A DNA stretch of 64,000 nt from Colwellia maritima. Lineage in GTDB: Bacteria; Pseudomonadota; Gammaproteobacteria; Enterobacterales; Alteromonadaceae. Shown here piece after piece: positions 1-64,000 of this stretch. Location: positions 124,001-188,000 of the forward strand of contig NZ_JAKKSL010000007.1 in assembly GCF_022669015.1 (NCBI RefSeq), read 5' to 3'. The notes beneath the pieces were generated by a model. It worked only from the letters and a program-made list of their open reading frames with translations, searched no databases and was not told the DNA's origin. The stretch's first letter is position 1; every line of letters begins with the position of its first letter. A program made the translations under genes and the position numbers.

Positions 1-2385
1 GCACGATCTACATCCCCTATTGAGTTACCAATAGAGCGCATTAGGCCGGCCGCAATACCCTTATCCTGAGCATCCAATCCAAGGTTTTTATCTCCACCTT
101 TAAGTGTTTCTTCAATATTTCTCGCTGTTTTGAACGCGCTAGAGGAATCATGATACTCGGTAGGAGAACCCAACCTTTCTTTATCCGATGCGGATAACTT
201 ATCATACCACGCATCGTAATGACCCCAAGTAAACATCTTATCAGCAGTCGCATTATCGAGCTGTAATGTGTCTGTCTTAGAATCTATATTACTCATAGAG
301 TTGCCAAGCGCCATTGATTTAGCTTCAGCTAACTGGTAAGCCTCCAATGCTGTTTTCGCTTTTTGTGATGATTCATTGTCACTAAACATTTTTGTATCGC
401 TCGTTTTTTCTGATGAACCACTAGAGCTACCGTTGGATGTTACTGTGCCACCAGACTCTTGAAAACCTCTAGCTTTGTCTACCATTTCTTGATAGGTCGT
501 GCTTTCTAGTTGAGCTGTATTAAGGTCAATCCCCGCAGATACTTTTCCTACCGGAAGGCCGGCTGGCAGCGCCGCCTTTAATTGCCATCTGTGCTCTTTC
601 TTCATTAGAAAAGCTTTCATTGGCTCTTGTTGTGTTTGCAAGTGTTGATAGTTTAGTGTCGGTATTCATTTCGCTCCAATTTTGAGCGTTTACCTTGTCA
701 ACACTGCTTGCTGATCCCATTCCGCTTACTACCGCTTGGCTAAGTGCTTGGCTATATGAACCTTGTGAAGAGGTCACTTCACTTTGAACAGTTTGCATAG
801 ATGCACTTCTACCAGAGGATTGTATGTCACTTATTGACGAGGAGCCTACAGATAGGTTACTAGATAGTGTATGGTTAGTAGTATAAGCACCTGTTGACGT
901 ACCAAATATCTTTCCTTCGTCACCCATTTTTAGTGCGCCACCGTTCATGTTAGAGCTAATAGTCGGCGCTCCCATATTTCCATCAACACTACCTGACGCT
1001 ACATTTCGCATCACGCCCATCATAGAATGAACACCACCGTACAATAAGAACATGGCCAACATAGGAATAGAGGCAGTCAGTGCGGCTGCAGTAGCTAAAA
1101 AGCCTTCAACCTCAAGAATTGTGTCGGGCAGGGAATCAAAGCTGAAAGGGTCAAATCCAGATGCAGCACCAAGCGCGTTTTCAACCGATATTGCGGTATA
1201 CAAATTGACAAAAATACTAATAAAACTCCAGAGATTAACAAATAAAATCAGCATCATGTATTTTTTTATCATGGCAAATCCAAGACCACCTAGTACGGCA
1301 AGCAACATCATAATTGGAGCCATATAAAACGCAAAACATTCAAGAGCTGTAATCACGGGTATAGCTATTTGGTTGAATAACGCACGTTCGCCCGCTTTTT
1401 CATAGACACGCTTACGCATACCTTGGAATACCATTTGATCGGTGTAATTTTCTAATGAGGTATTTTTAAGTCCATCTCTGATCATGTAACTTTGGAACAT
1501 ACCTAGTTGAATGTCATAAGGACTTGGGCCAATACCATAAGAACCATAAATCATCGCTGAAGCATTTCGTAATGCCTCTCTTGAAACCCCTTTTTTCTCA
1601 TAAAAGTCAGTTAAATTATTTTCTAATGTTGTATTGTTAAGCGCACTCATTATTGCTGAATGAGCATCAGGGCAGGCCATTTGTGTACCAAAATGACTAC
1701 CGCCTGCGGTTAAATACACATCGGTTTGCAGAAAATCATAAGTTACCTTAAGTGCTTGAAACAAGCTTTGGCTGATAGTTGTTGTACGTAGTAATTCAAT
1801 AGACATTGTTGGATCACGACCAGTAAGTTCATGGTCAACAACATAACAATTTTGAACATACTCTGTTATCGTTTTCCCTAAATCATATCCTTTATTATTG
1901 CTTTTAAACTGCATAGAAGTTGGTGGCCTTTGATCGTACATTTTAACTAAAGCACTTAAAGGGTCTGCCTCTTTGTCGCCGGAAGAGAATGTTACCGGGG
2001 CGAAACTAACCTCCATAATCTCTCGAATACCCGAGAAAAAATTCGACGCAATAGCGCTTGGCACTGCCGCGATAAAGGGAACATCATTAATAACAGTAAA
2101 TCGGTGTGCATCACGAATAGACGTTAATTCCACATCGTATTTTGGTGACATGGGGGAGGCGAATACTATCCACCCAATAAGGCCCATTAAAAATTCCCTA
2201 AATGGGAAGGGCGCTTTATCGGGGTTCATGATATGACCAATAGATGCCCACAAAAGCAGTAGCATTAACAAAATACCGCTTGCTGTATTAAAAACACCAT
2301 CTTGATTATAGACTCGCGCTACGCCATGTATTATTTGTTCGATAAAGTCAAAGTCACCTAGTACTCTAATTTCAACTGACGACAT
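1..2385 (-). CDS. traG: Conjugal transfer protein TraG (frameshifted, C-terminus off the left edge)
   Basis: Inner-membrane mating-pair stabilisation protein of F-type conjugation systems. The N-terminal part (2385 down to about 575) has membrane segments near residues 38-60, 66-80 and several between about 345 and 470, followed by a Ser/Thr/Asn-rich region, as in TraG. That frame stops near 526, but the adjacent frame continues without stops to position 1 (GLPVGKVSAGIDLNTAQLES onward). One extra base in the GCCGCC run near 571-576 explains the break. It follows traH by 5 bp, giving the usual F-H-G order. The C-terminal domain, which acts in entry exclusion and mating-pair stabilisation in the family, is incomplete because the window ends. 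Confidence 0.85.
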
Positions 2386-2390
2386 AATTA

Positions 2391-3803
2391 TTACCCTTTA
2401 TTCTGTTCAGATAGATCTTTATTAGCATTGATGATTTGAAGAGCTGACTTATATGCTAACCTTCTCTTGTCTATTTTTTCATTTAGGGCTTTTAATCTCA
2501 CATCGAAAGTGTTTATTAATGCTTCACCTTGAGGTTTTAATGTTTGTTTGGTAGATGATGATGCCGCAAGTAGTGAGTGGGCAATAACGCCACGCATAGC
2601 AATACCAATATCATTAATTTGTTGTTGAGCGATAGTGAGCGCAAGCCATTCAGCAAGCCCGTCAGATGCCGAGCCTTTAAAAGCCACAGCCATTTTGACC
2701 CAAGGGTAGCGGTAACTGTTAATAAATTTCACCTGCTCAGTGTCGTTTAACATATCTTTTCGCTGAATTTTTTGAAACACACCATTAACGCCCTTTAAAT
2801 AACCCGTATAAATTTCAAAAAGTCCTTTAAAATTTGCCTGGGCGACTGGTGCGACAGATGTACAATCAGGATCGACGCTTTCTGTTTTAGTGCAAGTTAA
2901 TATTTTGCCATCTTTATGGCTGCTTGATGTGCCTGCAGGGACACCGAAAACAAAAGACTCCAACTTCATGGTTGCTTCTTCATGTATTGTCGTTAAGCAT
3001 TCTTTGTCGTTAGCTTTACTTGTACTACATTCAGAGCCAGTAGTTGCTTGTGTTATTACAGTACCAAAAATGGATTGGATTAATTCAGCAGAGTCCCTTA
3101 TCCCGGTTATGTCTAACGTTGGTAGGGTTATGTTTGAATAAGAGCCTTTTAAAGCGGTATAAACAAGGTTTTGATCTGCGATGAGTTTTGCTGTGCTTAC
3201 AGATAAGCCGGCAGTACTGCCACCAGTTCCCCAGTCACCTAAATTGTTATCAAACCAACTATCAATGTTACCCGCTTTTGCTTCAATCGACATACCCATT
3301 GAACTGGACCAAACTTTTAACTTTTGCTGAGGCATCTACTGTATCATCCGCAAATTTAATCGCGTTCTCACACGAATTACGCCCCCATTGGTTAAGTTGC
3401 TCGATTTTTTTTGATATGTTATCCATCACCTCTTTACACGATGGACAAACTGAGCTCATAGCTAAGTTGAAAAAATATAACGACGCCCCTTGAGCTGCAC
3501 CACGCGCCACTTGCACTAGTTCATCTCCTGACACCAAACCAAACGAACCCGCAAACATATCAATACCATTGCAGCCAGATTTCATTGAAGGGGGCTAAAC
3601 CTTGTTATATCCACCCCTGTTTGTTGTACTCTTCCTGTGAACGAGCCACCATGCCAATAACGACCTTGAGAGGTATCGTAAGCTCCAGAAGATCCTTGAC
3701 TGTAGCTATTAAAGATATCTTTTGGGTCAACGGCTTGTGCTGACTGTTGTATGTAGGGCATAGCAAGAATGCCGATTAAGGCTAATTTTGATAGTCGGTT
3801 CAT
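2391..3803 (-). CDS. traH: Conjugative pilus assembly protein TraH (two frameshifts)
   Basis: Periplasmic or outer-membrane component needed for F-type pilus assembly. Three consecutive reading frames together give one TraH. The N-terminal frame starts MNRLSKLALIG with a signal peptide ending around SAQAVDP and carries the GGSFTGRV segment. A middle frame has the CNGIDMFAGSFG hallmark and a CPSC pair. A C-terminal frame of about 310 residues runs from KVWSSSMGMS. The first break lies in a C5 run near 3590 (six C would restore the frame), the second near 3315-3325. The start at 3803 sits just after the traF stop at 3808. Probably a full-length gene carrying sequencing indels. Confidence 0.85.
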
Positions 3804-3807
3804 AAGT

Positions 3808-4784
3808 TTAGTCCTGGTTTTCAGAAGGTTGGTTAGGTGTAGAGCCAAAATTAGCGACTCCTTTAAGCTTTGCACGAAGCAGATCAGCTAAATGGCCGGG
3901 GTCATTTTCAAGGCGTTCTTTGTTAGCTGTGATTTCGCCATCGCTATTTTTAAACACGTTAACTTCACGTACAGATTGTGCGCGTTGATATTCTTCAGTA
4001 GTAATAATTTCAGCATCACGCGAAACCAATAAGAGTCGTTTTTCAATTTCAGGTAAAGTATGTAGTCCTTGTGTCAGAGGGATAAACCTTTTCCCATCAT
4101 TTTGAGCAACAAACATAGTTGGTGTAACCGTCACATTAAACTGCTTTGTCACATTACCGCTGTTATCATAAACCACGTCAAAATCTTCCATGCCTGGTAA
4201 TGTTCCACCGTCCATAGAAATGGCGAGTATTTTTACGCCATATCGATAAGAAAATTCTTTTAATACTGGGATTTGTTTCATGCAGTAAGAACACGTTGTT
4301 TTATAGAAAAACCACACATGGTTGTTTTCTTTTACCTTGTCCATAATATTGGTAAGGGCATTTCGTGTTTCATGAGAAAAAGACGCTAAGGCCATTGAAG
4401 TTGTCGGACGACGTTTGGATTCATCAAGCAGAGTTTCAATTTCCATAAACTCCATCATTTTGCTTGAAAAACGCGTACTCAAATCCAAGATAAGACGCTG
4501 TGCATAAGCGTAAGCAGCTAAGTTCTCAGGGGTAGGCTTGTTAATGGCATCATCGCGGATACCATCTAAGTTTTTTCTAAGCCAGTCAACATCGAGCGTA
4601 ACGCGCTCCTCAGACTTTTCACTATTAACCGTGTTGTTTTTTGGTATTCAGTTTCTTCAGGTTGCTCGGGTTCTGTTTCATGCCAAAACCAACCACGCTG
4701 TTTGTCGGAATAGAAGTCAGGCTGTTCAGATTGAGCTGATGCAAAAAAACAAATAGAAGCAAGGGCGGCAATAAATAAGCGCAT
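3808..4784 (-). CDS. traF: Conjugal transfer protein TraF, thioredoxin fold (one frameshift)
   Basis: Periplasmic pilus-assembly protein. The start at 4784 (MRLFIAALASICFF) gives a signal peptide, followed by the family motif FYSDKQRGWFW. The frame breaks at an A6/T6 run near 4636-4642; one more A rejoins the downstream frame, which reads through VDWLRKNLDGIRDDA into a thioredoxin-like domain with a CSYC active-site-like motif (TTCSYCMKQIPVLKEF) and the cis-Pro-like VTPTMFV. Many F TraF proteins have lost the CXXC; here it is kept, so redox activity is possible. It is the first gene of traF-traH-traG, and a 27-bp palindrome (4846-4872) lies 62 bp upstream. Confidence 0.87.
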
Positions 4785-4845
4785 AGTACACCTCAATAAA
4801 ATTATAGAAGCGTATTATGGAATGATAAGAGGGTTGTTTTATTTG

Positions 4846-4872
4846 TTAGAGGGCTGTTTTTCACCCCTCTAA
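4846..4872 (-). promoter_or_regulatory. Site A: 27-bp palindrome upstream of traF
   Basis: TTAGAG-N15-CCTCTAA type inverted repeat, 27 bp edge to edge. On the minus strand a CATAAT(ACG) -10-like hexamer follows about 25 bp downstream, then the traF start. The same layout occurs at sites B, C, D and F. Inferred activator box for the FlhDC-like pair encoded at 5419-6285. Confidence 0.6.
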
Positions 4873-4875
4873 CAT

Positions 4876-5329
4876 TTAGAAGAGATTTATTTTTTTTATT
4901 ATTTTTAGAAACTTTTGCTGTGCGATAAGCTCATACGTATCCACATCAAGAGAATACGTCAAATAATTTTCTTTTGAGTATTCAGAGTTGGTACATTTAA
5001 ACATAACCGACTCGTCTGAATTTTGAATAGATTGAACCATTCCAAAGAAAAGGAATAGAAGAAGTTTTATCGTTTAACGTTCCAAACTCAATCGCAAAAG
5101 AGTCACCCGAAAGAGATAGGTTTTTAAGGTAGTTTCTAGGGCCGCCAACTGAGATCATTAGCGTGTATTTATTTTGTTTTTTTTGTATAACGATAATATT
5201 TTCAAGGTGGCCATCACAGATACCTTGAAGTTCTCTTTCAACAATTTCTGCTGATAAAGTTACTGTAGATGAAAGGGCTAACAAAGCCAAAGTCATTAAT
5301 TTTGATTTTACATTTTTCATAAAAGTCAC
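4876..5329 (-). CDS. Small secreted protein of unknown function (frameshifted)
   Basis: Starts MTFMKNVKSKLMTLALLALSS, a clear signal peptide, followed by a short Cys-containing periplasmic domain. The frame runs to about 5045 and then stops early at 4997. The adjacent frame continues MVQSIQNSDESVMFKC to a stop at 4876, giving about 150 residues in all; a one-base indel near 5045 in a T/C-rich run is the likely cause. No family recognised. It lies between the traF operon and the activator genes. Its stop falls almost on site A, which suggests it ends before the traF promoter. Confidence 0.5.
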
Positions 5330-5387
5330 CTTTGTTTTATTGCGGTGACAACAAATAGCAAAAGAGATAATACAATAACCATATCAT

Positions 5388-5404
5388 ACTGTCAATCGTA
5401 CAGT
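5388..5404. promoter_or_regulatory. Inverted repeat ACTGT-N7-ACAGT
   Basis: A 17-bp interrupted palindrome 59 bp upstream of the secreted-protein gene that starts at 5329. It resembles a LexA box, but the spacer is one base short of CTGT-N8-ACAG, so SOS control is doubtful. It could be an operator for that gene. Confidence 0.25.
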
Positions 5405-5418
5405 GTATGGTAGTTATA

Positions 5419-5961
5419 TTAACCACCAACTGCCTTTTGTTTGATGTTGTTTTTTTCTTTCAAAGAAAGTGATTCACGCTCTATCGCTACGCATAGATTG
5501 CATACTTTCTTTATATCATATGGATGAAAAACAAACGGTTGATTGCAACATTTACATGAAGGGGCTACAAAAACTTGCTCAGAACGCATATCTTTCACCC
5601 AGTAATGGATGCGATTTACTGACATGATATCTCGTGGATAAAGCATTTTGTAAGTAGTGAAAAAATCGTGTAACTCTAAAATACCGAACTTTCTTGAACA
5701 AAAGCTTGGGTTGTCGGAAAACATACGTGTGTATAATCGGTATAATCTATCTGCAGTGTAAGCGAGCGGAGATGATGAACGTAGCCAAGCGTTACCATCT
5801 CTATGCTTATATTCTGGGCCGCGAGGGTCGCTTGCAAAATGAGGGTTGATGGTGGCTGTATTAGAATAATAGCAAGCTATGACGGATTTCTGTGCGCCAT
5901 AACTTGCAAGTTCGATTGCGGCATTGAGATACTTAACTTTGGGTAAAACATTCATATCCAT
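5419..5961 (-). CDS. FlhC-like transcriptional activator (AcaC/SetC-type)
   Basis: 180 residues, like FlhC. The N-terminal helix (LNAAIELASYGAQKSVI) matches the FlhC AIELIRLGAR region. The C-terminus has the FlhC zinc site: CKCCNQPF about 15 residues before CNLCVAI. In SXT/R391 and IncA/C elements, SetCD and AcaCD are FlhDC homologues that form a heteromeric activator of transfer genes, so this gene probably does the same. It lies 9 bp downstream of the FlhD-like gene in one operon, in the acaD-acaC order. The 27-bp palindromes at 4846, 7903, 8724, 16893 and 18840 are the likely targets. The gene is intact. Confidence 0.8.
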   Translation of the reverse strand: MDMNVLPKVKYLNAAIELASYGAQKSVIACYYSNTATINPHFASDPRGPEYKHRDGNAWLRSSSPLAYTADRLYRLYTRMFSDNPSFCSRKFGILELHDFFTTYKMLYPRDIMSVNRIHYWVKDMRSEQVFVAPSCKCCNQPFVFHPYDIKKVCNLCVAIERESLSLKEKNNIKQKAVGG

Positions 5962-5970
5962 GCACTCTTT

Positions 5971-6285
5971 TTAAGCAGCGGTTACTCTATCCAACTCAAG
6001 ATCAGATAGTAGAGAAGACGATGGTAATGAATCAAGTAGTCGCTTAAATCCATCATTTTTTGAACGAATAGTTAAAATTGGTAGATTGTTTGGTGTGTCA
6101 TTTAATTGCAGCAACTCAGTGTGAGTAATTGAACTTAATGTCTCAACTGTCTTGTCACTGTAACCAAACACCCCTTTAAGTATTCTTGGAGAAGACATTG
6201 CTATATCTCTTTTCAACATCAGGATGGCAATTTCCATCCTCCTAAGTTCTTTTAGATTTTTTTCTATGTCTATATGTGAATTCAT
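5971..6285 (-). CDS. FlhD-like transcriptional activator subunit (AcaD/SetD-type)
   Basis: 104 residues, a mostly helical protein the size of FlhD. Called FlhD-like mainly by its position immediately upstream of an unmistakable FlhC-like gene, and by its helix-turn-helix-like central part (YSDKTVETLSSITHTELLQL), since FlhD-type sequences diverge strongly. Likely partner of the 5419-5961 product in activating conjugation. No 27-bp palindrome lies upstream; instead there is an ACCTAC/GTAGGT inverted repeat right before the start, which could be the operator of a repressor (SetR/Acr-type) outside the window. Confidence 0.65.
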   Translation of the reverse strand: MNSHIDIEKNLKELRRMEIAILMLKRDIAMSSPRILKGVFGYSDKTVETLSSITHTELLQLNDTPNNLPILTIRSKNDGFKRLLDSLPSSSLLSDLELDRVTAA

Positions 6286-6289
6286 TTTA

Positions 6290-6315
6290 ACCTACCTAAT
6301 TATTATGAAGTAGGT
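6290..6315. promoter_or_regulatory. Inverted repeat ACCTAC-N14-GTAGGT upstream of the activator operon
   Basis: Perfect 6-bp arms within 30 bp of the FlhD-like start, in otherwise AT-rich DNA. The position suggests an operator or leader hairpin controlling the master activator genes. No binding protein can be assigned. Confidence 0.3.
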
Positions 6316-6466
6316 AATTATAAACACTCGCTGACAATACAGTCAAATTTTTTAACAAAATTTTATGTTATTTTACCTTTTTTTATTTATCGTTTTGCGT
6401 GAAGGAAATTGAGTGATGAATCAAAAGCCATCGCCTTACTGAATAGCGAGACGATGTTTTACTGAG

Positions 6467-6736
6467 TTACATTTGTGTAATATCCATACCAAAATCAACA
6501 GGTTTTATATCTTCCTTTTTTTCATTAGTAACGCTATTTTCGTTGGAAGCTATATTGCTATGAGAAACATTTATATCGCTATTAACGCTTGACACATTGA
6601 GATTAAAAACGCCTTTCTCCATCAGTAATCCATTCGTGGCCAAACGAACAAGTTCAAAATTTCTAGCTTTAGGGGAAAGATCTTTGAGATATTCACACAA
6701 AATAGTATCGGGTATTTTAATTTTAAAACTATTCAT
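6467..6736 (-). CDS. ParR-like small partition protein
   Basis: 89 residues, 3 bp downstream of the ParM-like gene, the usual parM-parR operon layout. The first 45 residues (IPDTILCEYLKDLSPKARN) look like a ribbon-helix-helix N-terminus; the rest is polar and low complexity, as in adaptor proteins that contact ParM filaments. R391/SXT carry a comparable srpM-srpR pair. The assignment rests on position and size; sequence similarity was not tested. Confidence 0.55.
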   Translation of the reverse strand: MNSFKIKIPDTILCEYLKDLSPKARNFELVRLATNGLLMEKGVFNLNVSSVNSDINVSHSNIASNENSVTNEKKEDIKPVDFGMDITQM

Positions 6737-6739
6737 ACA

Positions 6740-7810
6740 TTAAGCTGCCGTGTTTTTGAGTTGGGTAGCTGCGTAGTATTGAAGCCCACCGTAATACATT
6801 CCAGTACAAATGGCGGTAAGGGGGTTTTTGACTACGGTGATTTCGTGTGCAGGATAAGCTTCTTTAACCGCGTTCAAAAATACTTCATGAGGACCACCCA
6901 TAAGTAAAATTAAATCTATATCACCACCAAGACCCACCTTATTTTGAGTGCTAGTTAACGCTGAGCCTGTTACGTTTGAAATAGCAGAGCGAACATCAAA
7001 ATGAATATCAACATCTTTACCACTCATATCTTTACCAACACAAACAGGAAACGGGTATTTTCTACCTGCAATACGAATGTGATCTTTGTGTTTGTAAAAT
7101 GCTTCATCAATTTGCTCTATTGGGATAGAGCCAAGATCAGGAAAGGCAACCTTTAAAACACGTGCAACCGAAGCAAGTACAGCACTCATTCCTTGATCTA
7201 CACCACCACTTCTACTGTTGTTTATGATAAGCCCTTTGCTACATATGAAATCCCAAGTCCCGAACCCCGGATCTAATGATAAGATAGTTTTTTCGCGCAT
7301 CTCACTGAATGCCGCTTGGCCTGAGTCATTTGCATGAGACAAAAGACCGCCCATTGGTTGCACAATAACCCAACAATCTTTTATATTATATTTTTTCCCG
7401 TTTACTTCATGACAACCAATAACTAGATCTTTCAGCTCTTGTTTACGGTGCCAGTTCTCGACCGGAAGACCCAAAACCAACAAATCTATTTCAGTTTCAT
7501 TCATATAAACAAGTGATCCAAAAAGGAGAGCTTGGTATTGATCAGAAGTAATATATTTATTATTTAGGACGCGGCCATTTGTTTTGTCTGAGCCAAGAGA
7601 TGCATCAATACCGATCTCATATTTTGAACCTTTAATATCAACCAAAACAGTATTTCTATCATTTAGTCCCGCACCAAGATCACTTTTACTTGGGTCAACC
7701 TGCGAAACAATGGAAGGAAATGTAAGAATTTTTGGCGAACCATTTTCATTAACGCCTGTAACAAGGCTAGTCGAACCAAAGCCCAATTCTAATGCTCTTA
7801 TTGTTGCCAC
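6740..7810 (-). CDS. parM: ParM/StbA-like actin-family ATPase (possibly PRTRC protein D)
   Basis: Actin-like ATPase for plasmid or ICE partition. Visible motifs: phosphate-1 LELGFGSTS near the N-terminus, phosphate-2 LSLDPGFGTWDF mid-protein, and the adenosine motif LLMGGPHEVF near the C-terminus. The open frame extends to 7888, but a GTG at 7810 preceded by GAGGTAATAACA gives the usual N-terminus just before phosphate-1, so this start was chosen (356 residues). PRTRC system protein D is also a ParM/StbA-like protein with a similar DVGYGNT-type start, so this could be the D component, placed 23 kb from the rest of the cassette. Site B lies 93 bp upstream, and iteron-like repeats lie further upstream. 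Confidence 0.8.
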   Translation of the reverse strand: MATIRALELGFGSTSLVTGVNENGSPKILTFPSIVSQVDPSKSDLGAGLNDRNTVLVDIKGSKYEIGIDASLGSDKTNGRVLNNKYITSDQYQALLFGSLVYMNETEIDLLVLGLPVENWHRKQELKDLVIGCHEVNGKKYNIKDCWVIVQPMGGLLSHANDSGQAAFSEMREKTILSLDPGFGTWDFICSKGLIINNSRSGGVDQGMSAVLASVARVLKVAFPDLGSIPIEQIDEAFYKHKDHIRIAGRKYPFPVCVGKDMSGKDVDIHFDVRSAISNVTGSALTSTQNKVGLGGDIDLILLMGGPHEVFLNAVKEAYPAHEITVVKNPLTAICTGMYYGGLQYYAATQLKNTAA

Positions 7811-7902
7811 TGTTATTACCTCTATTATGTTGTGAACATCTTTTTGAGAAAACCCCAAAACTATAAAACGTATAATAAACCTGTTCAAAAAGAAGTGATT
7901 TA

Positions 7903-7929
7903 TTAGACACGAGTATTTTGCCTGTCTAA
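7903..7929 (-). promoter_or_regulatory. Site B: 27-bp palindrome upstream of parM
   Basis: TTAGAC-N15-GTCTAA, again exactly 27 bp. On the minus strand a TATTAT -10-like hexamer follows 26 bp downstream, then the parM GTG. The arm carries a compensated change (GAC/GTC instead of GAG/CTC), which keeps the symmetry and supports a functional dimer or heteromer site. Confidence 0.6.
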
Positions 7930-8066
7930 CAATAAATAATTAAAAAGTTCGTCATGACACCCAATAGTTACCCGAACGGAACTAAAAAGTGTAGTTGGAA
8001 ATTTGTACGTAAATAACTTGTTATACAGTCACCCTATTGGTGCCATAAAAGCCCCAGAAAGACACT

Positions 8067-8133
8067 TGTACTCTCCTGTACACTCCTTTTGTTACGGAAG
8101 TGATCCTAAAAGTTCCTAAAGGTTCCTGAAGTA
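8067..8133. repeat. 10-bp direct repeats, candidate partition centromere
   Basis: Two sets of 10-bp direct repeats upstream of parM: TGTACTCTCC then TGTACACTCC (8067-8086), and TCCTAAAAGT, TCCTAAAGGT, TCCTGAAGTA (8104-8133). ParR proteins bind arrays of 10-11-bp repeats near their promoter, so this is a plausible parC/srpC-like site. Inference from position and periodicity. Confidence 0.4.
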
Positions 8134-8143
8134 GATAGCAAGG

Positions 8144-8359
8144 TCATTGGCAATCAAAGTAAATGGATTGGATTAAATAGCGCCTTTGAATACCACCTCT
8201 AAGGAAAAACCCGAATAAACTGCTGCACCACGCACCAATTGCAACAAATAATACTGCATCACAACAAATAACCTGTATTTTATTTGTAAAAAAACCAATG
8301 GTATCTATGTTAATCCCAAGCAAAACCTCAACAACGCAGAAAAATATAAAATATTGCAC
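8144..8359 (-). CDS. Small hydrophobic protein, uncertain
   Basis: 71 codons starting MQYFIFFCVVEVLL, with two hydrophobic stretches and a basic tail (RGGIQRR). No convincing ribosome binding site and no family recognised. It lies in the intergenic region between the partition and mobilisation genes, where cis-acting sites are expected, so it may be a chance reading frame. Confidence 0.25.
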   Translation of the reverse strand: MQYFIFFCVVEVLLGINIDTIGFFTNKIQVICCDAVLFVAIGAWCSSLFGFFLRGGIQRRYLIQSIYFDCQ

Positions 8360-8723
8360 ACGCAGTTATAATGAAAATAAAATACTGCAAAATAGGTAAT
8401 ATAACGAAGCAAAAACAGAATTATACAAGTCAACATAACTAACCTACAAATCACCACCCTTCAAGCTCTTGGGAAAAAGATCTTTCTAGCCTGGTAATTG
8501 CAACTAAAGGCTCGCTTCGTGCAAAAAACAGGCGACATTTACTGATTCAAGATCGGCAGAGTCAAATATAATCGTTTTTTTACTGCCCTCACTTAATAAA
8601 GTGCGGTAAAGATAATTTATACCCTACTTTGTGTATATGTTCTTTTTCTAAAAAAAAGTTGCAGCGTGCAAACGGATGTAATTTTGCGGAATGTATATTT
8701 ACAGTCGTTGATAAATAAAATCA
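8360..8723. other. Non-coding region, candidate oriT
   Basis: About 360 bp without a credible gene, AT-rich, directly upstream of the mobI-like gene. SXT/R391 and IncA/C elements have oriT in this position relative to mobI. It contains a small hairpin CACTT-AATA-AAGTG (8590-8603). No nic sequence can be recognised, so the call is positional. Confidence 0.35.
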
Positions 8724-8750
8724 CTAGAGAGGCAAATTCAGGGCCTCTAA
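8724..8750 (+). promoter_or_regulatory. Site C: 27-bp palindrome upstream of mobI-like/traI operon
   Basis: CTAGAG-N15-CCTCTAA, 27 bp, with a TAGAAT-like -10 about 24 bp downstream and the first gene start 59 bp downstream. Same geometry as sites A, B, D and F. Likely drives 8809 to 16818. Confidence 0.55.
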
Positions 8751-8808
8751 TAAAACATGGTTCAAAAAATAGCGATAGAATTCCTTAACCAATAAAGGAG
8801 GTTTAGTC

Positions 8809-9342
8809 ATGGCGGTAGTAGAGCTAGACATGAGTGATTGGTCTGACGGTGATATCCGTATCTTTAATACTGTTGTCAATGCAGAAATAGAAGAGATTGA
8901 TAGAGCCAGGCGAATAGTTGATAAGTACTGGGTTGGCTTTGAGCGTTCAAACAGAGCCATCTTAAATGACAAAAAAATAGGTGTAGATAGTAAAAGGAAG
9001 ACGAGTGTTTTAGCTCCTGTAATAGAAAAGGTTGAAACATCTGGTCGCAATTCAGCAAGAATTATTTGGTGTTTGTTTGAGTGGAAAGGATTTCAAAAAC
9101 GAAATAGAAACGCGTGGAAGCGGGTGCCTTTTTCTAAAGGGCATTACGAATATACGTACAACCCTTCGGTTTTAGTAAAGCATTCCGTTGGGTGGGATTC
9201 TATCTCAATACTTGAAACTGAGGCTCAACTTGAACCCATACGATTAACACTTAAAAACTATCAAAGAATGATTGTATCAATGTCGGCTAAATACCGACGC
9301 GTTAGTAAATTAACCCAAAAGAGAGAGTTTATTTATGGCTAA
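8809..9342 (+). CDS. MobI-like auxiliary mobilisation protein
   Basis: 177 residues, start preceded by AAAGGAGG. It has the layout of the MobI(A/C)/SXT MobI family: an acidic N-terminal helix ending in YWVGFERSN, then a basic W-rich central part (IIWCLFEWKGFQKRNRN, WKRVPFSKGHYEY), then a C-terminal helix. MobI is needed with TraI to process oriT in those elements. The position, first gene of the relaxase operon and next to the likely oriT, fits. Identification is by pattern only; identity to known MobI is probably low. It overlaps the next gene by 8 bp. Confidence 0.5.
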   Translation: MAVVELDMSDWSDGDIRIFNTVVNAEIEEIDRARRIVDKYWVGFERSNRAILNDKKIGVDSKRKTSVLAPVIEKVETSGRNSARIIWCLFEWKGFQKRNRNAWKRVPFSKGHYEYTYNPSVLVKHSVGWDSISILETEAQLEPIRLTLKNYQRMIVSMSAKYRRVSKLTQKREFIYG

Positions 9343-10249
9343 TAATAAAGTAACGAGAAAAAGAGAAGCACAACTAAACCCAACAACACGACTAGTGGAT
9401 AAAGTTGTGACTATGAAGTTACCTGTCAGTTATGAGAGTACTATTCTTCACGAATATCTTACTTACTCACAAGGCACAATGCTTGCCATGTTCGAGCGTT
9501 TAGGTGGTCTTCTGAGAATGTTAAGTAAAGATGCAAAACTCACCGAGTCTGTTCGTGTTTGGCAGACGTTAAATTTAGACATCTGTAAAAAGCAGTTGTC
9601 GGAAATCACCACTAGACGCGAAATGCCGGTAATGGGTATGGATATAGAATTACCTGAAATAAACACGCCTGACAGTTACAAGGTAGATTTTATTGCATCT
9701 CACCCGATTGCTCATGACATGGTTAAATTAATTAAATCAGTTAGTGATGAGTTAAGGGAAAACGAAGCTCTTTACATGGGTGGGGTTATTGATGATTCGG
9801 ATTACGAAAGCTTAAAAGCGCAAGCTGTGAAGGTGTTAAGTGGTGTTGTTGATAGGATTGCAAAAGCCACATTCCCTGGCAAGCGCGATGGTGGCGGTTA
9901 CAGTCCAGAGTTATTGGCTAAATATATTCGCAATGGAAACAGACTTGAGTTTGCAGACGTTCCGCCGAATGTAAGAGATATTATTTCCGAGTATGCGCAG
10001 GCAACGAACCAGGCAGAGAGCAGTCCTGATACACAAAAGGTTATTGAGAGTGGTCCTGATACACAAAAGGTTGTTGAGAGCAGTCCTGATACACAAAAGG
10101 TTATTGAGAGCAGTCCTGATACACAAAAGGTTATTGAGAGCAGTCCTGATAAACAAAAGGTTGTTGAAGAACCCAAAACTAAAAAAGCTGTAGTGAAAAA
10201 ATCATCAGCAAAAGGTAAAAGCGAAACCCCTAAAGTGGAGGCTGCTTAG
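9335..10249 (+). CDS. DUF1845/AcaB-like protein with a repeat-bearing tail
   Basis: 304 residues. The first 210 (KLPVSYESTILHEYLTYSQG, then MFERLGGLLRML) resemble DUF1845 proteins, which include the AcaB regulator of IncA/C plasmids and are common just upstream of traI in MOBH elements. The C-terminal 90 residues are disordered: five copies of a 10-residue unit (SSPDTQKVIE type) followed by a Lys-rich tail. It may be a DNA-binding regulator or relaxosome helper. It sits between mobI-like and traI, overlapping the first and abutting the second, so it is translationally coupled. Family assignment is tentative. Confidence 0.45.
   Translation: MANNKVTRKREAQLNPTTRLVDKVVTMKLPVSYESTILHEYLTYSQGTMLAMFERLGGLLRMLSKDAKLTESVRVWQTLNLDICKKQLSEITTRREMPVMGMDIELPEINTPDSYKVDFIASHPIAHDMVKLIKSVSDELRENEALYMGGVIDDSDYESLKAQAVKVLSGVVDRIAKATFPGKRDGGGYSPELLAKYIRNGNRLEFADVPPNVRDIISEYAQATNQAESSPDTQKVIESGPDTQKVVESSPDTQKVIESSPDTQKVIESSPDKQKVVEEPKTKKAVVKKSSAKGKSETPKVEAA
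10019..10168 (+). repeat. Five 30-bp in-frame tandem repeats
   Basis: Five nearly identical 30-bp units (AGCAGTCCTGATACACAAAA type) encoding SSPDTQKV(I/V)E, with few third-position or single-residue differences (one SG, one DK). The array is in frame and recent in appearance. Copy number is likely to vary between strains. Confidence 0.9.
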
Positions 10250-12655
10250 ATGGCATCGTCCGTTGCGTCAAGAATCAAGGCCGCACTTGCGGTCTTGGTA
10301 AAAGGTGATAACAAAAGCAAAGAGCTATCGGTTAAAAGTGGTGTGCTGTACGACATATACGGACGAGAAATACTAGATGGGAGTGACTATTTTCATCCAA
10401 ACCAAGTAAAGGGTATCCCGGTGTTCGATACTGACTCAGTGTTAGAGCAGCACAGAGGGTACGTAAAAGAAATAGAGCGTATTTGTGGTGTTGGGGATCA
10501 CAGAAAAACAAATGATGGTAAAGAGTTAAGAAAAGAGTTGTTTGAGATGGTTGTTAGGCGTTTCATAGAATACGTTCATCTTCTTCCTGCTTCAGAGTCA
10601 CATCATCATAGTGTACCAGGTGGGATGTTAATACATGCCCTTGAAACAAGTTCTTGGTCATTGCGCTCCGCTAAAAATGTAAGACCGGCAACATCAGGAA
10701 GGCTTGATGTAGATAAGATGCTTGAGCCATCTTATCGATATGCTGCTTGGGTGGGTGGTTTAATGCACGACATAGGTAAATTAACATCAGACATGAATGT
10801 GTTTGCGGTATCAACCTATGACAAGGAAACCAAAACCAACAAGAAAGTTTCTGACATTATTCCACATTGGCACCCTGAGAAGGAGTCGTTAATTACTTGG
10901 GCGAAGCGCTATGACATTGCGACTTATTCAGTGTCATTCAAGGGAGATAGAATACATAATCAACATAACTCAGTAACATCGTCTTTGATGTCTCCGATAT
11001 TGGGAGACGGCGTTGCCTTGGACAGATTACTAACTTCCCTATTAACGTTCACCATGAGTTAAGTAAGGTGTTAAACGGCACTGACAGTAAGTGTGACTAT
11101 CTGAGAAAAGCAATTCGCGTTGGTGACAATAAGAGCACAGGCGAAAATCTAAAAGTATTTCAGCATTTAAAAATGGGACCAGGCAAATTATCCAGAGCAG
11201 CGATGATATTCAGAGCTATTCAGTGGAGCCGGCCAAATTGGTTGATCAACAAGCCTAACGGTCACGCGTGGGTAATAGGTGATGATATATATCTAAGATA
11301 TACCAGTGCTTTCGACATCATCCAAAAAGAAGCAGAAAAAAACAGCTATCAAGTGACAAGTGAAAGTCAAGGACTGTTAGAGGTCATGGTAGAAAACAAC
11401 ATGATTGAAAAATACAGCGAAAGCAGTTGGTCGGTGAAATATCTTTGGCGGAATCTTTACAGAGAATGACATTTCAGAAATACGTTCAGGTAAAAAGACA
11501 ATAGGTTGGGAGTCAGTAGTAAAAGTGATATGGAGAGGGGTTGTGTTTGGCTCGGACCCAGTACCAGATTGCGCACCAGGAGTAATGTTATTACCTGACA
11601 ATGAGCTAATGATATTAGTAAGGACTGACGGCACAACACAAGAATTTCGGCGCCAAACACAAAGGATGTAAATAAAAGCCCTCAACAAACTAAAGCTAAA
11701 GTCAGCGACACACAACAGAAGCAAGGCGTTATTATCGAACATGAAAAGCCACTTCCTACGGATGTAAAATCACTTAATGCCAATACGGAAGCTGAGAAAA
11801 AAGTAAAAAACAAAACAAAATCTAAGGCCAAAAAAAAGAATCCAAAGACTAGATAAAAAGGAAGATAAAACAAAAGAGAATCCAGTTAAATCTAATAAAG
11901 GACTTGTGTTTAAGAATGCACCTAAAAAATCGCCGACTACTGCAGTCGAGTCGTTACCATCAGAAGTTGTTGAGTTTTGGTGTCAGGCTGTGTTTGTCAA
12001 GAGGCCACCCAAGGGAATGAACTTAATCAACCTTAATGATAGTGCAAAAGTGTTTGGTATGTCGGCACCCGAGCCGGCAACCAAAGCAAAGAATGATGGT
12101 GTTGTTATCCCTAATCCATCAGCACCATTGAAGGTAGTCACCATCTATGAAAATGAGCCATGTTTGAATGTTCTAGTGTCTGCGGCAGTTATTGAAAGCG
12201 AAGGTGAAGCTGAAGTTAAAAAGATAGACCCTCTGTTATCCACTGCGCCCATTCAAGATGATAAAAGTAAAAAAGAAGATGATGTCAATGAATGTGATAG
12301 TAACGACATATGGGTAACGGCAAAGGCCAATGAAAGTGATCATGAATTAAAAATACTTACGAGTGCAGCGACCAAAAAACACAGTTTGGGTTATGCATTG
12401 TCAGTTGTCATAGAAGCAGGTTCAGAGAGTGATTGCTTGATTCAAACAGAGAATGGTTTGTTGTTAGATGTCGGCTTAGTTGCTAAAGCAATACAAGATT
12501 CAGGTAAGTATGTGACACGAGCTAGAACAATTTGTACAGCATTAGTTTCATCGGGGTTAGTAGGTAAAGGTAGGTATGAGGAATTATTTCTTGTTCCTTA
12601 CGAGCAAATAAACGAGATTAAATTAAGAATGAGAGCGTGTAATGGAAAGAACTAA
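10250..12655 (+). CDS. traI: MOBH relaxase TraI (several frameshifts)
   Basis: Relaxase of SXT/IncA/C-type elements, which nicks oriT and starts transfer. The N-terminal TraI_2 domain shows the HD-type metal motif (HHHSVPGGMLIHALETS, then GLMHDIGKL). Frame breaks occur near 11040, 11455, 11655 and 11853; the frames in order give HELSKVLNGTDSK, IFGGIFTENDISEI with DPVPDCAPGVMLL, a Lys-rich linker, and a C-terminal domain ending YEQINEIKLRMR. The total of about 800 codons is slightly longer than SXT TraI because of the linker. The end overlaps traD by 14 bp. Homopolymer A and T runs surround at least two of the breaks. Confidence 0.85.
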
Positions 12656-14563
12656 TCCGAGTTATACAGAGCATTTATTTAGACCTGTCTATGAGTTGAA
12701 TACAGCGGTTACTTGGGTAGGGGGCGCGATAGGTACTCCATTTTTAAGTTACTGGCATTCAGGTTCAGGTGTATTAGGGGTTTCATTGGCAATTTCAGGT
12801 GTTATGGCTACGGTCGGCTGTTATTTTGCAGGCCAAGCTTACCCACTATTATCAAGACAGTTGAGATTAACGAGTAACAAAAAGACTTTTATGGATGTAA
12901 ATGAGTTACGTGACATTAACCAATTAAGAATACGTCATGAAAAGCCAAAGAAAGATAAAAGACGTACCTATATTGGTGAGGGTTTTGTTTGGGGTTCAGA
13001 GCACGCTCAACGAGCCTATCAAGTAATGGATATGGACTCGACGCTATCTGACGTTAAGCTGCCGTTTTTTTTAAAGCCAAGCAGAAATGATGATGCGCGA
13101 AGAGACAGAAAAGCTCGGTGGAGCTCCTTGGATTCATGGTATGGGTAAAGACAAGCCGATTACAACCTCAGAAGAGGCTTGGTATGGGCATACTTTAATC
13201 ACAGGGAATGTTGGTACAGGTAAAACGACCTTGTTGCGTTTGATGTCATTGAACGCGCTTCATTTAGGTAACGTATTAGTTGTTGTTGACCCAAAGGACG
13301 ATGAAGATTGGCAAAAATCAATTAAAGAAGAAATGAATTACTTAGGGATTGGTGATAAATTTTTTCATTTACATCCGGCTAAACAAAACACATCTGCTCG
13401 CATCCCGTTGTTAAAGAATTTTACGCGAATTACAGAGATAGCCGACAGGGTGGCTCCGTTAATGGGTTCTGGCGGCTCAAGTAAGCCATTCCAAGATTTT
13501 GCATACGGGATAATTTATCACACAGCCAATGCGTTGGATTTTTTGGGTGAGCCTATACGTTTAACATCAATACAAAAGATTATTGCTAGTGATCGTAAAG
13601 GGTCGGCGTTGAGAGTCTTGCGTAAACATTTCACTGACACGATTGGTGAGGAGTGGGAGGTTAAGTATGCCAATGCACTTGATAAGTTAGACCCTGATCC
13701 TTTAACTGCAATAGCTATGTTCTACAACAATGGTAGCAGAGTGAAGAGCAAGGTTGTTGAAGGTATGATTGAATTTGCGTTACATGATGAAGGTCACTAC
13801 GCCAAAATGGTTGTGAGTTTACGCCCTGTATTAACGGCACTGACAGCAGCACCACTTGATGATTTATTATCACCGCTTGACGATGAAGTTGACGAAGATG
13901 AAAGGCCAATGGTGGATTTGGCAGACATTATGGAATCAGGTGGTTGTATTTATGTGTCATTGGATTCATTAACTGACTCTACATCTGCAGGTTTTATATC
14001 AAGGTTGCTGTTGGCAGAGATGGCAGCGATAGCGGGTGAGCGCTATAACAATGGTGTAGGTGATTCACGCAGAGTAACAATAGCAAATGACGAAGTACAC
14101 GCATCACTGGAGAACAATGATGCGTTGTTAAATATCTTAGCGCAAGGCCGTGCAGCCAAAATGCAAATGCTACTGGCCACTCAAACTGTTGCGGATTTAG
14201 AGGCTAAATCAGACGCGGCAACCGCAAGCAGGTTCTTAGGTTTGTGTAACAACTTTATGAGTATGCGAACGACCGACCCTAAAACACAGGAGTATGTTGC
14301 AAGCCAATTTTCTAAAAGCTCGGTAGCACAATCACAAGTGCAAACAGCAACGAGCAGCGACACGAGTACTTCAATTTTTGAATTTGGTGCAAATCATGGT
14401 GAGCGGTTAATGAAGCAACGAGAAGATATGTTTCAAAGCAGAATTACTTGGTCAGTTACCAACATTACAATATGTAGCGAGGTCGGCTGACGGCAGAAAG
14501 ATGAAAATGAGACTTCCAATCATAACCAGTGACGACACAAGGGAGATTGCCCCATGGATATAG
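12642..14563 (+). CDS. traD: Type IV coupling protein TraD (two frameshifts)
   Basis: Hexameric ATPase linking the relaxosome to the secretion channel. The N-terminal part has two membrane segments (about residues 24-68). A break near 13090-13120 shifts into the frame LGGAPWIHGMGKDK, followed by Walker A GNVGTGKTTLLRL and Walker B-like VLVVVDPKDDEDW, in the way SXT TraD reads. Later ANDEVHASL is the conserved second-acidic region. A second break near 14462 changes the end from TICSEVG to QYVARSADGRKMKM, with a stop at 14563. It overlaps the next gene (ATGGATATAG). Confidence 0.88.
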
Positions 14564-15159
14564 TGCAAACGAACGAACCTGAACAGAATGTGATAAAAAT
14601 TAACTTCAACAGAAAGAATATTACCAACCTAACCAAAAGACAAGCAATGGCGATGATATGTACAAGCAATGTTTGTCATATTGAGCAGGCGGGACAGCAC
14701 CATGGTGGCGTACCAGAATTAGCATACCGACTAGCGCAATATGTAGGAAATATATTACCTTTTGGTGAAGCAAATCTCTTGGACTATATTCTATCGGATG
14801 CGCTTACAGCGTGGGACTCGGTTTATGAAGAGCAAGGTGCTCGTGTCGCTTACCAATCATACTGTATGACAATAAGAGAGTTGCTGCCATTAGTCTTTAA
14901 TTATCGTGTTAGCTCCAAGAAACGATTAATGCCATATAGTGCTGCTATTTGGAATTGTGTGACTCAAGGTATTTTTGAATGGTTAAATGATTGCCAACTA
15001 AATGATGTAGAGATTGAGATGGGTAGTTATGATTCCACGTTAACACCAAAGGAGATGTCATTACTTGTGAGTCATAAAGTGTTTTCACGCATAGATATGA
15101 TGCACTGGGGATTACCGCCAGAAGGATTTATTGATACAAAAAAAGAAGGGGGATTTTAA
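14554..15159 (+). CDS. Unknown protein of the traI-traD operon
   Basis: 201 residues, start overlapping the traD stop, so translationally coupled. No membrane segment or signal peptide; mixed helical composition with many aromatic residues (VTQGIFEWLNDCQ). No family recognised. Its place between traD and the DUF4400-like gene suggests a cytoplasmic role in transfer, but this is inference only. The gene is intact. Confidence 0.7.
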   Translation: MDIVQTNEPEQNVIKINFNRKNITNLTKRQAMAMICTSNVCHIEQAGQHHGGVPELAYRLAQYVGNILPFGEANLLDYILSDALTAWDSVYEEQGARVAYQSYCMTIRELLPLVFNYRVSSKKRLMPYSAAIWNCVTQGIFEWLNDCQLNDVEIEMGSYDSTLTPKEMSLLVSHKVFSRIDMMHWGLPPEGFIDTKKEGGF

Positions 15160-15160
15160 T

Positions 15161-15814
15161 GTGTCAACAGTCATAGCAAATAAAAAAATTTCTCGGCTTC
15201 AAATTTATAATGTTATTTTTGCTTCTTTGGTTTTCTATGTTTTTACTATGTTAATTCTAAAAGACGAAGCCACTTATCAAGAGCAATTAATCACAGAGTC
15301 GGGTATATAGAAGCTCATGCAAGCGATGGTGTGTGGTTATCTATTGATAAGAGAGCGCGAGATAGGCATCAGAAATATTTATATAGCAGCGGTGCATATG
15401 GCGTGATCAAGAAATGGTTTTTACCCAAAGAAAGTGACAGTCCGGTGAATAATACATTTAGCGGCAAATGGAATTATCGCGCAGTAACAAATATTCAAGT
15501 ATTGCACTTTCAGGTTATGCATAGATTTAGCGCAATGGAGCATTGGGCTGTTGAATTGTTTTTCTTTAGTGTGGCCATGATTGCTTGGGGTTACAACCAG
15601 TGGAGAGCAGGGAAGTACCGATTGGGTGGGGCTTCGGTTAACCGGGTTCGCTTGTGGCTAAAATTGTTGTGGCTCACCGTGGGCATGATCCTCACTTTTG
15701 TAGTGTCACCGAATATTTTTGGGGAGTATACATATTACGCCCCAAACAGTATTTATCATAGTACTGTCTTTTGCAGTATCAAAGTTAATTCAATCGTTTA
15801 ACAAATCATTTTAG
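15161..15814 (+). CDS. DUF4400/TraJ-like membrane protein (two frameshifts)
   Basis: The chosen GTG start at 15161 gives VSTVIANKKISRLQIYNVIF with an N-terminal membrane segment. A break near 15300 leads to YIEAHASDGVWLSIDKR, and a second near 15742 changes the tail to TVFIIVLSFAVSKLIQSFN. The assembled protein has about 217 residues and four membrane segments. SXT and IncA/C elements carry a DUF4400 gene just after traD; the HW.VELFFFSVAMIAWGYNQW-like segment and basic loop fit that family. The second break is at a CCCCAAA run. Role: an unassigned inner-membrane component of transfer. Confidence 0.6.
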
Positions 15815-15827
15815 TGGAGGGTGTTTT

Positions 15828-16818
15828 ATGAATTTATTTAAGAAGAAAGACAAGGAACAACAATCAATGGAAATAGGCGCTGTAGCTGATAGACATTTGA
15901 GTACATATGTTCGCTTGGCCAATACAACTAACGCCATGAAAGTCGGATTAATGGGTGTTGGTATTATAGGAATGACATCGACATGGTTATTTGGTGATAT
16001 GGTGTCGTCGAACGACCCTGAAATAGCTCTTATTCAGATCAAAGGAAATATTAGCGCTGACAACGCAACGGGTAATGGTGCCAAGATAGCAAAGGCATTA
16101 GAGGATGCGATTAAAGGTGTAAATACCAAGGCTGTTATTATATCAGCGAATAGCGGCGGTGGCTCCCCGGTGCAAGGAGAAATAATTAACGAAGCAATTA
16201 AAGATATTAAGTCACGTCGCGGCGAATTAGATGATGAAGGGAATGCCACACCAGATATACCGATTATTGTTTCCATTGAAGATGTGTGTGCTTCAGCGTG
16301 CTTATTGTCAATATTAAACGCGGATAAAATTTACTCTCACAGAAATAGTTTGGTTGGTTCTATTGGTGTTCGTATTGATGGTTATGCTATAGATGATGCT
16401 CTGAAAAATATTGGTGTTGAACGTAGGGTACTGACATCAGGCGTTAATAAAGCATTACTTGACCCCTACTCAAATTGGAGTGATCAACAAGAAGAAAAAG
16501 TAAAAACGGCATTAATAGACCCTCTTTACCAAAGAATTTGTTAATGATGTTAAGGAAGCTAGAAAAGATAAGCTTGATACGAGTAACAGCGAATTATTCT
16601 CGGGTATGGTCTGGACAGGTCAACAAGGAGTGGACATAGGGTTGGTGGACGAAATAAAAACAAGCCATGACATTAAGCGCTTCTTGATGGACAAGTACGA
16701 TACAGAAAAAGTGAAGACGTATAATAGAGAAGGGTTCTCTCTCAGTAAAATGATGACAGCTTCCTTTACGGATGCAATTACCGCAACACTAAAACAAGCA
16801 GTAAAAATAGATAGTTAA
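15828..16818 (+). CDS. S49 family (SppA/SohB-like) membrane protease (one frameshift)
   Basis: N-terminal membrane anchor near residues 33-55, then a ClpP-fold protease domain: IALIQIKGNI (start of the fold), the SGGGSP oxyanion strand region, IEDVCASACLL with the likely catalytic serine, and the conserved VGSIGVRID. The frame breaks near 16535, and the next frame gives TKEFVNDVKEARKDK and WTGQQGVDIGLVDEI. Together about 330 residues. S49 proteases cleave signal or membrane peptides; the position one gene before the pilin suggests processing of pilin or removal of its leader peptide, which is inference. The start follows GTGGAGGG. Confidence 0.8.
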
Positions 16819-16838
16819 GTAGTGGTGCTGTAAAACAA

Positions 16839-16869
16839 TAAAAAAAAGTCGTTATACGGCTTTTTTTTT
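16839..16869 (+). terminator. Rho-independent terminator after the S49 protease gene
   Basis: AAAAAAAAGTCG-TTATA-CGGC followed by nine T. A short GC stem extended by A/T pairing makes it bidirectional in principle. It separates the traI-traD operon from the pilin gene. Confidence 0.65.
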
Positions 16870-16892
16870 GCCCAAAATAACACGTTTAAAAA

Positions 16893-16919
16893 TTAGGAAG
16901 CGAAAATTTCCCCCTCTAT
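16893..16919 (+). promoter_or_regulatory. Site F: degenerate 27-bp palindrome upstream of pilin
   Basis: TTAGGA-N15-CCTCTAT, the same 27-bp length and a core (AGCGAAAAT) close to site D (AGCGAAATA), with a TTAAAT -10-like hexamer about 26 bp downstream. One arm deviates from the consensus. Likely gives traA its own activator-dependent promoter. Confidence 0.45.
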
Positions 16920-17002
16920 CAAAACTAAAGCACCTAGAACTACGGTTAAATAGCATCAGGTTGATTGAGTTATACATAAACAAACATTTGGAGAATTTAA
17001 AC

Positions 17003-17323
17003 ATGAGCTTCCTACCAAAAATTAAAGCTGCGTTAAACATCAAAACAGTTAAAACATTATTACTAATTTCAATTGCTACCTTGTTCGGCATTAACATGGC
17101 TATTCTTGGCTCTGGTGGTGAAGCGTTCTTACCTATTTATTCAGAGATTGAAGGTTGGTTGGATGGTGTACCGGGTAAAATTGTTGCTATCTTAGCGTTT
17201 GGTGCTGCGATGGTTAACGTATTAAAACAAAACTACTTAGCAGCTTTAGGTGCATTTGTTGGCTGTATGTTGATGGCTAACGCTGTAAGCATCATTAACT
17301 TCTTCTTAGGTCTTGGTATCTAA
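17003..17323 (+). CDS. traA: Pilin TraA
   Basis: 106 residues. The open frame extends upstream, but the ATG at 17003 after TTGGAGAATTTAA has the best ribosome site. The protein has a basic N-terminus, a hydrophobic leader (TLLLISIATLFGINMAILG), a polar loop and two C-terminal hydrophobic helices, the F-type pilin plan. It is flanked by terminators on both sides and by its own palindrome-linked promoter, which fits a structural protein made in high amounts. In SXT traA follows traV; here it precedes dam and traL, an unusual order. Confidence 0.75.
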   Translation: MSFLPKIKAALNIKTVKTLLLISIATLFGINMAILGSGGEAFLPIYSEIEGWLDGVPGKIVAILAFGAAMVNVLKQNYLAALGAFVGCMLMANAVSIINFFLGLGI

Positions 17324-17341
17324 TACCACCCCCACCTTGAA

Positions 17342-17380
17342 GAAGCAAAAAACCCATGCGTAGCGTGGGTTTTTTGCTTC
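17342..17380 (+). terminator. Strong terminator after traA
   Basis: Perfect 15-bp inverted repeat, GAAGCAAAAAACCCA on the left with its exact complement on the right and a 9-base loop, ending in a T-rich arm. Works in either direction. Expected to limit read-through from the pilin into dam. Confidence 0.9.
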
Positions 17381-17457
17381 TGACGAACTATTTTTTAGTT
17401 TGTGGCGCTGTTGAGTTTATTTGTTATTGTTATTGTTATTATTATATAGGGATAATT

Positions 17458-18291
17458 ATGCTTAGACCTTTTTTAAAGTATCCGGGTTGCAAGTATAGGT
17501 TGATGAACAGGATTAACGATATGTTACCCCAGGGCAAAGTGCTGTGTGATTTTTTTGTGGGCAGTGGTGTGACTATGCTTAACACAGATTTTGAACGTTA
17601 TATTTTAAGCGACATTAATCCGCACTTAATTCGTTTATATAAAACGCTTCAGGAAAGACCGGGTGAATTAATTGACTTAGTTGATAGTGCATTCACACAG
17701 CGCAACAATGAATCAGATGTTTATTATCAAGCCCGAAAAGAATTTAACCGGCACACAGATATAAGCGACCCTACTGGTATGCTACGTTCTTCATTGTTAG
17801 TATGGTTAAATCGTCACGGTTATAATGGGTTAATGCGCCTCAATGGTAAGGGTGAATTAAACGTACCCTTTGGCTCATATAAGGCAGTGCACGCCCCGTT
17901 AAGTGAGATGGAAGTGTTTGCCCAAAAAGCTAAACGAGCAACGTTCTATTGTCGTGATTATGCACAATCCTTTATAGCTACTCGTCATTTGAAAAGCCAT
18001 ACAGTGTACCTAGACCCTCCTTATGCAGAGGAAAACAAGAAAAAGAAAGTGTTTACAGGTTACGCGGGTAATCGTTTTGATTTAAAAGATCAGGTACGTT
18101 TAACCGGGTTCGCAAAGCGTCGCGGGATTAAAACTGGGGGTGGTGTAGTGATAAGTAACCACGACACTGAGGTAACACGAGCGTTATATAAAGATGCAGT
18201 TGAGTTAGCGTCGTTTACAGTACATCGTTCGATTAGTTGTAATACAAAAGGCAGGGTTAAAGCAAACGAATTATTGGCGAGGTTTGGTTGA
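17458..18291 (+). CDS. dam: D12-class DNA adenine methyltransferase (Dam-like)
   Basis: 278 residues from the ATG at 17458 (MLRPFLKYPG); the open frame is longer, but this start matches the family. Motifs: FLKYPGCKYR at the N-terminus, the AdoMet site CDFFVGSGV, the target-region segment WLNRHGYNGLMRLN, and the catalytic motif YLDPPY. Expected to methylate adenine in GATC-like sites. A lone methyltransferase on a conjugative element may protect from host restriction or change gene regulation. It stands in its own unit between the traA terminator and a terminator at 18299. Confidence 0.9.
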   Translation: MLRPFLKYPGCKYRLMNRINDMLPQGKVLCDFFVGSGVTMLNTDFERYILSDINPHLIRLYKTLQERPGELIDLVDSAFTQRNNESDVYYQARKEFNRHTDISDPTGMLRSSLLVWLNRHGYNGLMRLNGKGELNVPFGSYKAVHAPLSEMEVFAQKAKRATFYCRDYAQSFIATRHLKSHTVYLDPPYAEENKKKKVFTGYAGNRFDLKDQVRLTGFAKRRGIKTGGGVVISNHDTEVTRALYKDAVELASFTVHRSISCNTKGRVKANELLARFG

Positions 18292-18298
18292 TAAAAAG

Positions 18299-18330
18299 CT
18301 GTTTACACTGCGCTTAGGCAGTGCAAACAG
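18299..18330. terminator. Bidirectional terminator between dam and a small minus-strand gene
   Basis: CTGTTTACACTGC-GCTTAG-GCAGTGCAAACAG, a 13-bp stem with one mismatch, preceded by A5 and followed by TTTAGA. Placed exactly between convergent genes. Confidence 0.75.
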
Positions 18331-18331
18331 T

Positions 18332-18517
18332 TTAGAGTGTATTATTGTCAAATAAGTCGTCTGGGTAATCAAAAAAACTAAAACTTCTGTTAAGATCATC
18401 TTCTTTGTCAGCCTCGAACGCTTCTGCGATAAAGTCTGTTGAGTGCTCTTGTGACTTACTGTTACCAGTGCATATAAATAAAAAAGCAACTGCGATAACA
18501 AGGAAAAATAAGAACAT
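18332..18517 (-). CDS. Small single-pass membrane protein
   Basis: 61 residues: MFLFFLVIAVAFLFICTGNS is a membrane segment or lipoprotein-like leader, then an acidic tail (EADKEDDLN, DYPDDLFDN). It has a good ribosome site (AAGTGGAGT) and a terminator right after the stop, which support a real gene. It is convergent with dam. No family recognised. An entry-exclusion or inner-membrane regulatory role is conceivable but unsupported. Confidence 0.5.
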   Translation of the reverse strand: MFLFFLVIAVAFLFICTGNSKSQEHSTDFIAEAFEADKEDDLNRSFSFFDYPDDLFDNNTL

Positions 18518-18839
18518 ATTGTTTACTCCACTTCATTGATTGAGTAGTTATTATACTAATATTTTATCATACCACCATAAAGCTGCTTTCAAAACAGTTA
18601 GTGTCAATAATCAACAATCAACACAACTCATTTAATGTCATGGCGTGACAATAAATACCCTTTCGAAAATAAATAAAAAAATATAACAGTGCAAAAAATT
18701 AAGGAAACTTCCTTATACGGATGTTTTTTTAAGGTGTGTTCTATTCAAGGTAGATGCCGTAGTCATGGCGTATTTTATCTAAATCTAGCTCGCAAAAATT
18801 AGAACACAATTTATTATAGCTTGATTATAAGGTGATTTG
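18518..18839. other. Intergenic region upstream of traL
   Basis: About 320 bp without a credible gene. It holds the promoter of the small minus-strand gene near its left end and a short palindrome AAGGAAACTTCCTTA near 18702. Otherwise AT-rich with no recognisable signal until site D. Confidence 0.4.
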
Positions 18840-18866
18840 TTAGAGAGCGAAATAAAGCCTCTCTAA
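18840..18866 (+). promoter_or_regulatory. Site D: 27-bp palindrome upstream of traLEKB
   Basis: TTAGAG-N15-CTCTAA, the clearest copy, with arms extended to TTAGAGAG/CTCTCTAA. A TCTAAT -10-like hexamer lies about 27 bp downstream, and traL starts 69 bp downstream. Confidence 0.65.
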
Positions 18867-18934
18867 GAACACTGCCCCTCTATTTTTTCCTGTCTAATAC
18901 TTTCACTGACAAATATCTTTTATAAGGCTTACCA

Positions 18935-19210
18935 ATGGATGAAAACCCTAACGAATACAGAAATCCAAAACGAATCAATGAACCCCTAACATTAATACTT
19001 TGGCCCATGCACCACATACTTCCACCGCTAATGATGTTGGGTTTAGGTTTGGTTTTTGGTAACCCTATTCTTTTGGTACTTATTGGAATGATTTGGTTCT
19101 ACCTCATTCGTTTTATCGAGTCAAAATATCCTAGAGGCTATTTGTTGCATTACTGGTGGTATAACGGTTTGAGCGCTTGGGCTTTTAAAGGAAACAAGAA
19201 GTGTGCCTGA
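18935..19210 (+). CDS. traL: Pilus assembly protein TraL
   Basis: 91 residues: a short polar N-terminus (NPKRINEPLTLILWPMHH), two membrane helices around residues 28-58, then RGYLLHYWWYNGL near the C-terminus, the classic TraL pattern. Inner-membrane component of the F-type secretion apparatus. First gene of traL-E-K-B, 69 bp downstream of site D. Confidence 0.85.
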   Translation: MDENPNEYRNPKRINEPLTLILWPMHHILPPLMMLGLGLVFGNPILLVLIGMIWFYLIRFIESKYPRGYLLHYWWYNGLSAWAFKGNKKCA

Positions 19211-19246
19211 TCCGTACAAACGCAAATTTTATTAGTAGGAAAGAAG

Positions 19247-19968
19247 ATGAAAAAAGAAAATAGTTTAGTCGGCATGGCATACACCGATATGCTCAATACC
19301 CGAAAGTACATGGTGATTACTATCACTGTCTTATCGTTCGTTGTTGCTGTTTTGTTGTTAGCGCTGATATTTAAAAGCTCAGAATACATTGTCACGCCAC
19401 CAAGTTACACAAAAGCGTTGCATATTAAAAACGGTGCGGGAAATCAAGAGTATCAGCAACAGTTTGCACTTTCTATTGCATTGATGATGGGTAACATTGA
19501 TTCACGTAATGTTGAATTTGTGACTGACGAAGTATTAAAGCTGATGTCGCCACAGTTACGTAGTCAAACATCGTTAACGCTAAAGCGTGAAGCACAATTA
19601 TTGAAAGTACGTAAAGCATCACAAACATTCATTGTTGAAGATATGATGTTTAGCCAAAAAAACGACGTAGTGTGGGTATGGGGTCGCAAGATATTAACCA
19701 ATCGTAGTGGCGATAAAGATTCACGTCGTTATACGTATGAATTTCGTATCGAGCCTATTAATGGCTACCCGCGTATCACTTACTTTCCGGCTACGATGGG
19801 CAGCCGAAGAAAAAAGATTCTAAATATGTCGTGCCAGTTAATCCTTACTTGTCAGAAGAGTTAGATGAAGTAATACGTACAACAAAACCTGAGAATGCAA
19901 CTTACACTAATGCGGCTCCAACTGCTGCACCAACAACACAAAAAACAGAGGCAACTAATGTTGAATAG
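19247..19968 (+). CDS. traE: Pilus assembly protein TraE (one frameshift)
   Basis: A VirB8-like periplasmic protein with an N-terminal membrane anchor (residues 24-46) and the typical IEPINGYPRITYF segment. The first frame ends early near 19864; the adjacent frame gives SGYDGQPKKKDSKYVVPVNP and an Ala/Thr/Pro-rich tail with its stop at 19968. The break lies near 19790 in a TTTCC run. Assembled length is about 240 residues. The end overlaps the traK start (ATGTTGAATAG). Confidence 0.85.
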
Positions 19969-21052
19969 TCATATTAAGAAGTACACGTTAATTGCTGCAA
20001 CGATAATGGCGGTAGCCGGAGTGCAAGCACAAGAGCAATTATTACCTATCGAACCCGTAAACAGTGGAAGAATAAGTGATTCTCAAGCTGATGCGCTTTT
20101 AGCTGAATTGAGTGGTACTGATCAGGTGCCTGCACTAAAACAGAACAACAATGCAGGTGCGCAAGCAACACAAAACCGACTGCAACGTATGGATAACCCG
20201 GACGCTGCGGCAATTCTTGAACAGTACAACTCTGTCATGGCCGCACCTGTTCGAGAAAACCCCATTATAGCGAAAGCGAAGAAAAACTATAAACCTACAC
20301 AAGAATATACATTGAAACCATTTGACAATATTTTAGTCCCGGTGGGGCAAGGGTTAATGAATAGTATTGCGACAAATTTCAATATGGTTGCTGTACGCAC
20401 ATCTGATAAAAATGCAATTCTGGAAGTGGTTGATGGTTATATTTATGCGACATTGAACTCTAACGAACCCGTTGGATTAATTATGTATGAAGAAGGCGTA
20501 TTAAGCTCTCAAGTATCTGTGACACTTATCCCTATTGCTGCGCCACCTGTTATTGTTGATTTAACAATTGATTTGACGAGAAAAATGAAGGCTGATGCAC
20601 AAGCGTACTTAGACAAAATTCAGCGTGAAAAAGAAGATGAAGTGGCATTGGAAGTGGCTGACTCTTATAGCTCAGAGCACAACAAACGCATTGTTGAGCT
20701 GTTAAAGCCTGTTGCACGTGGTGATTTACCTCGTGGTTTCTCATTAACAAATGACACACCTAATTGGTTAGTAAAACCGTGTCAAACTCCTATTTACCAA
20801 TATGCAGGACAACGATTAACTGGCGGGAAAGAAGTAATCGATGTTGTATTGTTAAAGAATGACACCAACAGGGTTTACCAGGTGCGTGAAGAGATGTGTT
20901 TATCTAATGACGTCATTGCCGTCGCTTTGTTTTCAAAGAGCTATCTTGAGCCAGGTGACGAAACGGAAATGTACATTTTACGTAATCGACATTATACACA
21001 AGAAAGAAAGCGCGAACACCGCCGTCCTCGTTTAACTACAGAGAGTAATTAA
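19958..21052 (+). CDS. traK: Secretin-like pilus assembly protein TraK
   Basis: 364 residues from the ATG at 19958, which overlaps the traE stop; longer starts in the same frame lie inside traE. A signal peptide (IKKYTLIAATIMAVAGVQAQ) is followed by an Ala/Gln-rich linker, then a TraK-type core beginning YTLKPFDNILVPVGQG. TraK sits in the outer-membrane core complex with TraB and the lipoprotein TraV. No traV is visible in this window. Followed by traB after 1 bp. Confidence 0.85.
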   Translation: MLNSHIKKYTLIAATIMAVAGVQAQEQLLPIEPVNSGRISDSQADALLAELSGTDQVPALKQNNNAGAQATQNRLQRMDNPDAAAILEQYNSVMAAPVRENPIIAKAKKNYKPTQEYTLKPFDNILVPVGQGLMNSIATNFNMVAVRTSDKNAILEVVDGYIYATLNSNEPVGLIMYEEGVLSSQVSVTLIPIAAPPVIVDLTIDLTRKMKADAQAYLDKIQREKEDEVALEVADSYSSEHNKRIVELLKPVARGDLPRGFSLTNDTPNWLVKPCQTPIYQYAGQRLTGGKEVIDVVLLKNDTNRVYQVREEMCLSNDVIAVALFSKSYLEPGDETEMYILRNRHYTQERKREHRRPRLTTESN

Positions 21053-21053
21053 G

Positions 21054-22423
21054 ATGTCAGATAATATATGGAAAAATAAAAATGTACGTATAGCTGTAAT
21101 GGCTGCGTGTGGTTTGTGTGTAATGTACTTTATTGCAAGTGGATTAGCATCTGACTCTTCACCAACTGAACGTCGTCAGGGGCAACAAGCACCAGAGTCA
21201 ATCTTTGGTGTTACAAACGCCGCTTCAAACATTCAAACACAAGAAGTAGATGATATTATCAATGAGCTACAACAACAGTACTATCAAAAAGAACAAGATT
21301 TATCGATACGTGAAAAAGCGCAAGCGAAAGAGTTAGAGGAAGTTAAAAAGCAACTACAAGCATTGCAATCAAGTACGTTTGAAATGAACAATATGATGAA
21401 AGCAATGGCAAAAGGTGGTGGTCGAAATGTGAAAAATGCGAATGACATAGCCAAGAACACTCAACCGCAACAGCGCCAAGGTTATGTTGATGGTGAAAGT
21501 CAGCCAGTGAATTTGGTTGATAGCCACCCTGGTCTAGTACGTCGCCCTCAAACTGAAATTGTTACTGGCGCGCCACCAAAGTATAAAGACAATATTATTC
21601 GTACCATTACTCAACGTACAGTACGTGAAGTGAAGCGCTCAGGTGTCGTAGAAGAACGCGAGATAACGAACACAAGTTTAAGTGCAAATTCTCAACGTGT
21701 TGAACGTTCAGGACAAAAAACCAAGCAAACTAACCGCAAAGAAACAACGCAATCAGAGCAAAGTGCTTCATACACATTGACGATGGGTTCTATTGTAAGT
21801 GGAACCGCACTAAATGGTGTTGCTGCTCCTACTGGTGTTAATAGTGCTAATGAACCAATTCCAGTTTTAATGCGAGTTAAAAAAGAAGCGGTGATGCCAA
21901 ATCACTTTACGTTAGATATTCGTGAATGTCACATGCTTGGTTCAGCCAAAGGCAGTTTAAGTGATGAACGTGTTTACATTCGTGCTGAAGCAATTAGCTG
22001 TATCACAGAAAGCGGGCAAGCCATTGAAAAAAACATTACAGCGTACGCAGTATCAAGCGTTGACGGTATGGTCGGCATCAAAGGCGAGGTTGTCTTTAAA
22101 AGCAACGACATGATTGCTAACTCAATGATCGCCGGTTTTATCGGTGGCTTTGCTGAGTCGGCTGCACCTAAACAAGTACAGTCACTTAATACGAATCCGC
22201 AAGCGTCAACGTTATGGGAATCTCAAAATTTAGATACATATCCGGCGCAGGTATTTTAAACGGGGCATCCTCAGCGGCAAACAAGATAGCAGATTACTAC
22301 TTGCAAATGGCTGAAAGCACATGGCCTGTTGTTGAACTATTACCAGGAGTACAGATTGACTTTATTGTTCAAAAGGGAATGACTATGCAATTAGACGGCG
22401 ATAAAGACATGAGGACAGAATAA
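21054..22423 (+). CDS. traB: Conjugal transfer protein TraB, VirB10-like (one frameshift)
   Basis: An N-terminal membrane segment (VRIAVMAACGLCVMYFIASG), a long coiled-coil-like region (residues 60-125, EKAQAKELEEVKKQLQAL), a basic/Gln linker, and the C-terminal TrbI/VirB10 barrel domain (YTLTMGSIVSGTALNGV, then MVGIKGEVVF). The first frame stops at 22259; the next frame supplies SGAGILNGASSAANKIADYY through VELLPGVQIDFIVQKG, the normal TraB ending. The break is near 22240. TraB spans from inner to outer membrane. Confidence 0.87.
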
Positions 22424-22867
22424 TGAAGATAAATATAACTGAAAGCTTAATCGCAGGCTTAGTATTTGTAGCTGTAATCATAGGCATTAATATGACAATC
22501 ACAAACACAATAATTGACAATGCTATCGAGAGCTACGCCAAGAGTGTTCCTGCAGCACCAAAAATTATGGTGGTGAATATGGATTTGATTGTTAAAAATT
22601 TAACTAGCCAAGACGTTGAACCTATTGATGTGTTGTTATATACCCAAACATTAAATGCACTGCCGGTTAAAGAAGGGTACTTGGTTCTTGATAGTCAGAG
22701 CGTGTTATCGTATCACCCACGTTATGTATTCACAAATACCAAGTGAAAAATTGTTTGAAGCAGCAGAAAAGGCAGGAATTAATCTTGGTGATGATATCCG
22801 CGCCAAAATGGAAGGTGCGCTAGCTGAAGGTAAGAAAAAAATAGACGATTTACTTAATTTAAAATAA
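22423..22867 (+). CDS. TrbI-like small inner-membrane protein (one frameshift)
   Basis: The start overlaps the traB stop. One N-terminal membrane segment (SLIAGLVFVAVIIGIN), then IMVVNMDLIVKNLT, which resembles the VVtFDm segment of F-type TrbI. The frame breaks at a TATTCACA stretch near 22735; the next frame gives YSQIPSEKLFEAAEKAG and a Lys-rich C-terminal helix with its stop at 22867. Assembled about 148 residues. F TrbI modulates pilus retraction. The assignment is tentative. Confidence 0.5.
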
Positions 22868-22880
22868 TTCTCTGACAGTG

Positions 22881-22913
22881 AAAAACCTAGTATAGCAATG
22901 TACTGGGTTTTTT
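22881..22913 (+). terminator. Terminator of the traL-E-K-B operon
   Basis: AAAAACCTAGTA-N8-TACTGGGTTTTTT, an 11-bp stem with one mismatch and a T-run. It lies 14 bp after the TrbI-like stop. Confidence 0.8.
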
Positions 22914-22936
22914 ATGCCTGAGTTTTAGGTATAAAA

Positions 22937-22956
22937 GCCACTTATTTCTAAGTGGC
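22937..22956 (-). terminator. Terminator for minus-strand genes coming from the right
   Basis: GCCACTTA-TTTC-TAAGTGGC, a perfect 8-bp stem with TTTTAT following on the minus strand. It ends the transcript of the small gene at 22991-23209. Confidence 0.7.
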
Positions 22957-22990
22957 AAAGGGAGAGTTATCTCGGTTGTTAGGAATAGTG

Positions 22991-23209
22991 TTAAGCAGCT
23001 TTCTTCGGATGTGTTTCTTTGTCTTTTTGATCGTTTAGAATAGCGCAGCATGACATATAGAAACTGTGGCGCTGATCTAACATGAATTCTTGAGAAGCGC
23101 GATCAGTGGCCCTGTTGAATTCTTTGGTATACCGGTTATAGCTATCAACCCGCCTATCGCAAAACGTTATCTTGGTGTGAATGCAAGCTAAGTCGCCATA
23201 GTTGATCAT
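22991..23209 (-). CDS. Small protein of unknown function
   Basis: 72 residues, polar and basic, with two adjacent cysteines (FYMSCCAILN). No family recognised. A terminator follows the stop, which supports expression. It is the last of the run of minus-strand accessory genes that starts near 27.4 kb. Confidence 0.45.
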   Translation of the reverse strand: MINYGDLACIHTKITFCDRRVDSYNRYTKEFNRATDRASQEFMLDQRHSFYMSCCAILNDQKDKETHPKKAA

Positions 23210-23265
23210 CTTTTGTTTTTCTTGGTCACGAAACGTTCTTTTATAATTAATGCTCTTTTAATTAC

Positions 23266-23577
23266 CTATATGTTGCTTTGGGTGTATTTAATGAAGCGCT
23301 GAGGTAAATACTCTTCAAAAATACCTGCACATTCTTCAAATTCCACATCAGAAATTAACTTTGCCGCCTGTATGCCTTTTAAGAAGAAAAACAAGCGTTC
23401 CCCCCATCCTTCGAATATCTGTATAGCATCGTTTTCCAACGCTCGAATCATCGGACTTAACACAGTAAAATCAGCATTTTTAAGTTTGTGCTCTAACTTA
23501 CTAAATTTCATCTCGATTTCACGCTCTCTAAAATAAGCCTGTTTTGGAGTCATGTTTAATTCGTGTATTTGTGACAT
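23266..23577 (-). CDS. Small helical protein of unknown function
   Basis: 103 residues from the ATG at 23577, chosen because AAGGAT lies 6 bases upstream; the open frame extends to 23658 without a ribosome site. Predicted mostly helical (QAYFREREIEMKFSKLEHKL). No family recognised. Confidence 0.5.
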   Translation of the reverse strand: MSQIHELNMTPKQAYFREREIEMKFSKLEHKLKNADFTVLSPMIRALENDAIQIFEGWGERLFFFLKGIQAAKLISDVEFEECAGIFEEYLPQRFIKYTQSNI

Positions 23578-23695
23578 TGAAATTATCCTTATTAAATTTT
23601 TAACTTGATTTACTGTAACACCCAATACTAATCGTGCAATAAAAGGGAGGTCAGGCATTTACAGCGTTAGACTTGAACACTAAAGTTTCCTATAT

Positions 23696-23989
23696 TTAGA
23701 TTTCGCTATTAAGTTGATTAGCCATATCAACACCACTTGCAGTTAGAGAGCCTACAAAGTTATTCCACGACTTACCACAAACCCAAAGCCTACCAAATGC
23801 TTGCGATTGATAACCGTTTGAATGTTCGTAAGAAACAGTACCAACAACCAGCCCTAACTTAACTAACTTTACCGCGCTATTAAACTCACGTTTTTTCTCT
23901 AAAGAGTTGGCATAAACCTTACAATAAGTGAAACCTTTGTTGTTTATTGCTTTTAATAATACTTTTTTGTCTGTTGCGAATAACTGCAT
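23696..23989 (-). CDS. Small protein of unknown function
   Basis: 97 residues, basic N-terminal half with possible winged-helix-like alternation (VLLKAINNKGFTYCKVYANS, AVKLVKLGLVVGTV). Could be a small DNA-binding protein, but no family is recognised. Confidence 0.45.
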   Translation of the reverse strand: MQLFATDKKVLLKAINNKGFTYCKVYANSLEKKREFNSAVKLVKLGLVVGTVSYEHSNGYQSQAFGRLWVCGKSWNNFVGSLTASGVDMANQLNSEI

Positions 23990-24088
23990 TTTGCTGCACT
24001 CAACTACTTAATTATTTAACTTGAAATCCATGTTACTACACTTAAAAATACGCGCATCAAACCACGCAAATCTCCTACATTAGTTTAG

Positions 24089-24280
24089 TTATTTCTTAAT
24101 TTGACGCTCAAAAACATCACCTTCGATCACAACAAGTATCAAGTTTTCATGTTTATCCCAAACACCGATAGGGTTAGTTCCCATATTACAAGAATGGCAA
24201 ATTGCCGCATCGAGAGCATCACACAATGAATCAAAGTCATCATCTTCATGCTCGTACCCTATCTCTCCATATGAATACAT
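24089..24280 (-). CDS. Small acidic protein of unknown function
   Basis: 63 residues, acidic (HEDDDFDSLCDALDAA) with Cys at CHSCNMG. The leader contains TATATAGGAAATTT, a ribosome-site context also found before the genes starting at 44743 and 44116. It lies just downstream of rtcB and may be part of its operon. Confidence 0.45.
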   Translation of the reverse strand: MYSYGEIGYEHEDDDFDSLCDALDAAICHSCNMGTNPIGVWDKHENLILVVIEGDVFERQIKK

Positions 24281-24334
24281 TAAAAATTTCCTATATAAAG
24301 ATTAAGGGTGAAAAATGAAATTCACCCTTAACAA

Positions 24335-25555
24335 TTAACCTTTAACGTTAACCACTTGTCGAAGTCTAAAAAGAACCTCAACAAGATCGGATTGTGCATC
24401 CATTACCGCACCAATATCTTTATAGGCCGCCGGACTTTCATCTAAGACCTCTGCATCTAATCGAGCCTCAATACCATTCATTGCATGCGCATGTTGCTCT
24501 AAAGATATTTCCTTTTTAGCTTGTCCTCTAGACATTACACGACCAAGACCATGCGAACAGCTACAAAAAGATTGTTCGTTTCCAAGACCTTTAACAATAA
24601 AAGAACCTGTCCCCATAGAACCAGGGATAATACCAAGCTCATCTTTTCTTGCTCGTACAGCGCCTTTGCGAGTCACCCATACATTAGATTTAAAGTGATT
24701 CTCTTTAGATATATAGTTATGGTGACAATTAACAGCCATATCAGTGATGGTAAACGCCTTGGTATGCTTATTTAAAGCAAGTAAAACAGATTCCATCATT
24801 GACTCTCTATTTTGCAAGGCAAACTCTTGCGCCCACTCAACAGCACCTACATAATCATCAAATACTTCTGTGTTTTCGACTAAATATGACAAATCCTTAT
24901 CTGCCAAGTAATCACCAATAAAGTATTTTTCCATTTCCAGTTTGGCTTTTTCAATAAAATACATTCCAATTTTATTGCCAACACCACGAGAACCCGAATG
25001 AAGCATAACCCAAACGGTATCGTGCTCATCCAAGCAAATTTCTATAAAATGATTACCCGTACCTAATGTACCTAAATGCTGATAAGTGTTAAAAGCTTTT
25101 GCCTTTGGATGCTTAGCAATTATTTCGCTATATCTCGGTTCAAGTGATTTCCATCGAGCCTCGTTATTAGCGTTTAATTGAGAAAATGCGCCCCTGTCAT
25201 TTCTTCCCCCATTATCAGTACGACCATGAGGGATTAAAGATTCAATATCACAACGTAGGGCATGTAAGTTATCAGGAAGATCTTTAGCCGTCAGAGATGT
25301 TTGATAGGCCATCATTCCACAACCTATATCAACACCTACAGCCGCAGGAACAATCGCTCCTTTAGTAGCTATAACCGATCCAATAGTTGCTCCCATTCCC
25401 CAATGCACATCAGGCATTGCCGCTACGTGCTTATGGATGAACGGCAAAGATGCTATATTATGTAATTGCATACGTGCTTTTTCGTCAAGCAACACTCCTT
25501 TTGTCCAGTGCTTAATAGGTGAGCCTTTTGTCTCTTCAAAATTAAACATTTTCAT
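24335..25555 (-). CDS. rtcB: RNA-splicing ligase RtcB
   Basis: 406 residues, full length for the compact E. coli-like RtcB class. Ligates RNA 2',3'-cyclic phosphate or 3'-phosphate ends to 5'-OH ends using GTP and Mn2+. Motifs: MPDVHWGMGATIGSV, the metal cysteine VGVDIGCGM, GTGNHFIEI, MLHSGSRGVG, and the guanylylated histidine motif CSHGLGRVMSR. A strong GGAGG precedes the start. No rtcA or rtcR is adjacent. On a mobile element it may repair tRNA or rRNA cut by host defence or toxin nucleases; this is inference. Confidence 0.95.
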   Translation of the reverse strand: MKMFNFEETKGSPIKHWTKGVLLDEKARMQLHNIASLPFIHKHVAAMPDVHWGMGATIGSVIATKGAIVPAAVGVDIGCGMMAYQTSLTAKDLPDNLHALRCDIESLIPHGRTDNGGRNDRGAFSQLNANNEARWKSLEPRYSEIIAKHPKAKAFNTYQHLGTLGTGNHFIEICLDEHDTVWVMLHSGSRGVGNKIGMYFIEKAKLEMEKYFIGDYLADKDLSYLVENTEVFDDYVGAVEWAQEFALQNRESMMESVLLALNKHTKAFTITDMAVNCHHNYISKENHFKSNVWVTRKGAVRARKDELGIIPGSMGTGSFIVKGLGNEQSFCSCSHGLGRVMSRGQAKKEISLEQHAHAMNGIEARLDAEVLDESPAAYKDIGAVMDAQSDLVEVLFRLRQVVNVKG

Positions 25556-25804
25556 TTGCCTCCTACATTTTTAGTTGTTTTATAATATTACAAAGCATTG
25601 ATCACGCAAGTCTGGTTATGCTGTCTACCAATGATTTTCCTACTTAAAATAATTATATATACCAATCAATCTTAGGGAGCTTTTCAGCCCATTTGTGTAA
25701 TGCTAGTGACAACCTTGTATTGATAAAGGATATGAAAAGACACAACAACAGTAAGAATAATTCAAAAACGGCCATCAAAGGCAATAAAACTATCTGTGGC
25801 TTTA

Positions 25805-26086
25805 TTAACATGTTGACAATTCCTCAATCAACAACTGCCTAATTGTTTCTTCGTCTTTTCTTGGTACCTCAATCAATAACAGCATCCTATCAAGCGACCA
25901 CTTAGAGTCGTCGCCTTTTTCGGTAAAGGCTTTAAACTTAACGCTTAGTACTGTTAAGATATCTTTAACTTTACGTTCACTGTGAGGGAATACCTCGACG
26001 GTAAACTCATAGCAATCATCACAAGTGATATCGAAAGGCATCATCTCGCCTTGGCACTTAGGGCATATTTCATTAAAATTGTTCAT
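25805..26086 (-). CDS. Small zinc-ribbon protein
   Basis: 93 residues from the ATG at 26086 (MNNFNEICPKCQGEM); the longer open frame has no supporting start. Two CXXC pairs (CPKC, CDDC) in the first 25 residues form a zinc ribbon, followed by an alpha/beta domain ending EETIRQLLIEEL. It starts 4 bp downstream of the preceding gene's stop, so the two form an operon. Function unknown. Confidence 0.55.
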   Translation of the reverse strand: MNNFNEICPKCQGEMMPFDITCDDCYEFTVEVFPHSERKVKDILTVLSVKFKAFTEKGDDSKWSLDRMLLLIEVPRKDEETIRQLLIEELSTC

Positions 26087-26090
26087 GGCG

Positions 26091-26306
26091 TTAAAGCTCC
26101 TTAAATTCAATTTTATGACTTTTAAAGTCACCGTTACCGCTTGCATGAAGGGAAAGTGTTAAGCCGGTATCGGTTTTCACTTCAGCATAAGAGCCATCGA
26201 GAAATAATACTGTCCATGATTCATCCATGTGGTAGTCAAGATAGTCAAGCATGGTGAAATCATTTGTTGACAATTCTTCTTCTGTTTCCCACAAGTAATC
26301 GTTCAT
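26091..26306 (-). CDS. Small acidic protein of unknown function
   Basis: 71 residues, Asp/Glu/Trp-rich N-terminus (YLWETEEELSTNDF) and a beta-rich C-terminus. No family recognised. A terminator at 26406-26435 and palindrome site E lie upstream. Confidence 0.45.
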   Translation of the reverse strand: MNDYLWETEEELSTNDFTMLDYLDYHMDESWTVLFLDGSYAEVKTDTGLTLSLHASGNGDFKSHKIEFKEL

Positions 26307-26405
26307 TGCTTTTCTCTACACCGCGTTAAGTTAAACTTATTATCAGGCATATTAAATATCTCGCCACTTTTCAGTGGTTGGTAGGGTATGCACTTTATTT
26401 CACGC

Positions 26406-26435
26406 AAAAAAAAGCCGACCCATTAGGGGTTCGGC
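26406..26435 (-). terminator. Strong terminator acting on the minus strand
   Basis: On the minus strand GCCGAACCCC-TAAT-GGGTCGGC followed by eight T. It lies only about 60 bp downstream of site E, so it would end a very short transcript or read-through from the 26537-26824 gene. Confidence 0.8.
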
Positions 26436-26495
26436 AAAGGTTAGGAACACACGACAATGACAAAATTATTACATACAATAACAGCGAGTGATTTG

Positions 26496-26522
26496 GTGGA
26501 GCGTGTTTTTTTGCGCCTCTAA
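26496..26522. promoter_or_regulatory. Site E: degenerate 27-bp palindrome
   Basis: GTGGAG-N15-CCTCTAA, preceded by GTGATTTG as in sites B and D, and exactly 27 bp. The right half matches site C (GCCTCTAAT). A TAATAA/TATGTA -10-like stretch lies 20-25 bp to the left on the minus strand, followed by the terminator at 26406. The regulated product would be a short RNA rather than a protein, or the site is a relic. Confidence 0.35.
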
Positions 26523-26536
26523 TCTTTGTTTAGAAG

Positions 26537-26824
26537 TTATTTTTCACTATGGTGTGAAACACACGCCTCTTTTGTCTCAAACACTAATTCTCTTCCTGTC
26601 AAAGACAGCTTAATGGACAACCTCTTGGCCAGTTGAACAAATTGATTGTCAACGCCGTTAATCAGCATGTGACCCGCGCATTGTAAGTGCTGTTTTTTAT
26701 GGCAGACAAAAGAAGGTTGTTCAACTATCTCAGTCATACGACTTGCGCCTAGCCAACCCTTTTGTGTGTCTTTGCGAAAAGGGCAGTCTGCGCAAGGTTT
26801 CTTAATGTTAGGTAGTGAAATCAT
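26537..26824 (-). CDS. Cysteine-cluster protein, DUF6283-like
   Basis: 95 residues with the pattern CADCPFR, then W, FVCHKK, LQCAGH. This resembles small phage and plasmid proteins with a CxxCPxR...CH...C.G layout (DUF6283), probably zinc- or iron-binding. Function unknown. Confidence 0.55.
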   Translation of the reverse strand: MISLPNIKKPCADCPFRKDTQKGWLGASRMTEIVEQPSFVCHKKQHLQCAGHMLINGVDNQFVQLAKRLSIKLSLTGRELVFETKEACVSHHSEK

Positions 26825-27007
26825 AGTTTTATCTCAGTTGTTTTTAAGGTGATAGATGTTAATCAAGGCGTTATCTCTAAAACGCTTTTCCATTAACACT
26901 CATTGACCTTAAAAGTGATTATAAAAACGAGTCCTGGAGGCAAAACCTACCGTTCAACTTGTAGGTGCGAAGCAGGAGGGGACACGCGAGGCAATGAAAT
27001 GTTTAGG

Positions 27008-27388
27008 TTAATTGTCTAAGCCGTCTTTTGCCGGGTTAACACACTCTTTTTTGCACTTACCATTGTTTAATACGATGATATTTTGAATGCGTAATTCAAA
27101 ACCAAGATGATGAACTTTATTTCTACTTACCCACTTTGTTCCTTTGTAAGCAGCCTTTAAATGCACCTGTGTACCTTTTTGGCATAATCGTTGAACAACC
27201 TTAGCAATCTCACCAATAGCATGGCATTTAAACCATTCAGTGCGATCTTGGTGATCGCCATTGCCATCCTTATAGCATTCAGTAATTGCAATGCTAAAGT
27301 TGGCCACTAGATCACCCGAAGGCATTTTACTCATTGTGGGATCTGACCCCAAATGGCCTATTGCTGTAATCTCAAATAATCCGCGCAT
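27008..27388 (-). CDS. ssb: Single-stranded DNA-binding protein
   Basis: 126 residues with a standard OB-fold: IGHLGSDPTMS near the N-terminus, VANFSIAITE, the WFKCHAIGEIAKVVQ strand, and KGTQVHLKA. It lacks the acidic DDDIPF-type tail of chromosomal SSB and instead ends in a short Lys/Cys segment. Binds single-stranded DNA during transfer and replication. The promoter box at 27460 lies 72 bp upstream. Confidence 0.9.
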   Translation of the reverse strand: MRGLFEITAIGHLGSDPTMSKMPSGDLVANFSIAITECYKDGNGDHQDRTEWFKCHAIGEIAKVVQRLCQKGTQVHLKAAYKGTKWVSRNKVHHLGFELRIQNIIVLNNGKCKKECVNPAKDGLDN

Positions 27389-27459
27389 AATGATATATAA
27401 CCTTCTTTGTTTAATGAAATGTTTTTAAGTGGTTATATGGTCGCAGACAATTAAAATCC

Positions 27460-27472
27460 GGCTACAAAGCGG
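27460..27472 (-). promoter_or_regulatory. GCNACAAAG box, copy 1 (ssb)
   Basis: GGCTACAAAGCGG on the plus strand; on the minus strand CCGCTTTGTAGCC, 72 bp upstream of ssb. The TTGTAG within it could serve as -35. First of nine such boxes. Confidence 0.45.
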
Positions 27473-27837
27473 CTTAAATAGCCCAGTGTAGTTACCTATG
27501 TTTACAAGGGTCGAATCGATTTGGGTGACTGATAACAGAGATTTACAATGGCTATGTAAAATTAATAAACGCCGTGCTTTCTTTTGCGGATGTGAAAAAA
27601 GATCAGTACTTGTTTAGGTGGATTCATGTCGTTGTGTTGTCGCTTTTGTATTCTTTGTACTTATGCCTGATAGAAATCAATAGTAGCAGCTCAATGGCCG
27701 CAATTAAGTTTCCTTCTCCTGTGAAAATATCGCCAGATATTATTTTTATTTGGGTAAAATTCAATTTGTCGTTATAAAATTATGACTCTATATTATTAGC
27801 AACAATATGGTTATTGCCTATCGTTAATGCCGGTATA
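27473..27837. other. Stretch without a recognisable gene
   Basis: Only short unsupported frames on either strand; no ribosome sites, repeats or hairpins of note. May contain decayed coding sequence linked to the small frames at 27838-28188. Confidence 0.3.
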
Positions 27838-28004
27838 TCAAGCATTTTTATCACCTCCACCTTTTTTGTTAATCATTTGAGGCACAAGAACCCCGTCACG
27901 CATTCGATAATAACCGTCAGTGATCATAAACGCACAGACAATCACACCAAAACCAAAATAGCTTGAAGAATAACACCAAACAAAAAACTATAATTCCAAT
28001 TCAT
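27838..28004 (-). CDS. Small membrane protein (frameshifted), uncertain
   Basis: Starts MNWNYSFLFGVILQA; after a one-base shift near 27955 it continues SYFGFGVIVCAFMITDGYYR and ends GGGDKNA. About 55 residues, one or two membrane segments. No family recognised. The shift may be a sequencing error. Confidence 0.3.
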
Positions 28005-28020
28005 GTTTTTTTACCTTACC

Positions 28021-28188
28021 TCACAATTTCATAGGCATAACCAAGCCTACACCTTCATTGAATTTAACAGCAAACATTTGCCAATCTTCTCGCCATGCGA
28101 TTTTACATCCAAGAAGCTCTCTAAACTGTCTAGCATACTGACTATTGAAACCAAGATGGCTATTTCCTAATCCTTGGGCAATTGACAT
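28021..28188 (-). CDS. Short reading frame just downstream of tnpB, uncertain
   Basis: 55 residues (MSIAQGLGNSHLGFNSQYAR), in the same frame as tnpB after its stop. GGAGGGAGG directly abuts the ATG, which is too close for an ideal ribosome site. It may be a fragment of the gene into which the TnpB element inserted. Confidence 0.3.
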   Translation of the reverse strand: MSIAQGLGNSHLGFNSQYARQFRELLGCKIAWREDWQMFAVKFNEGVGLVMPMKL

Positions 28189-28203
28189 CCTCCCTCCACT
28201 AAA

Positions 28204-29295
28204 TCAGGCAAGCTGATTATAGTGGGGGATTCCTACTGCTAGACGGCCATGCCCGACCGCGAGAATGTTATTGCCAATATGTTTTATATTGATGGCCGCG
28301 TTTATATCACGATCATGAGTGACACCGCACTCGCAAGTCCATTCTCTTATTCGTAATCCTTCCTGACCACGAGGGCCAGTGCGCTTTTTACAGCAACTAC
28401 AGGTTACGGTGGTGTACGATTCGTTAACTTCTTCAAAAACAATACCTGCGTGAGCGCATTTATATTCCAATAGTGTTTTTAATGTAGACCGGCCACCGTC
28501 TAAAACAGACTTTGCCATTTTAGTTTTAACCAGTTTTTGGCTACTAACGTTACCAACGAAAATTGCCGCATTTTCATTCACGAGTTTACGGCTGTATTTG
28601 TGCAAGGTATCAGCCCTGCGGTTTTTAATTTTTGCATGAATAGCTTTGATGCGCTGTTTGTTCTTGGCGCGTTGAGCAGTGGCTAGTTTTGCTTCAAGCT
28701 TGCGGTACTCACGGCCTTTGATTTTGTGACCTGTGCTGTCCGTTGCCGTTTCTTTGCAACCCAAATCTATGCCGACACTGGCTGTGCCAGTACCTTGTTT
28801 AGTTTCAACTTCAACCACAATATTGAAATACCGGCGACCGCTAGCGTCCTCATTGAATGAGCCACTTTTGAACGTGTAATCATCTAACCCGTAGCTATCC
28901 CATATTTTGAAATAATGTCGGTTATGGTAAACACAACCTTTCTTGAAGCTAATGCAATCTTTTCTAACAGGAACCCGACCTAGTGAGCGCTTAGAGCCGC
29001 CAGATTTACGCCATTCAAGGCGAGATTTTTTAAATTGCTTGCGCCTTATAACGTATTCATGCCCGACCATTTGAACGGTTGCAGAATTAAGTCCAAGCTC
29101 TTTATTTGCACCTTTTGTGTAGTTTTGTAGATCGTAACCAGATAGCCATTTTTGGCGCTCTCTGATGCTTCTATAGGCAATCTCGTTGCAATAATTCCAC
29201 ACTTGATTGACAGCATAAGCCATCGCATTAAGCATTTTTATATGCTTATCGCGTACTCGCAATTTCAATGTTTTAGTGTGGATGGTGTTTTTCAT
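28204..29295 (-). CDS. tnpB: IS200/IS605-family TnpB, RNA-guided nuclease
   Basis: 363 residues. RuvC-like catalytic residues: D in GIDLGCKETATDS, E in FEEVNESYTT, D in HDRDINAAINIKH; a zinc-binding CSCC...CECG between the last two. The N-terminal part is the REC/wedge domain. TnpB is an RNA-guided DNA endonuclease that favours retention of its element; the guide (omega) RNA normally overlaps the 3' end of tnpB and the right end of the element. No tnpA is present, so the copy needs a transposase in trans. Complete and undamaged. Confidence 0.92.
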   Translation of the reverse strand: MKNTIHTKTLKLRVRDKHIKMLNAMAYAVNQVWNYCNEIAYRSIRERQKWLSGYDLQNYTKGANKELGLNSATVQMVGHEYVIRRKQFKKSRLEWRKSGGSKRSLGRVPVRKDCISFKKGCVYHNRHYFKIWDSYGLDDYTFKSGSFNEDASGRRYFNIVVEVETKQGTGTASVGIDLGCKETATDSTGHKIKGREYRKLEAKLATAQRAKNKQRIKAIHAKIKNRRADTLHKYSRKLVNENAAIFVGNVSSQKLVKTKMAKSVLDGGRSTLKTLLEYKCAHAGIVFEEVNESYTTVTCSCCKKRTGPRGQEGLRIREWTCECGVTHDRDINAAINIKHIGNNILAVGHGRLAVGIPHYNQLA

Positions 29296-29349
29296 AGTAA
29301 TTAGAGTAACATAAAACAGTTCCCATGTGAATTTATACAGTGCTTTGTT

Positions 29350-29370
29350 GGTGGGCTATCCATCTCCACC
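29350..29370. repeat. Hairpin, likely left end of the TnpB element
   Basis: GGTGG-N11-CCACC imperfect palindrome about 55 bp upstream of tnpB. IS200/IS605 elements have subterminal hairpins instead of inverted repeats, so this probably marks the left end; the exact boundary is not visible. Confidence 0.35.
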
Positions 29371-29448
29371 CAAGCAAAGAAATGCTATGAATGGAGAATT
29401 TCGCCCAGACCGTTAAATTAATATCTCATTAATTACGGTTTGTGTTGC

Positions 29449-29616
29449 TTAACCAATGCCTTTGATTTTGTCTAATTGTGAAGACACTAAACGCAACTGC
29501 TCATAAAGATAACTTAGTTTTCTTCTTGAGTGCTTGCCGCGTTTAAGTTGGCTTTTTAAGCTTTCTAAGCGAGTTTCTAACGAATGTTCTTGTAAACTAA
29601 TAGGTGGATGTGACAT
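29449..29616 (-). CDS. Small coiled-coil protein
   Basis: 55 residues (MSHPPISLQEHSLETRLESL, later YLYEQLRLVSSQLDKIKG), strongly heptad-like and basic in the middle (KRGKHSRRK). The start has AAGAGGTATTAC upstream, and a GCNACAAAG box lies 67 bp upstream, which support expression. Function unknown. Confidence 0.5.
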   Translation of the reverse strand: MSHPPISLQEHSLETRLESLKSQLKRGKHSRRKLSYLYEQLRLVSSQLDKIKGIG

Positions 29617-29682
29617 AAAAGTAATACCTCTTGATTGCTCAATTAATTAACTTAAATGCAGTATCTCATTAAGAATTATTTC

Positions 29683-29695
29683 GGCTACAAAGCAG
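29683..29695 (-). promoter_or_regulatory. GCNACAAAG box, copy 2
   Basis: GGCTACAAAGCAG, 67 bp upstream of the coiled-coil gene; on the minus strand TTGTAG and GATACT stand 19 bp apart as possible -35 and -10. Confidence 0.45.
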
Positions 29696-29795
29696 GTATA
29701 GACAAAAGCTCAACACGAACAACCAGTGCCTAATACCCCTTGCTTTTACTTATATTAAAGATAATTGCTCACCTGATATATCACGGTTTTCAATG

Positions 29796-30119
29796 TCATT
29801 GAATGTCGACATGACCTTTGAAAAACTCTTCGCCATACTCACGTTTGATCATGCGATCAAGTAACGGGTTTTTCTTTGCTTGACTTATGATCCCATGCAC
29901 AACTTCGTCGCCATCGTGCATTTCAAAGCACGTACATAAATCACGTTCACCAAGGTTGTGTTTATCGAACAACTCATAGCTATTTAGCGCTTCTTTAAGC
30001 CCTGACACTATCGCAACACAAAAAAAAGCTATACGCGCTTCAAGTCCTGACTGACCTTGCTTACCGATATTTTTTTTAAGTGTTTTAAGTTGTTTGATGA
30101 CATAAGCCTTATTGTTCAT
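29796..30119 (-). CDS. Protein of unknown function
   Basis: 107 residues, basic N-terminus (IKQLKTLKKNIGKQGQSGLE), then a region with Cys at DLCTCFEMHDGDE. No family recognised. A GCNACAAAG box lies 62 bp upstream, so it has its own promoter. Confidence 0.5.
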   Translation of the reverse strand: MNNKAYVIKQLKTLKKNIGKQGQSGLEARIAFFCVAIVSGLKEALNSYELFDKHNLGERDLCTCFEMHDGDEVVHGIISQAKKNPLLDRMIKREYGEEFFKGHVDIQ

Positions 30120-30180
30120 ATTACACCCTGTTAGCGTGATGTTGTTTCAGTAGAGACATAATAATTAATCGCCTAATTCT

Positions 30181-30193
30181 TGCCACAAAGCAG
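30181..30193 (-). promoter_or_regulatory. GCNACAAAG box, copy 3
   Basis: TGCCACAAAGCAG, 62 bp upstream of the 30119 start; TTGTGG and TTATTAT follow on the minus strand at promoter-like spacing. Confidence 0.45.
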
Positions 30194-30222
30194 CAACAAG
30201 GCTGCATTTATCGGTTGCAGAT

Positions 30223-30621
30223 CTATTTTTTTGAGTGAATAGTGCCTACCACCTTGTATCCTTTACGCTCCCAAGGGCCACATACCACATCCCTATCGAA
30301 ATCCCACTCTTCTGAAATAGGGCAATAAACGAACTTAGCGTATTTTTCACTATATCGAACGACGCATTGATGAACGGAATTATCAATGAGGCGCTTAGAA
30401 ACAATATCCCCCTCATAAATACTATTGCCGCTACAATCCTTTTCTCCAATGAATTGACCAAGAGTTTTCCTATCAACCTCTATTTGTTCACCATCACCAA
30501 AAATAATACAGGGCGCATCGCAGCCACTTTCGATATATTGACCTTGAACGAAATCACCGACTTTAATGTTGTTATGAATATCATTAACAATCGCTTTTGC
30601 TCTAAATTTTATTTCTCGCAT
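30223..30621 (-). CDS. YopX family protein
   Basis: 132 residues with the family pattern: MREIKFRAKA at the N-terminus, GQFIGEKDCSGNSIYEGDIV in the middle, YKVVGTIHSK at the end. YopX proteins are common in phages and plasmids; their function is unknown. Own GCNACAAAG box 58 bp upstream. Confidence 0.85.
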   Translation of the reverse strand: MREIKFRAKAIVNDIHNNIKVGDFVQGQYIESGCDAPCIIFGDGEQIEVDRKTLGQFIGEKDCSGNSIYEGDIVSKRLIDNSVHQCVVRYSEKYAKFVYCPISEEWDFDRDVVCGPWERKGYKVVGTIHSKK

Positions 30622-30678
30622 TTCAAATCAACTCGTTGTGTGTTTTAGTGAACACATCATAACCAAGAAATTAAGCCT

Positions 30679-30691
30679 CGCCACAAAGCAA
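30679..30691 (-). promoter_or_regulatory. GCNACAAAG box, copy 4 (yopX-like)
   Basis: CGCCACAAAGCAA; on the minus strand TTGTGG then TATGAT about 19 bp downstream. Confidence 0.45.
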
Positions 30692-30716
30692 TCCTTGTCA
30701 GTTGAATTCCTTTTGA

Positions 30717-31498
30717 CTAATGAACATACCCGTACATTGACCATGTTTCTTTATTTGCGTGAATTGGCGCACAAGCACCTGTTTTTAGGCTCAACGATAC
30801 ACCTTGGTAATCTACCTTTCCGTATCGAATTAACTGCCATAAAAATTGAATGGAATGTGAGGCAATCATGTCATTAATACCAAAACACTGTTTATTAATT
30901 GCATCTAAGGCGCTACAAGAATCTTTGTTGTTATCAACATGGTTTTCTATTTGTTCTTTATAAAGATCGACAACCGATGGTAGGTAAGTTAATTCCTTAT
31001 CCACACGCGCTGACATTCCCATAATGACATTGCCGCTATCTTTGTCGTTACAAGACATCTATCCAAAGGCAATTATCAGTAGTGGTAAAGGCATTGTGAA
31101 TGGCTTTTCGTCCAAAGAACATTATCTACGCAACCAAAGACCACCACACCATTGTAACTATGCTCCAGTGAATCTTTATCGAAGCGTTCATTGTGATAGC
31201 TCCAGTTCACACTACCAAAAGCGTTGAACCGTTCAACAAGGCACTGTGCTTTGGGTCTATGTAAATCGAACGGGTAGAAAGCTTGCCTCCCAATGTTACT
31301 CTGTGACACGACATCATCATCATAAACAGTGACACGCAAACCGTTCCCTGAAAGTGCAACCAACGTATTGTGCAGTTGAAACAACTTACCTAGCAGCGCA
31401 CTACCTGTGCCGCCAAGACCAACAACCACCACTTTTAATGATTGAGTTCCTTGAGTGGCAAATTTAGTTAAAAAATCAGGGCTAATTATCGTGGTCAT
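30717..31498 (-). CDS. PRTRC system ThiF family protein (frameshifted)
   Basis: ThiF/MoeB/E1-like adenylyltransferase of the PRTRC cassette. Start at 31498 (MTTIISPDFLTKF). ATP-binding GLGGTGSALLGKL, DDDVVSQSNIGRQAF, and VVVFGCVDN are typical E1 motifs. The first frame stops near 31076 after a break near 31125; the next frames continue DNCLWID, then NDKDSGNVIMGMS through to 30717, so a second break lies near 31060. About 260 residues assembled. The substrate of PRTRC ThiF is unknown. It follows PRTRC-B directly (overlapping by few bases) in one operon. Confidence 0.85.
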
Positions 31499-31499
31499 G

Positions 31500-32242
31500 T
31501 TATTTTTCCATCGCATTGATTATGTCAGACAGCGTGTGTTTCATAGGGGTTAAGTCGGCTTTTTTCGGGCGCTCATTACGTTTTGCAAAGTCCTGCCAAA
31601 TGGTCAAATGCTCTTTGTTGGTGATTGTGTCTCCGTGTTTTTTAGAAAATGTATGCGCTTGGTTAGTGTGTGTAAATACACTATCGAAAATGGCATTTTC
31701 TGTGCCTGAAATCATTTCGGTTGCTTCCATTAATCCAACGGGAACAGTGGCACTACCAAGACAAAACGCGCCTTGTTCGCCCGTATTAAAAAGCGGTGCA
31801 TGATAAAGTTTGGTTTCAGGGGTAGGGCGTTGATTGCCCGTACAAGCAAAAACACGGGTAGTACTGGCGTTTTTACTACGAATAAAAATCAAGGTGGGTA
31901 ATTTAGCGCAAACCTCAATACTTGGGTAATTATCAAACCTAAACCATAGCGAGGTATTGGTTGTGTCTGCCTGACGATACCAAACAAGGTGACTATCGTT
32001 TTCAAAAATAATGCGACTGTCTATCCGACCTGATACAACACGTTTTTTCTCAACTAAGGTGTTTACCAACTGGGCTGCATCAGTGGGGTCAATAGGGTGA
32101 CCTACACCGATTTTTCCATCAGTAATATCATGGTGTGCAACAATGCACTCGTCATTAACTTGCGAGAACGTCAAAGCGATAGATGAAGTAATCTTGAATT
32201 GGCCGGTACGCTTACCGCTGAAATACCTGTTTGTGAAAGCAT
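31500..32242 (-). CDS. PRTRC system protein B (one frameshift)
   Basis: The main frame of 224 residues has the family features HLVWYRQADTTNTSLWFRF and RPTPETKLYHAPLFNTGEQG. The true N-terminus is in the neighbouring frame, MLSQTGISAVSVPANSRLLH, starting at 32242, joined near 32175. Function unknown; PRTRC means ParB-related, ThiF-related cassette. It is followed directly by the ThiF gene. Confidence 0.8.
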
Positions 32243-32277
32243 GGTGTTTTTCCTGTCACTAAATAATAGAGCTAGGA

Positions 32278-32844
32278 TCACACGTTTTCATTATCTCGCA
32301 ACGAATCGGATTCTCGCAACGAATCGGATATAGCGGTAATGGCAACAAATGTAATCGTTAACGCTAATATCATTTCTTGTAGATGATCTAGCCAATCATC
32401 ACAGCTTACATCGATGCTATACGCCTCACAGTCCTCTCCTGCATTGCAAAAATGCTCAAATTGTTTCTGACTGATAGAGTCGAGTACGCTTTCTTCTACG
32501 CTGTTTTTCAAAACAAACGCAAGATTACTAATATTATCTTCATCAAGTTCAAGACTAAAAGGAATATGACCATTTAAGTGAGTTTTACAAGCTTCGCGTA
32601 AAGCCCTAATTTGCATCCCAACATTGTTGGTAGGGCATTCATCAAAAGTGTAGGGTTCTTTCAATATACAGTGCAGTTGATTCGTTCTGTGGTTAACGTT
32701 AACCTGCCCCTTTAATTCTGTGAGTAACCATGCCTTATATTCGTCGGGTTCAACTTCTTCACCACAAAAAGCCATGTCTTCAATTTCATCAATACACTCT
32801 ATTAGATTTTTAGTACAGGGTAATTCTCTGTGTTTATCTACCAC
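32278..32844 (-). CDS. Unknown protein within the PRTRC cassette
   Basis: 188 residues, acidic (CIDEIEDMAFCGEEVEPDE), with a hydrophobic helix near residues 158-175 and a Ser/Arg/Asp repeat at the end. It occupies the place where PRTRC protein A (a Mov34/MPN/JAB-type protein) is often found, but no JAMM motif (HxHxxxxxxxxD) is seen, so it is not that protein. No family recognised. Confidence 0.5.
   Translation of the reverse strand: MVDKHRELPCTKNLIECIDEIEDMAFCGEEVEPDEYKAWLLTELKGQVNVNHRTNQLHCILKEPYTFDECPTNNVGMQIRALREACKTHLNGHIPFSLELDEDNISNLAFVLKNSVEESVLDSISQKQFEHFCNAGEDCEAYSIDVSCDDWLDHLQEMILALTITFVAITAISDSLRESDSLRDNENV
32294..32329. repeat. 18-bp perfect tandem duplication
   Basis: TCTCGCAACGAATCGGAT twice in tandem, at the 3' end of the 32278-32844 gene, encoding a repeated SDSLRE-type hexapeptide. 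Confidence 0.85.
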
Positions 32845-32849
32845 AAGTG

Positions 32850-33602
32850 CTACTTGTTCGGTGGCGTATTTTTAAGCTCGACTAATAACTTTTCGGCTGC
32901 TGTTATTTGGATTTCTTGGGTTGCTGACCATTGCTCTGGATATGATAAATGCACGACATTTTCTTGCCAAATGCCTCCGTATATTACCGTATAATCTAAA
33001 AGCGCTTTGTAAGCTGCTTGTAGTTTTTTATCTTTGATGGCAAAAAGCTCAGTATCAACATGACAAAAAAAATCGGTATTGGTCAGTTTTAAATCACACG
33101 CTTGACCACTATGGTTTTGTTCAATACTCAGATTGTAAAACCCGTATTTCTCATTGATTTGTGAAAGTATGCTATCAATACCCTCTACATCTTTTAGTGC
33201 CGTTTTGGTGTGGTCGTTAATTGTGATTAACAGGTTTTGCATGGCGTTATTGATAAAGTCATTCCATGACAGCTCAATGAGATCACAATCCTCTGATTTA
33301 AGTGCATTCGTTAGTGTTTTAGCTTTTTCAGCATCAGCTAAACCTTTAGCTAAGAATGATTCAATAATCACACCGCTTTCTTTGATTTGGCGAGTAAAAT
33401 GTAACTGTCGGGATTTGGCGATTGCGGCTTTTGCATTGTCAATCAGTGACGATTCGATATTCACTGATTGACCTCTTAATGCAAATAAAGCTAGAGAATG
33501 GGTGGGGCAATGTGGCTGATTGAGCGCGATGTTGGCTTTAGCTGTTGGATTGAACGGCAAAAACGCGTTAGTCGCTCTTTCTTGATTCCCTTGTATTCGC
33601 AT
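32850..33602 (-). CDS. Probable PRTRC system protein F
   Basis: 250 residues, called F by position between protein C and protein B and by general character: an N-terminal LPFNPTAKANIALNQ segment, a helical centre, and a C-terminal part with YTVIYGGIWQENVVHL. The sequence is diverged, so confidence is moderate. It stops 5 bp before the 32844 gene. A GCNACAAAG box 61 bp upstream gives it a possible internal promoter. Confidence 0.6.
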   Translation of the reverse strand: MRIQGNQERATNAFLPFNPTAKANIALNQPHCPTHSLALFALRGQSVNIESSLIDNAKAAIAKSRQLHFTRQIKESGVIIESFLAKGLADAEKAKTLTNALKSEDCDLIELSWNDFINNAMQNLLITINDHTKTALKDVEGIDSILSQINEKYGFYNLSIEQNHSGQACDLKLTNTDFFCHVDTELFAIKDKKLQAAYKALLDYTVIYGGIWQENVVHLSYPEQWSATQEIQITAAEKLLVELKNTPPNK

Positions 33603-33662
33603 GGTGGACTCTCTGTACTTGCTTCATTAGATAGGGATAATTCTATCGCCTGAGACATATCA

Positions 33663-33675
33663 CGCCACAAAGTAG
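33663..33675 (-). promoter_or_regulatory. GCNACAAAG box, copy 5 (PRTRC F)
   Basis: CGCCACAAAGTAG, lying just before the stop of PRTRC-C; TTGTGG then TAGAAT about 19 bp downstream on the minus strand. Confidence 0.45.
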
Positions 33676-33677
33676 AA

Positions 33678-33881
33678 CTACCCATTGGCTTTCATTGGCG
33701 GTAAAACCAACTCATACGTTAAGCTGCCATCATCTTCGATTTGAGCATCAGACTCTAAAATCGTTGTCCAACGAAATTGCGGAAAATTCATCGCCAATTG
33801 CTTTACGTTAGCTTCAAGGTTTTGATCGGGTAAAGGTGCATCAATTGTTCTTGCGCCCACTTTAAATTGTATTTTAGCCAT
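33678..33881 (-). CDS. PRTRC system protein C
   Basis: 67 residues starting MAKIQFKVGARTIDAPLPDQ, ending YELVLPPMKANG. Length and pattern (short beta-rich protein with LPDP-like motif and a conserved aromatic centre) match PRTRC protein C. GGAGAGTTGTC provides the ribosome site. A one-base shift near 33920 makes protein E appear fused to it; the natural stop of E lies at 33893. Confidence 0.8.
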   Translation of the reverse strand: MAKIQFKVGARTIDAPLPDQNLEANVKQLAMNFPQFRWTTILESDAQIEDDGSLTYELVLPPMKANG

Positions 33882-33892
33882 GACAACTCTCC

Positions 33893-34394
33893 TTATAGTG
33901 AATCTAATTCTTTTTCCCAGCCTATGCTCTACCACCTGTGGTTCTTCTTCAACCTCAGTAACGGCTTTTGGCTTGCTCTGTGATTTAGTTTTCTTGCTAG
34001 ACTTTACGGCTGTCTTTTCTTGTGGTTTTTTTGCCGTGCTTGTCACGTTGTCTGTCGCTTGCTCAACAAGGGCTGATACGTCCATCGCTGATAACACTTT
34101 AGCGCCCGCACAAAAACTTTCACTGACATTAACAAGTGTTTGTTCGATAGCGGCTTCAAGCCCCTCACCTGTATCAACCGCTAATAATGGAGAGACTAAC
34201 GCGCTTCTAAGGGCATAAAACCGATCAAGTTCATCGTTGTTTTTGTTATCAACGATTGCATTGGCTTCGTTGCTCCCAACAGGTAAGAGAAAGGTTAATA
34301 CTGCGGCTGACGTACCGTTAGGCATTGGTTTGATGTTGATATTACAACCTGAAAACTGACCTTTTTTTATAATTTCTTCGATAGATGAAAACAT
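33893..34394 (-). CDS. PRTRC system protein E (one frameshift near its end)
   Basis: Start at 34394 (MFSSIEEIIKKGQFSGCNIN); the longer open frame has no start support. The family N-terminus is followed by MPNGTSAAVLTFLLPVG, and a Lys/Ser-rich linker (KKPQEKTAVKSSKKT). After a break near 33920 the reading ends SIGWEKELDSL with TAA at 33893, followed by the ribosome site of protein C. About 167 residues. Confidence 0.75.
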
Positions 34395-34444
34395 GAAATA
34401 ACTCCGTAATAAATGTAACGCTATTGTGTGATAAAAGAGAAGTG

Positions 34445-34458
34445 GCGCAACAAAGCTG
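34445..34458 (-). promoter_or_regulatory. GCNACAAAG box, copy 6 (PRTRC E)
   Basis: GCGCAACAAAGCTG, about 51 bp upstream of the protein E start. Flanks make a partial palindrome GGCGCA-N7-TGCGCC. Confidence 0.45.
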
Positions 34459-34470
34459 CGCCTGAACAGT

Positions 34471-36177
34471 TTAAGCTTTTGGCAATAATGCTTGGTAGCC
34501 CATAGGCGCAAAATTAGACCAATCAAACGGGGTTTCTAAGATAGCTGTTAGTAGCACATCTTTTTTGCCTTTGCTTAACTTGGTGAATGAATCAGGGGTT
34601 TGTTTTTCCATCGCTTCACTAAAGCCACTTAACTTACATACTGAAATCAACTGTGCGGTTGTATAATTTTTCAATACATCTTTAGTCGGTGTCCATTGCG
34701 CGATAAGCTCACCTAATCCCTCTGGCTCAACACAAGCGCTATGGGCAAGTAAATTACTTGCGCCTTTGATGTCACCACCACCAAAGCTTTCTGATTTGAT
34801 AGCCGCAAATAACACAATACCATCGATCATATTGGTTAGTTCTTCTTCGCTTTTCTTCATTAGTTTTGCAACAGAGGTATCGATGTTTGAGATCAGTTTA
34901 TATGAGGTAAACTTCATTAAAGACACAACTTGTAACGCTAATGAGAATTTCTTATTGTCTTGAAGCTGACGACCAAGAATGTGACGTAATTCTTTTGTAT
35001 GCGCTTCAACGGCAGGGTTAGATATTTTGCCTGTAGCAACGACTTTTTTAGCTTGCGCTTTTTCAGTGTTTTTTACTGGGTTCGCGCTCTCGCCATTGCC
35101 AGTATCATTGGCTGACACTGTGTTTTCTTGTACTGGCGTGGTTTCTACTGGCGCTTGGCTTGCTGTTATGTGAGCTTTAGCGCATTTAGTAAAACACTTG
35201 ATGTTAATGCACTGACTTTCTGCGATACGACCAAGCACTGCCCGTTATACTATCGTCCATAATGGCTACGCGGTCGGTACACGCTTCACAGCTTTCATTG
35301 TATTGTGTTTCACCAACAACGGTAGCTGATACTGTTTTTCTATCGGCTTTGTTTGTTTCTGTTAGTAACAACACTGTACCAAAGCGTTCTTGAGCTTCAC
35401 TAAGCTGCACTTCCATATATGCTTTATTCTTAGCCTTAAAACACGTATTGTTAGAGCATTTAGCATCAACATCACCATTGTCAAATAAACCGCTTTGGCG
35501 CACTGAGTTATGAGGACAGGTATTACACTCGGTTAAATCAAATTTTGCAATGGATAACGGGATCTGAACTTGATTAGCTTTAGCCTTGGTTTCCTTTACT
35601 GTCCACTTTTCCTTGATAACCTTTGATAATGTATTGTTTTGAATAGTTTCATTGAACACACTCAATGTCAGGGCGTGACCACTTTAATCACACCATCATC
35701 AAGCGCATCTAATACATCAGGTGTACAGGTTAACAACTCTAATCGGGAGCTTAGTTTACTCACTTCCCAACCAAGTGCTTGAGCGGCTGATTGGCGGTCG
35801 CCATGATGCAAGCTGATATAGCGTTTCGCAAATTCAACTTCGTCAACTATCGTTACGTCTTCGCGGTCTTGGTTTTCAGCTAAATGTATCTCTAAAGCAG
35901 TCTGATCGTCAACAACACGAATAAGCACAGGTACTTCATCTAAGCCAATAGCCAGAGCCGCATCTCGTCTACCATAGCCACCAAGTAACTCTAACTGGCT
36001 TTCATTACCCTCAATAGGTCTAGCAACAACAGGTTGAATAATTCCTTGTGCTTTAATTTTTGCTTTGAATTCTTCAAAATTACGTCTTTTGCGACGAATG
36101 TTGCCGCCTAATGCCATATCAATTAATGCGCTAGGTGTAACAGAAATTAAAGCATTGTCTTGAAGTTGGTTAAACAT
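34471..36177 (-). CDS. PRTRC system ParB family protein (two frameshifts)
   Basis: N-terminal ParB/Srx-type nuclease-like domain (PVVARPIEG, GYGRRDAALAIG, HLAENQDRED) and the HTH region (DRQSAAQALGWEVSKLSSRL). After a break near 35668 comes the cysteine-rich part specific to PRTRC ParB: CNTCPHNSVRQSGLF, CSNNTCF, ESCEACTDR; after another near 35235, QCINIKCFTKCAKA and an Ala/Thr-rich linker to a helical C-terminal domain. About 570 residues assembled, the usual size. ATG at 36177 chosen over a GTG four codons upstream. It heads the cassette. Confidence 0.85.
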
Positions 36178-36242
36178 AATACTTCTCACTTGTTAGATAG
36201 TTTGTTGGTTAAGTGGTTCTATTAAAACGCGTTAACAAAATG

Positions 36243-36256
36243 ACGCAACAAAGTGG
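36243..36256 (-). promoter_or_regulatory. GCNACAAAG box, copy 7 (PRTRC ParB)
   Basis: ACGCAACAAAGTGG, 66 bp upstream of the ParB start. TTGTTG on the minus strand as -35, TAATAG as a loosely spaced -10. Confidence 0.45.
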
Positions 36257-36600
36257 TTTTGTTGGTGTGAACAACCTAACGGATGCAGGTTTACTTTTCA
36301 CTTTGGTTTTATATTATGGGGGTGATTATGGCCATTTGCTTTTGCCTAGCCCGTTCTTGATGTGCTTTCTTTTCTCAATTGAAATAAAATCAAAGCTCGT
36401 CACTTAATTATAAACAGGGTAGAACAGTAAATTATGCTTTGCTAATGCTATTTCTATAGCTTTTGTTTCAACGTAAATATTACTTAATATACTTGCCATA
36501 TAGTTAGCCCTATTATTCAATCAGATTTGTTGGGAGCACAGATTCGGTCACATGATGCTCTACAACACTTAAAATCTGTTCAGTTTTCTGAAAATGCCGT
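36257..36600. other. Intergenic region between ParB and umuDC
   Basis: About 340 bp between divergent transcription units. A short plus frame here (from 36213) lacks a ribosome site and family features. Nothing else recognised until the LexA box. Confidence 0.35.
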
Positions 36601-36603
36601 ATA

Positions 36604-36619
36604 CTGTAATTATATACAG
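36604..36619 (+). promoter_or_regulatory. LexA box upstream of umuDC
   Basis: CTGT-AATTATAT-ACAG, a perfect gammaproteobacterial SOS box (CTGT-N8-ACAG), 20 bp before the umuD start. Indicates DNA-damage control. Confidence 0.92.
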
Positions 36620-36638
36620 TTGCATTTGAGGTGTGATC

Positions 36639-37053
36639 ATGCAAGTTCTTCCTATTTATTGTGATTGCGGCATCACTGGCTTTGAATCGCTTGACAGCAG
36701 AATACCGTGAAATGGGTTTGTCTCTTGATGAACTATTAATAAGTAATCCCAACGCTACTTTCGTCGGTTTAGCCTCTGGTGATTCTATGCAAAAGGTTGG
36801 TATTTTTTCTGGTGACTTATTGATAGTTGATAGGGCTAAAGATGTTAAAAATGGCTCGGTAATCGTGGCAAATTTCAACGGTAACTTTATTTGTAAAATA
36901 CTTGATAAAAAGAATAATTGTTTATTATCAGCGTCAGATGATCATCAACCTGTTTATATTTCGGAAAGTGATATTTTTCAGTTAGAGGGTAAGGTGACTT
37001 ATAACGTCAGAAAGTTTGATGAAACCTTTAATTTATTGGCATTTAATAAATGA
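36639..37053 (+). CDS. umuD: UmuD-like SOS mutagenesis protein (one frameshift)
   Basis: Start ATG at 36639 after GAGGTGTGATC (MQVLPIYCDCGITGFES). A break near 36690 joins to AEYREMGLSLDELLI, as expected for the GFxSPAADY...LSLDELLI region. Self-cleavage site Cys-Gly (YCDCG), catalytic serine in ASGDSMQKVGIFSGD, catalytic lysine in FICKILDK. About 137 residues. RecA-stimulated cleavage yields UmuD', the partner of UmuC. It overlaps umuC by 4 bp. The R391 equivalent is rumA. Confidence 0.9.
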
Positions 37054-38309
37054 TAATGCAAGGTTTGACCGATGCTAGCGGCTGTTTTGCTAGTATTGAA
37101 AAAGTTAATGATCCTAGTATTCGTTTTAGGCCAGTGGTTGTTTTAAGTAACAATGACGGCTGCATAGTCGCTATTTGTCCTATTGCTAAAAAACTAGGTA
37201 TTCCTAAGTTTCAACCCTATTTTAAAGTTAAGTGGTTGCTACAAAAACATAAGGTAGTTATACGCTCTAGCAACTATGAATTATATGGTGATATCAGCGA
37301 TAAAATGATGGCTGTGATTGCACGTTTTAGTGATAACACCTACCAGTATTCTATCGATGAAGCGTTTTCAAAGTTTGTAAATTATGAAGGCATTATCAAA
37401 GATTGGTACAAGTACGGTCATGAAATAAGACGTGCTGTTTGGCGTGAAACAAGAATGCCTGTAGGTGTGGGCTTTGGTCATACACTAACACTTGCTAAAG
37501 CTGCTAACCATGCGAGTAAAAAATTACCTGACAGTGATGGAGTAGCGGTAATTGATGATGACTATTCACGAAAACATATTCTCGAACAAATGAAGCTCGA
37601 TGACATTTGGGGTATAGGCCGTAAACTAGGTCAAAAGTTAAGCTTGTTAGGACTTAAAACTGGTTATGATTTAGCCAATCGTTCACCTAAATCTATGCGG
37701 CAGCAATTCGGTGTTACTGTAGAGCGAACCGTCGAAGAATTAAACGGGGTTAAGTGCTTATCTTGGGATGATGTGAAATCACCCAAAAAAGAAATATTTT
37801 CGACTCGTTCACATGGTCAAAGAATAGTTAATTATCATGACTTACGTAAAGCGTTAACCTCTCATGCTGTTAAGGTCTGTAATAAAGTAAGACTGCAACA
37901 CTCGCTAATTAAGAAGCTCTATATTTTTGCTTCTAGCTCACCTCACGATGAAAGATATGTTAAAAAAGGCATTATGTATGATTTTCCTTTAGCAACCGAC
38001 AATGTTTGCTTTGTGGCTTCTGCCATTGAACAAGTACTACATGCGTTGTACGTGGAAGGATTGCCTTATTATCGTTGTGGGGTTGGTGCTATTGAGCTAG
38101 AAAGTCGAGACTTTCAGCAGCAAGACTTATTTTTATCTCGTGAAAACCCTGCGTTGATGAATTGCTACAGTCAGATAAATCAAAAGTTTGGTCGAGGTTC
38201 ATTACAACTTGGCAGTGAATCAAGACAAGAAAAATGGGCTATGCGAAGAGAATTTTTATCTCCCCGTTGGACTACAAGATGGTCAGATATTCCTAAAATC
38301 TTTTGTTGA
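37050..38309 (+). CDS. umuC: DNA polymerase V catalytic subunit UmuC
   Basis: 419 residues, complete. Y-family polymerase for translesion synthesis. First catalytic Asp in LTDASGCFASIEK (normally LVDANSFYASCE, so the steric-gate region is unusual: CF instead of FY), then VVVLSNNDGCIVA, and the SIDEAF catalytic pair. C-terminal WAMRREFLSPRWTTRWSDIP matches the family end. Coupled to umuD by overlap. Confidence 0.93.
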   Translation: MIMQGLTDASGCFASIEKVNDPSIRFRPVVVLSNNDGCIVAICPIAKKLGIPKFQPYFKVKWLLQKHKVVIRSSNYELYGDISDKMMAVIARFSDNTYQYSIDEAFSKFVNYEGIIKDWYKYGHEIRRAVWRETRMPVGVGFGHTLTLAKAANHASKKLPDSDGVAVIDDDYSRKHILEQMKLDDIWGIGRKLGQKLSLLGLKTGYDLANRSPKSMRQQFGVTVERTVEELNGVKCLSWDDVKSPKKEIFSTRSHGQRIVNYHDLRKALTSHAVKVCNKVRLQHSLIKKLYIFASSSPHDERYVKKGIMYDFPLATDNVCFVASAIEQVLHALYVEGLPYYRCGVGAIELESRDFQQQDLFLSRENPALMNCYSQINQKFGRGSLQLGSESRQEKWAMRREFLSPRWTTRWSDIPKIFC

Positions 38310-38317
38310 AAAAGCTG

Positions 38318-38446
38318 ATGATTGCAGCGACAATAATTGTTAATGCCGGTTATCAAAATCATGATGTTTCAGACCTCGATGATTATGAGAAAAACGAGCT
38401 TAAAAAAATCAATAACCTTGATGGTATTTCGCTACAAGGTTTATAG
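38318..38446 (+). CDS. Tiny reading frame after umuC, uncertain
   Basis: 42 residues (MIAATIIVNAGYQNHDVSDL), acidic end. It begins 8 bp after the umuC stop and is followed at once by the next small gene's ribosome site. Possibly a small protein of the umuDC operon. Confidence 0.3.
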   Translation: MIAATIIVNAGYQNHDVSDLDDYEKNELKKINNLDGISLQGL

Positions 38447-38452
38447 AGGGAA

Positions 38453-38587
38453 ATGAAAATGGATGAACACCCTGATGTAATCGCTTCAAAGCTCAACAGA
38501 GCAAAAGCGATTGAAATAATTCCTATCAAATTAAAAACTCAGGAAGAAAAACTGTTTGATAAAGTAAAAAAAGCAAAAGAAACTTAA
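38453..38587 (+). CDS. Tiny reading frame, uncertain
   Basis: 44 residues (MKMDEHPDVIASKLNRAKAI), helical and Lys-rich. TAGAGGGAA upstream is a fair ribosome site. It belongs to the run of small plus-strand frames following umuC. Confidence 0.4.
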   Translation: MKMDEHPDVIASKLNRAKAIEIIPIKLKTQEEKLFDKVKKAKET

Positions 38588-38604
38588 CAGAACAACTAGT
38601 TAAC

Positions 38605-39021
38605 TTGTATGAATTTATGGGGAAGATATCAACAAGCTTTAGTCATCTAACGCCATGTAAAAAAGGGTGTTCTTACTGTTGTGAGATCAGAGTTGATGTA
38701 TCTGAAATAGAGTTGTCATTGATAAAATCAAAAGCCAAAAAAGCATATAACAACGCAACAAAAGACCTTGTGATAGGTGAGCCTTGTCCTTTTCTAAAAA
38801 ATAACTCGTGTTCAGTTTACGAAGTAAGGCCATTTTTATGTCGAAGACATCAAGTGTTCACCCCAACTAATGATTTATGCGTTAATAACGATGATCTTGG
38901 TCAAGAACTGCTTTCGTTTAGTGAAGTTGAGCGTTCTTATATTCATATTTTATCAAAAAGTAATTTTGAAAAGCCGAAGGATATTAGAGAGTATTTCCAG
39001 AGCGATAATAATGTTATTTAA
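38605..39021 (+). CDS. YkgJ-type cysteine-cluster protein
   Basis: About 138 residues from a TTG at 38605 (an ATG start ten bases on is in another frame; MGK at 38617 is an alternative). Cysteine pattern CKKGCSYCC then PCPFLKNNSCSVYEVRPFLCRRH is that of the YkgJ/UPF0153 family, a predicted zinc or iron chelator. Function unknown. Probably in the operon led by umuDC. Confidence 0.75.
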   Translation: MYEFMGKISTSFSHLTPCKKGCSYCCEIRVDVSEIELSLIKSKAKKAYNNATKDLVIGEPCPFLKNNSCSVYEVRPFLCRRHQVFTPTNDLCVNNDDLGQELLSFSEVERSYIHILSKSNFEKPKDIREYFQSDNNVI

Positions 39022-39038
39022 CACAGGGGGAATTGAAA

Positions 39039-39134
39039 GTGGAAGAAGTAATATACAAGGAAGTAGATCTCGATGAAAAAATTGGCACTCCTGAACAGGT
39101 GGTTCTTTATATGAAAAAACACAAAATTAACTAG
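39039..39134 (+). CDS. Tiny acidic reading frame, uncertain
   Basis: 31 residues from GTG (MEEVIYKEVDLDEKIGTPEQ), after CAGGGGGAATTGAAA. Compact spacing with neighbours suggests translation but nothing more. Confidence 0.3.
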   Translation: MEEVIYKEVDLDEKIGTPEQVVLYMKKHKIN

Positions 39135-39145
39135 AGGGAATATGG

Positions 39146-39397
39146 ATGGAACTAAAACCAGATAAAAGTAAGCTAGAAAAGCAAATGATAAATATTATAG
39201 AAAGAATATTTCATTCATATTACTTAAATCTTGACGGGGTTCATTATTCAGTTGTTGAACTTAAAGAAAAAATCAGCAACTTAACAAGTGTTCAAAAAAA
39301 CAACATTATTCTTAAGAGTGTTAGCCTGAAAAGCTGCCCTCCTAGTGAAGTAACTATTGAAAAAATTAGATATTACATTGGTAACTATCTTAAATAA
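39146..39397 (+). CDS. Small protein of unknown function
   Basis: 83 residues (MELKPDKSKLEKQMINIIER), helical, basic; TAGAGGGAATATGG upstream. No family recognised. Confidence 0.45.
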   Translation: MELKPDKSKLEKQMINIIERIFHSYYLNLDGVHYSVVELKEKISNLTSVQKNNIILKSVSLKSCPPSEVTIEKIRYYIGNYLK

Positions 39398-39523
39398 AAA
39401 CGCAGGGAAAATATGGAAGACGATAAAGAACCAATTTGGGGTTACATTTACCATCACTGCATGATTAGTTAGTAAAAACACAGAGTAAATAGCCTTGAAT
39501 TGAATAGTATGGAAAACGATTAA

Positions 39524-39925
39524 TTGGAAGAGCATAAGATATTTACAAAAATGAATATACGTTATCAAAAATGGTGTAGTAACAATACATGGCGGATTAT
39601 CAGAGCATATCTATATCTTATTGTCTCTGTATTAAGTTTAATCGCAGCTTACCAAGGGTGGTTTTATTACGGCGATGATCACGCCTCATGGTTCGGAAGA
39701 AGCGGTGCTCTTGTAGCAATTTGGGCGACTATGAGCGAATCATTACTACTTGCCTACGGATTTGGCAGTATATTTCAGGGGATAGGAGAAACTAATACCA
39801 TTAAGTTTCGCCAGGATAACAAATGGTTAATTATGGCTTGTCAGAGTGTTCTTGGTTTCATGATTGTTCTAGGGACAATGACTTGGGCGTATGGTGATAT
39901 ATTTTACAATCTTTATTTAGCGTAA
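39524..39925 (+). CDS. Membrane protein of unknown function
   Basis: 133 residues from TTG, or 124 from the ATG at 39551 (MNIRYQKWCSNNTW). Three membrane segments: YLYLIVSVLSLIAAYQGW, VAIWATMSESLLLAYGFG, and ACQSVLGFMIVLGTM. No family recognised. Last plus-strand gene of the run after umuC. Confidence 0.5.
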   Translation: MEEHKIFTKMNIRYQKWCSNNTWRIIRAYLYLIVSVLSLIAAYQGWFYYGDDHASWFGRSGALVAIWATMSESLLLAYGFGSIFQGIGETNTIKFRQDNKWLIMACQSVLGFMIVLGTMTWAYGDIFYNLYLA

Positions 39926-40015
39926 AAAAGATCTCATTTAATTAAGACAAACACTAAAGGTACACAAGGGAATTTAAAGCTACCCTAGATTGATAAGTCT
40001 GGAAATGTGTGATGG

Positions 40016-40354
40016 TTAAAGTTTTCTCATTTTCTTTACGTCAATAAGTCTGGTTGTTATTGCACTCTTAAATGAAGCACCGCGACTGATAGCAAGTGCC
40101 GCATATAGAGCACACCTAGCGTCGATATGAGGCAAGTCGTATTCGACCATACATTTTTCAGCTACCAACTCTACGTCAATGAGGCTGTTTAAATCTTTCA
40201 CCAACGAAGCTATTTTTTTAAAATCAGAGCGCTTCAAATCTTCATATCTGTTTTTGTTGTTCGCACCCGTTTTTCTTAACTTACAAAATAATGAAGACAA
40301 CATTTTTTCAGCTTCAATCCCTTTTTTTTGAGTTGCTGTCACAATATTCATCAT
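40016..40354 (-). CDS. Protein of unknown function
   Basis: 112 residues, helical, basic at both ends (KLRKTGANNKNRYEDLKRSD; KSAITTRLIDVKKMRKL). No family recognised. In an operon with the 40387-40713 gene. Confidence 0.45.
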   Translation of the reverse strand: MMNIVTATQKKGIEAEKMLSSLFCKLRKTGANNKNRYEDLKRSDFKKIASLVKDLNSLIDVELVAEKCMVEYDLPHIDARCALYAALAISRGASFKSAITTRLIDVKKMRKL

Positions 40355-40386
40355 GTTTTTTTCCTTTGTGTTAATTTGATACGCTG

Positions 40387-40713
40387 TTAGTTGTTTAATA
40401 GGATTGAGGATGACGGCCTAGCACCATGATCTTCTATATGCTTTTTGATAAAACTTTTTAAATCATTCGCCAAGTTAAAAGTTCGCGTTTCATTACCGCT
40501 AACTACTTCAAATAAAACACCCTCGATAGGGTAATCAACATCATAATCAGGTGAGCTTGCATCATTACCAACACAAGTAACAAGAAGCACTTCCAAGTGC
40601 GCTATTTGGTCAATGTGAGACTTGAATACGCCTGACGTTTGTAGTCTATCTGTTGCGCCTAATAAACGATTAAGTTTAAAACGTGGCATATCGGAATTGT
40701 TGCTGTTGGTCAT
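40387..40713 (-). CDS. Protein of unknown function
   Basis: 108 residues; central acidic beta region (ASSPDYDVDYPIEGVLFEVV), ends SSSILLNN. No family recognised. A GCNACAAAG box lies 52 bp upstream. Confidence 0.45.
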   Translation of the reverse strand: MTNSNNSDMPRFKLNRLLGATDRLQTSGVFKSHIDQIAHLEVLLVTCVGNDASSPDYDVDYPIEGVLFEVVSGNETRTFNLANDLKSFIKKHIEDHGARPSSSILLNN

Positions 40714-40764
40714 GTTAAAATCTCTCTCTTGTTAAGTTGTAACCATAATAAGATGAAAGACAAA

Positions 40765-40779
40765 TGCCGCCACAAACCT
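40765..40779 (-). promoter_or_regulatory. GCNACAAAG-type box, copy 8 (weaker)
   Basis: GCCGCCACAAACCTG, missing the AAG end; TTGTGG then TATTAT about 19 bp downstream on the minus strand. Confidence 0.35.
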
Positions 40780-40842
40780 GACATAAGAGGGGAGATAAAT
40801 TGATGGACGCACAATATCAATCACTGACATTGTGCGTAAGTA

Positions 40843-42630
40843 TTATAGCGCCAAGGAAAATTGGTTGGTGGTGGGTTCGATTGACATTGTAATAGGCTCA
40901 ATCGCATCTTGTGTGCGAGATTCAATAATCGCCATCATTGCTTTTTTATCTACGCTATTATCACGTATAGCGTCAGGGGTTGGTTTCTTATTACTCCATT
41001 GCAGAATATTTAATGCTTGGCATCTTTTAGTATCCTCGTGAAGCTTTGCGATACTTCCTTTTGTGATCTGAACCACGCCAGATTCAATCAAGTGCTTTAA
41101 CATTACCGATGAACATTTATTTAAAAGGTGTCCTTCCTCGACAAGCATAGGATAATAATCTTCAACGAAGTCCATCGCCAAACCATCTTTAGTCACAACC
41201 GAGAAAAGCCGGCTCTCATTATAGCGGATCACTTGTTGGTCTTTTCCATTACGGCTGTAATGTGCTTTAGCATCTTTAAACTGATCATTTAACCCCTCGT
41301 CATCTAGGCCGATAGGGTTTTCATCGTCAAGTAGTGACTGTAAATCAAAATAGCGATCCGTTGGCGTTTTGCCTTTTTCAATTTTTTTAATAGTCGGTAT
41401 TGGATAATATTGTTCACCGGTTGTGACTATCTCATGCCAGATTTTTAATGCCGTGCCGGGTTCAGGCTCCCCTTCCCGTGACCAGTAATATTGGATAGCC
41501 AACAACTGCTCATAGTCAATTAAGTCAATCGCGTGGTACCCATATTTATCAAGTGCATCTACTTGCATACTAAGGACGTATCGTAAGAGATCCATTCTGT
41601 ACTCAATACTGTAGTGATTAATCGCAACTTTTATGAACCCATCTTTCATCGTGCGCCCTTCGATGGATCTATTTCCATAGTCATAGAGGCCATTTAGCAT
41701 AAACTCGCGCAATTCATTTAATGGCTTCATAAATCCATACGTTTTTGGGTCTGTTTCTATCTGTGCTTCTAGGCCGGAATCACTATCTCCATTCACGCAG
41801 CAGAGGGTACAGCCAAAACGGGAGCCGCATGATTTTGATTTTGAAGCGTTTTTTGTGTCTCCGGCGAACAAATCGCAGACCCCATTATTCGCTGAAGAAT
41901 AATGTTTTTTCATACGGTCAAACCTGTCGCTGTAGCTTTCAATGTCACCATCATCAATTAACTTAAATAATTGCCATACGTCATTTAGCGTCCAATCTTT
42001 TATAATAGGTTGGCTCCAACCAAGATCAGTTGATACCATCTCAGTTGCACTTTCTGAGCGTTTAGCTAGGCTTTTTGAGCGTGCTAACGACTCACTTTCT
42101 CTTGAGCCTGATATTGAAACAATCTTAGTGGTTTTATATTGCTTTTGAAGTGATTTTAAAAAGCGCTTCATTGGAATTATTTTCCAATCGATAGCACAAT
42201 CTCTACCATTATTGGACGTAGCTGCGGTTCTCAGTAACTTACCTTTTCCAATATACTCGACCATTGGGGACTTGCTTAAAGAAGGTTTAAGCTCATGCGT
42301 AAAGATAGGAAGATTGTTTTCTTGCCCGTAATGTCGCATATCTTCATGCAGTTGCATCATGTAATCATGAAGCACCATGTTGTCTAGCGTGGTGTTTGTA
42401 GTAACAACATGAAGTGCACCACCATGCTCAGGATTAACCGCTGTAGCTCGAAGTAACCCCTCTACAATACAAACGCCGGCAGCACCGCTGTCTTTACCTG
42501 AGAGGCCTAAAGAAACTTTCCATCCATCTAAAAACAACGCCTTTGCTCGCTCTACCGTTTCTTCAAATTTTGGGTGTTGGTGACTGATATTTTGGATAGG
42601 TGTTTCAATTTGTACGCCGTATGCTGACAT
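40843..42630 (-). CDS. DndC-like phosphoadenylylsulfate reductase-family sulfurtransferase
   Basis: 595 residues. ATP-pyrophosphatase loop LSGKDSGAAG near residue 40 (SGGKDS class), then ISGSRESESLARSKS, and a cysteine cluster CGSRFGCTLCC that could hold an iron-sulfur cluster, as in DndC. DndC activates sulfur for DNA phosphorothioation together with DndA/D/E; none of those is nearby. The C-terminal 200 residues are an extra domain of unknown function. Possible roles are DNA or RNA sulfur modification, or a defence component. The gene is intact, with its own GCNACAAAG box 51 bp upstream. Confidence 0.75.
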   Translation of the reverse strand: MSAYGVQIETPIQNISHQHPKFEETVERAKALFLDGWKVSLGLSGKDSGAAGVCIVEGLLRATAVNPEHGGALHVVTTNTTLDNMVLHDYMMQLHEDMRHYGQENNLPIFTHELKPSLSKSPMVEYIGKGKLLRTAATSNNGRDCAIDWKIIPMKRFLKSLQKQYKTTKIVSISGSRESESLARSKSLAKRSESATEMVSTDLGWSQPIIKDWTLNDVWQLFKLIDDGDIESYSDRFDRMKKHYSSANNGVCDLFAGDTKNASKSKSCGSRFGCTLCCVNGDSDSGLEAQIETDPKTYGFMKPLNELREFMLNGLYDYGNRSIEGRTMKDGFIKVAINHYSIEYRMDLLRYVLSMQVDALDKYGYHAIDLIDYEQLLAIQYYWSREGEPEPGTALKIWHEIVTTGEQYYPIPTIKKIEKGKTPTDRYFDLQSLLDDENPIGLDDEGLNDQFKDAKAHYSRNGKDQQVIRYNESRLFSVVTKDGLAMDFVEDYYPMLVEEGHLLNKCSSVMLKHLIESGVVQITKGSIAKLHEDTKRCQALNILQWSNKKPTPDAIRDNSVDKKAMMAIIESRTQDAIEPITMSIEPTTNQFSLAL

Positions 42631-42661
42631 GATGGCTCTCCACTTGGTTAATGGAGTTATC

Positions 42662-43900
42662 TTAATAGAGAAGGGTGATGGCGCAACAAAGTGGTTCAGC
42701 TATTTTGCAATGTTTGGCAAACACGTCTACCGAACCCACTTTTTTAGCAATTATTGTTGAGCTAAAGAGCCTAATCTTTGGGTTAACGACATGATATTCA
42801 CCATCATTAAGGTAAATTAGATCTTTGTCTACTAATTGATTGATTGTTTTTTTTGCTGACCCCGTTGGGATACCTGAAAGTTTAATAAATTCATTAGAAG
42901 TAATTTGTTTCGTTGGATGTATAGCTATCGCTTTGAGCGCTTTTTTTTCATTTGATTTTAAGTTTAGGATCATGCTTTTATTTTCATTTAATTCTTCATC
43001 AACAATTTTTTTCCACGCGTCATTGGCATTATCTATCGTTGGAGGATTATCACTTAACCAAAGCTCTGAGAATATATAATTTACATAATAAGGGTGTCTC
43101 TGTGTTACTTGCATAGCGTATTCAAAAACAGACATATCAAATGTTTTATTGTATTGTTTTTCCCAAATCGGTTTAATGTGTTTGAGATAACATTTTTGAC
43201 TAATTCTTTCAATTTCAAATCTATAAGTATGCTTGTATAAAGGTCTTTTCTGATCAGCCATTGCTTGTTGCATTAGATTTCTTTCTGAACCACAAAACAC
43301 ATAAGTAACATTGGTTGACAATTCAAGGTGGTGCCGAATTTCACCTTCAATATCAAATGATTTATTATCGACTTTGGAAAGTTGTTGAAATTCATCGATC
43401 ATAAATACAATACGAATATTGTGCTCTTTACCAAGTTCATTTAATTTCTTTAAAGTTTCCCCCATCATTTCCAATGATGCTTCTTTTCCGAAAGCCATTG
43501 AAGGTTGCCCACGATCAAGAGAAAAACTAGGAGCATATCGAGTAAATAAGTTTTGCAGTCTTTGACCGATAATTGAGAGCTTATTGCTTTCATTGATCTC
43601 TTTTGCAGTAGACATAGTTTCAATGATTAATTTACTGGCTGTTTGACAAAGCTTTTTCAGGGCAGAGGGACGGTCGGTGGTAAAAGCTAAATCGACACGC
43701 TGAAATAGAACATGTTGATCTTCAGTTTTCAGATCGTTTAGCGCTTGCAATATTAAGGACGTTTTACCGTGTCGTCTGTGTGCTTGTAACCATAAATGTT
43801 GGCCTGTTAAAATCAGTTTTTTAAGTTTATCTCTTTCTGTAGTTCGGTTGCAAAATGCTTTACCTGATGCAATTCTGAGAGGGAATGAGTTGGTGTTCAT
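42662..43900 (-). CDS. AAA-type ATPase with C-terminal winged helix
   Basis: 412 residues. P-loop LQAHRRHGKTSLIL (GxxxxGKT variant), Walker B IRIVFMIDEFQQL, sensor-like YVFCGSERNLM, and a C-terminal helix-turn-helix (TSNEFIKLSGIPTGSAKKTI). This is the AAA_14/archaeal-ATPase-like STAND group found on plasmids and prophages. Adjacent to the DndC-like gene and transcribed the same way, so the two may work together. Its promoter region holds the tandem TATAAT array at 43932. The last 20 residues may be altered, because the DndC box lies inside its 3' end. Confidence 0.7.
   Translation of the reverse strand: MNTNSFPLRIASGKAFCNRTTERDKLKKLILTGQHLWLQAHRRHGKTSLILQALNDLKTEDQHVLFQRVDLAFTTDRPSALKKLCQTASKLIIETMSTAKEINESNKLSIIGQRLQNLFTRYAPSFSLDRGQPSMAFGKEASLEMMGETLKKLNELGKEHNIRIVFMIDEFQQLSKVDNKSFDIEGEIRHHLELSTNVTYVFCGSERNLMQQAMADQKRPLYKHTYRFEIERISQKCYLKHIKPIWEKQYNKTFDMSVFEYAMQVTQRHPYYVNYIFSELWLSDNPPTIDNANDAWKKIVDEELNENKSMILNLKSNEKKALKAIAIHPTKQITSNEFIKLSGIPTGSAKKTINQLVDKDLIYLNDGEYHVVNPKIRLFSSTIIAKKVGSVDVFAKHCKIAEPLCCAITLLY
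42681..42694 (-). promoter_or_regulatory. GCNACAAAG box, copy 9 (DndC-like gene)
   Basis: GCGCAACAAAGTGG, 51 bp upstream of the DndC-like start and inside the 3' end of the ATPase gene. On the minus strand TTGTTG and TATTAA stand 16 bp apart, a convincing promoter. Confidence 0.5.
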
Positions 43901-43931
43901 TACTATTTATCCTAAAAAGTATGATGCGAAA

Positions 43932-44000
43932 AGTATAATACAAAAAGGTATAATACAAAAGGTATAATACAAAAGGTATAATACAAAGGGTATAATGACC
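43932..44000. repeat. Tandem array of a 14-bp TATAAT-containing unit
   Basis: Five units of GTATAATACAAAAG type (14-15 bp) in tandem, 32 bp upstream of the AAA ATPase start. Each contains TATAAT on the plus strand and near-palindromic GTATAATAC. Could be iterons, an operator array, or a slippage-prone promoter. Confidence 0.85.
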
Positions 44001-44011
44001 TCTTTGCTAAT

Positions 44012-44116
44012 TCAATACCCTCTATATGTTTTGAAAAGAAGACGTTTATCTACAATTAGCACATCAGGCATCCCTGATAAGTGCTTATTTCCAGACCTAA
44101 CTATCTGGGGTATCAT
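44012..44116 (-). CDS. Very small protein, uncertain
   Basis: 34 residues (MIPQIVRSGNKHLSGMPDVL) preceded by ATATAGGAAATTC, a leader also used by the genes at 24280 and 44743. The ribosome site is the main support. Confidence 0.3.
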   Translation of the reverse strand: MIPQIVRSGNKHLSGMPDVLIVDKRLLFKTYRGY

Positions 44117-44133
44117 GAATTTCCTATATTAAT

Positions 44134-44412
44134 TTATGATCGTTTAACAGACAAATTAGCCATAGTTCCTTGCCTAGTCATTGCATCATCAGCAAGCTTT
44201 TTAAAATGAGCGTGAGGAGCTTTAATATCTTCTCTGTGTACAGCCCAATCACATTCCGAACATTCGACACCACAGCGACCGTCACTTTGGTAATTATTAG
44301 TAATTGTTTGCTTAATTAATTTACCTGACTTGCTGATTACAAAATTTACTGTCGCATCTAAATCAGCCCACGCATTTACTGGTGAACCGCATTGAGGGCA
44401 TCCATACTTCAT
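44134..44412 (-). CDS. Small zinc-ribbon protein
   Basis: 92 residues from the ATG at 44412 (MKYGCPQCGSPVNAW). CPQC near the start and CGVECSEC later make a four-cysteine zinc ribbon. The start overlaps the upstream gene; if the A6 run near 44425 had one more A, the upstream gene would end in an ATGA overlap exactly at this start, which supports the choice. Function unknown. Confidence 0.6.
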   Translation of the reverse strand: MKYGCPQCGSPVNAWADLDATVNFVISKSGKLIKQTITNNYQSDGRCGVECSECDWAVHREDIKAPHAHFKKLADDAMTRQGTMANLSVKRS

Positions 44413-44743
44413 ATTTTTTACCTTTGTTAAAGCCATGTAGGTCGATTAAAGCGTCAATAGTACTAAAGTTTCTTAATATCCATATATGACCACAAGAACA
44501 TTGCGCTTCAACTTTGCCACTGCGCTCTGGTTGTTCTAATTCCGATTCAATTTCAATTGCTTTTTCTTCGAAATGATAATTAAATCCTGTGTGCTGTACC
44601 CCTGTTTTATTAGGGTGCATGTATTGGCCTGCTTCATCAAATTTATTGTTAGTTAAATCAAAACGAATGGCAGTTGTCGCAAGCTCCCTATAAGAGCAAG
44701 GAGAACAGCCACACTCGGAACATTTTGGTAACGCTTTGCTCAT
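44363..44743 (-). CDS. Small cysteine-rich protein
   Basis: 126 residues, CSECGCSPCSYRE at the N-terminus and CSCGHIW later: probable zinc ribbon. The C-terminal 15 residues overlap the next gene and may be an artefact of a one-base loss in an A6 run (natural end probably at GFNKGKK). The leader has ATATAGGAAATT. Functionally paired with the zinc-ribbon gene downstream; role unknown. Confidence 0.55.
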   Translation of the reverse strand: MSKALPKCSECGCSPCSYRELATTAIRFDLTNNKFDEAGQYMHPNKTGVQHTGFNYHFEEKAIEIESELEQPERSGKVEAQCSCGHIWILRNFSTIDALIDLHGFNKGKKYEVWMPSMRFTSKCVG

Positions 44744-44764
44744 GGTGCAAATTTCCTATATAGG

Positions 44765-45250
44765 TTAATTTATTAATTTAAAAGCAGGAAATTCAAAACT
44801 TCTATCATTAGGCCAAACACCATAACGAACAATAGAGCGTTTATCTGTTGAAACGAAGCTAGCAAATTGTTCCTCACTTGATTTAAACATCATTAAAAAC
44901 ATGCACTGTTTAGATTCATGCGTATCTTCGATAACACAACCATACTGTTCACCTAAGTCAAATTCCTTTATTAATGTTTCATACCCTAAAGAGCCAGATA
45001 AAGTTAAGTTTTCACCTTTTAGGCTAGATTCAAGCTGATGTTTATTAAGCGAGTCCATGCTAAATTGAAAACCTACTGCACAGAAAAACATGACGAATAA
45101 AAAGCTTATACCCGACCAAAACTGTCTATCTTGCTTCTTTACACAAACCCTGTGCAACTCAACACCAACTGAAAGGAGTATGATTACTCCAAAGATTCCG
45201 ACCAAGATGTAACTAAAAAAGCCTATGTTTTGCATAATTCCGAATGTCAT
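44765..45250 (-). CDS. Membrane protein of unknown function
   Basis: 161 residues, two membrane segments in the first 70 residues (ILVGIFGVIILLSVGVEL, GISFLFVMFFCAVGFQF), then a soluble domain with two cysteines (YGCVIEDTHESKQCMFL) that could form a disulfide in the periplasm. No family recognised. Confidence 0.5.
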   Translation of the reverse strand: MTFGIMQNIGFFSYILVGIFGVIILLSVGVELHRVCVKKQDRQFWSGISFLFVMFFCAVGFQFSMDSLNKHQLESSLKGENLTLSGSLGYETLIKEFDLGEQYGCVIEDTHESKQCMFLMMFKSSEEQFASFVSTDKRSIVRYGVWPNDRSFEFPAFKLIN

Positions 45251-45289
45251 ATTTGTGTACCTATTCTTTAATTAAACTTATTTTTATAG

Positions 45290-45766
45290 TTATGAGTTAT
45301 GACTCGCAACGGCCATAAAACAAAGAAAAGCTGCCATAAGCAACCAGAGTGGAGCAAAAGTAAATGTATGTAAAATATCTTGGATTTGAGTAAACAGTTC
45401 TAAGGTTTCAAATGAGTGAAACATAATAAGCATTAACCCTATATACAAAATAGCAAGGCAACCGTACATGGTCGTTAAAGCCGTTTCTGTAAATGCATTA
45501 TTGTATTTTATATTACAACAAGTCACGTAAATCGCAGTCATCATTGGTAAATATATTGCTGAAAAGAGATAGTTTAGATTAATGTATTCCACTCGAAGAA
45601 ATTCACCAATTATAGCTTGGTTTAAATCAATCAAAATATATAATTGCACTAAAAAAAATAGACATGTAGTAACAATTAGCGTTGGTAGCAAGCATGTTTT
45701 AATCGATGTATTAAATGAAAACTCTGGTTTAACCTCTGAAATATCATTATTATCTTGCGTAGTCAT
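45290..45766 (-). CDS. Membrane protein of unknown function
   Basis: 158 residues with four membrane segments (TCLLPTLIVTTCLFFLVQLY; YLFSAIYLPMMTAIYV; TMYGCLAILYIGLMLIMF; FAPLWLLMAAFLCFMAV). No family recognised. It starts 111 bp from the IS66 left end, so it is the last gene of the conjugative element before the joint. Confidence 0.5.
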   Translation of the reverse strand: MTTQDNNDISEVKPEFSFNTSIKTCLLPTLIVTTCLFFLVQLYILIDLNQAIIGEFLRVEYINLNYLFSAIYLPMMTAIYVTCCNIKYNNAFTETALTTMYGCLAILYIGLMLIMFHSFETLELFTQIQDILHTFTFAPLWLLMAAFLCFMAVASHNS

Positions 45767-45958
45767 TTCAACTCCTTAATAGTTATTTTGATTAGCGAGT
45801 TAAGTGAGTTACAGCTCATTTAGCTCGCGTTAATTTATATTCTCAATTTCCCATAAGGCTAAAAGCCTACTTTTAAAGTAAGCGATCAATTTAGGCCGTA
45901 TTCCATCTCTAGCTAAATCATCTAAAGTAATGCCATTATTTACTAACCGAGAAAAACA

Positions 45959-46262
45959 ATGGCAAATATTCGACGGACTCACGAGCAATGGCAACAAATC
46001 TTCAAGCAGCATGCATCAAGCGGTTTGCAAATAGCAGCCTTTTGTAAGCAACAAAAACTAAACCCTTCCGGCTTTTTATGCTTGGCGTAAACGCTTAGCG
46101 AGTCAATTACCACTTTCTGTTGTCGAAAATACACCTGTATTAGCCGAAACTCAACAGGACGATTGGGTCGGTATCACCCAAGAGCCAATTGCCACGCCCT
46201 CATCTTGGGATATCGAATTGGCACTACCTAACGGCGTAGTACTGCGCATGATGAATCACTAA
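45959..46262 (+). CDS. tnpA: IS66 TnpA (OrfA) accessory protein (frameshifted)
   Basis: MANIRRTHEQWQQIFKQHAS with a helix-turn-helix (GLQIAAFCKQQKL), then after a one-base shift near 46065 FYAWRKRLASQLPLSV and ALPNGVVLRM at the end, the IS66 OrfA pattern. The stop overlaps the tnpB start (TAATG). Confidence 0.75.
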
Positions 46263-46321
46263 TGTTACTGCAAGATCCCAACTTATCGGTATGGCTTTAC
46301 GCACATCCGGTTGATATGCGT
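46262..46321 (+). pseudogene. tnpB: IS66 TnpB (OrfB), 5' fragment
   Basis: MLLQDPNLSVWLYAHPVDMR is the conserved N-terminus of IS66 OrfB; the frame is then cut by the inserted block. The rest of the gene resumes at 52071. Confidence 0.85.
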
Positions 46322-46342
46322 AATTATGTAGAGTGTTCAGTT
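46322..46342 (+). repeat. Left 21-bp terminal inverted repeat of the inserted block
   Basis: Begins AATTATGTAGAGTG. Its inner end runs into a 17-bp palindrome GTTCAGTT-G-AACTGAAC (46335-46351). Exact complement at 52026-52046. Confidence 0.85.
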
Positions 46343-46443
46343 GAACTGAACCGCTTCGCGGAGAGTTACAGCTCCCTGACATTTCACTGTATTCCAACCA
46401 CACTTAACTTGAACTTGCTACTCAACCCTTTTTGGAGGCAAGT

Positions 46444-47296
46444 TATGACACCACTCAGACAACAGTTACTTGACTGTATGCAAGTACGACACTTTTCAAT
46501 TAGAACACAGCAAACCTATGTTCGTTGGGTTTACGACTTGGCGAAGCATACCCATCGCTCCCCTGACACATTGCAAGACAGTGAGTTAAAAAAGTACCTT
46601 TGGTCGTTGACCCTAGAGCGCCATTTATCGTCAAGCACATGTGCACAGGCTTTTCATGCGCTGAACTTTTTTTATGGTCAGGTGCTTGGCCGTACGTTCA
46701 GTGAGCAGTTGTTACCACCGATGAAGCGGCAACAGAAGATCCCTGAGCTATTAAGTATCTCTGAAGTGAAACGGATCATTGATATCTGCCGCAATCCTAA
46801 ATATAAGATGATGATCATGTTGTGCTATGGCTGCGGTTTACGTCTTAGTGAAGTATGCACGCTCAAAGTGAAAAATATAGCGGGTGAACAAAAGGTTATA
46901 CATCTTCAACAAGGCAAAGGTGCTAAGGATAGGTGTATCCCCGTATCCGACACCTTACTGCACGAGTTACGACTTTATTGGCAGCGTTTTCACCCCATCG
47001 TTTACCTGTTTTTTAAAAGGGTAGAAGATAAACCGTTACATCAATCGTCATTACAAAAAGCGTATTACAAAGCTAAAAATGATGCAGGTATATTGAAGCA
47101 AGGTGGCATACATGCCTTACGTCATGCTTTTGCCACACATCAATTAATGGCGGGAATGCCACTCCCCGAGTTACAGCACATTCTAGGGCATAAAGACATT
47201 CGAACCACAGTGCGTTATACCCATTGGCTACCCCATTATCAAGCGGTGGATGGTGCACAATTTGATTTACTAAAACAACTGGAGCAACACCCATGA
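46444..47296 (+). CDS. Tyrosine recombinase paired with IS91-type transposase
   Basis: 284 residues from the ATG at 46444 (MTPLRQQLLDCMQVRHFSIR). Core-binding domain SIRTQQTYVRWV; catalytic residues in GLRLSEVCTLK (Arg), HALRHAFATH (His-x-x-Arg), LGHKDIRTTVRYTH (His and Tyr). It overlaps the IS91 transposase by 4 bp (ATGA). Integrase-transposase pairs of this kind are part of some IS91-family elements in marine gammaproteobacteria. Confidence 0.88.
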
Positions 47297-48426
47297 ACGG
47301 CTCATTGTTTCAGCAAATTATCGCACAAGGACTGCCATACCTTGAGAAGAAAGCCATCACGCCAAGACAATGGCAAGTGCTGCATCACCTTCAAGATTGT
47401 CGAACGCAAGCGATGGGCAGTTATCAATGGCATTGCAATCACTGCGAGCAAAATACTCTGTGGTATTGCTCTTGTCGTGACCGACATTGTCCGGTGTGCC
47501 AAGGTCAATCACGAGAGCAATGGTTACGTAAACGACAAGCGGATGTACTCCCTGTTGCCTATCATCATGTGGTATTCACTTTACCGCATCAATTTAATGG
47601 TTGGGCAACATTACATCCTAATGTGCTGTATAAAGCGTTATTCAAGGCGGTTTGGCAAACCTTAAGTGAATTTGCAACCCCAAGACACCACATGGATGGA
47701 CAGTTGGGTATGTTGGCAGTGTTGCACACTTGGGGTCAAAGCTTATGTCGGCATATTCATTTACACTGCCTTATACCCAGTGGTGTGCTAACCAAGGATA
47801 ATCAATGGTGTGGCAGCCGTAAAGCGGGTTACTTATTTCCGGTGAAAGCATTGTCGGTGAAGTTTAGAGGCAAGATGCTTCATTATTTAGAGGAGCAAGC
47901 TAACTCAGGTGAGCTTCATCAAGTCGAGCAATCAATGGTTTCACAGACCTTGAATGAAGCCGCGAAGTTGAAATGGAATGTGTATAGCAAACCAACCATT
48001 GGTCATACCGATGCAGTTGTTAACTATTTAGCGCGTTACTGCAACCGCGTAGGCATTAGCGAAAGTCGTTTATCCTTAAAAGGTGATAATAATGTATTAA
48101 TGCGCTACAAGGACTACCGTACCAATGAGACAACGCATATGGAATTATCTGCGGGAGAGTTGATAAGGCGATTTTTATTACATGTTCTCCCCAAAGGCTT
48201 TATGCGGCTGCGTTATTACGGATTCATGGCTAATTCAATAAGGCGTAAATCGTTAACCCTCATTAGGAAAAGCTTAGATACAGAATTTGAGAAGGTTAAA
48301 AAAGTTATCACAGAGAAGGTAAAGGATAAAATAGGGCCTGAATGTCCGAGTTGTCATCATGTCGGGATGGTGTTGATAGGAATTATGTTGCCCAACAAAC
48401 AGTTAGTTCGGTTTCGAACGATCTAG
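47293..48426 (+). CDS. IS91-family HUH transposase
   Basis: 377 residues. N-terminal zinc finger (CNHCEQNTLWYCSCRDRHCPVC), HUH motif in CRHIHLHCLIPSG, and catalytic tyrosine segment VVNYLARYCNRV. Moves DNA by rolling-circle replication, typically mobilising adjacent sequence. The C-terminal zinc-ribbon-like CPSCHH is present, so the gene seems complete. Confidence 0.9.
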   Translation: MNGSLFQQIIAQGLPYLEKKAITPRQWQVLHHLQDCRTQAMGSYQWHCNHCEQNTLWYCSCRDRHCPVCQGQSREQWLRKRQADVLPVAYHHVVFTLPHQFNGWATLHPNVLYKALFKAVWQTLSEFATPRHHMDGQLGMLAVLHTWGQSLCRHIHLHCLIPSGVLTKDNQWCGSRKAGYLFPVKALSVKFRGKMLHYLEEQANSGELHQVEQSMVSQTLNEAAKLKWNVYSKPTIGHTDAVVNYLARYCNRVGISESRLSLKGDNNVLMRYKDYRTNETTHMELSAGELIRRFLLHVLPKGFMRLRYYGFMANSIRRKSLTLIRKSLDTEFEKVKKVITEKVKDKIGPECPSCHHVGMVLIGIMLPNKQLVRFRTI

Positions 48427-48768
48427 TTGAGTGATGTAAACGGTTAATAATGCGTTGAAAAAAACGATAGTAGAGGCTTCGTTTGTCTTGAAAAAAGTCC
48501 CTGATAAGGTAAACTGGCTTGATAAAGTTGAGCAAAATAGCGTAAGGAAACGATTGAAAATTCAATTTATGGATAATCACCTTCCTACTACTGAAATAAC
48601 TCAATAAACAAAAACCATATAGACTGTGCCTAGCGGCTCAGTCCAACAGGGCATTTATCTCTCATGCTTCGACAAGAGATAAATGCTTAATTGTTATGTG
48701 CAGTTATTGTGCTAAATGGCAATACCTATTCCATTTTTTCTCAGATCACAGCACATAATATCTGGTCA
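48427..48768. other. Non-coding stretch with a perfect hairpin, attC-like
   Basis: Between the IS91 transposase and the recombinase trio. Contains GCATTTATCTCT-N12-AGAGATAAATGC (48651-48686), a perfect 12-bp stem, flanked by GTCCAAC on the left and GTTATGT on the right; these resemble the outer boxes of integron attC sites (RYYYAAC and GTTRRRY, the latter with one mismatch). It could equally be the terminus of the IS91-type element. Confidence 0.4.
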
Positions 48769-49764
48769 TTATTTCTTTGTTTGTAACATTGCCATTAGCT
48801 TATCAGGTGCCTTGAATTTCCCTTTTTTGATGTTTGGTGGTATCACCGCCAATAGCGACTCTAGTTTTTCTTCAGGATCGGCTCTTAGATAAATACCTGT
48901 ACTTCGTAAGTCGGCATGACCTAGCCACAATGAAACTTTTCGGATGTCGTGCGTTGCTTTTAGTGTCTGCATTGCACAACTGTGCCGCAACACATGGGGA
49001 GATATTCGCTTTTTTTCCAATGATGGTAGCTTCTGCACAGCACTGTTTGCATGCTTTGACAAGATATACCTAAACCCTGAGCGTGTCATAGCTCTTCCTT
49101 GGCTATTTAGAAATAACTCGGGTGTTGTTGAATTATTTGGCCTGATAGCAATCCATGCCTTTAGCGTTTCGACTGTTTCTGTTCATTGTGGCAAGATCCG
49201 TTCTTTACGTCCCTTTCCAATAACATGAATGGTGGTTTGAGAGCCCAATTCAAGTTGATTTAGGCGAAGTCCAATAAGCTCTGATACTCGTTATCCTGCA
49301 GCAAAACAAAGATAGATCATTGCTCTATCGCGTATACCTGTTGAAGTATGGATGTCTGGCATATCCAGTAAAACCTGCATTTCTCCTGTTGTTAGAAAAT
49401 TAACCAACCTATCATCAGTTTTTTTGACTGGTATTGCACTTATTTGGCGGCACTGCTCTAAAGCGGCTACGTTGCGATATTCAAGGTATTTGAAGAATGC
49501 CTTAATCGCAGCACATCGCGCATTGCGTGTACGAGCAGTATTTCCTCGTTCAGTTTCCAGAAAGTTCAAGAAATCTACAATGGGGTCTACATTCAATTGA
49601 TCCAGTGTGAGCTGTGACGGCGAAATACTAAACTGTTTGGCAGCATAATTCACAAGAAGTTGGAATGTATAAGCATAGGTTTCACTGGTATGTAAACTCG
49701 CTCGTCGCTCCAGTGGCAAATATTCTCGCAAAAATGCACTAAGAAATTGGGCTAGATTTGTCAT
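48769..49764 (-). pseudogene. Third tyrosine recombinase of the trio, with two nonsense codons
   Basis: Starts MTNLAQFLSAFLREYLPLER at 49764, overlapping the previous stop. The frame is kept throughout but interrupted by TAA at the catalytic-arginine motif (AAG-stop-RVSELIGL; normally GLRVSEL) and by TGA after ERILPQ. Downstream it reads HVLRHSCAMQ and LGHADLRSTGIY, so all catalytic boxes remain. These are base substitutions, unlike the indels elsewhere, and look like true inactivation. Confidence 0.8.
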
Positions 49765-50674
49765 TTTACCTCCCTCAGAAAACAGTTTTCCTGCGCAGCT
49801 GATATTTGAGCCATCAGTAAAGGGGTGGCCTGCAAGTACCAATATGTATCTGATACATGTGCATGTCCCATGTAAGTACTTAATGCCGTAATTTTCCGAG
49901 AGATCTCAATCCGTGTTCCACAACATTGCTCTAATGATCTTACTGCAAAACTATGACGTAAATCATGTAGACATGGCCCAGGGATACCGGCTTTAGCACG
50001 CAAACCAATGCTTCTCATTAACTGTAGGTAAATGCTTATAATCGTTGAGTAGGTCAACCTAGAGCCATTATTTGAAACGAAAAATGCGGACTCTAGCGCA
50101 CTAAACTGTTTTCGTTTGTTCAAATATTCCTTAAGCGCTTGACGAGTAGAAGAATGTATCGGCACTAAACGGTCTTTTCTAAATTTAGTGGCTCTGATCA
50201 TTAACCCATCGATAGTTAGATCATCAATATTTAACCTGATTGCTTCACAACTTCGTAATCCCGTCGATGAAAGCAATGCAAATAAAGTCGTGTATGTTAT
50301 AGGCCTTATCGTCTCTTTTGGCTTTAGTTGTGACGCAGCAACGAGCAATCGACTAATATCTTCAGAAGAAAATAGATGTCTAATTTTACGCTTCGCACAT
50401 TCATGTCCAAAAACATCTGCTAGAGGGATCTCGTATTGAGCATTTTCAGATTGCACAGCAAGAGCAAATCGACGTACCGTGAGCAATCGGTTTCTTTTTT
50501 GAGCGACTGAAGGCGCCATTCCGCCCATTCAATAACGGATTTTGTACAAACCATGGTTTCTCCGTTTTGCTCTGCAAATCGTGCAAAGTGCTGTAACAAG
50601 GTGTTCTGCACCCTAAATTTAAACCCCATTGCCTGTTGTATTTCCACAAATGAATTAACTTCATCTTTTAACAT
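49761..50674 (-). CDS. Second tyrosine recombinase of the trio (one frameshift)
   Basis: Starts MLKDEVNSFVEIQQAMGFKF at 50674, overlapping the end of the first recombinase. A break near 50510 (one C missing in a CC run) joins to SVAQKRNRLLTVRRFALAV. Catalytic boxes STGLRSCEAIRL, HDLRHSFAVR, MGHAHVSDTYWYL. It overlaps the third gene. The staggered overlaps are typical of recombinase-in-trio (RIT) elements. Confidence 0.82.
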
Positions 50675-51912
50675 GACGTTACCCTCGCAGGCCAAGGTTG
50701 CATAATAGTTTCCAACATGGGGATATCAACTTTTGCATAATATGCCGTCATATCGAGGGAGCGGTGACGAAGAATTGATGATACCGTTTCTAAAGTAGCA
50801 CCTGTTCGTAACATCTGGGTGGCTGCAGAGTGGCGTAACAAATGAGCACCACATGAAGCCGGAGTAGCAATTCCAGAACGTTTTATGGCACTGGCAACAA
50901 GTGATGAAACAGCAGCCGAGGAACTAAAAGGCCTATGTGGGGCATTGATGCAGAGAAATATTTCAGCTATTTTTACGGGTGGTCGTGCATTTTCGATATA
51001 ATCTAGGATGGCATCACCTGCATCCTGTGGTAAAGGAAGACAATCTTCTCTATTCATCTTACCCAAAAGACGTACAGAGCCGTTATGCCAATCGATATGA
51101 TCTAGCTTCATATCAACAATATCTCCTGCTCGCAATCCGATGCGCGACAACAACAGAATAATTGCACGGTCACGCAATCCTTTTGGAGTCTTTATATCAC
51201 AAGAGTTTATAACCTGTTCAATTTCTTCTGCAACAATATATTTAGGTATTGAAGAAAGTGACCAATTAGCCACAGCAGGCACCGCTCTGTCTAAATCTGG
51301 CGCGCATAGCCCTTTCACCGCTAAGAATCGCAAATAACTTCGCAATGCTGTTGTTAAACTTTTGAGTCTTGCCAGAGAATACTGTTTGGAAAGTTGTAAC
51401 ACGGTTCGTTTAATGTTTTTTGCATCATAATCTTGGGACTCTTGTCCCAGTAAGGGTAAAATAACATTAATAGAGTCAGAGTAATGTTTTACCGTTATTG
51501 ACAATAATCCACGATATTTCAAAAACTCACAAAAATGAGCGTTTGGTATCGGTAAAGAATGTTCTAGAGGCGTGTAGCTAGGTATCCCCCCGTGTTTACA
51601 AACAAAAACAATGAATTTTCGAACGCGATTAGCATATTTTATAGAGACAAACGTTTTTTTTCGACTTCCTGGACAATGACAACGATGTTTAGCAAATCGT
51701 TCCACAACTTCTACATCAATATCCTTTATTGAAACTTCATTAATAGTTAGCCATGTACCAAAATGCGAGACGGAATCGATGTAACCTCTAACAGATAAGT
51801 TCGTATAACCTTGCTCTGATAGGTGTTGAGCGTAGATTAAAAGATAAGGTTCTAATTCACCCGGCAAGAGAAAATCATTAAATTTATTGACATATTGCGT
51901 GATTTGATTCAT
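50668..51912 (-). CDS. First tyrosine recombinase of the trio
   Basis: 414 residues, complete. N-terminal SAM-like domain (YAQHLSEQGYTNLSVRGYID), catalytic boxes SRIGLRAGDIVDM, HLLRHSAATQM, LRHRSLDMTAYYAK. First in a three-gene set of tyrosine recombinases transcribed together, which together would integrate and excise the RIT element at palindromic ends. Confidence 0.88.
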   Translation of the reverse strand: MNQITQYVNKFNDFLLPGELEPYLLIYAQHLSEQGYTNLSVRGYIDSVSHFGTWLTINEVSIKDIDVEVVERFAKHRCHCPGSRKKTFVSIKYANRVRKFIVFVCKHGGIPSYTPLEHSLPIPNAHFCEFLKYRGLLSITVKHYSDSINVILPLLGQESQDYDAKNIKRTVLQLSKQYSLARLKSLTTALRSYLRFLAVKGLCAPDLDRAVPAVANWSLSSIPKYIVAEEIEQVINSCDIKTPKGLRDRAIILLLSRIGLRAGDIVDMKLDHIDWHNGSVRLLGKMNREDCLPLPQDAGDAILDYIENARPPVKIAEIFLCINAPHRPFSSSAAVSSLVASAIKRSGIATPASCGAHLLRHSAATQMLRTGATLETVSSILRHRSLDMTAYYAKVDIPMLETIMQPWPARVTSC

Positions 51913-52025
51913 TAGTGCTAGCTCCCAAAGTGATTCGGGGTGTTAGACAATTGAGGTGTAATTATGTGCTCTTTTTATTCAACTGAAGTCCTATATACTG
52001 CAGCTTTTTGATGGTTGCGGCACAT

Positions 52026-52046
52026 AACTGAACACTCTACATAATT
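52026..52046 (-). repeat. Right 21-bp terminal inverted repeat of the inserted block
   Basis: Exact complement of 46322-46342 (begins AACTGAACACTC). Preceded by CGGCACATAACTG. Confidence 0.85.
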
Positions 52047-52047
52047 G

Positions 52048-52073
52048 CGCTTATGTGCTGCAGCACATAAGCG
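52048..52073. repeat. 26-bp perfect palindrome at the right end of the block
   Basis: CGCTTATGTGCTG followed by its exact complement. Contains two inverted TTATGTGC motifs, which also occur at 48693, 51962 and (inverted) 52020. Probably a recombinase binding or crossover site. Confidence 0.8.
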
Positions 52074-52356
52074 TAAGCAATTTGATGGTTTAGCGGCACT
52101 AGCACAATCAAAACTCAAGCGACCGGCAAGCAGTGGTGAGTTATTTGTTTTTATTAATAAGCGCCGTACTTACATCAAAATCCTTTACTACAGTCGTGGC
52201 GGGTATTGTTTATGGAGCAAACGCCTTGAACAAGGGCAGTTTCATCGGGTGAATAGTGATGAGGATAAAATGTCACTCAATTGGGCGCAATTACAGTGTT
52301 TAATCGAAGGCATTAATTGGCAAAAAGCACCACAAAACAAGCGCTATACTAGGTAG
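52071..52356 (+). pseudogene. tnpB: IS66 TnpB (OrfB), 3' fragment
   Basis: KQFDGLAALAQSKLKRPASS through ELFVFINKRRTYIKIL and QGQFHRVNSDEDK, the bulk of IS66 OrfB. Joined to the left fragment it reads PVDMR-KQFDGLAAL without loss, so the insertion was clean. Confidence 0.88.
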
Positions 52357-52375
52357 GTTTTGTTATAATTTTCGC

Positions 52376-53910
52376 ATGAAAACGAGCGAAACAAACACAT
52401 CTCAACAAGATAAAATTCAATCACTTGAAGAGCGTAATGCTGTGCTTGAACAGCAGCTAGATTGGTTCAAGCGTCAACTCTTTGGTCGTAAATCAGAAAA
52501 ACAATTACTTGATGAAGCAAGTGCCCAAGGCTCGCTGTTTGCTACCAACAAAGGCGCTCCATCAATTGATACATCTACCGATATCAAAGCCCACAAACGT
52601 AAATCCAATAAACAACTCAATGGCGATGAAGTCAATGACACGGGCTTGCGTTTTGATGCGAGTGTTCCCACTAAAGTTATCGACATTCCAAGACCAGAGC
52701 TACAAGGTGAAGACGCAGATAACTATGAAATCATCGGTTACAAAGAAACTAACCGCTTAGCTCAACAGCCAGGCAGTTATACGATATTAATCTACCGTCG
52801 CCCTGTGGTTCGTCATAAAAGTAAACAAACAGTGAAAACCACATCGACGCCAAGCAATGTGCTTGAGGGTTGTTATGCAGATGTTTCTCTTATTGCAGGC
52901 TTAATGGTAGATAAAGGCGTGTATCACTTGCCACTTTATCGACAACATCAACGGATGATTGATTCTGGTGTTCATATCAGCCGAGCTACCTTGATTAACT
53001 GGATTCAAAAAGGTATCGAACTATTAAGACCTATCTACCAAGCACAGCTAAAATCAATCATCAACAGTAAAACCCTTGCGATGGATGAGGTGCCGATAAA
53101 AGCGGGTAGAAAAAGTAAAGGCAAGATGAAGCAAACCTACTTCTGGCCAATGTATGGTGACAACAATGAAATAGCGTTTACTTGGTCGAATAACCGAGGC
53201 TTTTTGCATGCCCAACATCAACTTGAAGGATTCACAGGCACATTGCTGACCGATGGTTATGCGGCTTACAGCAAAACCGTAGCAAAACTGAATGAAAAAG
53301 AAGATACCGTGACTCATGCGACTTTCGGGTACACGCGCGTCGTTACTTTGACAGAGCATTACAGATTGAGCCAATAGCGGCACAAACTGCCATTGACCAA
53401 ATTGCCTTGCTTTATAAAAATGAAAAACACATCAAAAATAACATTATTGAGGCTAGCGAGGCATTAGCCTACCGACAAAAGCACAGTGAGCCACTGGTTA
53501 CTGAATTTTTTAACTGGGTTTATGAGCAACGACAGCGAGTCGACTTAACCCCTAAAAACCAACTCACAAAAGCCTTAAATTACGTGAATGAGCGGCAAGT
53601 TGAATTAAAAGTGTTTCTGGCGAATCCTGATGTCGCCATGGATACCAATCATTTAGAACGGGCTTTGCGTGTTATCCCCAAGGGGCGAAAAAATTATCTA
53701 TTTTGTTGGAGCGAACTCGGTGCAGAGCAGTTAGGTATTTTACAAAGTTTACTGGTTACCTGCCGCTTACAAGAAATCAATCCCTACCATTACCTTGTTG
53801 ATGTATTGCAACGTGTCAGCATTCATCCTGCATCAAAAGTTGAAGAGCTTACGCCTAAAATGTGGAAAGAAAAGTTCGGGGATAATTTTTTAACGTCAGA
53901 TCTGGCATGA
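52376..53910 (+). CDS. tnpC: IS66 TnpC transposase (one frameshift)
   Basis: N-terminal coiled coil (LEERNAVLEQQLDWFKRQLFG), zinc-finger-like region, and a DDE core: AMDEVPIKAGRKSKG, LLTDGYAAYSK, then DTNHLERALRVIPKGRKNYL near the C-terminus. The frame shifts near 53325 (expected WVHARRYFDRALQIEP is in the next frame). Normal length of about 510 residues when joined. Confidence 0.85.
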
Positions 53911-53943
53911 ATGGGGTGATCTAACCCCAGAATGATCGCTTAC

Positions 53944-54041
53944 TTATCTAATATTAGCGCTAACAATAGCGTTATTAAACTAGCATACACAGGTAGTGCT
54001 GTTAGGATTTGCTGATAGATGTTTTCAAACAATGTCGGCAT
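53944..54041 (-). pseudogene. cobD: Truncated cobD/cbiB, N-terminal fragment
   Basis: 33 codons (MPTLFENIYQQILTALPVYA, then LITLLLALILDK) matching the first membrane segment of adenosylcobinamide-phosphate synthase CobD/CbiB (LLLALLLD...). The stop is created by the IS66 end sequence (GATAAG-TAAGCG). The rest of the gene is missing from this side. It lies directly after cobC on the same strand. Confidence 0.6.
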
Positions 54042-54066
54042 TACGTTCGTGCTCTTATTTCACTAA

Positions 54067-54644
54067 TTAATGAATTAATTGAAAGCGGTTGTTATGTGCA
54101 TAAGTTAATTGTAATAAACACCCATTGTCGAATAATTGATAAGCATTACCCGTTGAGATATTGCCTAACTTGGCTAATGAACAACGCAATGCTTCACCAT
54201 GAAAAATAACGAGTAAGTTTTTATTTTGATAGCGTTGCGCTAATGACTTAAGTGCTTGATAAATACGCTCTCCACAAGTTAAAGCACTTTCACCACCAAC
54301 AGGAGCTAGTTGCGTAAATTGATGCAATATTTCATGATAGTTTTTATCCTTTTTAATATCCGCCATATGCTGACCTTGCCACTCTCCCAAATCTCGTTCA
54401 AGTAAACCATCATCATAAATAATAGGAGCAGTTAATTGTTCCGGCATATTTGCGCACCCGCTGCCGCCCTTCCCAATGGAGATGAAACAATTAAATCAAT
54501 ATTTTTATGGGTTAGCTGTAACGCAATTTTTTCTGATTGTTGCTTACCTAATGACGTCAAGTCACTGTCAAGTCGGCCTTGATAACGTTGAATTTTATTC
54601 CATTGGGTTTGTCCATGGCGAGCTAAATATAGATTTACTGTCAT
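54067..54644 (-). CDS. cobC: Alpha-ribazole phosphatase CobC-like (one frameshift)
   Basis: Histidine phosphatase fold: LYLARHGQTQWNKIQ (RHG), LDSDLTSLGKQQ, IVSSPLGRAAA, then after a shift near 54440 ERDLGEWQGQ and LVIFHGEALRC. About 195 residues. Removes the 5'-phosphate in nucleotide-loop assembly of cobalamin. The break is in a GCCGCCC stretch. Divergent from the riboswitch-controlled genes. Confidence 0.8.
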
Positions 54645-54874
54645 AGAGTGATTTTATGCTTTCGTATTTGTGATGACACGTTTAATGAGGGGAGGAGAAT
54701 AACGAAATCATTAACTTGGTTCAATGCAAATATGAGAAGAGTACAAAATTTCTAATTGAATGAAAGGTTTTAGCTATAAGTCATGTTAATTCTTGAATAA
54801 CTGCTATGCATGTCGTAATATCTGCGCTGATTTAGGTGTCTTGTGTTATTCCTTACCAGATAAAAACTATCTGA

Positions 54875-55060
54875 CAGGTTAACTTATGAAGATGAAACGT
54901 GAAACTGGTGAGATACCAGTACTGCCCCCGCAACGGTAACTGTGAGCAGCAACAAAACCACTGTATTGAATCACATTGTCGGTAACGACATCAGTGAAAG
55001 TATGGGAAGGTGTTGCAAATGCGATGATCAGAAGTCCGGAGACCGGCCTGATCATATTTA
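54875..55060 (+). ncRNA. Cobalamin (adenosylcobalamin) riboswitch
   Basis: Conserved elements in order: GAAACTGGTGAGATACCAGT, GCCCCCGCAACGGTAA (the core of the B12 box region), a variable arm, GGAAGGTG...GCGATGATC, and AAGTCCGGAGACCGGCC. These are the standard B12-element blocks. It controls the downstream membrane protein and probably cobB-cobN-cobO. An AT-rich perfect stem follows at 55073-55109. Confidence 0.95.
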
Positions 55061-55072
55061 TTAATAGTCACT

Positions 55073-55109
55073 TTATTAATATATATGTTAATCCCATATA
55101 TATTAATAA
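55073..55109 (+). repeat. AT-rich 15-bp perfect stem after the riboswitch
   Basis: TTATTAATATATATG-N7-CATATATATTAATAA. Too AT-rich to be a classical terminator and without a T-run, but its place right after the aptamer suggests the expression platform or an RNase-sensitive element. Confidence 0.6.
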
Positions 55110-55320
55110 CGATATCTTCTATTGATGAATATTACTCGACAACTGCGGTGGGCGGTAATTCAGAGAAAAGTACACGGTCTGTCTTATTGCTCCATAAATT
55201 AATGATGTTTTATTGTAATAACTAAAACACTTTACTTATTAGCTGCATACCCTACACCGTTTACCTACTTTGATTCCCTACGCCGTTAATATTATTAATA
55301 TTTTAGACAGCGGGATCGTT

Positions 55321-55932
55321 ATGAAATCAATCAATCAAAAATCACCTATTAGTTTGCTTCTTGTTGTATTTGCAGTGTTAACTTTGCTTATGCTTGCTAC
55401 GCGAACACATCACTTTGCCACTTTCAATAGTTTACCAAGCGCATCAATCGCTATATTTTTCCTCGCGGGAATGTACTTACGTAATATGAAAGCCTTTTGG
55501 TTTTTTTATGTGTTAAGCGTAACGATAGATCTGGGTTCATCCTATTATCGCGGTCAGTTTGGAAGTTGCATCACGACCTCATACCCGGCATTAGTATTGA
55601 GTTATGGTGTTATGTTTGCCGCAGGCTTTTATGCTCGACCTAACTGGCAGAAAAAAGGTTGGCAGTTAAACATTATTAAAGTGGCACTAGGTCTGTTTGT
55701 TGCGAGTTCAATCGCTTTCTTTATTTCAAATGGTAGCTATTACACTTTATCGGGTAAGTTTCCTGATTTATCTTGGGCTGAATACGCTACCCGTGTAGAC
55801 AAGTACTTCTTCAGATCTATTTCTAATCCTACGTTCTATGTTATTTCTGCAATCGTTATTGATTTCACTGTAAGTCACTTCTTTGCTGATAAAACCATCA
55901 ACAGCAAAATTAATACTAATAATAAATTTTAG
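55321..55932 (+). CDS. Riboswitch-controlled membrane protein, possible cobalt or precursor transporter
   Basis: 203 residues from the ATG at 55321 (MKSINQKSPISLLLVVFAVL); an in-frame upstream start lies in the leader. Five or six membrane segments; a conserved-looking GSCITTSYPALVLSY and SNGSYYTLSGKFPDLSWAEY loop. B12 riboswitches often control cobalt or corrinoid importers, so uptake is the likely role, but no known family (CbtA, HupE, BtuFCD) is matched. Intact. Confidence 0.6.
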   Translation: MKSINQKSPISLLLVVFAVLTLLMLATRTHHFATFNSLPSASIAIFFLAGMYLRNMKAFWFFYVLSVTIDLGSSYYRGQFGSCITTSYPALVLSYGVMFAAGFYARPNWQKKGWQLNIIKVALGLFVASSIAFFISNGSYYTLSGKFPDLSWAEYATRVDKYFFRSISNPTFYVISAIVIDFTVSHFFADKTINSKINTNNKF

Positions 55933-55984
55933 TATTGATTTGAGTTGCAAACAATAACTTGGCCTACATCGAAGGAATAGCCTA

Positions 55985-57439
55985 ATGGCATCAGACAATA
56001 AGATATTTCAAAATAAACCCGATCATAAAATGGCTAGCGGGGTTATGTGTCCGGCATTGATTATTGCAGCTCCGCATTCTGGCTCAGGTAAAACAACGGT
56101 AACGGCTGCATTGGCGCGCTATCATCGCAATCAAGGTCGCAAGGTTACCGTGTTTAAAGTAGGTCCCGACTTTATTGACCCGATGATACTCAGACAAGCC
56201 AGTGGTGAATTGGTTTATCAATTAGATTTGTGGTTAGTTGGAGAGTCGGGCTGCCAAGAATTATTGTATCGTGCAGCGCTAGAGTCAGACCTTATATTAA
56301 TTGAAGGAGTGATGGGGTTATTTGATGGCACACCGAGCAGTGCAGATTTAGCCCAATATTTTAATATTCCTGTTCTGGGTGTCATTGATGCAAAAGCAAT
56401 GGCGCAAACTTTCGCTGCAGTTACTTTTGGTTTAGCCAAGTTTCGTGAAAATCTGCCCTTTTCTGGGGTTATCGCTAATAGAGTGAATAGCGAACGTCAC
56501 GCCGACATACTCCGTAATAGTTTGCCAGAGGAGTTCTGTTTTTACGGACGTATGCCAAAAGATGAAAGCATTACGCTTCCAGAACGTCATTTAGGCTTGG
56601 TGCAAGCACAAGAATTAGCCGATATAGATACTCAGTTAGATCAGGCTGCAAGTCATATTGCCAATACAAAATTAACTGAATTACCGGCAAAAACTGAGTT
56701 TTATGACATCAACGACGAGAATAACCACAGTACCGAAGAACAAGCCTTGGTTGATACGCGTATCATCATTGTGCGTGACAATGCTTTTAGTTTTATTTAT
56801 GCAGCTAACATTTCCTTTTTAGAGCAAGCAGGAGCCACTATTATTTATTGCTCGGCACTTAACGACGAGCACTTACCTGATGGCGATATATTATATATTC
56901 CGGGTGGTTACCCCGAATTGTATGCTCAACAATTAATGAATAATGTCAGTTTTTTAAATGATGTAAGAACTTTTTCTGATACCAATAAGCCGATAATTGC
57001 TGAATGTGGTGGGATGTTATATTTACTTGACCAACTTACTGATATGTCTGAAAAAAAGTTTTCGATGCTTGGATTAATGCCGGGTAAAGCGGTAATGCAG
57101 AAAAAGCTTGCTTCAATAGGATCTCAGCGGGTTGATTTGTCTCAGTTATATCAATCAGAAGCACCACAATCAGATGAAAATGCAACTGAGAACGTCACTG
57201 ATAACGTAAGTGAAGATGACGCTGCCCATGTGATGCGCGGTCACAGTTTTCATTACTCTAGTGCTGAAGTCGATTTAGAACCCATTGCCCAGACTAAACA
57301 TCACCCTAGTGAACGTATAGGCGAGTTTGTTTATCAGCATAACAATATTCTTGCCTCTTATATGCATTGGTATCTACCTAGTAACCCCTCTTTATCATTA
57401 CGAATGTTTGATAAAACACGTTGTTTCAAGCATAACTAG
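55985..57439 (+). CDS. cobB: Cobyrinate/hydrogenobyrinate a,c-diamide synthase CobB/CbiA
   Basis: 484 residues. N-terminal P-loop APHSGSGKTTVTAALARYH and KVGPDFIDPMIL, GVMGLFDG; C-terminal class-I glutamine amidotransferase with YIPGGYPELYA, the nucleophile AECGGMLYLLD, and MRGHSFHYSSAE. Amidates the a and c side chains of the corrin ring using glutamine and ATP. Intact. Cofactor route cannot be decided (cobalt early or late) from this gene alone; a CobN-like gene follows. Confidence 0.92.
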   Translation: MASDNKIFQNKPDHKMASGVMCPALIIAAPHSGSGKTTVTAALARYHRNQGRKVTVFKVGPDFIDPMILRQASGELVYQLDLWLVGESGCQELLYRAALESDLILIEGVMGLFDGTPSSADLAQYFNIPVLGVIDAKAMAQTFAAVTFGLAKFRENLPFSGVIANRVNSERHADILRNSLPEEFCFYGRMPKDESITLPERHLGLVQAQELADIDTQLDQAASHIANTKLTELPAKTEFYDINDENNHSTEEQALVDTRIIIVRDNAFSFIYAANISFLEQAGATIIYCSALNDEHLPDGDILYIPGGYPELYAQQLMNNVSFLNDVRTFSDTNKPIIAECGGMLYLLDQLTDMSEKKFSMLGLMPGKAVMQKKLASIGSQRVDLSQLYQSEAPQSDENATENVTDNVSEDDAAHVMRGHSFHYSSAEVDLEPIAQTKHHPSERIGEFVYQHNNILASYMHWYLPSNPSLSLRMFDKTRCFKHN

Positions 57440-57562
57440 CGCGTCATTACTTGAACCATTATTACTAAAATAATGACTAAAAGCATCACTAAAAAATAGC
57501 TAATACCTGTATTTATCATGTTTATTCATTATTGCCTTATTAACACTTTTATCAGAGAACTC

Positions 57563-60500
57563 ATGTCACGCTTCATTCTGAGTAAAAAAAATATAAAGCC
57601 TTATAGCAAAGCTTTAACCATTAAAAATAACGTTACCACTTACTTTCAACGATTACTTTTTTCTGTTTTATTTGTCAGCTGTTTTGCAGTACATGCAGCC
57701 GATTTTAAAATGCTAGCATTGGTTTCAGATCGTTCTGCAGCGAGTATGGTTTCAGGTGCGCATCAATTTCTGTCTAAGCAAGTTACAGTGACACAAGATC
57801 TAACGAGCAACATTACTATTCGCAGCGTTAGTCAACTTAATCGACTCAGTAATAAGCAAATACAACAGCTGATAAATGAACATCAAGCTTTGGTGATTGC
57901 CGGTGTTTTTGGTGAATCCGTAGAGCGTTTATTGTCTTTGCAATATCAAACACAGCAAACCCGTTTAATACTCAATGCTGATCGGCGGTTAATGGTTTTA
58001 CATCAAGATAGCCAACAGGGAAAAATCGCCAATTTACCTAAAGAGCAACTTCAAGTATTGATGGCGTCTTTAGACAAAAATAATTACCTACAAGCATTAG
58101 CAGTAAAGCAAAAGCAATGGCCTCAATTTAGCTACTGGTTACAAGCCCGTGCTTATTGGCAAAATAGAGGTAAGGAAAATCTAGGTTATTTATTTGAATG
58201 GATAAAGGAAATATCACTGGCTACTCAAGCTAACAGTGACTTAAGCAGTGGCTTCAGAAGTGACTTAATAAGTGATAACACCAAAGGCTTATTAGCTGAT
58301 GCTCCCAAAATATTACCATTGCAACCTATACGCTTTTATTGGCAAGAACAACTCATTAGCACCGCGGTTCTGCAGCGAAGAATAGCCGAAAACATAGCTT
58401 TAAAGACAAATAAACCTATTGTATTTATTATTGACCATGACACAGGCGATCAACCCGGACAATGGCAATTACATCAACAGTTATGTAAGCCTCAATGGCA
58501 ATGTGTGTCTGTGTTAGCGGGATGGGGACAAGCCAGTGAGCAGGCTGTTGAAGTTATTCTCAACTTAAAAGGCACTCAAAGTATAAATGCGAATCAAGGT
58601 ATAAAAACATCACAGCCTTTTGCCTTAATCGCCTTACAAGACTTTGTTATTGGTGGCGGCGAAGGCCGAGAGTCGGTTACAACTAAATTTTCCAAATTGA
58701 ATGTCCCTGTATTTAAGGGTATCAGAGTGACAGAACTAAGCGCTTTAGAATATCAATTATCGCCAACCGGTTTACCGAGCGACAGCGTACATTACCGAGT
58801 AGCTATGCCTGAATTACAAGGTGTTTCTCAGCCACATGTTTTAGCCTTAGCATCGAGTGCAAAATTAGATACCTTAACGGGAGCTAGCTTATCTATTAGC
58901 CAAGTTTTAACAGAGGAAGTAACACGTTTACAGCAACGAATCAGTGCTTGGTTAGCACTTAGCACTATCGACAATTCAGCAAAGAAAGTAGCTATTGTTT
59001 ATTATAACCATCCTCCGGGACGCCATAATATTGGAGCCGATAACCTTGATGTGCAGCAATCACTGTGGCAAATACTTCAACAACTAAAGGCCGAAGGTTA
59101 TGACCTTGGTCCAGAAAAAGACTTCCCTAATTCAGCCGAAGTATTACTTGATCTTCTACAGTTAAAAGCAGTTAACTTACCGCAAGATGCCACTGCGCTT
59201 AATAAAATGTCAGCATTGATAAATACGATGTCAGTCAATGACTATCAAACCTATTTTGATACGTTACCTGACATAGTTAAAGCTGAAATGATTGAGGGGC
59301 CACTAGGTTACTTGCATGCTCAGGTAAACACTTACCTTTATGGACAAGGCGAAATTGAACTAAACAAACTTTCTAACGTTGAGAGCAGTTCCGTATTAAA
59401 GGCTTTACTCAATAAGGTAGAGAGTACCTCGGTAGATTTACATCACGCTCTTGATGGTATTCGTCACAAAGGTCGTGCTCGTGCGTTAGATTTACTTGCG
59501 CAGTTAACAGATGAATATACCCAATTAATTACCGTAAAACTTAATAACAACGATGTTAATACTGGGCAATGGCAAACGGCTGAAGAACTCAAACAAGCGT
59601 TAATCGATATGCAAATTGAAGGCATACGTGGTTGGGGGAAAGTACCAGGGAAAACAATGGTATGGAATAATAAAATTCTTTTACCGGGGGTACAATTTGG
59701 CAACGTATTTTTAGGTCCACAACCACCAAGAGGTTGGGAGCTAAACGAAGAGTTATTACATGCCAATATGACCTTTCCGCCACCGCATCAATATTTGGCA
59801 TTCTATTATCATTTACGTGATGTATTTAAAGCCAATGCCATTGTTCATCTAGGCCGCCATTCTACTTATGAGTTTTTACCAAAGCGTGCGGTAGGTTTAT
59901 CAGCAAGTGATTATCCGTCGTTAATTATTGAAAGTATCCCGAGTATTTATCCTTATATTGTTGATGGCGTAGGTGAAGGGATTCAAGCTAAACGTCGTGG
60001 TATTGCCGTTATGTTAGATCATTTATCACCACCGTTAGCAACTACAGAATTATATGATGGCTTGTTGCAATTACGACAGTTAATTGAAAGTGCTGAGGCG
60101 GCGTCAAACCAAGACACTAAGAAAAAAGCCATTAAAGCGTTACGACATAAAATTAAAGTACTGAACCTAACCGATGAACTTGTTGCCAGTATGGACGAAG
60201 AGTTACAGGTGCGAGGTATTGGTTTTGGTGAAGTAGATGATGATTTTTTACTACATGAAGTCGGGCATTACTTAACAAAATTACAAGAAGACTTTATGCC
60301 TTTGGGCTTACATGTTTATGGTCAAGATTGGCAGCCTAACGCCATTGAAACAATGATGACGTCCATTGAAAAAGGTGAATTGGACTTTAGTGATAGTCAA
60401 TATAGCACCATTAAACAAAATCTGATTAAGTCACCTAAAAGTGAAATGTCGGCATTTATAAATGCGTTAAATGGTGGTTTTGTTGCACCAGGAAAAGGTA

Positions 60501-62272
60501 ACGATCCAATTAGAACACCTGACGCATTACCTACTGGCCGTAACTTTTATGCGTTAGATGGTAGTTTAATTCCTTCACAATTAGGTTTTGCTACCGGTCA
60601 ACAATTAGCAAGTAAAGCAAGAAGTGAAAACCCTGTTATTGATAACACGCATAAAGAAGCGGTAATTTTATGGGCTTCTGACGCGGTGCGCGATGAAGGC
60701 GCGATGATAGCGTTTGGCATGGATATGTTAGGCGTTAAGCCGGTATGGAATCGTCGTGGTATTTTAAAATCATTACAGTTAATGCCCCTTGATAACGAGC
60801 GACTTAAGCGCCGAGATATTGTGTTTACTACCTCTGGGTTATTTAGAGATTTATATGCTCAGCAGCTAGCATGGCTTGACCGCTCGGTATTATTAGCGCT
60901 TGCCGCCAGTAAAAATACCATTGAACGCGATCACCCTGCTCTTATCAGTGCGTTACATTCAGCGCTTCAGCCGGTAGAACATATGTTAGCGCAACAAAAG
61001 CATTCATTTAATGAAAGCTTAATCGATAATATGGTTGCGAATAACTGGTTACTTGAAGCACAAGCATTATTGCGTGCTAACGCCAATATAAGCCCTGAAT
61101 TACTTGGACGTCAGGCAAGTTATCGTATTTTTGGTACCGCTCCCGGTGCTTATGGCGCGGGTATTAATCGCTTAGCTGAGCGTTCTGGTGCATGGCAAGA
61201 ACGAAAACAATTAGGCGAAGCTTATATAAAACGCATGAGCCATGCCTATGGTGTACCGAACGATAACGTTGCCATGGGCAGCAATGTTCAATCACTTTTT
61301 CGTCAGCAATTATCAAAGGTGAACAGTACCTACCTAGGCCGCGCAAGTAACCTATATGGTTTGATCGATAATAATGATGCCTATGATTATCTCGGTGGCT
61401 TAAATTTAGCGATTGAAACGATAAAAGGTAAACAACCAGACAGCTTTGTTATTTCCCATGCTAACAGCAAGCAATTATCCATAGACCCATTACAAACAGC
61501 TTTATTGTCTGAGCTGCGCGGACGATTTTTAAATCGACAGTGGATCGACCCTTAATGAAACAAGGCTATCTTTGGCGCAAGAACCATGGGCAGTGAATTT
61601 ATTGAAAACCTGTGGGGATGGCAAGCAACGAGTCCAGAGATTATTCGCTCTTGGGTGTGGGAAGATTTAAAAGCCATTTATATTGATGATAGTTTGAATA
61701 TTGGTTTAGATGATTTTTTACAAGAAAAACATAATGTTCATGTACAGAGCAACATACTCGCAGTGATGTTAGTCGCCATCGAAAAAGGCTTTTGGCAAGC
61801 AAGTCAACAAACTCAAACTGAGCTTGCAGTAAAATTTACTAAAAACATTGTCGAACATGGTATTCCCGGCAGTGGACATACCCATGCTAATCATCCCATT
61901 TATGAATTTATTAAACCTATGTTGTCACTTGAGTTAAAGCGTCAATTGGCAGAAGTACTGGCATCGGCAAATCATAACCCTGTGGGAGAAGTCGCTTCAG
62001 GTGTTCAACATATCCAAGAAATTAGCACCGAAATACAACAGAAAAATACTCTCGATTCGACTCAGGACTCTACTCAGAATCCTAAATCCTCAGAGAAAAA
62101 AGAGACAACTAGCGAAGAAAATGAGAGTGAAAACAACAATGAAAAATCTACTCAACAAGAGTACTTATTACTTGGCTTAATTATTGGCATTTTATTGTTA
62201 GTGTTAGCCGGATATTGCCGTTCTCGTCGTCAACTACCAAAACCACCGCTAATGCCAAGAAAGGAAGGTTAA
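57563..62272 (+). CDS. cobN: Exported CobN-like metal chelatase (frameshifted near C-terminus)
   Basis: About 1570 residues. The start MSRFILSKKN is followed by a signal-peptide hydrophobic stretch (LLFSVLFVSCFAVHAADF), so the protein is probably exported. CobN/Mg-chelatase H motifs: YYNHPPGRHNIGADNLDV, GVQFGNVFLGPQPPRG, IVHLGRHSTYEFLP, RTPDALPTGRNFYALDG. A pair of indels near 61553-61585 shifts the frame; restored text reads RQWIDPLMKQGYLGARTMGS. The C-terminus has an acidic linker and a membrane helix (LLLGLIIGILLLVLAGY). This plan matches HmuS-like CobN proteins coupled to TolQ/DUF2149 partners, not the cytoplasmic CobNST subunit. Confidence 0.88.
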
Positions 62273-62273
62273 T

Positions 62274-62777
62274 ATGTTATATGGTTTCTCTTTAGATTTA
62301 ATGCACTTAATCACCTCATGGTTATTACAACCGGTAATTTGGGGCTTATTGTTTTTTACCGCATTAGCCGTGTATGAATTTGGATTGGCTATTGGTGAAC
62401 GCTTTTCTGTTATTCCTGCTTTAATTGCGGCAAAACAAAAGCAGCAGTTAATAGAACAAGGTAAGAAGCGCATTGAACGCGCTGACTTTATTACACGTAT
62501 TGCGCCTATGTTAGGTTTAATGGGGACATTAATCCCCTTAGGTCCGGGTTTGTCAGCCTTAGGAACAGGTGATATTAGTATTTTAACGACCGCAATGACC
62601 GTAGCCTTTGATACCACCATTATAGGTCTACTCGGCATTATGGGCTTCGTTTTAGGGCGAATGCGTAGACGTTGGTATGACAATGCGATGCAACGTTTAG
62701 ACGACATTGTGATAGAAATAGAGTCAGCAGTAGCTATAAAACTTTCTGATGAAATCGTTTTAGCTAAAAGTGCTTAA
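62274..62777 (+). CDS. MotA/TolQ/ExbB-family proton channel protein
   Basis: 167 residues. Three membrane segments: WLLQPVIWGLLFFTALAVYE, then after a cytoplasmic loop IAPMLGLMGTLIPLGPGLSA and FDTTIIGLLGIMGFVLG, the MotA/TolQ core with the conserved Thr/Pro/Gly pattern. Starts 1 bp after the cobN stop. With DUF2149 it is the likely motor that energises the exported chelatase or an outer-membrane receptor. Confidence 0.88.
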   Translation: MLYGFSLDLMHLITSWLLQPVIWGLLFFTALAVYEFGLAIGERFSVIPALIAAKQKQQLIEQGKKRIERADFITRIAPMLGLMGTLIPLGPGLSALGTGDISILTTAMTVAFDTTIIGLLGIMGFVLGRMRRRWYDNAMQRLDDIVIEIESAVAIKLSDEIVLAKSA

Positions 62778-62791
62778 GGTAAGTCCATAAT

Positions 62792-63133
62792 ATGAATGAT
62801 GCATGGCGAAGTAGCCAATTTGATAGTCAAGAACAAGAGCCACTTGGTCCTCTTGCTAACTTGATTGATATCATGCTTGTTTTTGCTTGTGGTTTAATTG
62901 CCGCATTAGTGGCGCTTAGTCCTGAATTAGAGGAGCACTTTCAAGTAAGCAAAGAAGTAAATAAACAACAAAGTGCCGCGCAAATCCAACCAGTAAATAC
63001 AGTAGGTAAAGAATTATCCTCAGCACCAAAAACATTGATGAATAAACTGGAGAGTCAGGATGGTTATCAGTCAATGGGCCAAGTATATAAAGATCCTAAA
63101 ACTGGTAAGTTGATCCTGATTAGTAATGAATAG
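62792..63133 (+). CDS. DUF2149 membrane protein, ExbD/TolR-like
   Basis: 113 residues: short N-terminus (PLGPLANLIDIMLVFACGLI), one membrane helix with an aspartate (LIDIMLVF) as in ExbD/TolR, then a periplasmic tail ending QVYKDPKTGKLILIS, the DUF2149 signature. Forms the stator pair with the TolQ-like protein; the hmuU-hmuV pair of Bacteroidetes is the closest known arrangement. Confidence 0.85.
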   Translation: MNDAWRSSQFDSQEQEPLGPLANLIDIMLVFACGLIAALVALSPELEEHFQVSKEVNKQQSAAQIQPVNTVGKELSSAPKTLMNKLESQDGYQSMGQVYKDPKTGKLILISNE

Positions 63134-63171
63134 TCAGCTACGAAAAATAAGTAATAAATAGTGAGAAAAAC

Positions 63172-63812
63172 ATGAGCGATATTATTAAGAAGAGTGCATC
63201 CGAAGAAGATAAAGCACAGTTAAAAGAGAATAAACATATTGAACGACAGAAGAAAATTAAAAAAGCTGTTGATGAACGTGTTGCCAACGCAACAGAAGAA
63301 CGTGGTGTTTTTGTAGTTATAACAGGTAATGGTAAAGGTAAAAGTACATCAGGCTTTGGCACGGTATTACGGGCTATTGGTCACGGTCAAAAGGCGGCAT
63401 TGTTCAATTTATCAAAGGCTCTAAATGGGAATGCGGTGAAATGAATATTTTAAAACAATTTTCAATTCAACATCATGTTATGGGGACTGGCTTTACTTGG
63501 GAAACACAAAGTACCGACACAGACATCGCCGCGGCGACAGTTGCATGGCAAAAAAGTAAAGAGATGCTGAGCGATGAAACCCTTGATATTGTATTGCTTG
63601 ATGAAATGACTTACATGGTTAAGTATGGCTACATTGAACTAGATGATATTATCGAAGCTTTAAATAATCGACCTAAAATGCAACACGTATTAATTACTGG
63701 GCGAGCATGTCACCGACGATTAATCGAATTGGCGGATACAGTGTCAGAAGTTCAGCCAATAAAGCATGCTTTTAAAGCGGGTGTAAAAGCTCAAAAAGGT
63801 CTGGATTGGTAA
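63172..63812 (+). CDS. cobO: Cob(I)yrinic acid a,c-diamide adenosyltransferase CobO/BtuR (one frameshift)
   Basis: N-terminal helix, P-loop ITGNGKGKSTSGFGTVLRA, then after a shift near 63400 the frame reads VQFIKGSKWECGEMN, HHVMGTGFTWETQ, LDIVLLDEMTYMVKYGY, NRPKMQHVLITGRA. About 213 residues, normal for BtuR/CobO. Transfers the adenosyl group of ATP to the corrinoid cobalt. Last gene of the riboswitch-led cluster in the window. Confidence 0.9.
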
Positions 63813-63885
63813 CTGCTAGATTACTAAAAAATCAATAGGCTTCTATATCTATTGAGGAGCGAAACCGCCTTAGACTAAACAACCA

Positions 63886-63899
63886 CCGTCTAAAGACGG
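63886..63899. repeat. Small palindrome CCGTC-TAAA-GACGG, possible IS200/IS605-type end
   Basis: Hairpin with flanks ACCA...GGGTTT, resembling the 3' ends of IS200/IS605 TnpB elements. No gene is visible in the last 188 bp; an element may begin here and continue past the window, or it may act as the terminator of cobO. Confidence 0.35.
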
Positions 63900-64000
63900 G
63901 GGTTTAAACCAATTCCTGCGGACGAATTAATACTCTAATTTCATGCGCATCAAGGACAATACTAATGTCCGCTTTTTAGATTAGATACATAATTGAACGC

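Follow-up and report, generated by a model that had tools for sequence, protein, structure and literature searches.

Boxes before transfer and partition genes

What reads a 27-bp palindrome that recurs before transfer and partition genes of Colwellia maritima is the question raised by this locus. The window, meaning the whole stretch of 64,000 nt analysed here, is a portion of a plasmid-like contig of 271,096 bp and carries traF (in pieces), traH-like and traG-like genes (526..4796, - strand), a ParM-like actin (PF17989; 6740..7810, -, start taken as GTG 7810), MobI (PF19456; 8809..9342, +), a small pilin-like protein (17003..17323, +) and traL, traE, traK and traB-like genes (18935..22259, +). 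The pilin-like protein was named by size and place, had no Pfam match and shares 38% identity over 88 residues with the protein before traL in pMBL6842. A search of Rfam with the leader RNA returned nothing.

All six places at which the first-pass annotation had seen the inverted repeat TTAGAG-N15-CTCTAA were recovered, each 27 bp from edge to edge. Predicted operator boxes precede the traF operon (4846..4872, -), the parM operon (7903..7929, -), the mobI operon (8724..8750, +), the pilin-like gene (16893..16919, +) and the traL-E-K-B operon (18840..18866, +); the box at 16893 was placed by the scoring matrix described below and the other four by both pattern and matrix. Both hexamers were exact only at 4846 and 18840 among the six, with one mismatch to the hexamer pair at 8724, two at 7903 and at 26496, and three at 16893. 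At 7903 the symmetry is kept by a paired GAC/GTC change (TTAGAC...GTCTAA), just as had been described. Gene starts lay 58-92 bp past the five boxes by our count (59-93 bp in the earlier one), taking ATG 4784, GTG 7810, ATG 8809, ATG 17003 and ATG 18935 as starts. The sixth, weaker site (26496..26522, -), found by pattern and matrix, does have an AATAAT 26 bp past the box on the - side, but its standing as an operator stays doubtful because the nearest called ORF starts 190 bp away.

Distribution across the contig and the genome

Within the window alone, the hexamer pair at ≤3 mismatches was not enriched, with 40 occurrences against a shuffle mean of 31.0 (sd 5.45) and as many in 6 of 100 shuffles. 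Because this count is near chance, the weak sites are not made to rest on the hexamers alone; by matrix score 8724, 7903 and 16893 ranked 5th, 7th and 8th, with no equals in 40 shuffled contigs, and 26496 ranked 12th, with 0.17 expected per shuffle. The near-chance count would suit inverted repeats that arose by chance, act as terminators or belong to a dispersed repeat family, yet we consider this hardly credible given the distribution of the better copies. All four exact copies in the 5.23-Mb genome lie on the contig, which also holds 9 places at ≤1 mismatch vs 5 elsewhere in the genome. A single arm spacing is favoured on the contig, N15 giving 4 exact copies and 9 with ≤1 mismatch, against maxima of 1 and 3 for other spacings from 0 to 35. 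The boxes are mostly intergenic, with a -10-like hexamer at a constrained spacing from them (see below), and since their inner letters differ between copies they do not represent a recently moved repeat.

A de novo motif search of 173 upstream regions, chosen without use of the known sites and including some shared intergenic regions twice, also returned the palindrome. The scoring matrix was trained on the contig's four exact sites only, with 40 shuffled contigs as background, and yielded 10 sites besides the four training sites at a score that a shuffled contig would reach at 0.93 places. Of the 14 sites together, 13 fall outside called ORFs and the remaining one precedes its likely ATG. The scan of the whole element that the first-pass annotation had proposed thus produced enrichment upstream of transfer genes on the contig relative to the 40 shuffles. 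Genes preceded by boxes include mobI, parM, traF, traL and those for the pilin-like, dsbC, S26 peptidase, Ig-like, LPP20 and EAL proteins. No box was found upstream of the flhDC-like genes among the 40 best matrix matches of the contig, and a passage of PMC4542580 likewise reports that none was seen for setCD.

Another plasmid-encoded DNA-binding protein could bind the box while the FlhDC-like pair acts elsewhere, for example the small protein at 6467-6736, which adjoins parM and matches no Pfam family, or a regulator that went unrecognised. Partition partners are often DNA-binding, but the usual target of partition proteins is a cluster of repeats at a single centromere. The boxes are instead single and scattered over many operons, and their layout resembles that of AcaCD- and SetCD-type elements, so that we judge such a binder improbable compared with the FlhDC-like pair itself.

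Promoter geometry

The -10-like hexamers noticed past five of the boxes were present, starting 26 or 27 bp beyond the box edge: CATAAT at 27 bp for traF (4814..4819, -), TATTAT at 26 bp for parM (7872..7877, -), TAGAAT at 26 bp for mobI (8776..8781, +), TTAAAT, a 4/6 match, at 27 bp for the pilin-like gene (16946..16951, +) and TCTAAT at 27 bp for traL (18893..18898, +). At 5 of the 16 oriented sites on the contig the hexamer at 26/27 bp is outscored by a rival somewhere between 13 and 45 bp past the box, four of these sites lying within the window (4846, TATAAT at 40 bp; 7903, TATAGT at 38 bp; 16893, TAGCAT at 32 bp; 18840, TATTTT at 15 bp). The 16 oriented sites represent 15 boxes, with contig position 26073 counted in both directions and contig site 150496 (window 26496) excluded. 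Matches of ≥5/6 to TATAAT at 26 or 27 bp occurred at 13 of the 16, vs 3.0% of random upstream positions and 0/14 on the opposite side; at ≥4/6 the figures were 15 of 16, 17.7% and 5/14. No circular shift among 5000 was equally good, a figure that is optimistic because the sites had been oriented by the direction of their genes and contig site 4575 also by its -10.

The dyad centre lies 39-40 bp from the -10 on the contig, and no TTGACA-like hexamer stands out. With the dyad centre about 40 bp from the -10, the promoter-side edge of the box therefore abuts or covers the place of the missing -35. The contig thus shows the arrangement of the SetCD/AcaCD group, in which many tra operons are headed by one and the same operator next to the place of an absent -35. 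A symmetric dyad beside a promoter also suits many repressors, and the boxes could accordingly bind a repressor or have a dual role in activation and repression. We hold this to be very unlikely, as the box ends 25-26 bp before the -10-like hexamer, occupying the -35 place, and a promoter that lacks a -35 as a rule depends on an activator.

The FlhDC-like pair

The assignment of the genes at 5419-6285 as FlhDC-like was supported by remote similarity. The FlhC-like protein (5419..5961, -; 180 aa, four conserved Cys) matched Pfam FlhC at E 0.0061 with 16.8 bits, under the cut-off of 27 bits, and the FlhC-like proteins of four relatives had no Pfam FlhC match. Cys 136, 139, 154 and 157, of the zinc type, were invariant in an alignment of the window protein and those four relatives; a sixth row, from S. 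xiamenensis, was dropped as unrelated. A search of structures with the FlhC profile found no FlhC structure, and the structure model of the FlhC-like protein was unusable (mean pLDDT 35.6). The FlhD-like gene (5971..6285, -; 104 aa) lies directly upstream of the FlhC-like gene, as in the SetCD/AcaCD group. Alone, the window protein had no Pfam match, whereas a profile of five syntenic FlhD-like partners found the FlhD structure 1g8e at E 8.2e-5; of the 11 rows matched by the FlhD-like model, 10 were FlhD chains, weakly (E 0.4-4.2).

The pair sits between traF and parM/mobI, and TraG, ParM-type partition and MobI nearby constitute the gene context that marks the SetCD/AcaCD group; the same context is described for SetCD/AcaCD relatives in PMC4542580, which also names a lysozyme-like gene. 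Very probably, then, the 27-bp palindrome is where the FlhDC-like activator encoded on the plasmid itself binds as at an operator. The sequence shows the repeat, its restriction to the contig, its one spacing, the genes that follow it and the -10-like hexamer. We infer that the pair binds the box, that binding activates and that the pair has an inducer.

Comparison with known operators

The box had been expected to differ from other known boxes, and it does. The flagellar FlhDC box of E. coli is longer, with its arms separated. Flagellar FlhDC is of the same family as the predicted Colwellia activator, and its class II activation (a passage of PMC4542580) is the mode predicted here. The AcaCD box of IncA/C plasmids (PMC4207636, PMC5058578) is a 27-bp dyad with an AT-rich centre in our search of pRA1, where such dyads precede traF, traL, dsbC, parM and an Ig-like gene with a -10 about 26-28 bp past. 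The AcaCD motif partly overlaps the -35 in a class II arrangement, as set out in a section of PMC4542580. Its GCCC-N5-GGGC core contrasts with the TTAGAG outer arms of the Colwellia element and, by eye, is present in 0 of the 16 contig sites; the activators themselves appear only distantly alike, judging by weak profile scores.

For SetCD of SXT/R391 (PMC4344509), a partly symmetric site precedes traF, dsbC, traI, traL, traV and xis in an SXT-type ICE, with the -10 about 25-27 bp past it, as with the Colwellia boxes. The SetCD motif lies immediately upstream of the -35 and differs drastically from FlhD2C2 and AcaCD sites, according to the portion of PMC4344509 that treats it. It departs from the Colwellia box in its GATAGATG-type half, weaker symmetry, xis among the targets and a chromosomal element. 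AqaCD of pAQU1, named without a motif in the relevant passage of PMC4542580, shares the Colwellia gene context, a 27-bp dyad and a comparable -10 distance, although its dyad core is of IncA/C type rather than TTAGAG.

Dyads in related elements

In searches for close relatives of the element, query P0001 matched only itself among 147 relatives, and alignment A1, among 394 genomes of the order, matched itself and one weak sequence with an internal stop and a 66-aa open frame. No TraD was found in genome contigs, no match to P0001 or A1 in viral contigs and none to P0001 in phages; plasmids gave two records for P0001. Exact TTAGAG-N15-CTCTAA occurred in 56 of the 394 genomes, none of those listed besides Colwellia maritima with more than 2, and a reversed-pattern control reached 3 in G163, G165 and G257. 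We treated these copies as background, three inspected matches (G377, G432 and G358) having no second site with <2 mismatches. By eye, G377 (CAAAAT) and G432 (TATTTT) each have a 4/6 hexamer 26 bp beyond one side of the match; on the Colwellia contig, 17.7% of upstream positions have ≥4/6 at one of two adjacent starts. The G377 match is placed among lipB, lipA, DUF493 and dacA-type genes.

Palindrome searches in seven FlhDC-bearing relatives gave dyads of 26-30 bp in five, that of A. mediterranea being weak. The enrichment in related elements that the first-pass annotation had asked for held in part. The box letters are not kept, with no place at <2 mismatches in the bases scanned of the two nearest relatives, but an other-letter dyad with a similarly placed -10 precedes orthologous genes in both and is strong in one. 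In relatives the dyad centre and the -10 are about 40-42 bp apart vs 39-40 bp on the Colwellia contig; one of the tests behind these figures took the best sites of relatives only (8, 6 and 9), which had been found without use of the -10, and omitted weaker ones.

In IncA pRA1, the same kind of search recovered GCCC-N5-GGGC, the known AcaCD core, published as GCCCAAAATGGGC in the motif account of PMC5058578. Width 27 had the best likelihood among the palindrome widths tried in the first search; width 28 had a z of 21.8 vs 21.2 for width 27, but its likelihood was lower and its motif mixed. pAQU1 gave a 27-bp dyad with an IncA/C-type core and a -10 at a similar distance, and the result for the SXT-type ICE varied by run (width 27, z 8.6 and then 4.2). 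The 28-bp dyad of A. mediterranea is outscored by an AT-rich motif of 24 bp, which has no -10 at a fixed distance (581 of 2000 shifts did equally well). When the P. rubra and A. mediterranea plasmids were first searched with automatically called ORFs, different motifs came out; their dyads appeared after a switch to annotated operon starts with slightly changed sets, the statistics following, and the A. mediterranea promoter set was altered again before its statistics. No interpretable motif emerged from the P. spongiae and P. donghaensis promoter sets, and the z of 6.8-7.7 for the latter is ascribed to shared intergenic stretches counted twice. S. xiamenensis pHD6416 was set aside, the gene at its flhC place not being an FlhC relative.

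All z values are rough because the null sets were small (8-24 shuffles per width). A cross-element run, in which the Colwellia promoter set was picked with the sites already known, put the best width at 29 or 30 in five of six elements and at 24 in A. mediterranea; since the best width shifts between 27, 28, 29 and 30, the data do not fix the exact operator length. Comparison thus supports the FlhDC-like reading, a similar dyad layout appearing in five of the seven relatives tried. On balance, FlhDC-like transfer activators appear to share a common operator chassis, a dyad of ~26-30 bp centred 39-42 bp upstream of the -10, with letters rewritten per lineage. The kind of operator is already known from AcaCD and SetCD; the layout common to the elements is the newer claim.

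Proposed regulon and significance

In the proposed mechanism, a heteromeric FlhDC-like complex would bind the dyad, centred ~40 bp upstream of the -10, and once bound would recruit sigma-70 polymerase to the promoter by class II activation. One regulon may thereby join the relaxosome (mobI), partition (parM) and the mating channel (traF, traL, dsbC and the pilin-like, S26 peptidase, Ig-like and LPP20 genes), together with an EAL protein and a number of genes of unknown function; a structured RNA may belong to it as well.

In passages of a 2015 review (PMC4542580), further FlhCD-like regulators found in conjugative elements were expected to recognise unrelated motifs, and knowing these was expected to aid the discovery of new mobilisable islands. 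Predicted operators are now available for the Colwellia element, P. rubra pMBL6842 and pAQU1 (an IncA/C-type box), with a weak one for the A. mediterranea plasmid, and a common geometry could make FlhDC-like operators findable without ChIP. If correct, pAQU1 is predicted to use the IncA/C-type code, leaving room for crosstalk. For the Colwellia plasmid a testable regulon is defined, which takes in partition as well as an EAL protein of the c-di-GMP phosphodiesterase type, and if the chassis is indeed shared, the transfer regulon of a plasmid and the islands that hijack this regulon could be readable from sequence alone.

Distribution of the palindrome and its carrier contig

The 27-bp inverted repeat TTAGAG-N15-CTCTAA, which the first-pass annotation placed before transfer and partition genes, was confirmed. 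A mismatch-free pattern scan recovered it at positions 8959, 119981, 128846 (window 4846) and 142840 (window 18840) of the carrier contig NZ_JAKKSL010000007.1 (C7) and nowhere else in the 5.23-Mb genome, in which the reversed control pattern had no exact copy; with at most one mismatch, there were nine places on C7 and five on the remaining contigs (control, 5). Only a spacing of 15 was favoured on C7 (4 exact, 9 with at most one mismatch), the other spacings from 0 to 35 giving at most 1 and 3, respectively. A symmetric matrix derived from the four exact sites, run on C7 and 40 dinucleotide shuffles, detected 14 places on C7 before the number expected per shuffle reached 1. Thirteen of these fall outside ORF calls, with the remaining one (window 16893) falling within an ORF call but in its leader, ahead of the likely ATG at 17003. 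Motif searching of 173 upstream regions ranked the palindrome first among palindromic motifs and also placed it at the core of the top free motif; C7 39298, before an S26 peptidase gene, was added by this search. Genes behind the boxes comprise mobI, parM, traF, traL, dsbC, pilin-like, LPP20-like, Ig-like, S26 and EAL genes and several unknown genes.

Contig C7 (271,096 bp, the window being bases 124001-188000) is probably a plasmid and carries an SXT/IncA/C-like transfer region, encoding MobI, a TraI_2 domain, SXT-type TraD, TraL, TraE, TraK, a TrbI/TraB-like protein, TraF, TraH and TraG_N, with DsbC, TraC, S26 peptidase and TraU beyond the window. An overlap between its two ends was looked for and not found. 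Reading frames of traF, traH, relaxase and traD are broken into pieces (window 526-4796 and 10250-14490), as if frameshifted by decay or sequencing error; the pieces were searched separately. TnpB-type genes lie close to tra genes (window 28204-29295; L005:7228-8400), and plasmid-like C7 also encodes a 1345-aa CobN/BchH-like chelatase subunit (window 57518-61555), which scores under curated cut-offs.

Promoters at the boxes

The claim of a -10-like hexamer at a set distance also held. Across 16 oriented sites, representing 15 boxes, the hexamers 26/27 bp past the box were TAAAAT (6), TAGAAT (2), TTAAAT (2) and one each of TATAAT, TATTAT, TACAAT, CATAAT, TCTAAT and TAAGCT. At least five of six TATAAT positions matched in 13/16 and at least four in 15/16, compared with 3.0% and 17.7% of random upstream positions and 0/14 and 5/14 on the boxes' opposite side, and none of 5000 circular shifts gave an equally good arrangement. 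This hexamer was the top scorer within 13-45 bp at 11/16 sites, a different one outscoring it at traF, traL, parM, pilin and Ig. No prominent TTGACA-like -35 was found at the box promoters of C7.

The box at C7 26073 (L006:6073-6099) has TAAAAT 26 bp off on either side, between divergent genes, and is possibly a bidirectional promoter. At C7 51239-51720 (L007:11239-11720), ~420 nt downstream of a box with its TAGAAT hexamer at 27 bp fold strongly (z -8.0 against shuffles, 0/100 as good), possibly as an activator-driven RNA or leader; an Rfam search returned no match for this stretch. An EAL-domain gene (C7 119131-119910; L010:19131-19910) has an exact box of its own. The transfer regions of pRA1, pAQU1, pMBL6842 and the A. 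mediterranea plasmid likewise contain annotated EAL or diguanylate phosphodiesterase genes, and breakdown of c-di-GMP may therefore belong regularly to this transfer programme.

Candidate regulator

The gene pair at window 5419-6285 codes for FlhC-like and FlhD-like proteins. The former matched Pfam FlhC at E 0.0061, under the cut-off, and the FlhC-like proteins of four relatives had no match to that model; four cysteines are unchanged across all five. Such weak scores agree with the statement, in PMC4542580, that Pfam models are unsuitable for these FlhDC relatives. A profile of five syntenic FlhD-like proteins matched the FlhD entries 1g8e (E 8.2e-5) and 5hxg (E 4.2e-4) of the PDB set, whilst the FlhC-like profile found no FlhC structure. 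FlhD chains occupied 10/11 match rows for a structure model of the FlhD-like protein, none significant. The palindrome is read as the probable operator of the FlhDC-like activator, an interpretation that the analysis supports.

Palindromes in related elements

Neither P. rubra pMBL6842 nor the plasmid of A. mediterranea 615 (170,588/200,847 bases scanned) had a TTAGAG dyad with fewer than two mismatches, and promoter sets were therefore searched for palindromes of any sequence, which revealed other-letter dyads before tra genes, with a -10 at a like distance, in five of the seven relatives tried. In pMBL6842 (20 promoters), widths 26 (z 12.5) and 28 (z 13.1) stood out, with consensus TTACGCCCCCTAAATTTAGGGGGCGTAA and with widths 25 and 27 at only ~z 2; sites included traF, dsbC, pilin-like, traL, Ig-like and S26, matching C7, and the pilin-like and Ig-like genes of the two are homologous. 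None of the better dyad sites lay at the mobI and EAL promoters of pMBL6842. IncA pRA1 (22 promoters; width 27, z 21.2) yielded GCCC-N5-GGGC, recovering the known AcaCD core of IncA/C (PMC5058578), and pAQU1 (23 promoters; width 27, z 30.2) yielded the same core. The SXT-type ICE of E. coli cq9 gave width 27 at z 8.6 (24 promoters) and width 29 at z 11.9 (23 promoters), with sites at traF, traV, dsbC, xis, traI and traL; SetCD binding upstream of xis, traV and traF is documented in PMC4344509. The A. mediterranea dyad (22 promoters; width 28, z 5.2; mobI, traF, traG, traL and two others) scored below an AT-rich 24-bp motif, and the search of P. spongiae and P. donghaensis promoters gave nothing interpretable.

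Since the pAQU1 tra promoters (stretches L044, L047 and L048) bear the IncA/C-type box, AcaCD and AqaCD may cross-activate, and pAQU1 would be predicted to answer to that box. In CP004847 a second motif, CCTGCCCAAATCGTAGCGGCATTACTT, precedes genes of the ssb and ligase/PAPS reductase regions, mostly by 25-60 bp (motif search examples upstream of record positions 165634, 166641, 167403, 25630 and 27958). TTAGAGGTCTTGTTATAATCCCTCTAA recurs in genomes of one other genus (G135, G154, G226, G238; near-identical in G214, G250) and is probably an unrelated conserved element.

Shared geometry

With sites in relatives located without use of the -10, the distance from dyad centre to best -10 window was ~39 bp in C7, 40.5 in pMBL6842, 40 in pAQU1 and the SXT-type ICE and 42 in pRA1 (0/2000 shifts as good in each), and ~40 bp at the six A. 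mediterranea 28-bp sites (0/5000). A fixed class II arrangement beside the -35 is published within AcaCD and within SetCD promoters (PMC4207636, PMC4344509 and PMC4542580), the two boxes being described as differing greatly (PMC4542580). This analysis adds that the dyad and -10 distance agree across lineages although the letters differ. That agreement was not found stated in the available portions of PMC4207636, PMC4344509, PMC4542580 and PMC5058578, and we make no claim of its absence from print; none of six transfer-regulation terms occurs in PMC7848731, on pMBL6842. One more FlhDC-like activator with its own predicted box is the ordinary part of the result; less ordinary are the prediction for pAQU1 and the shared geometry, which ties together boxes described as greatly different.
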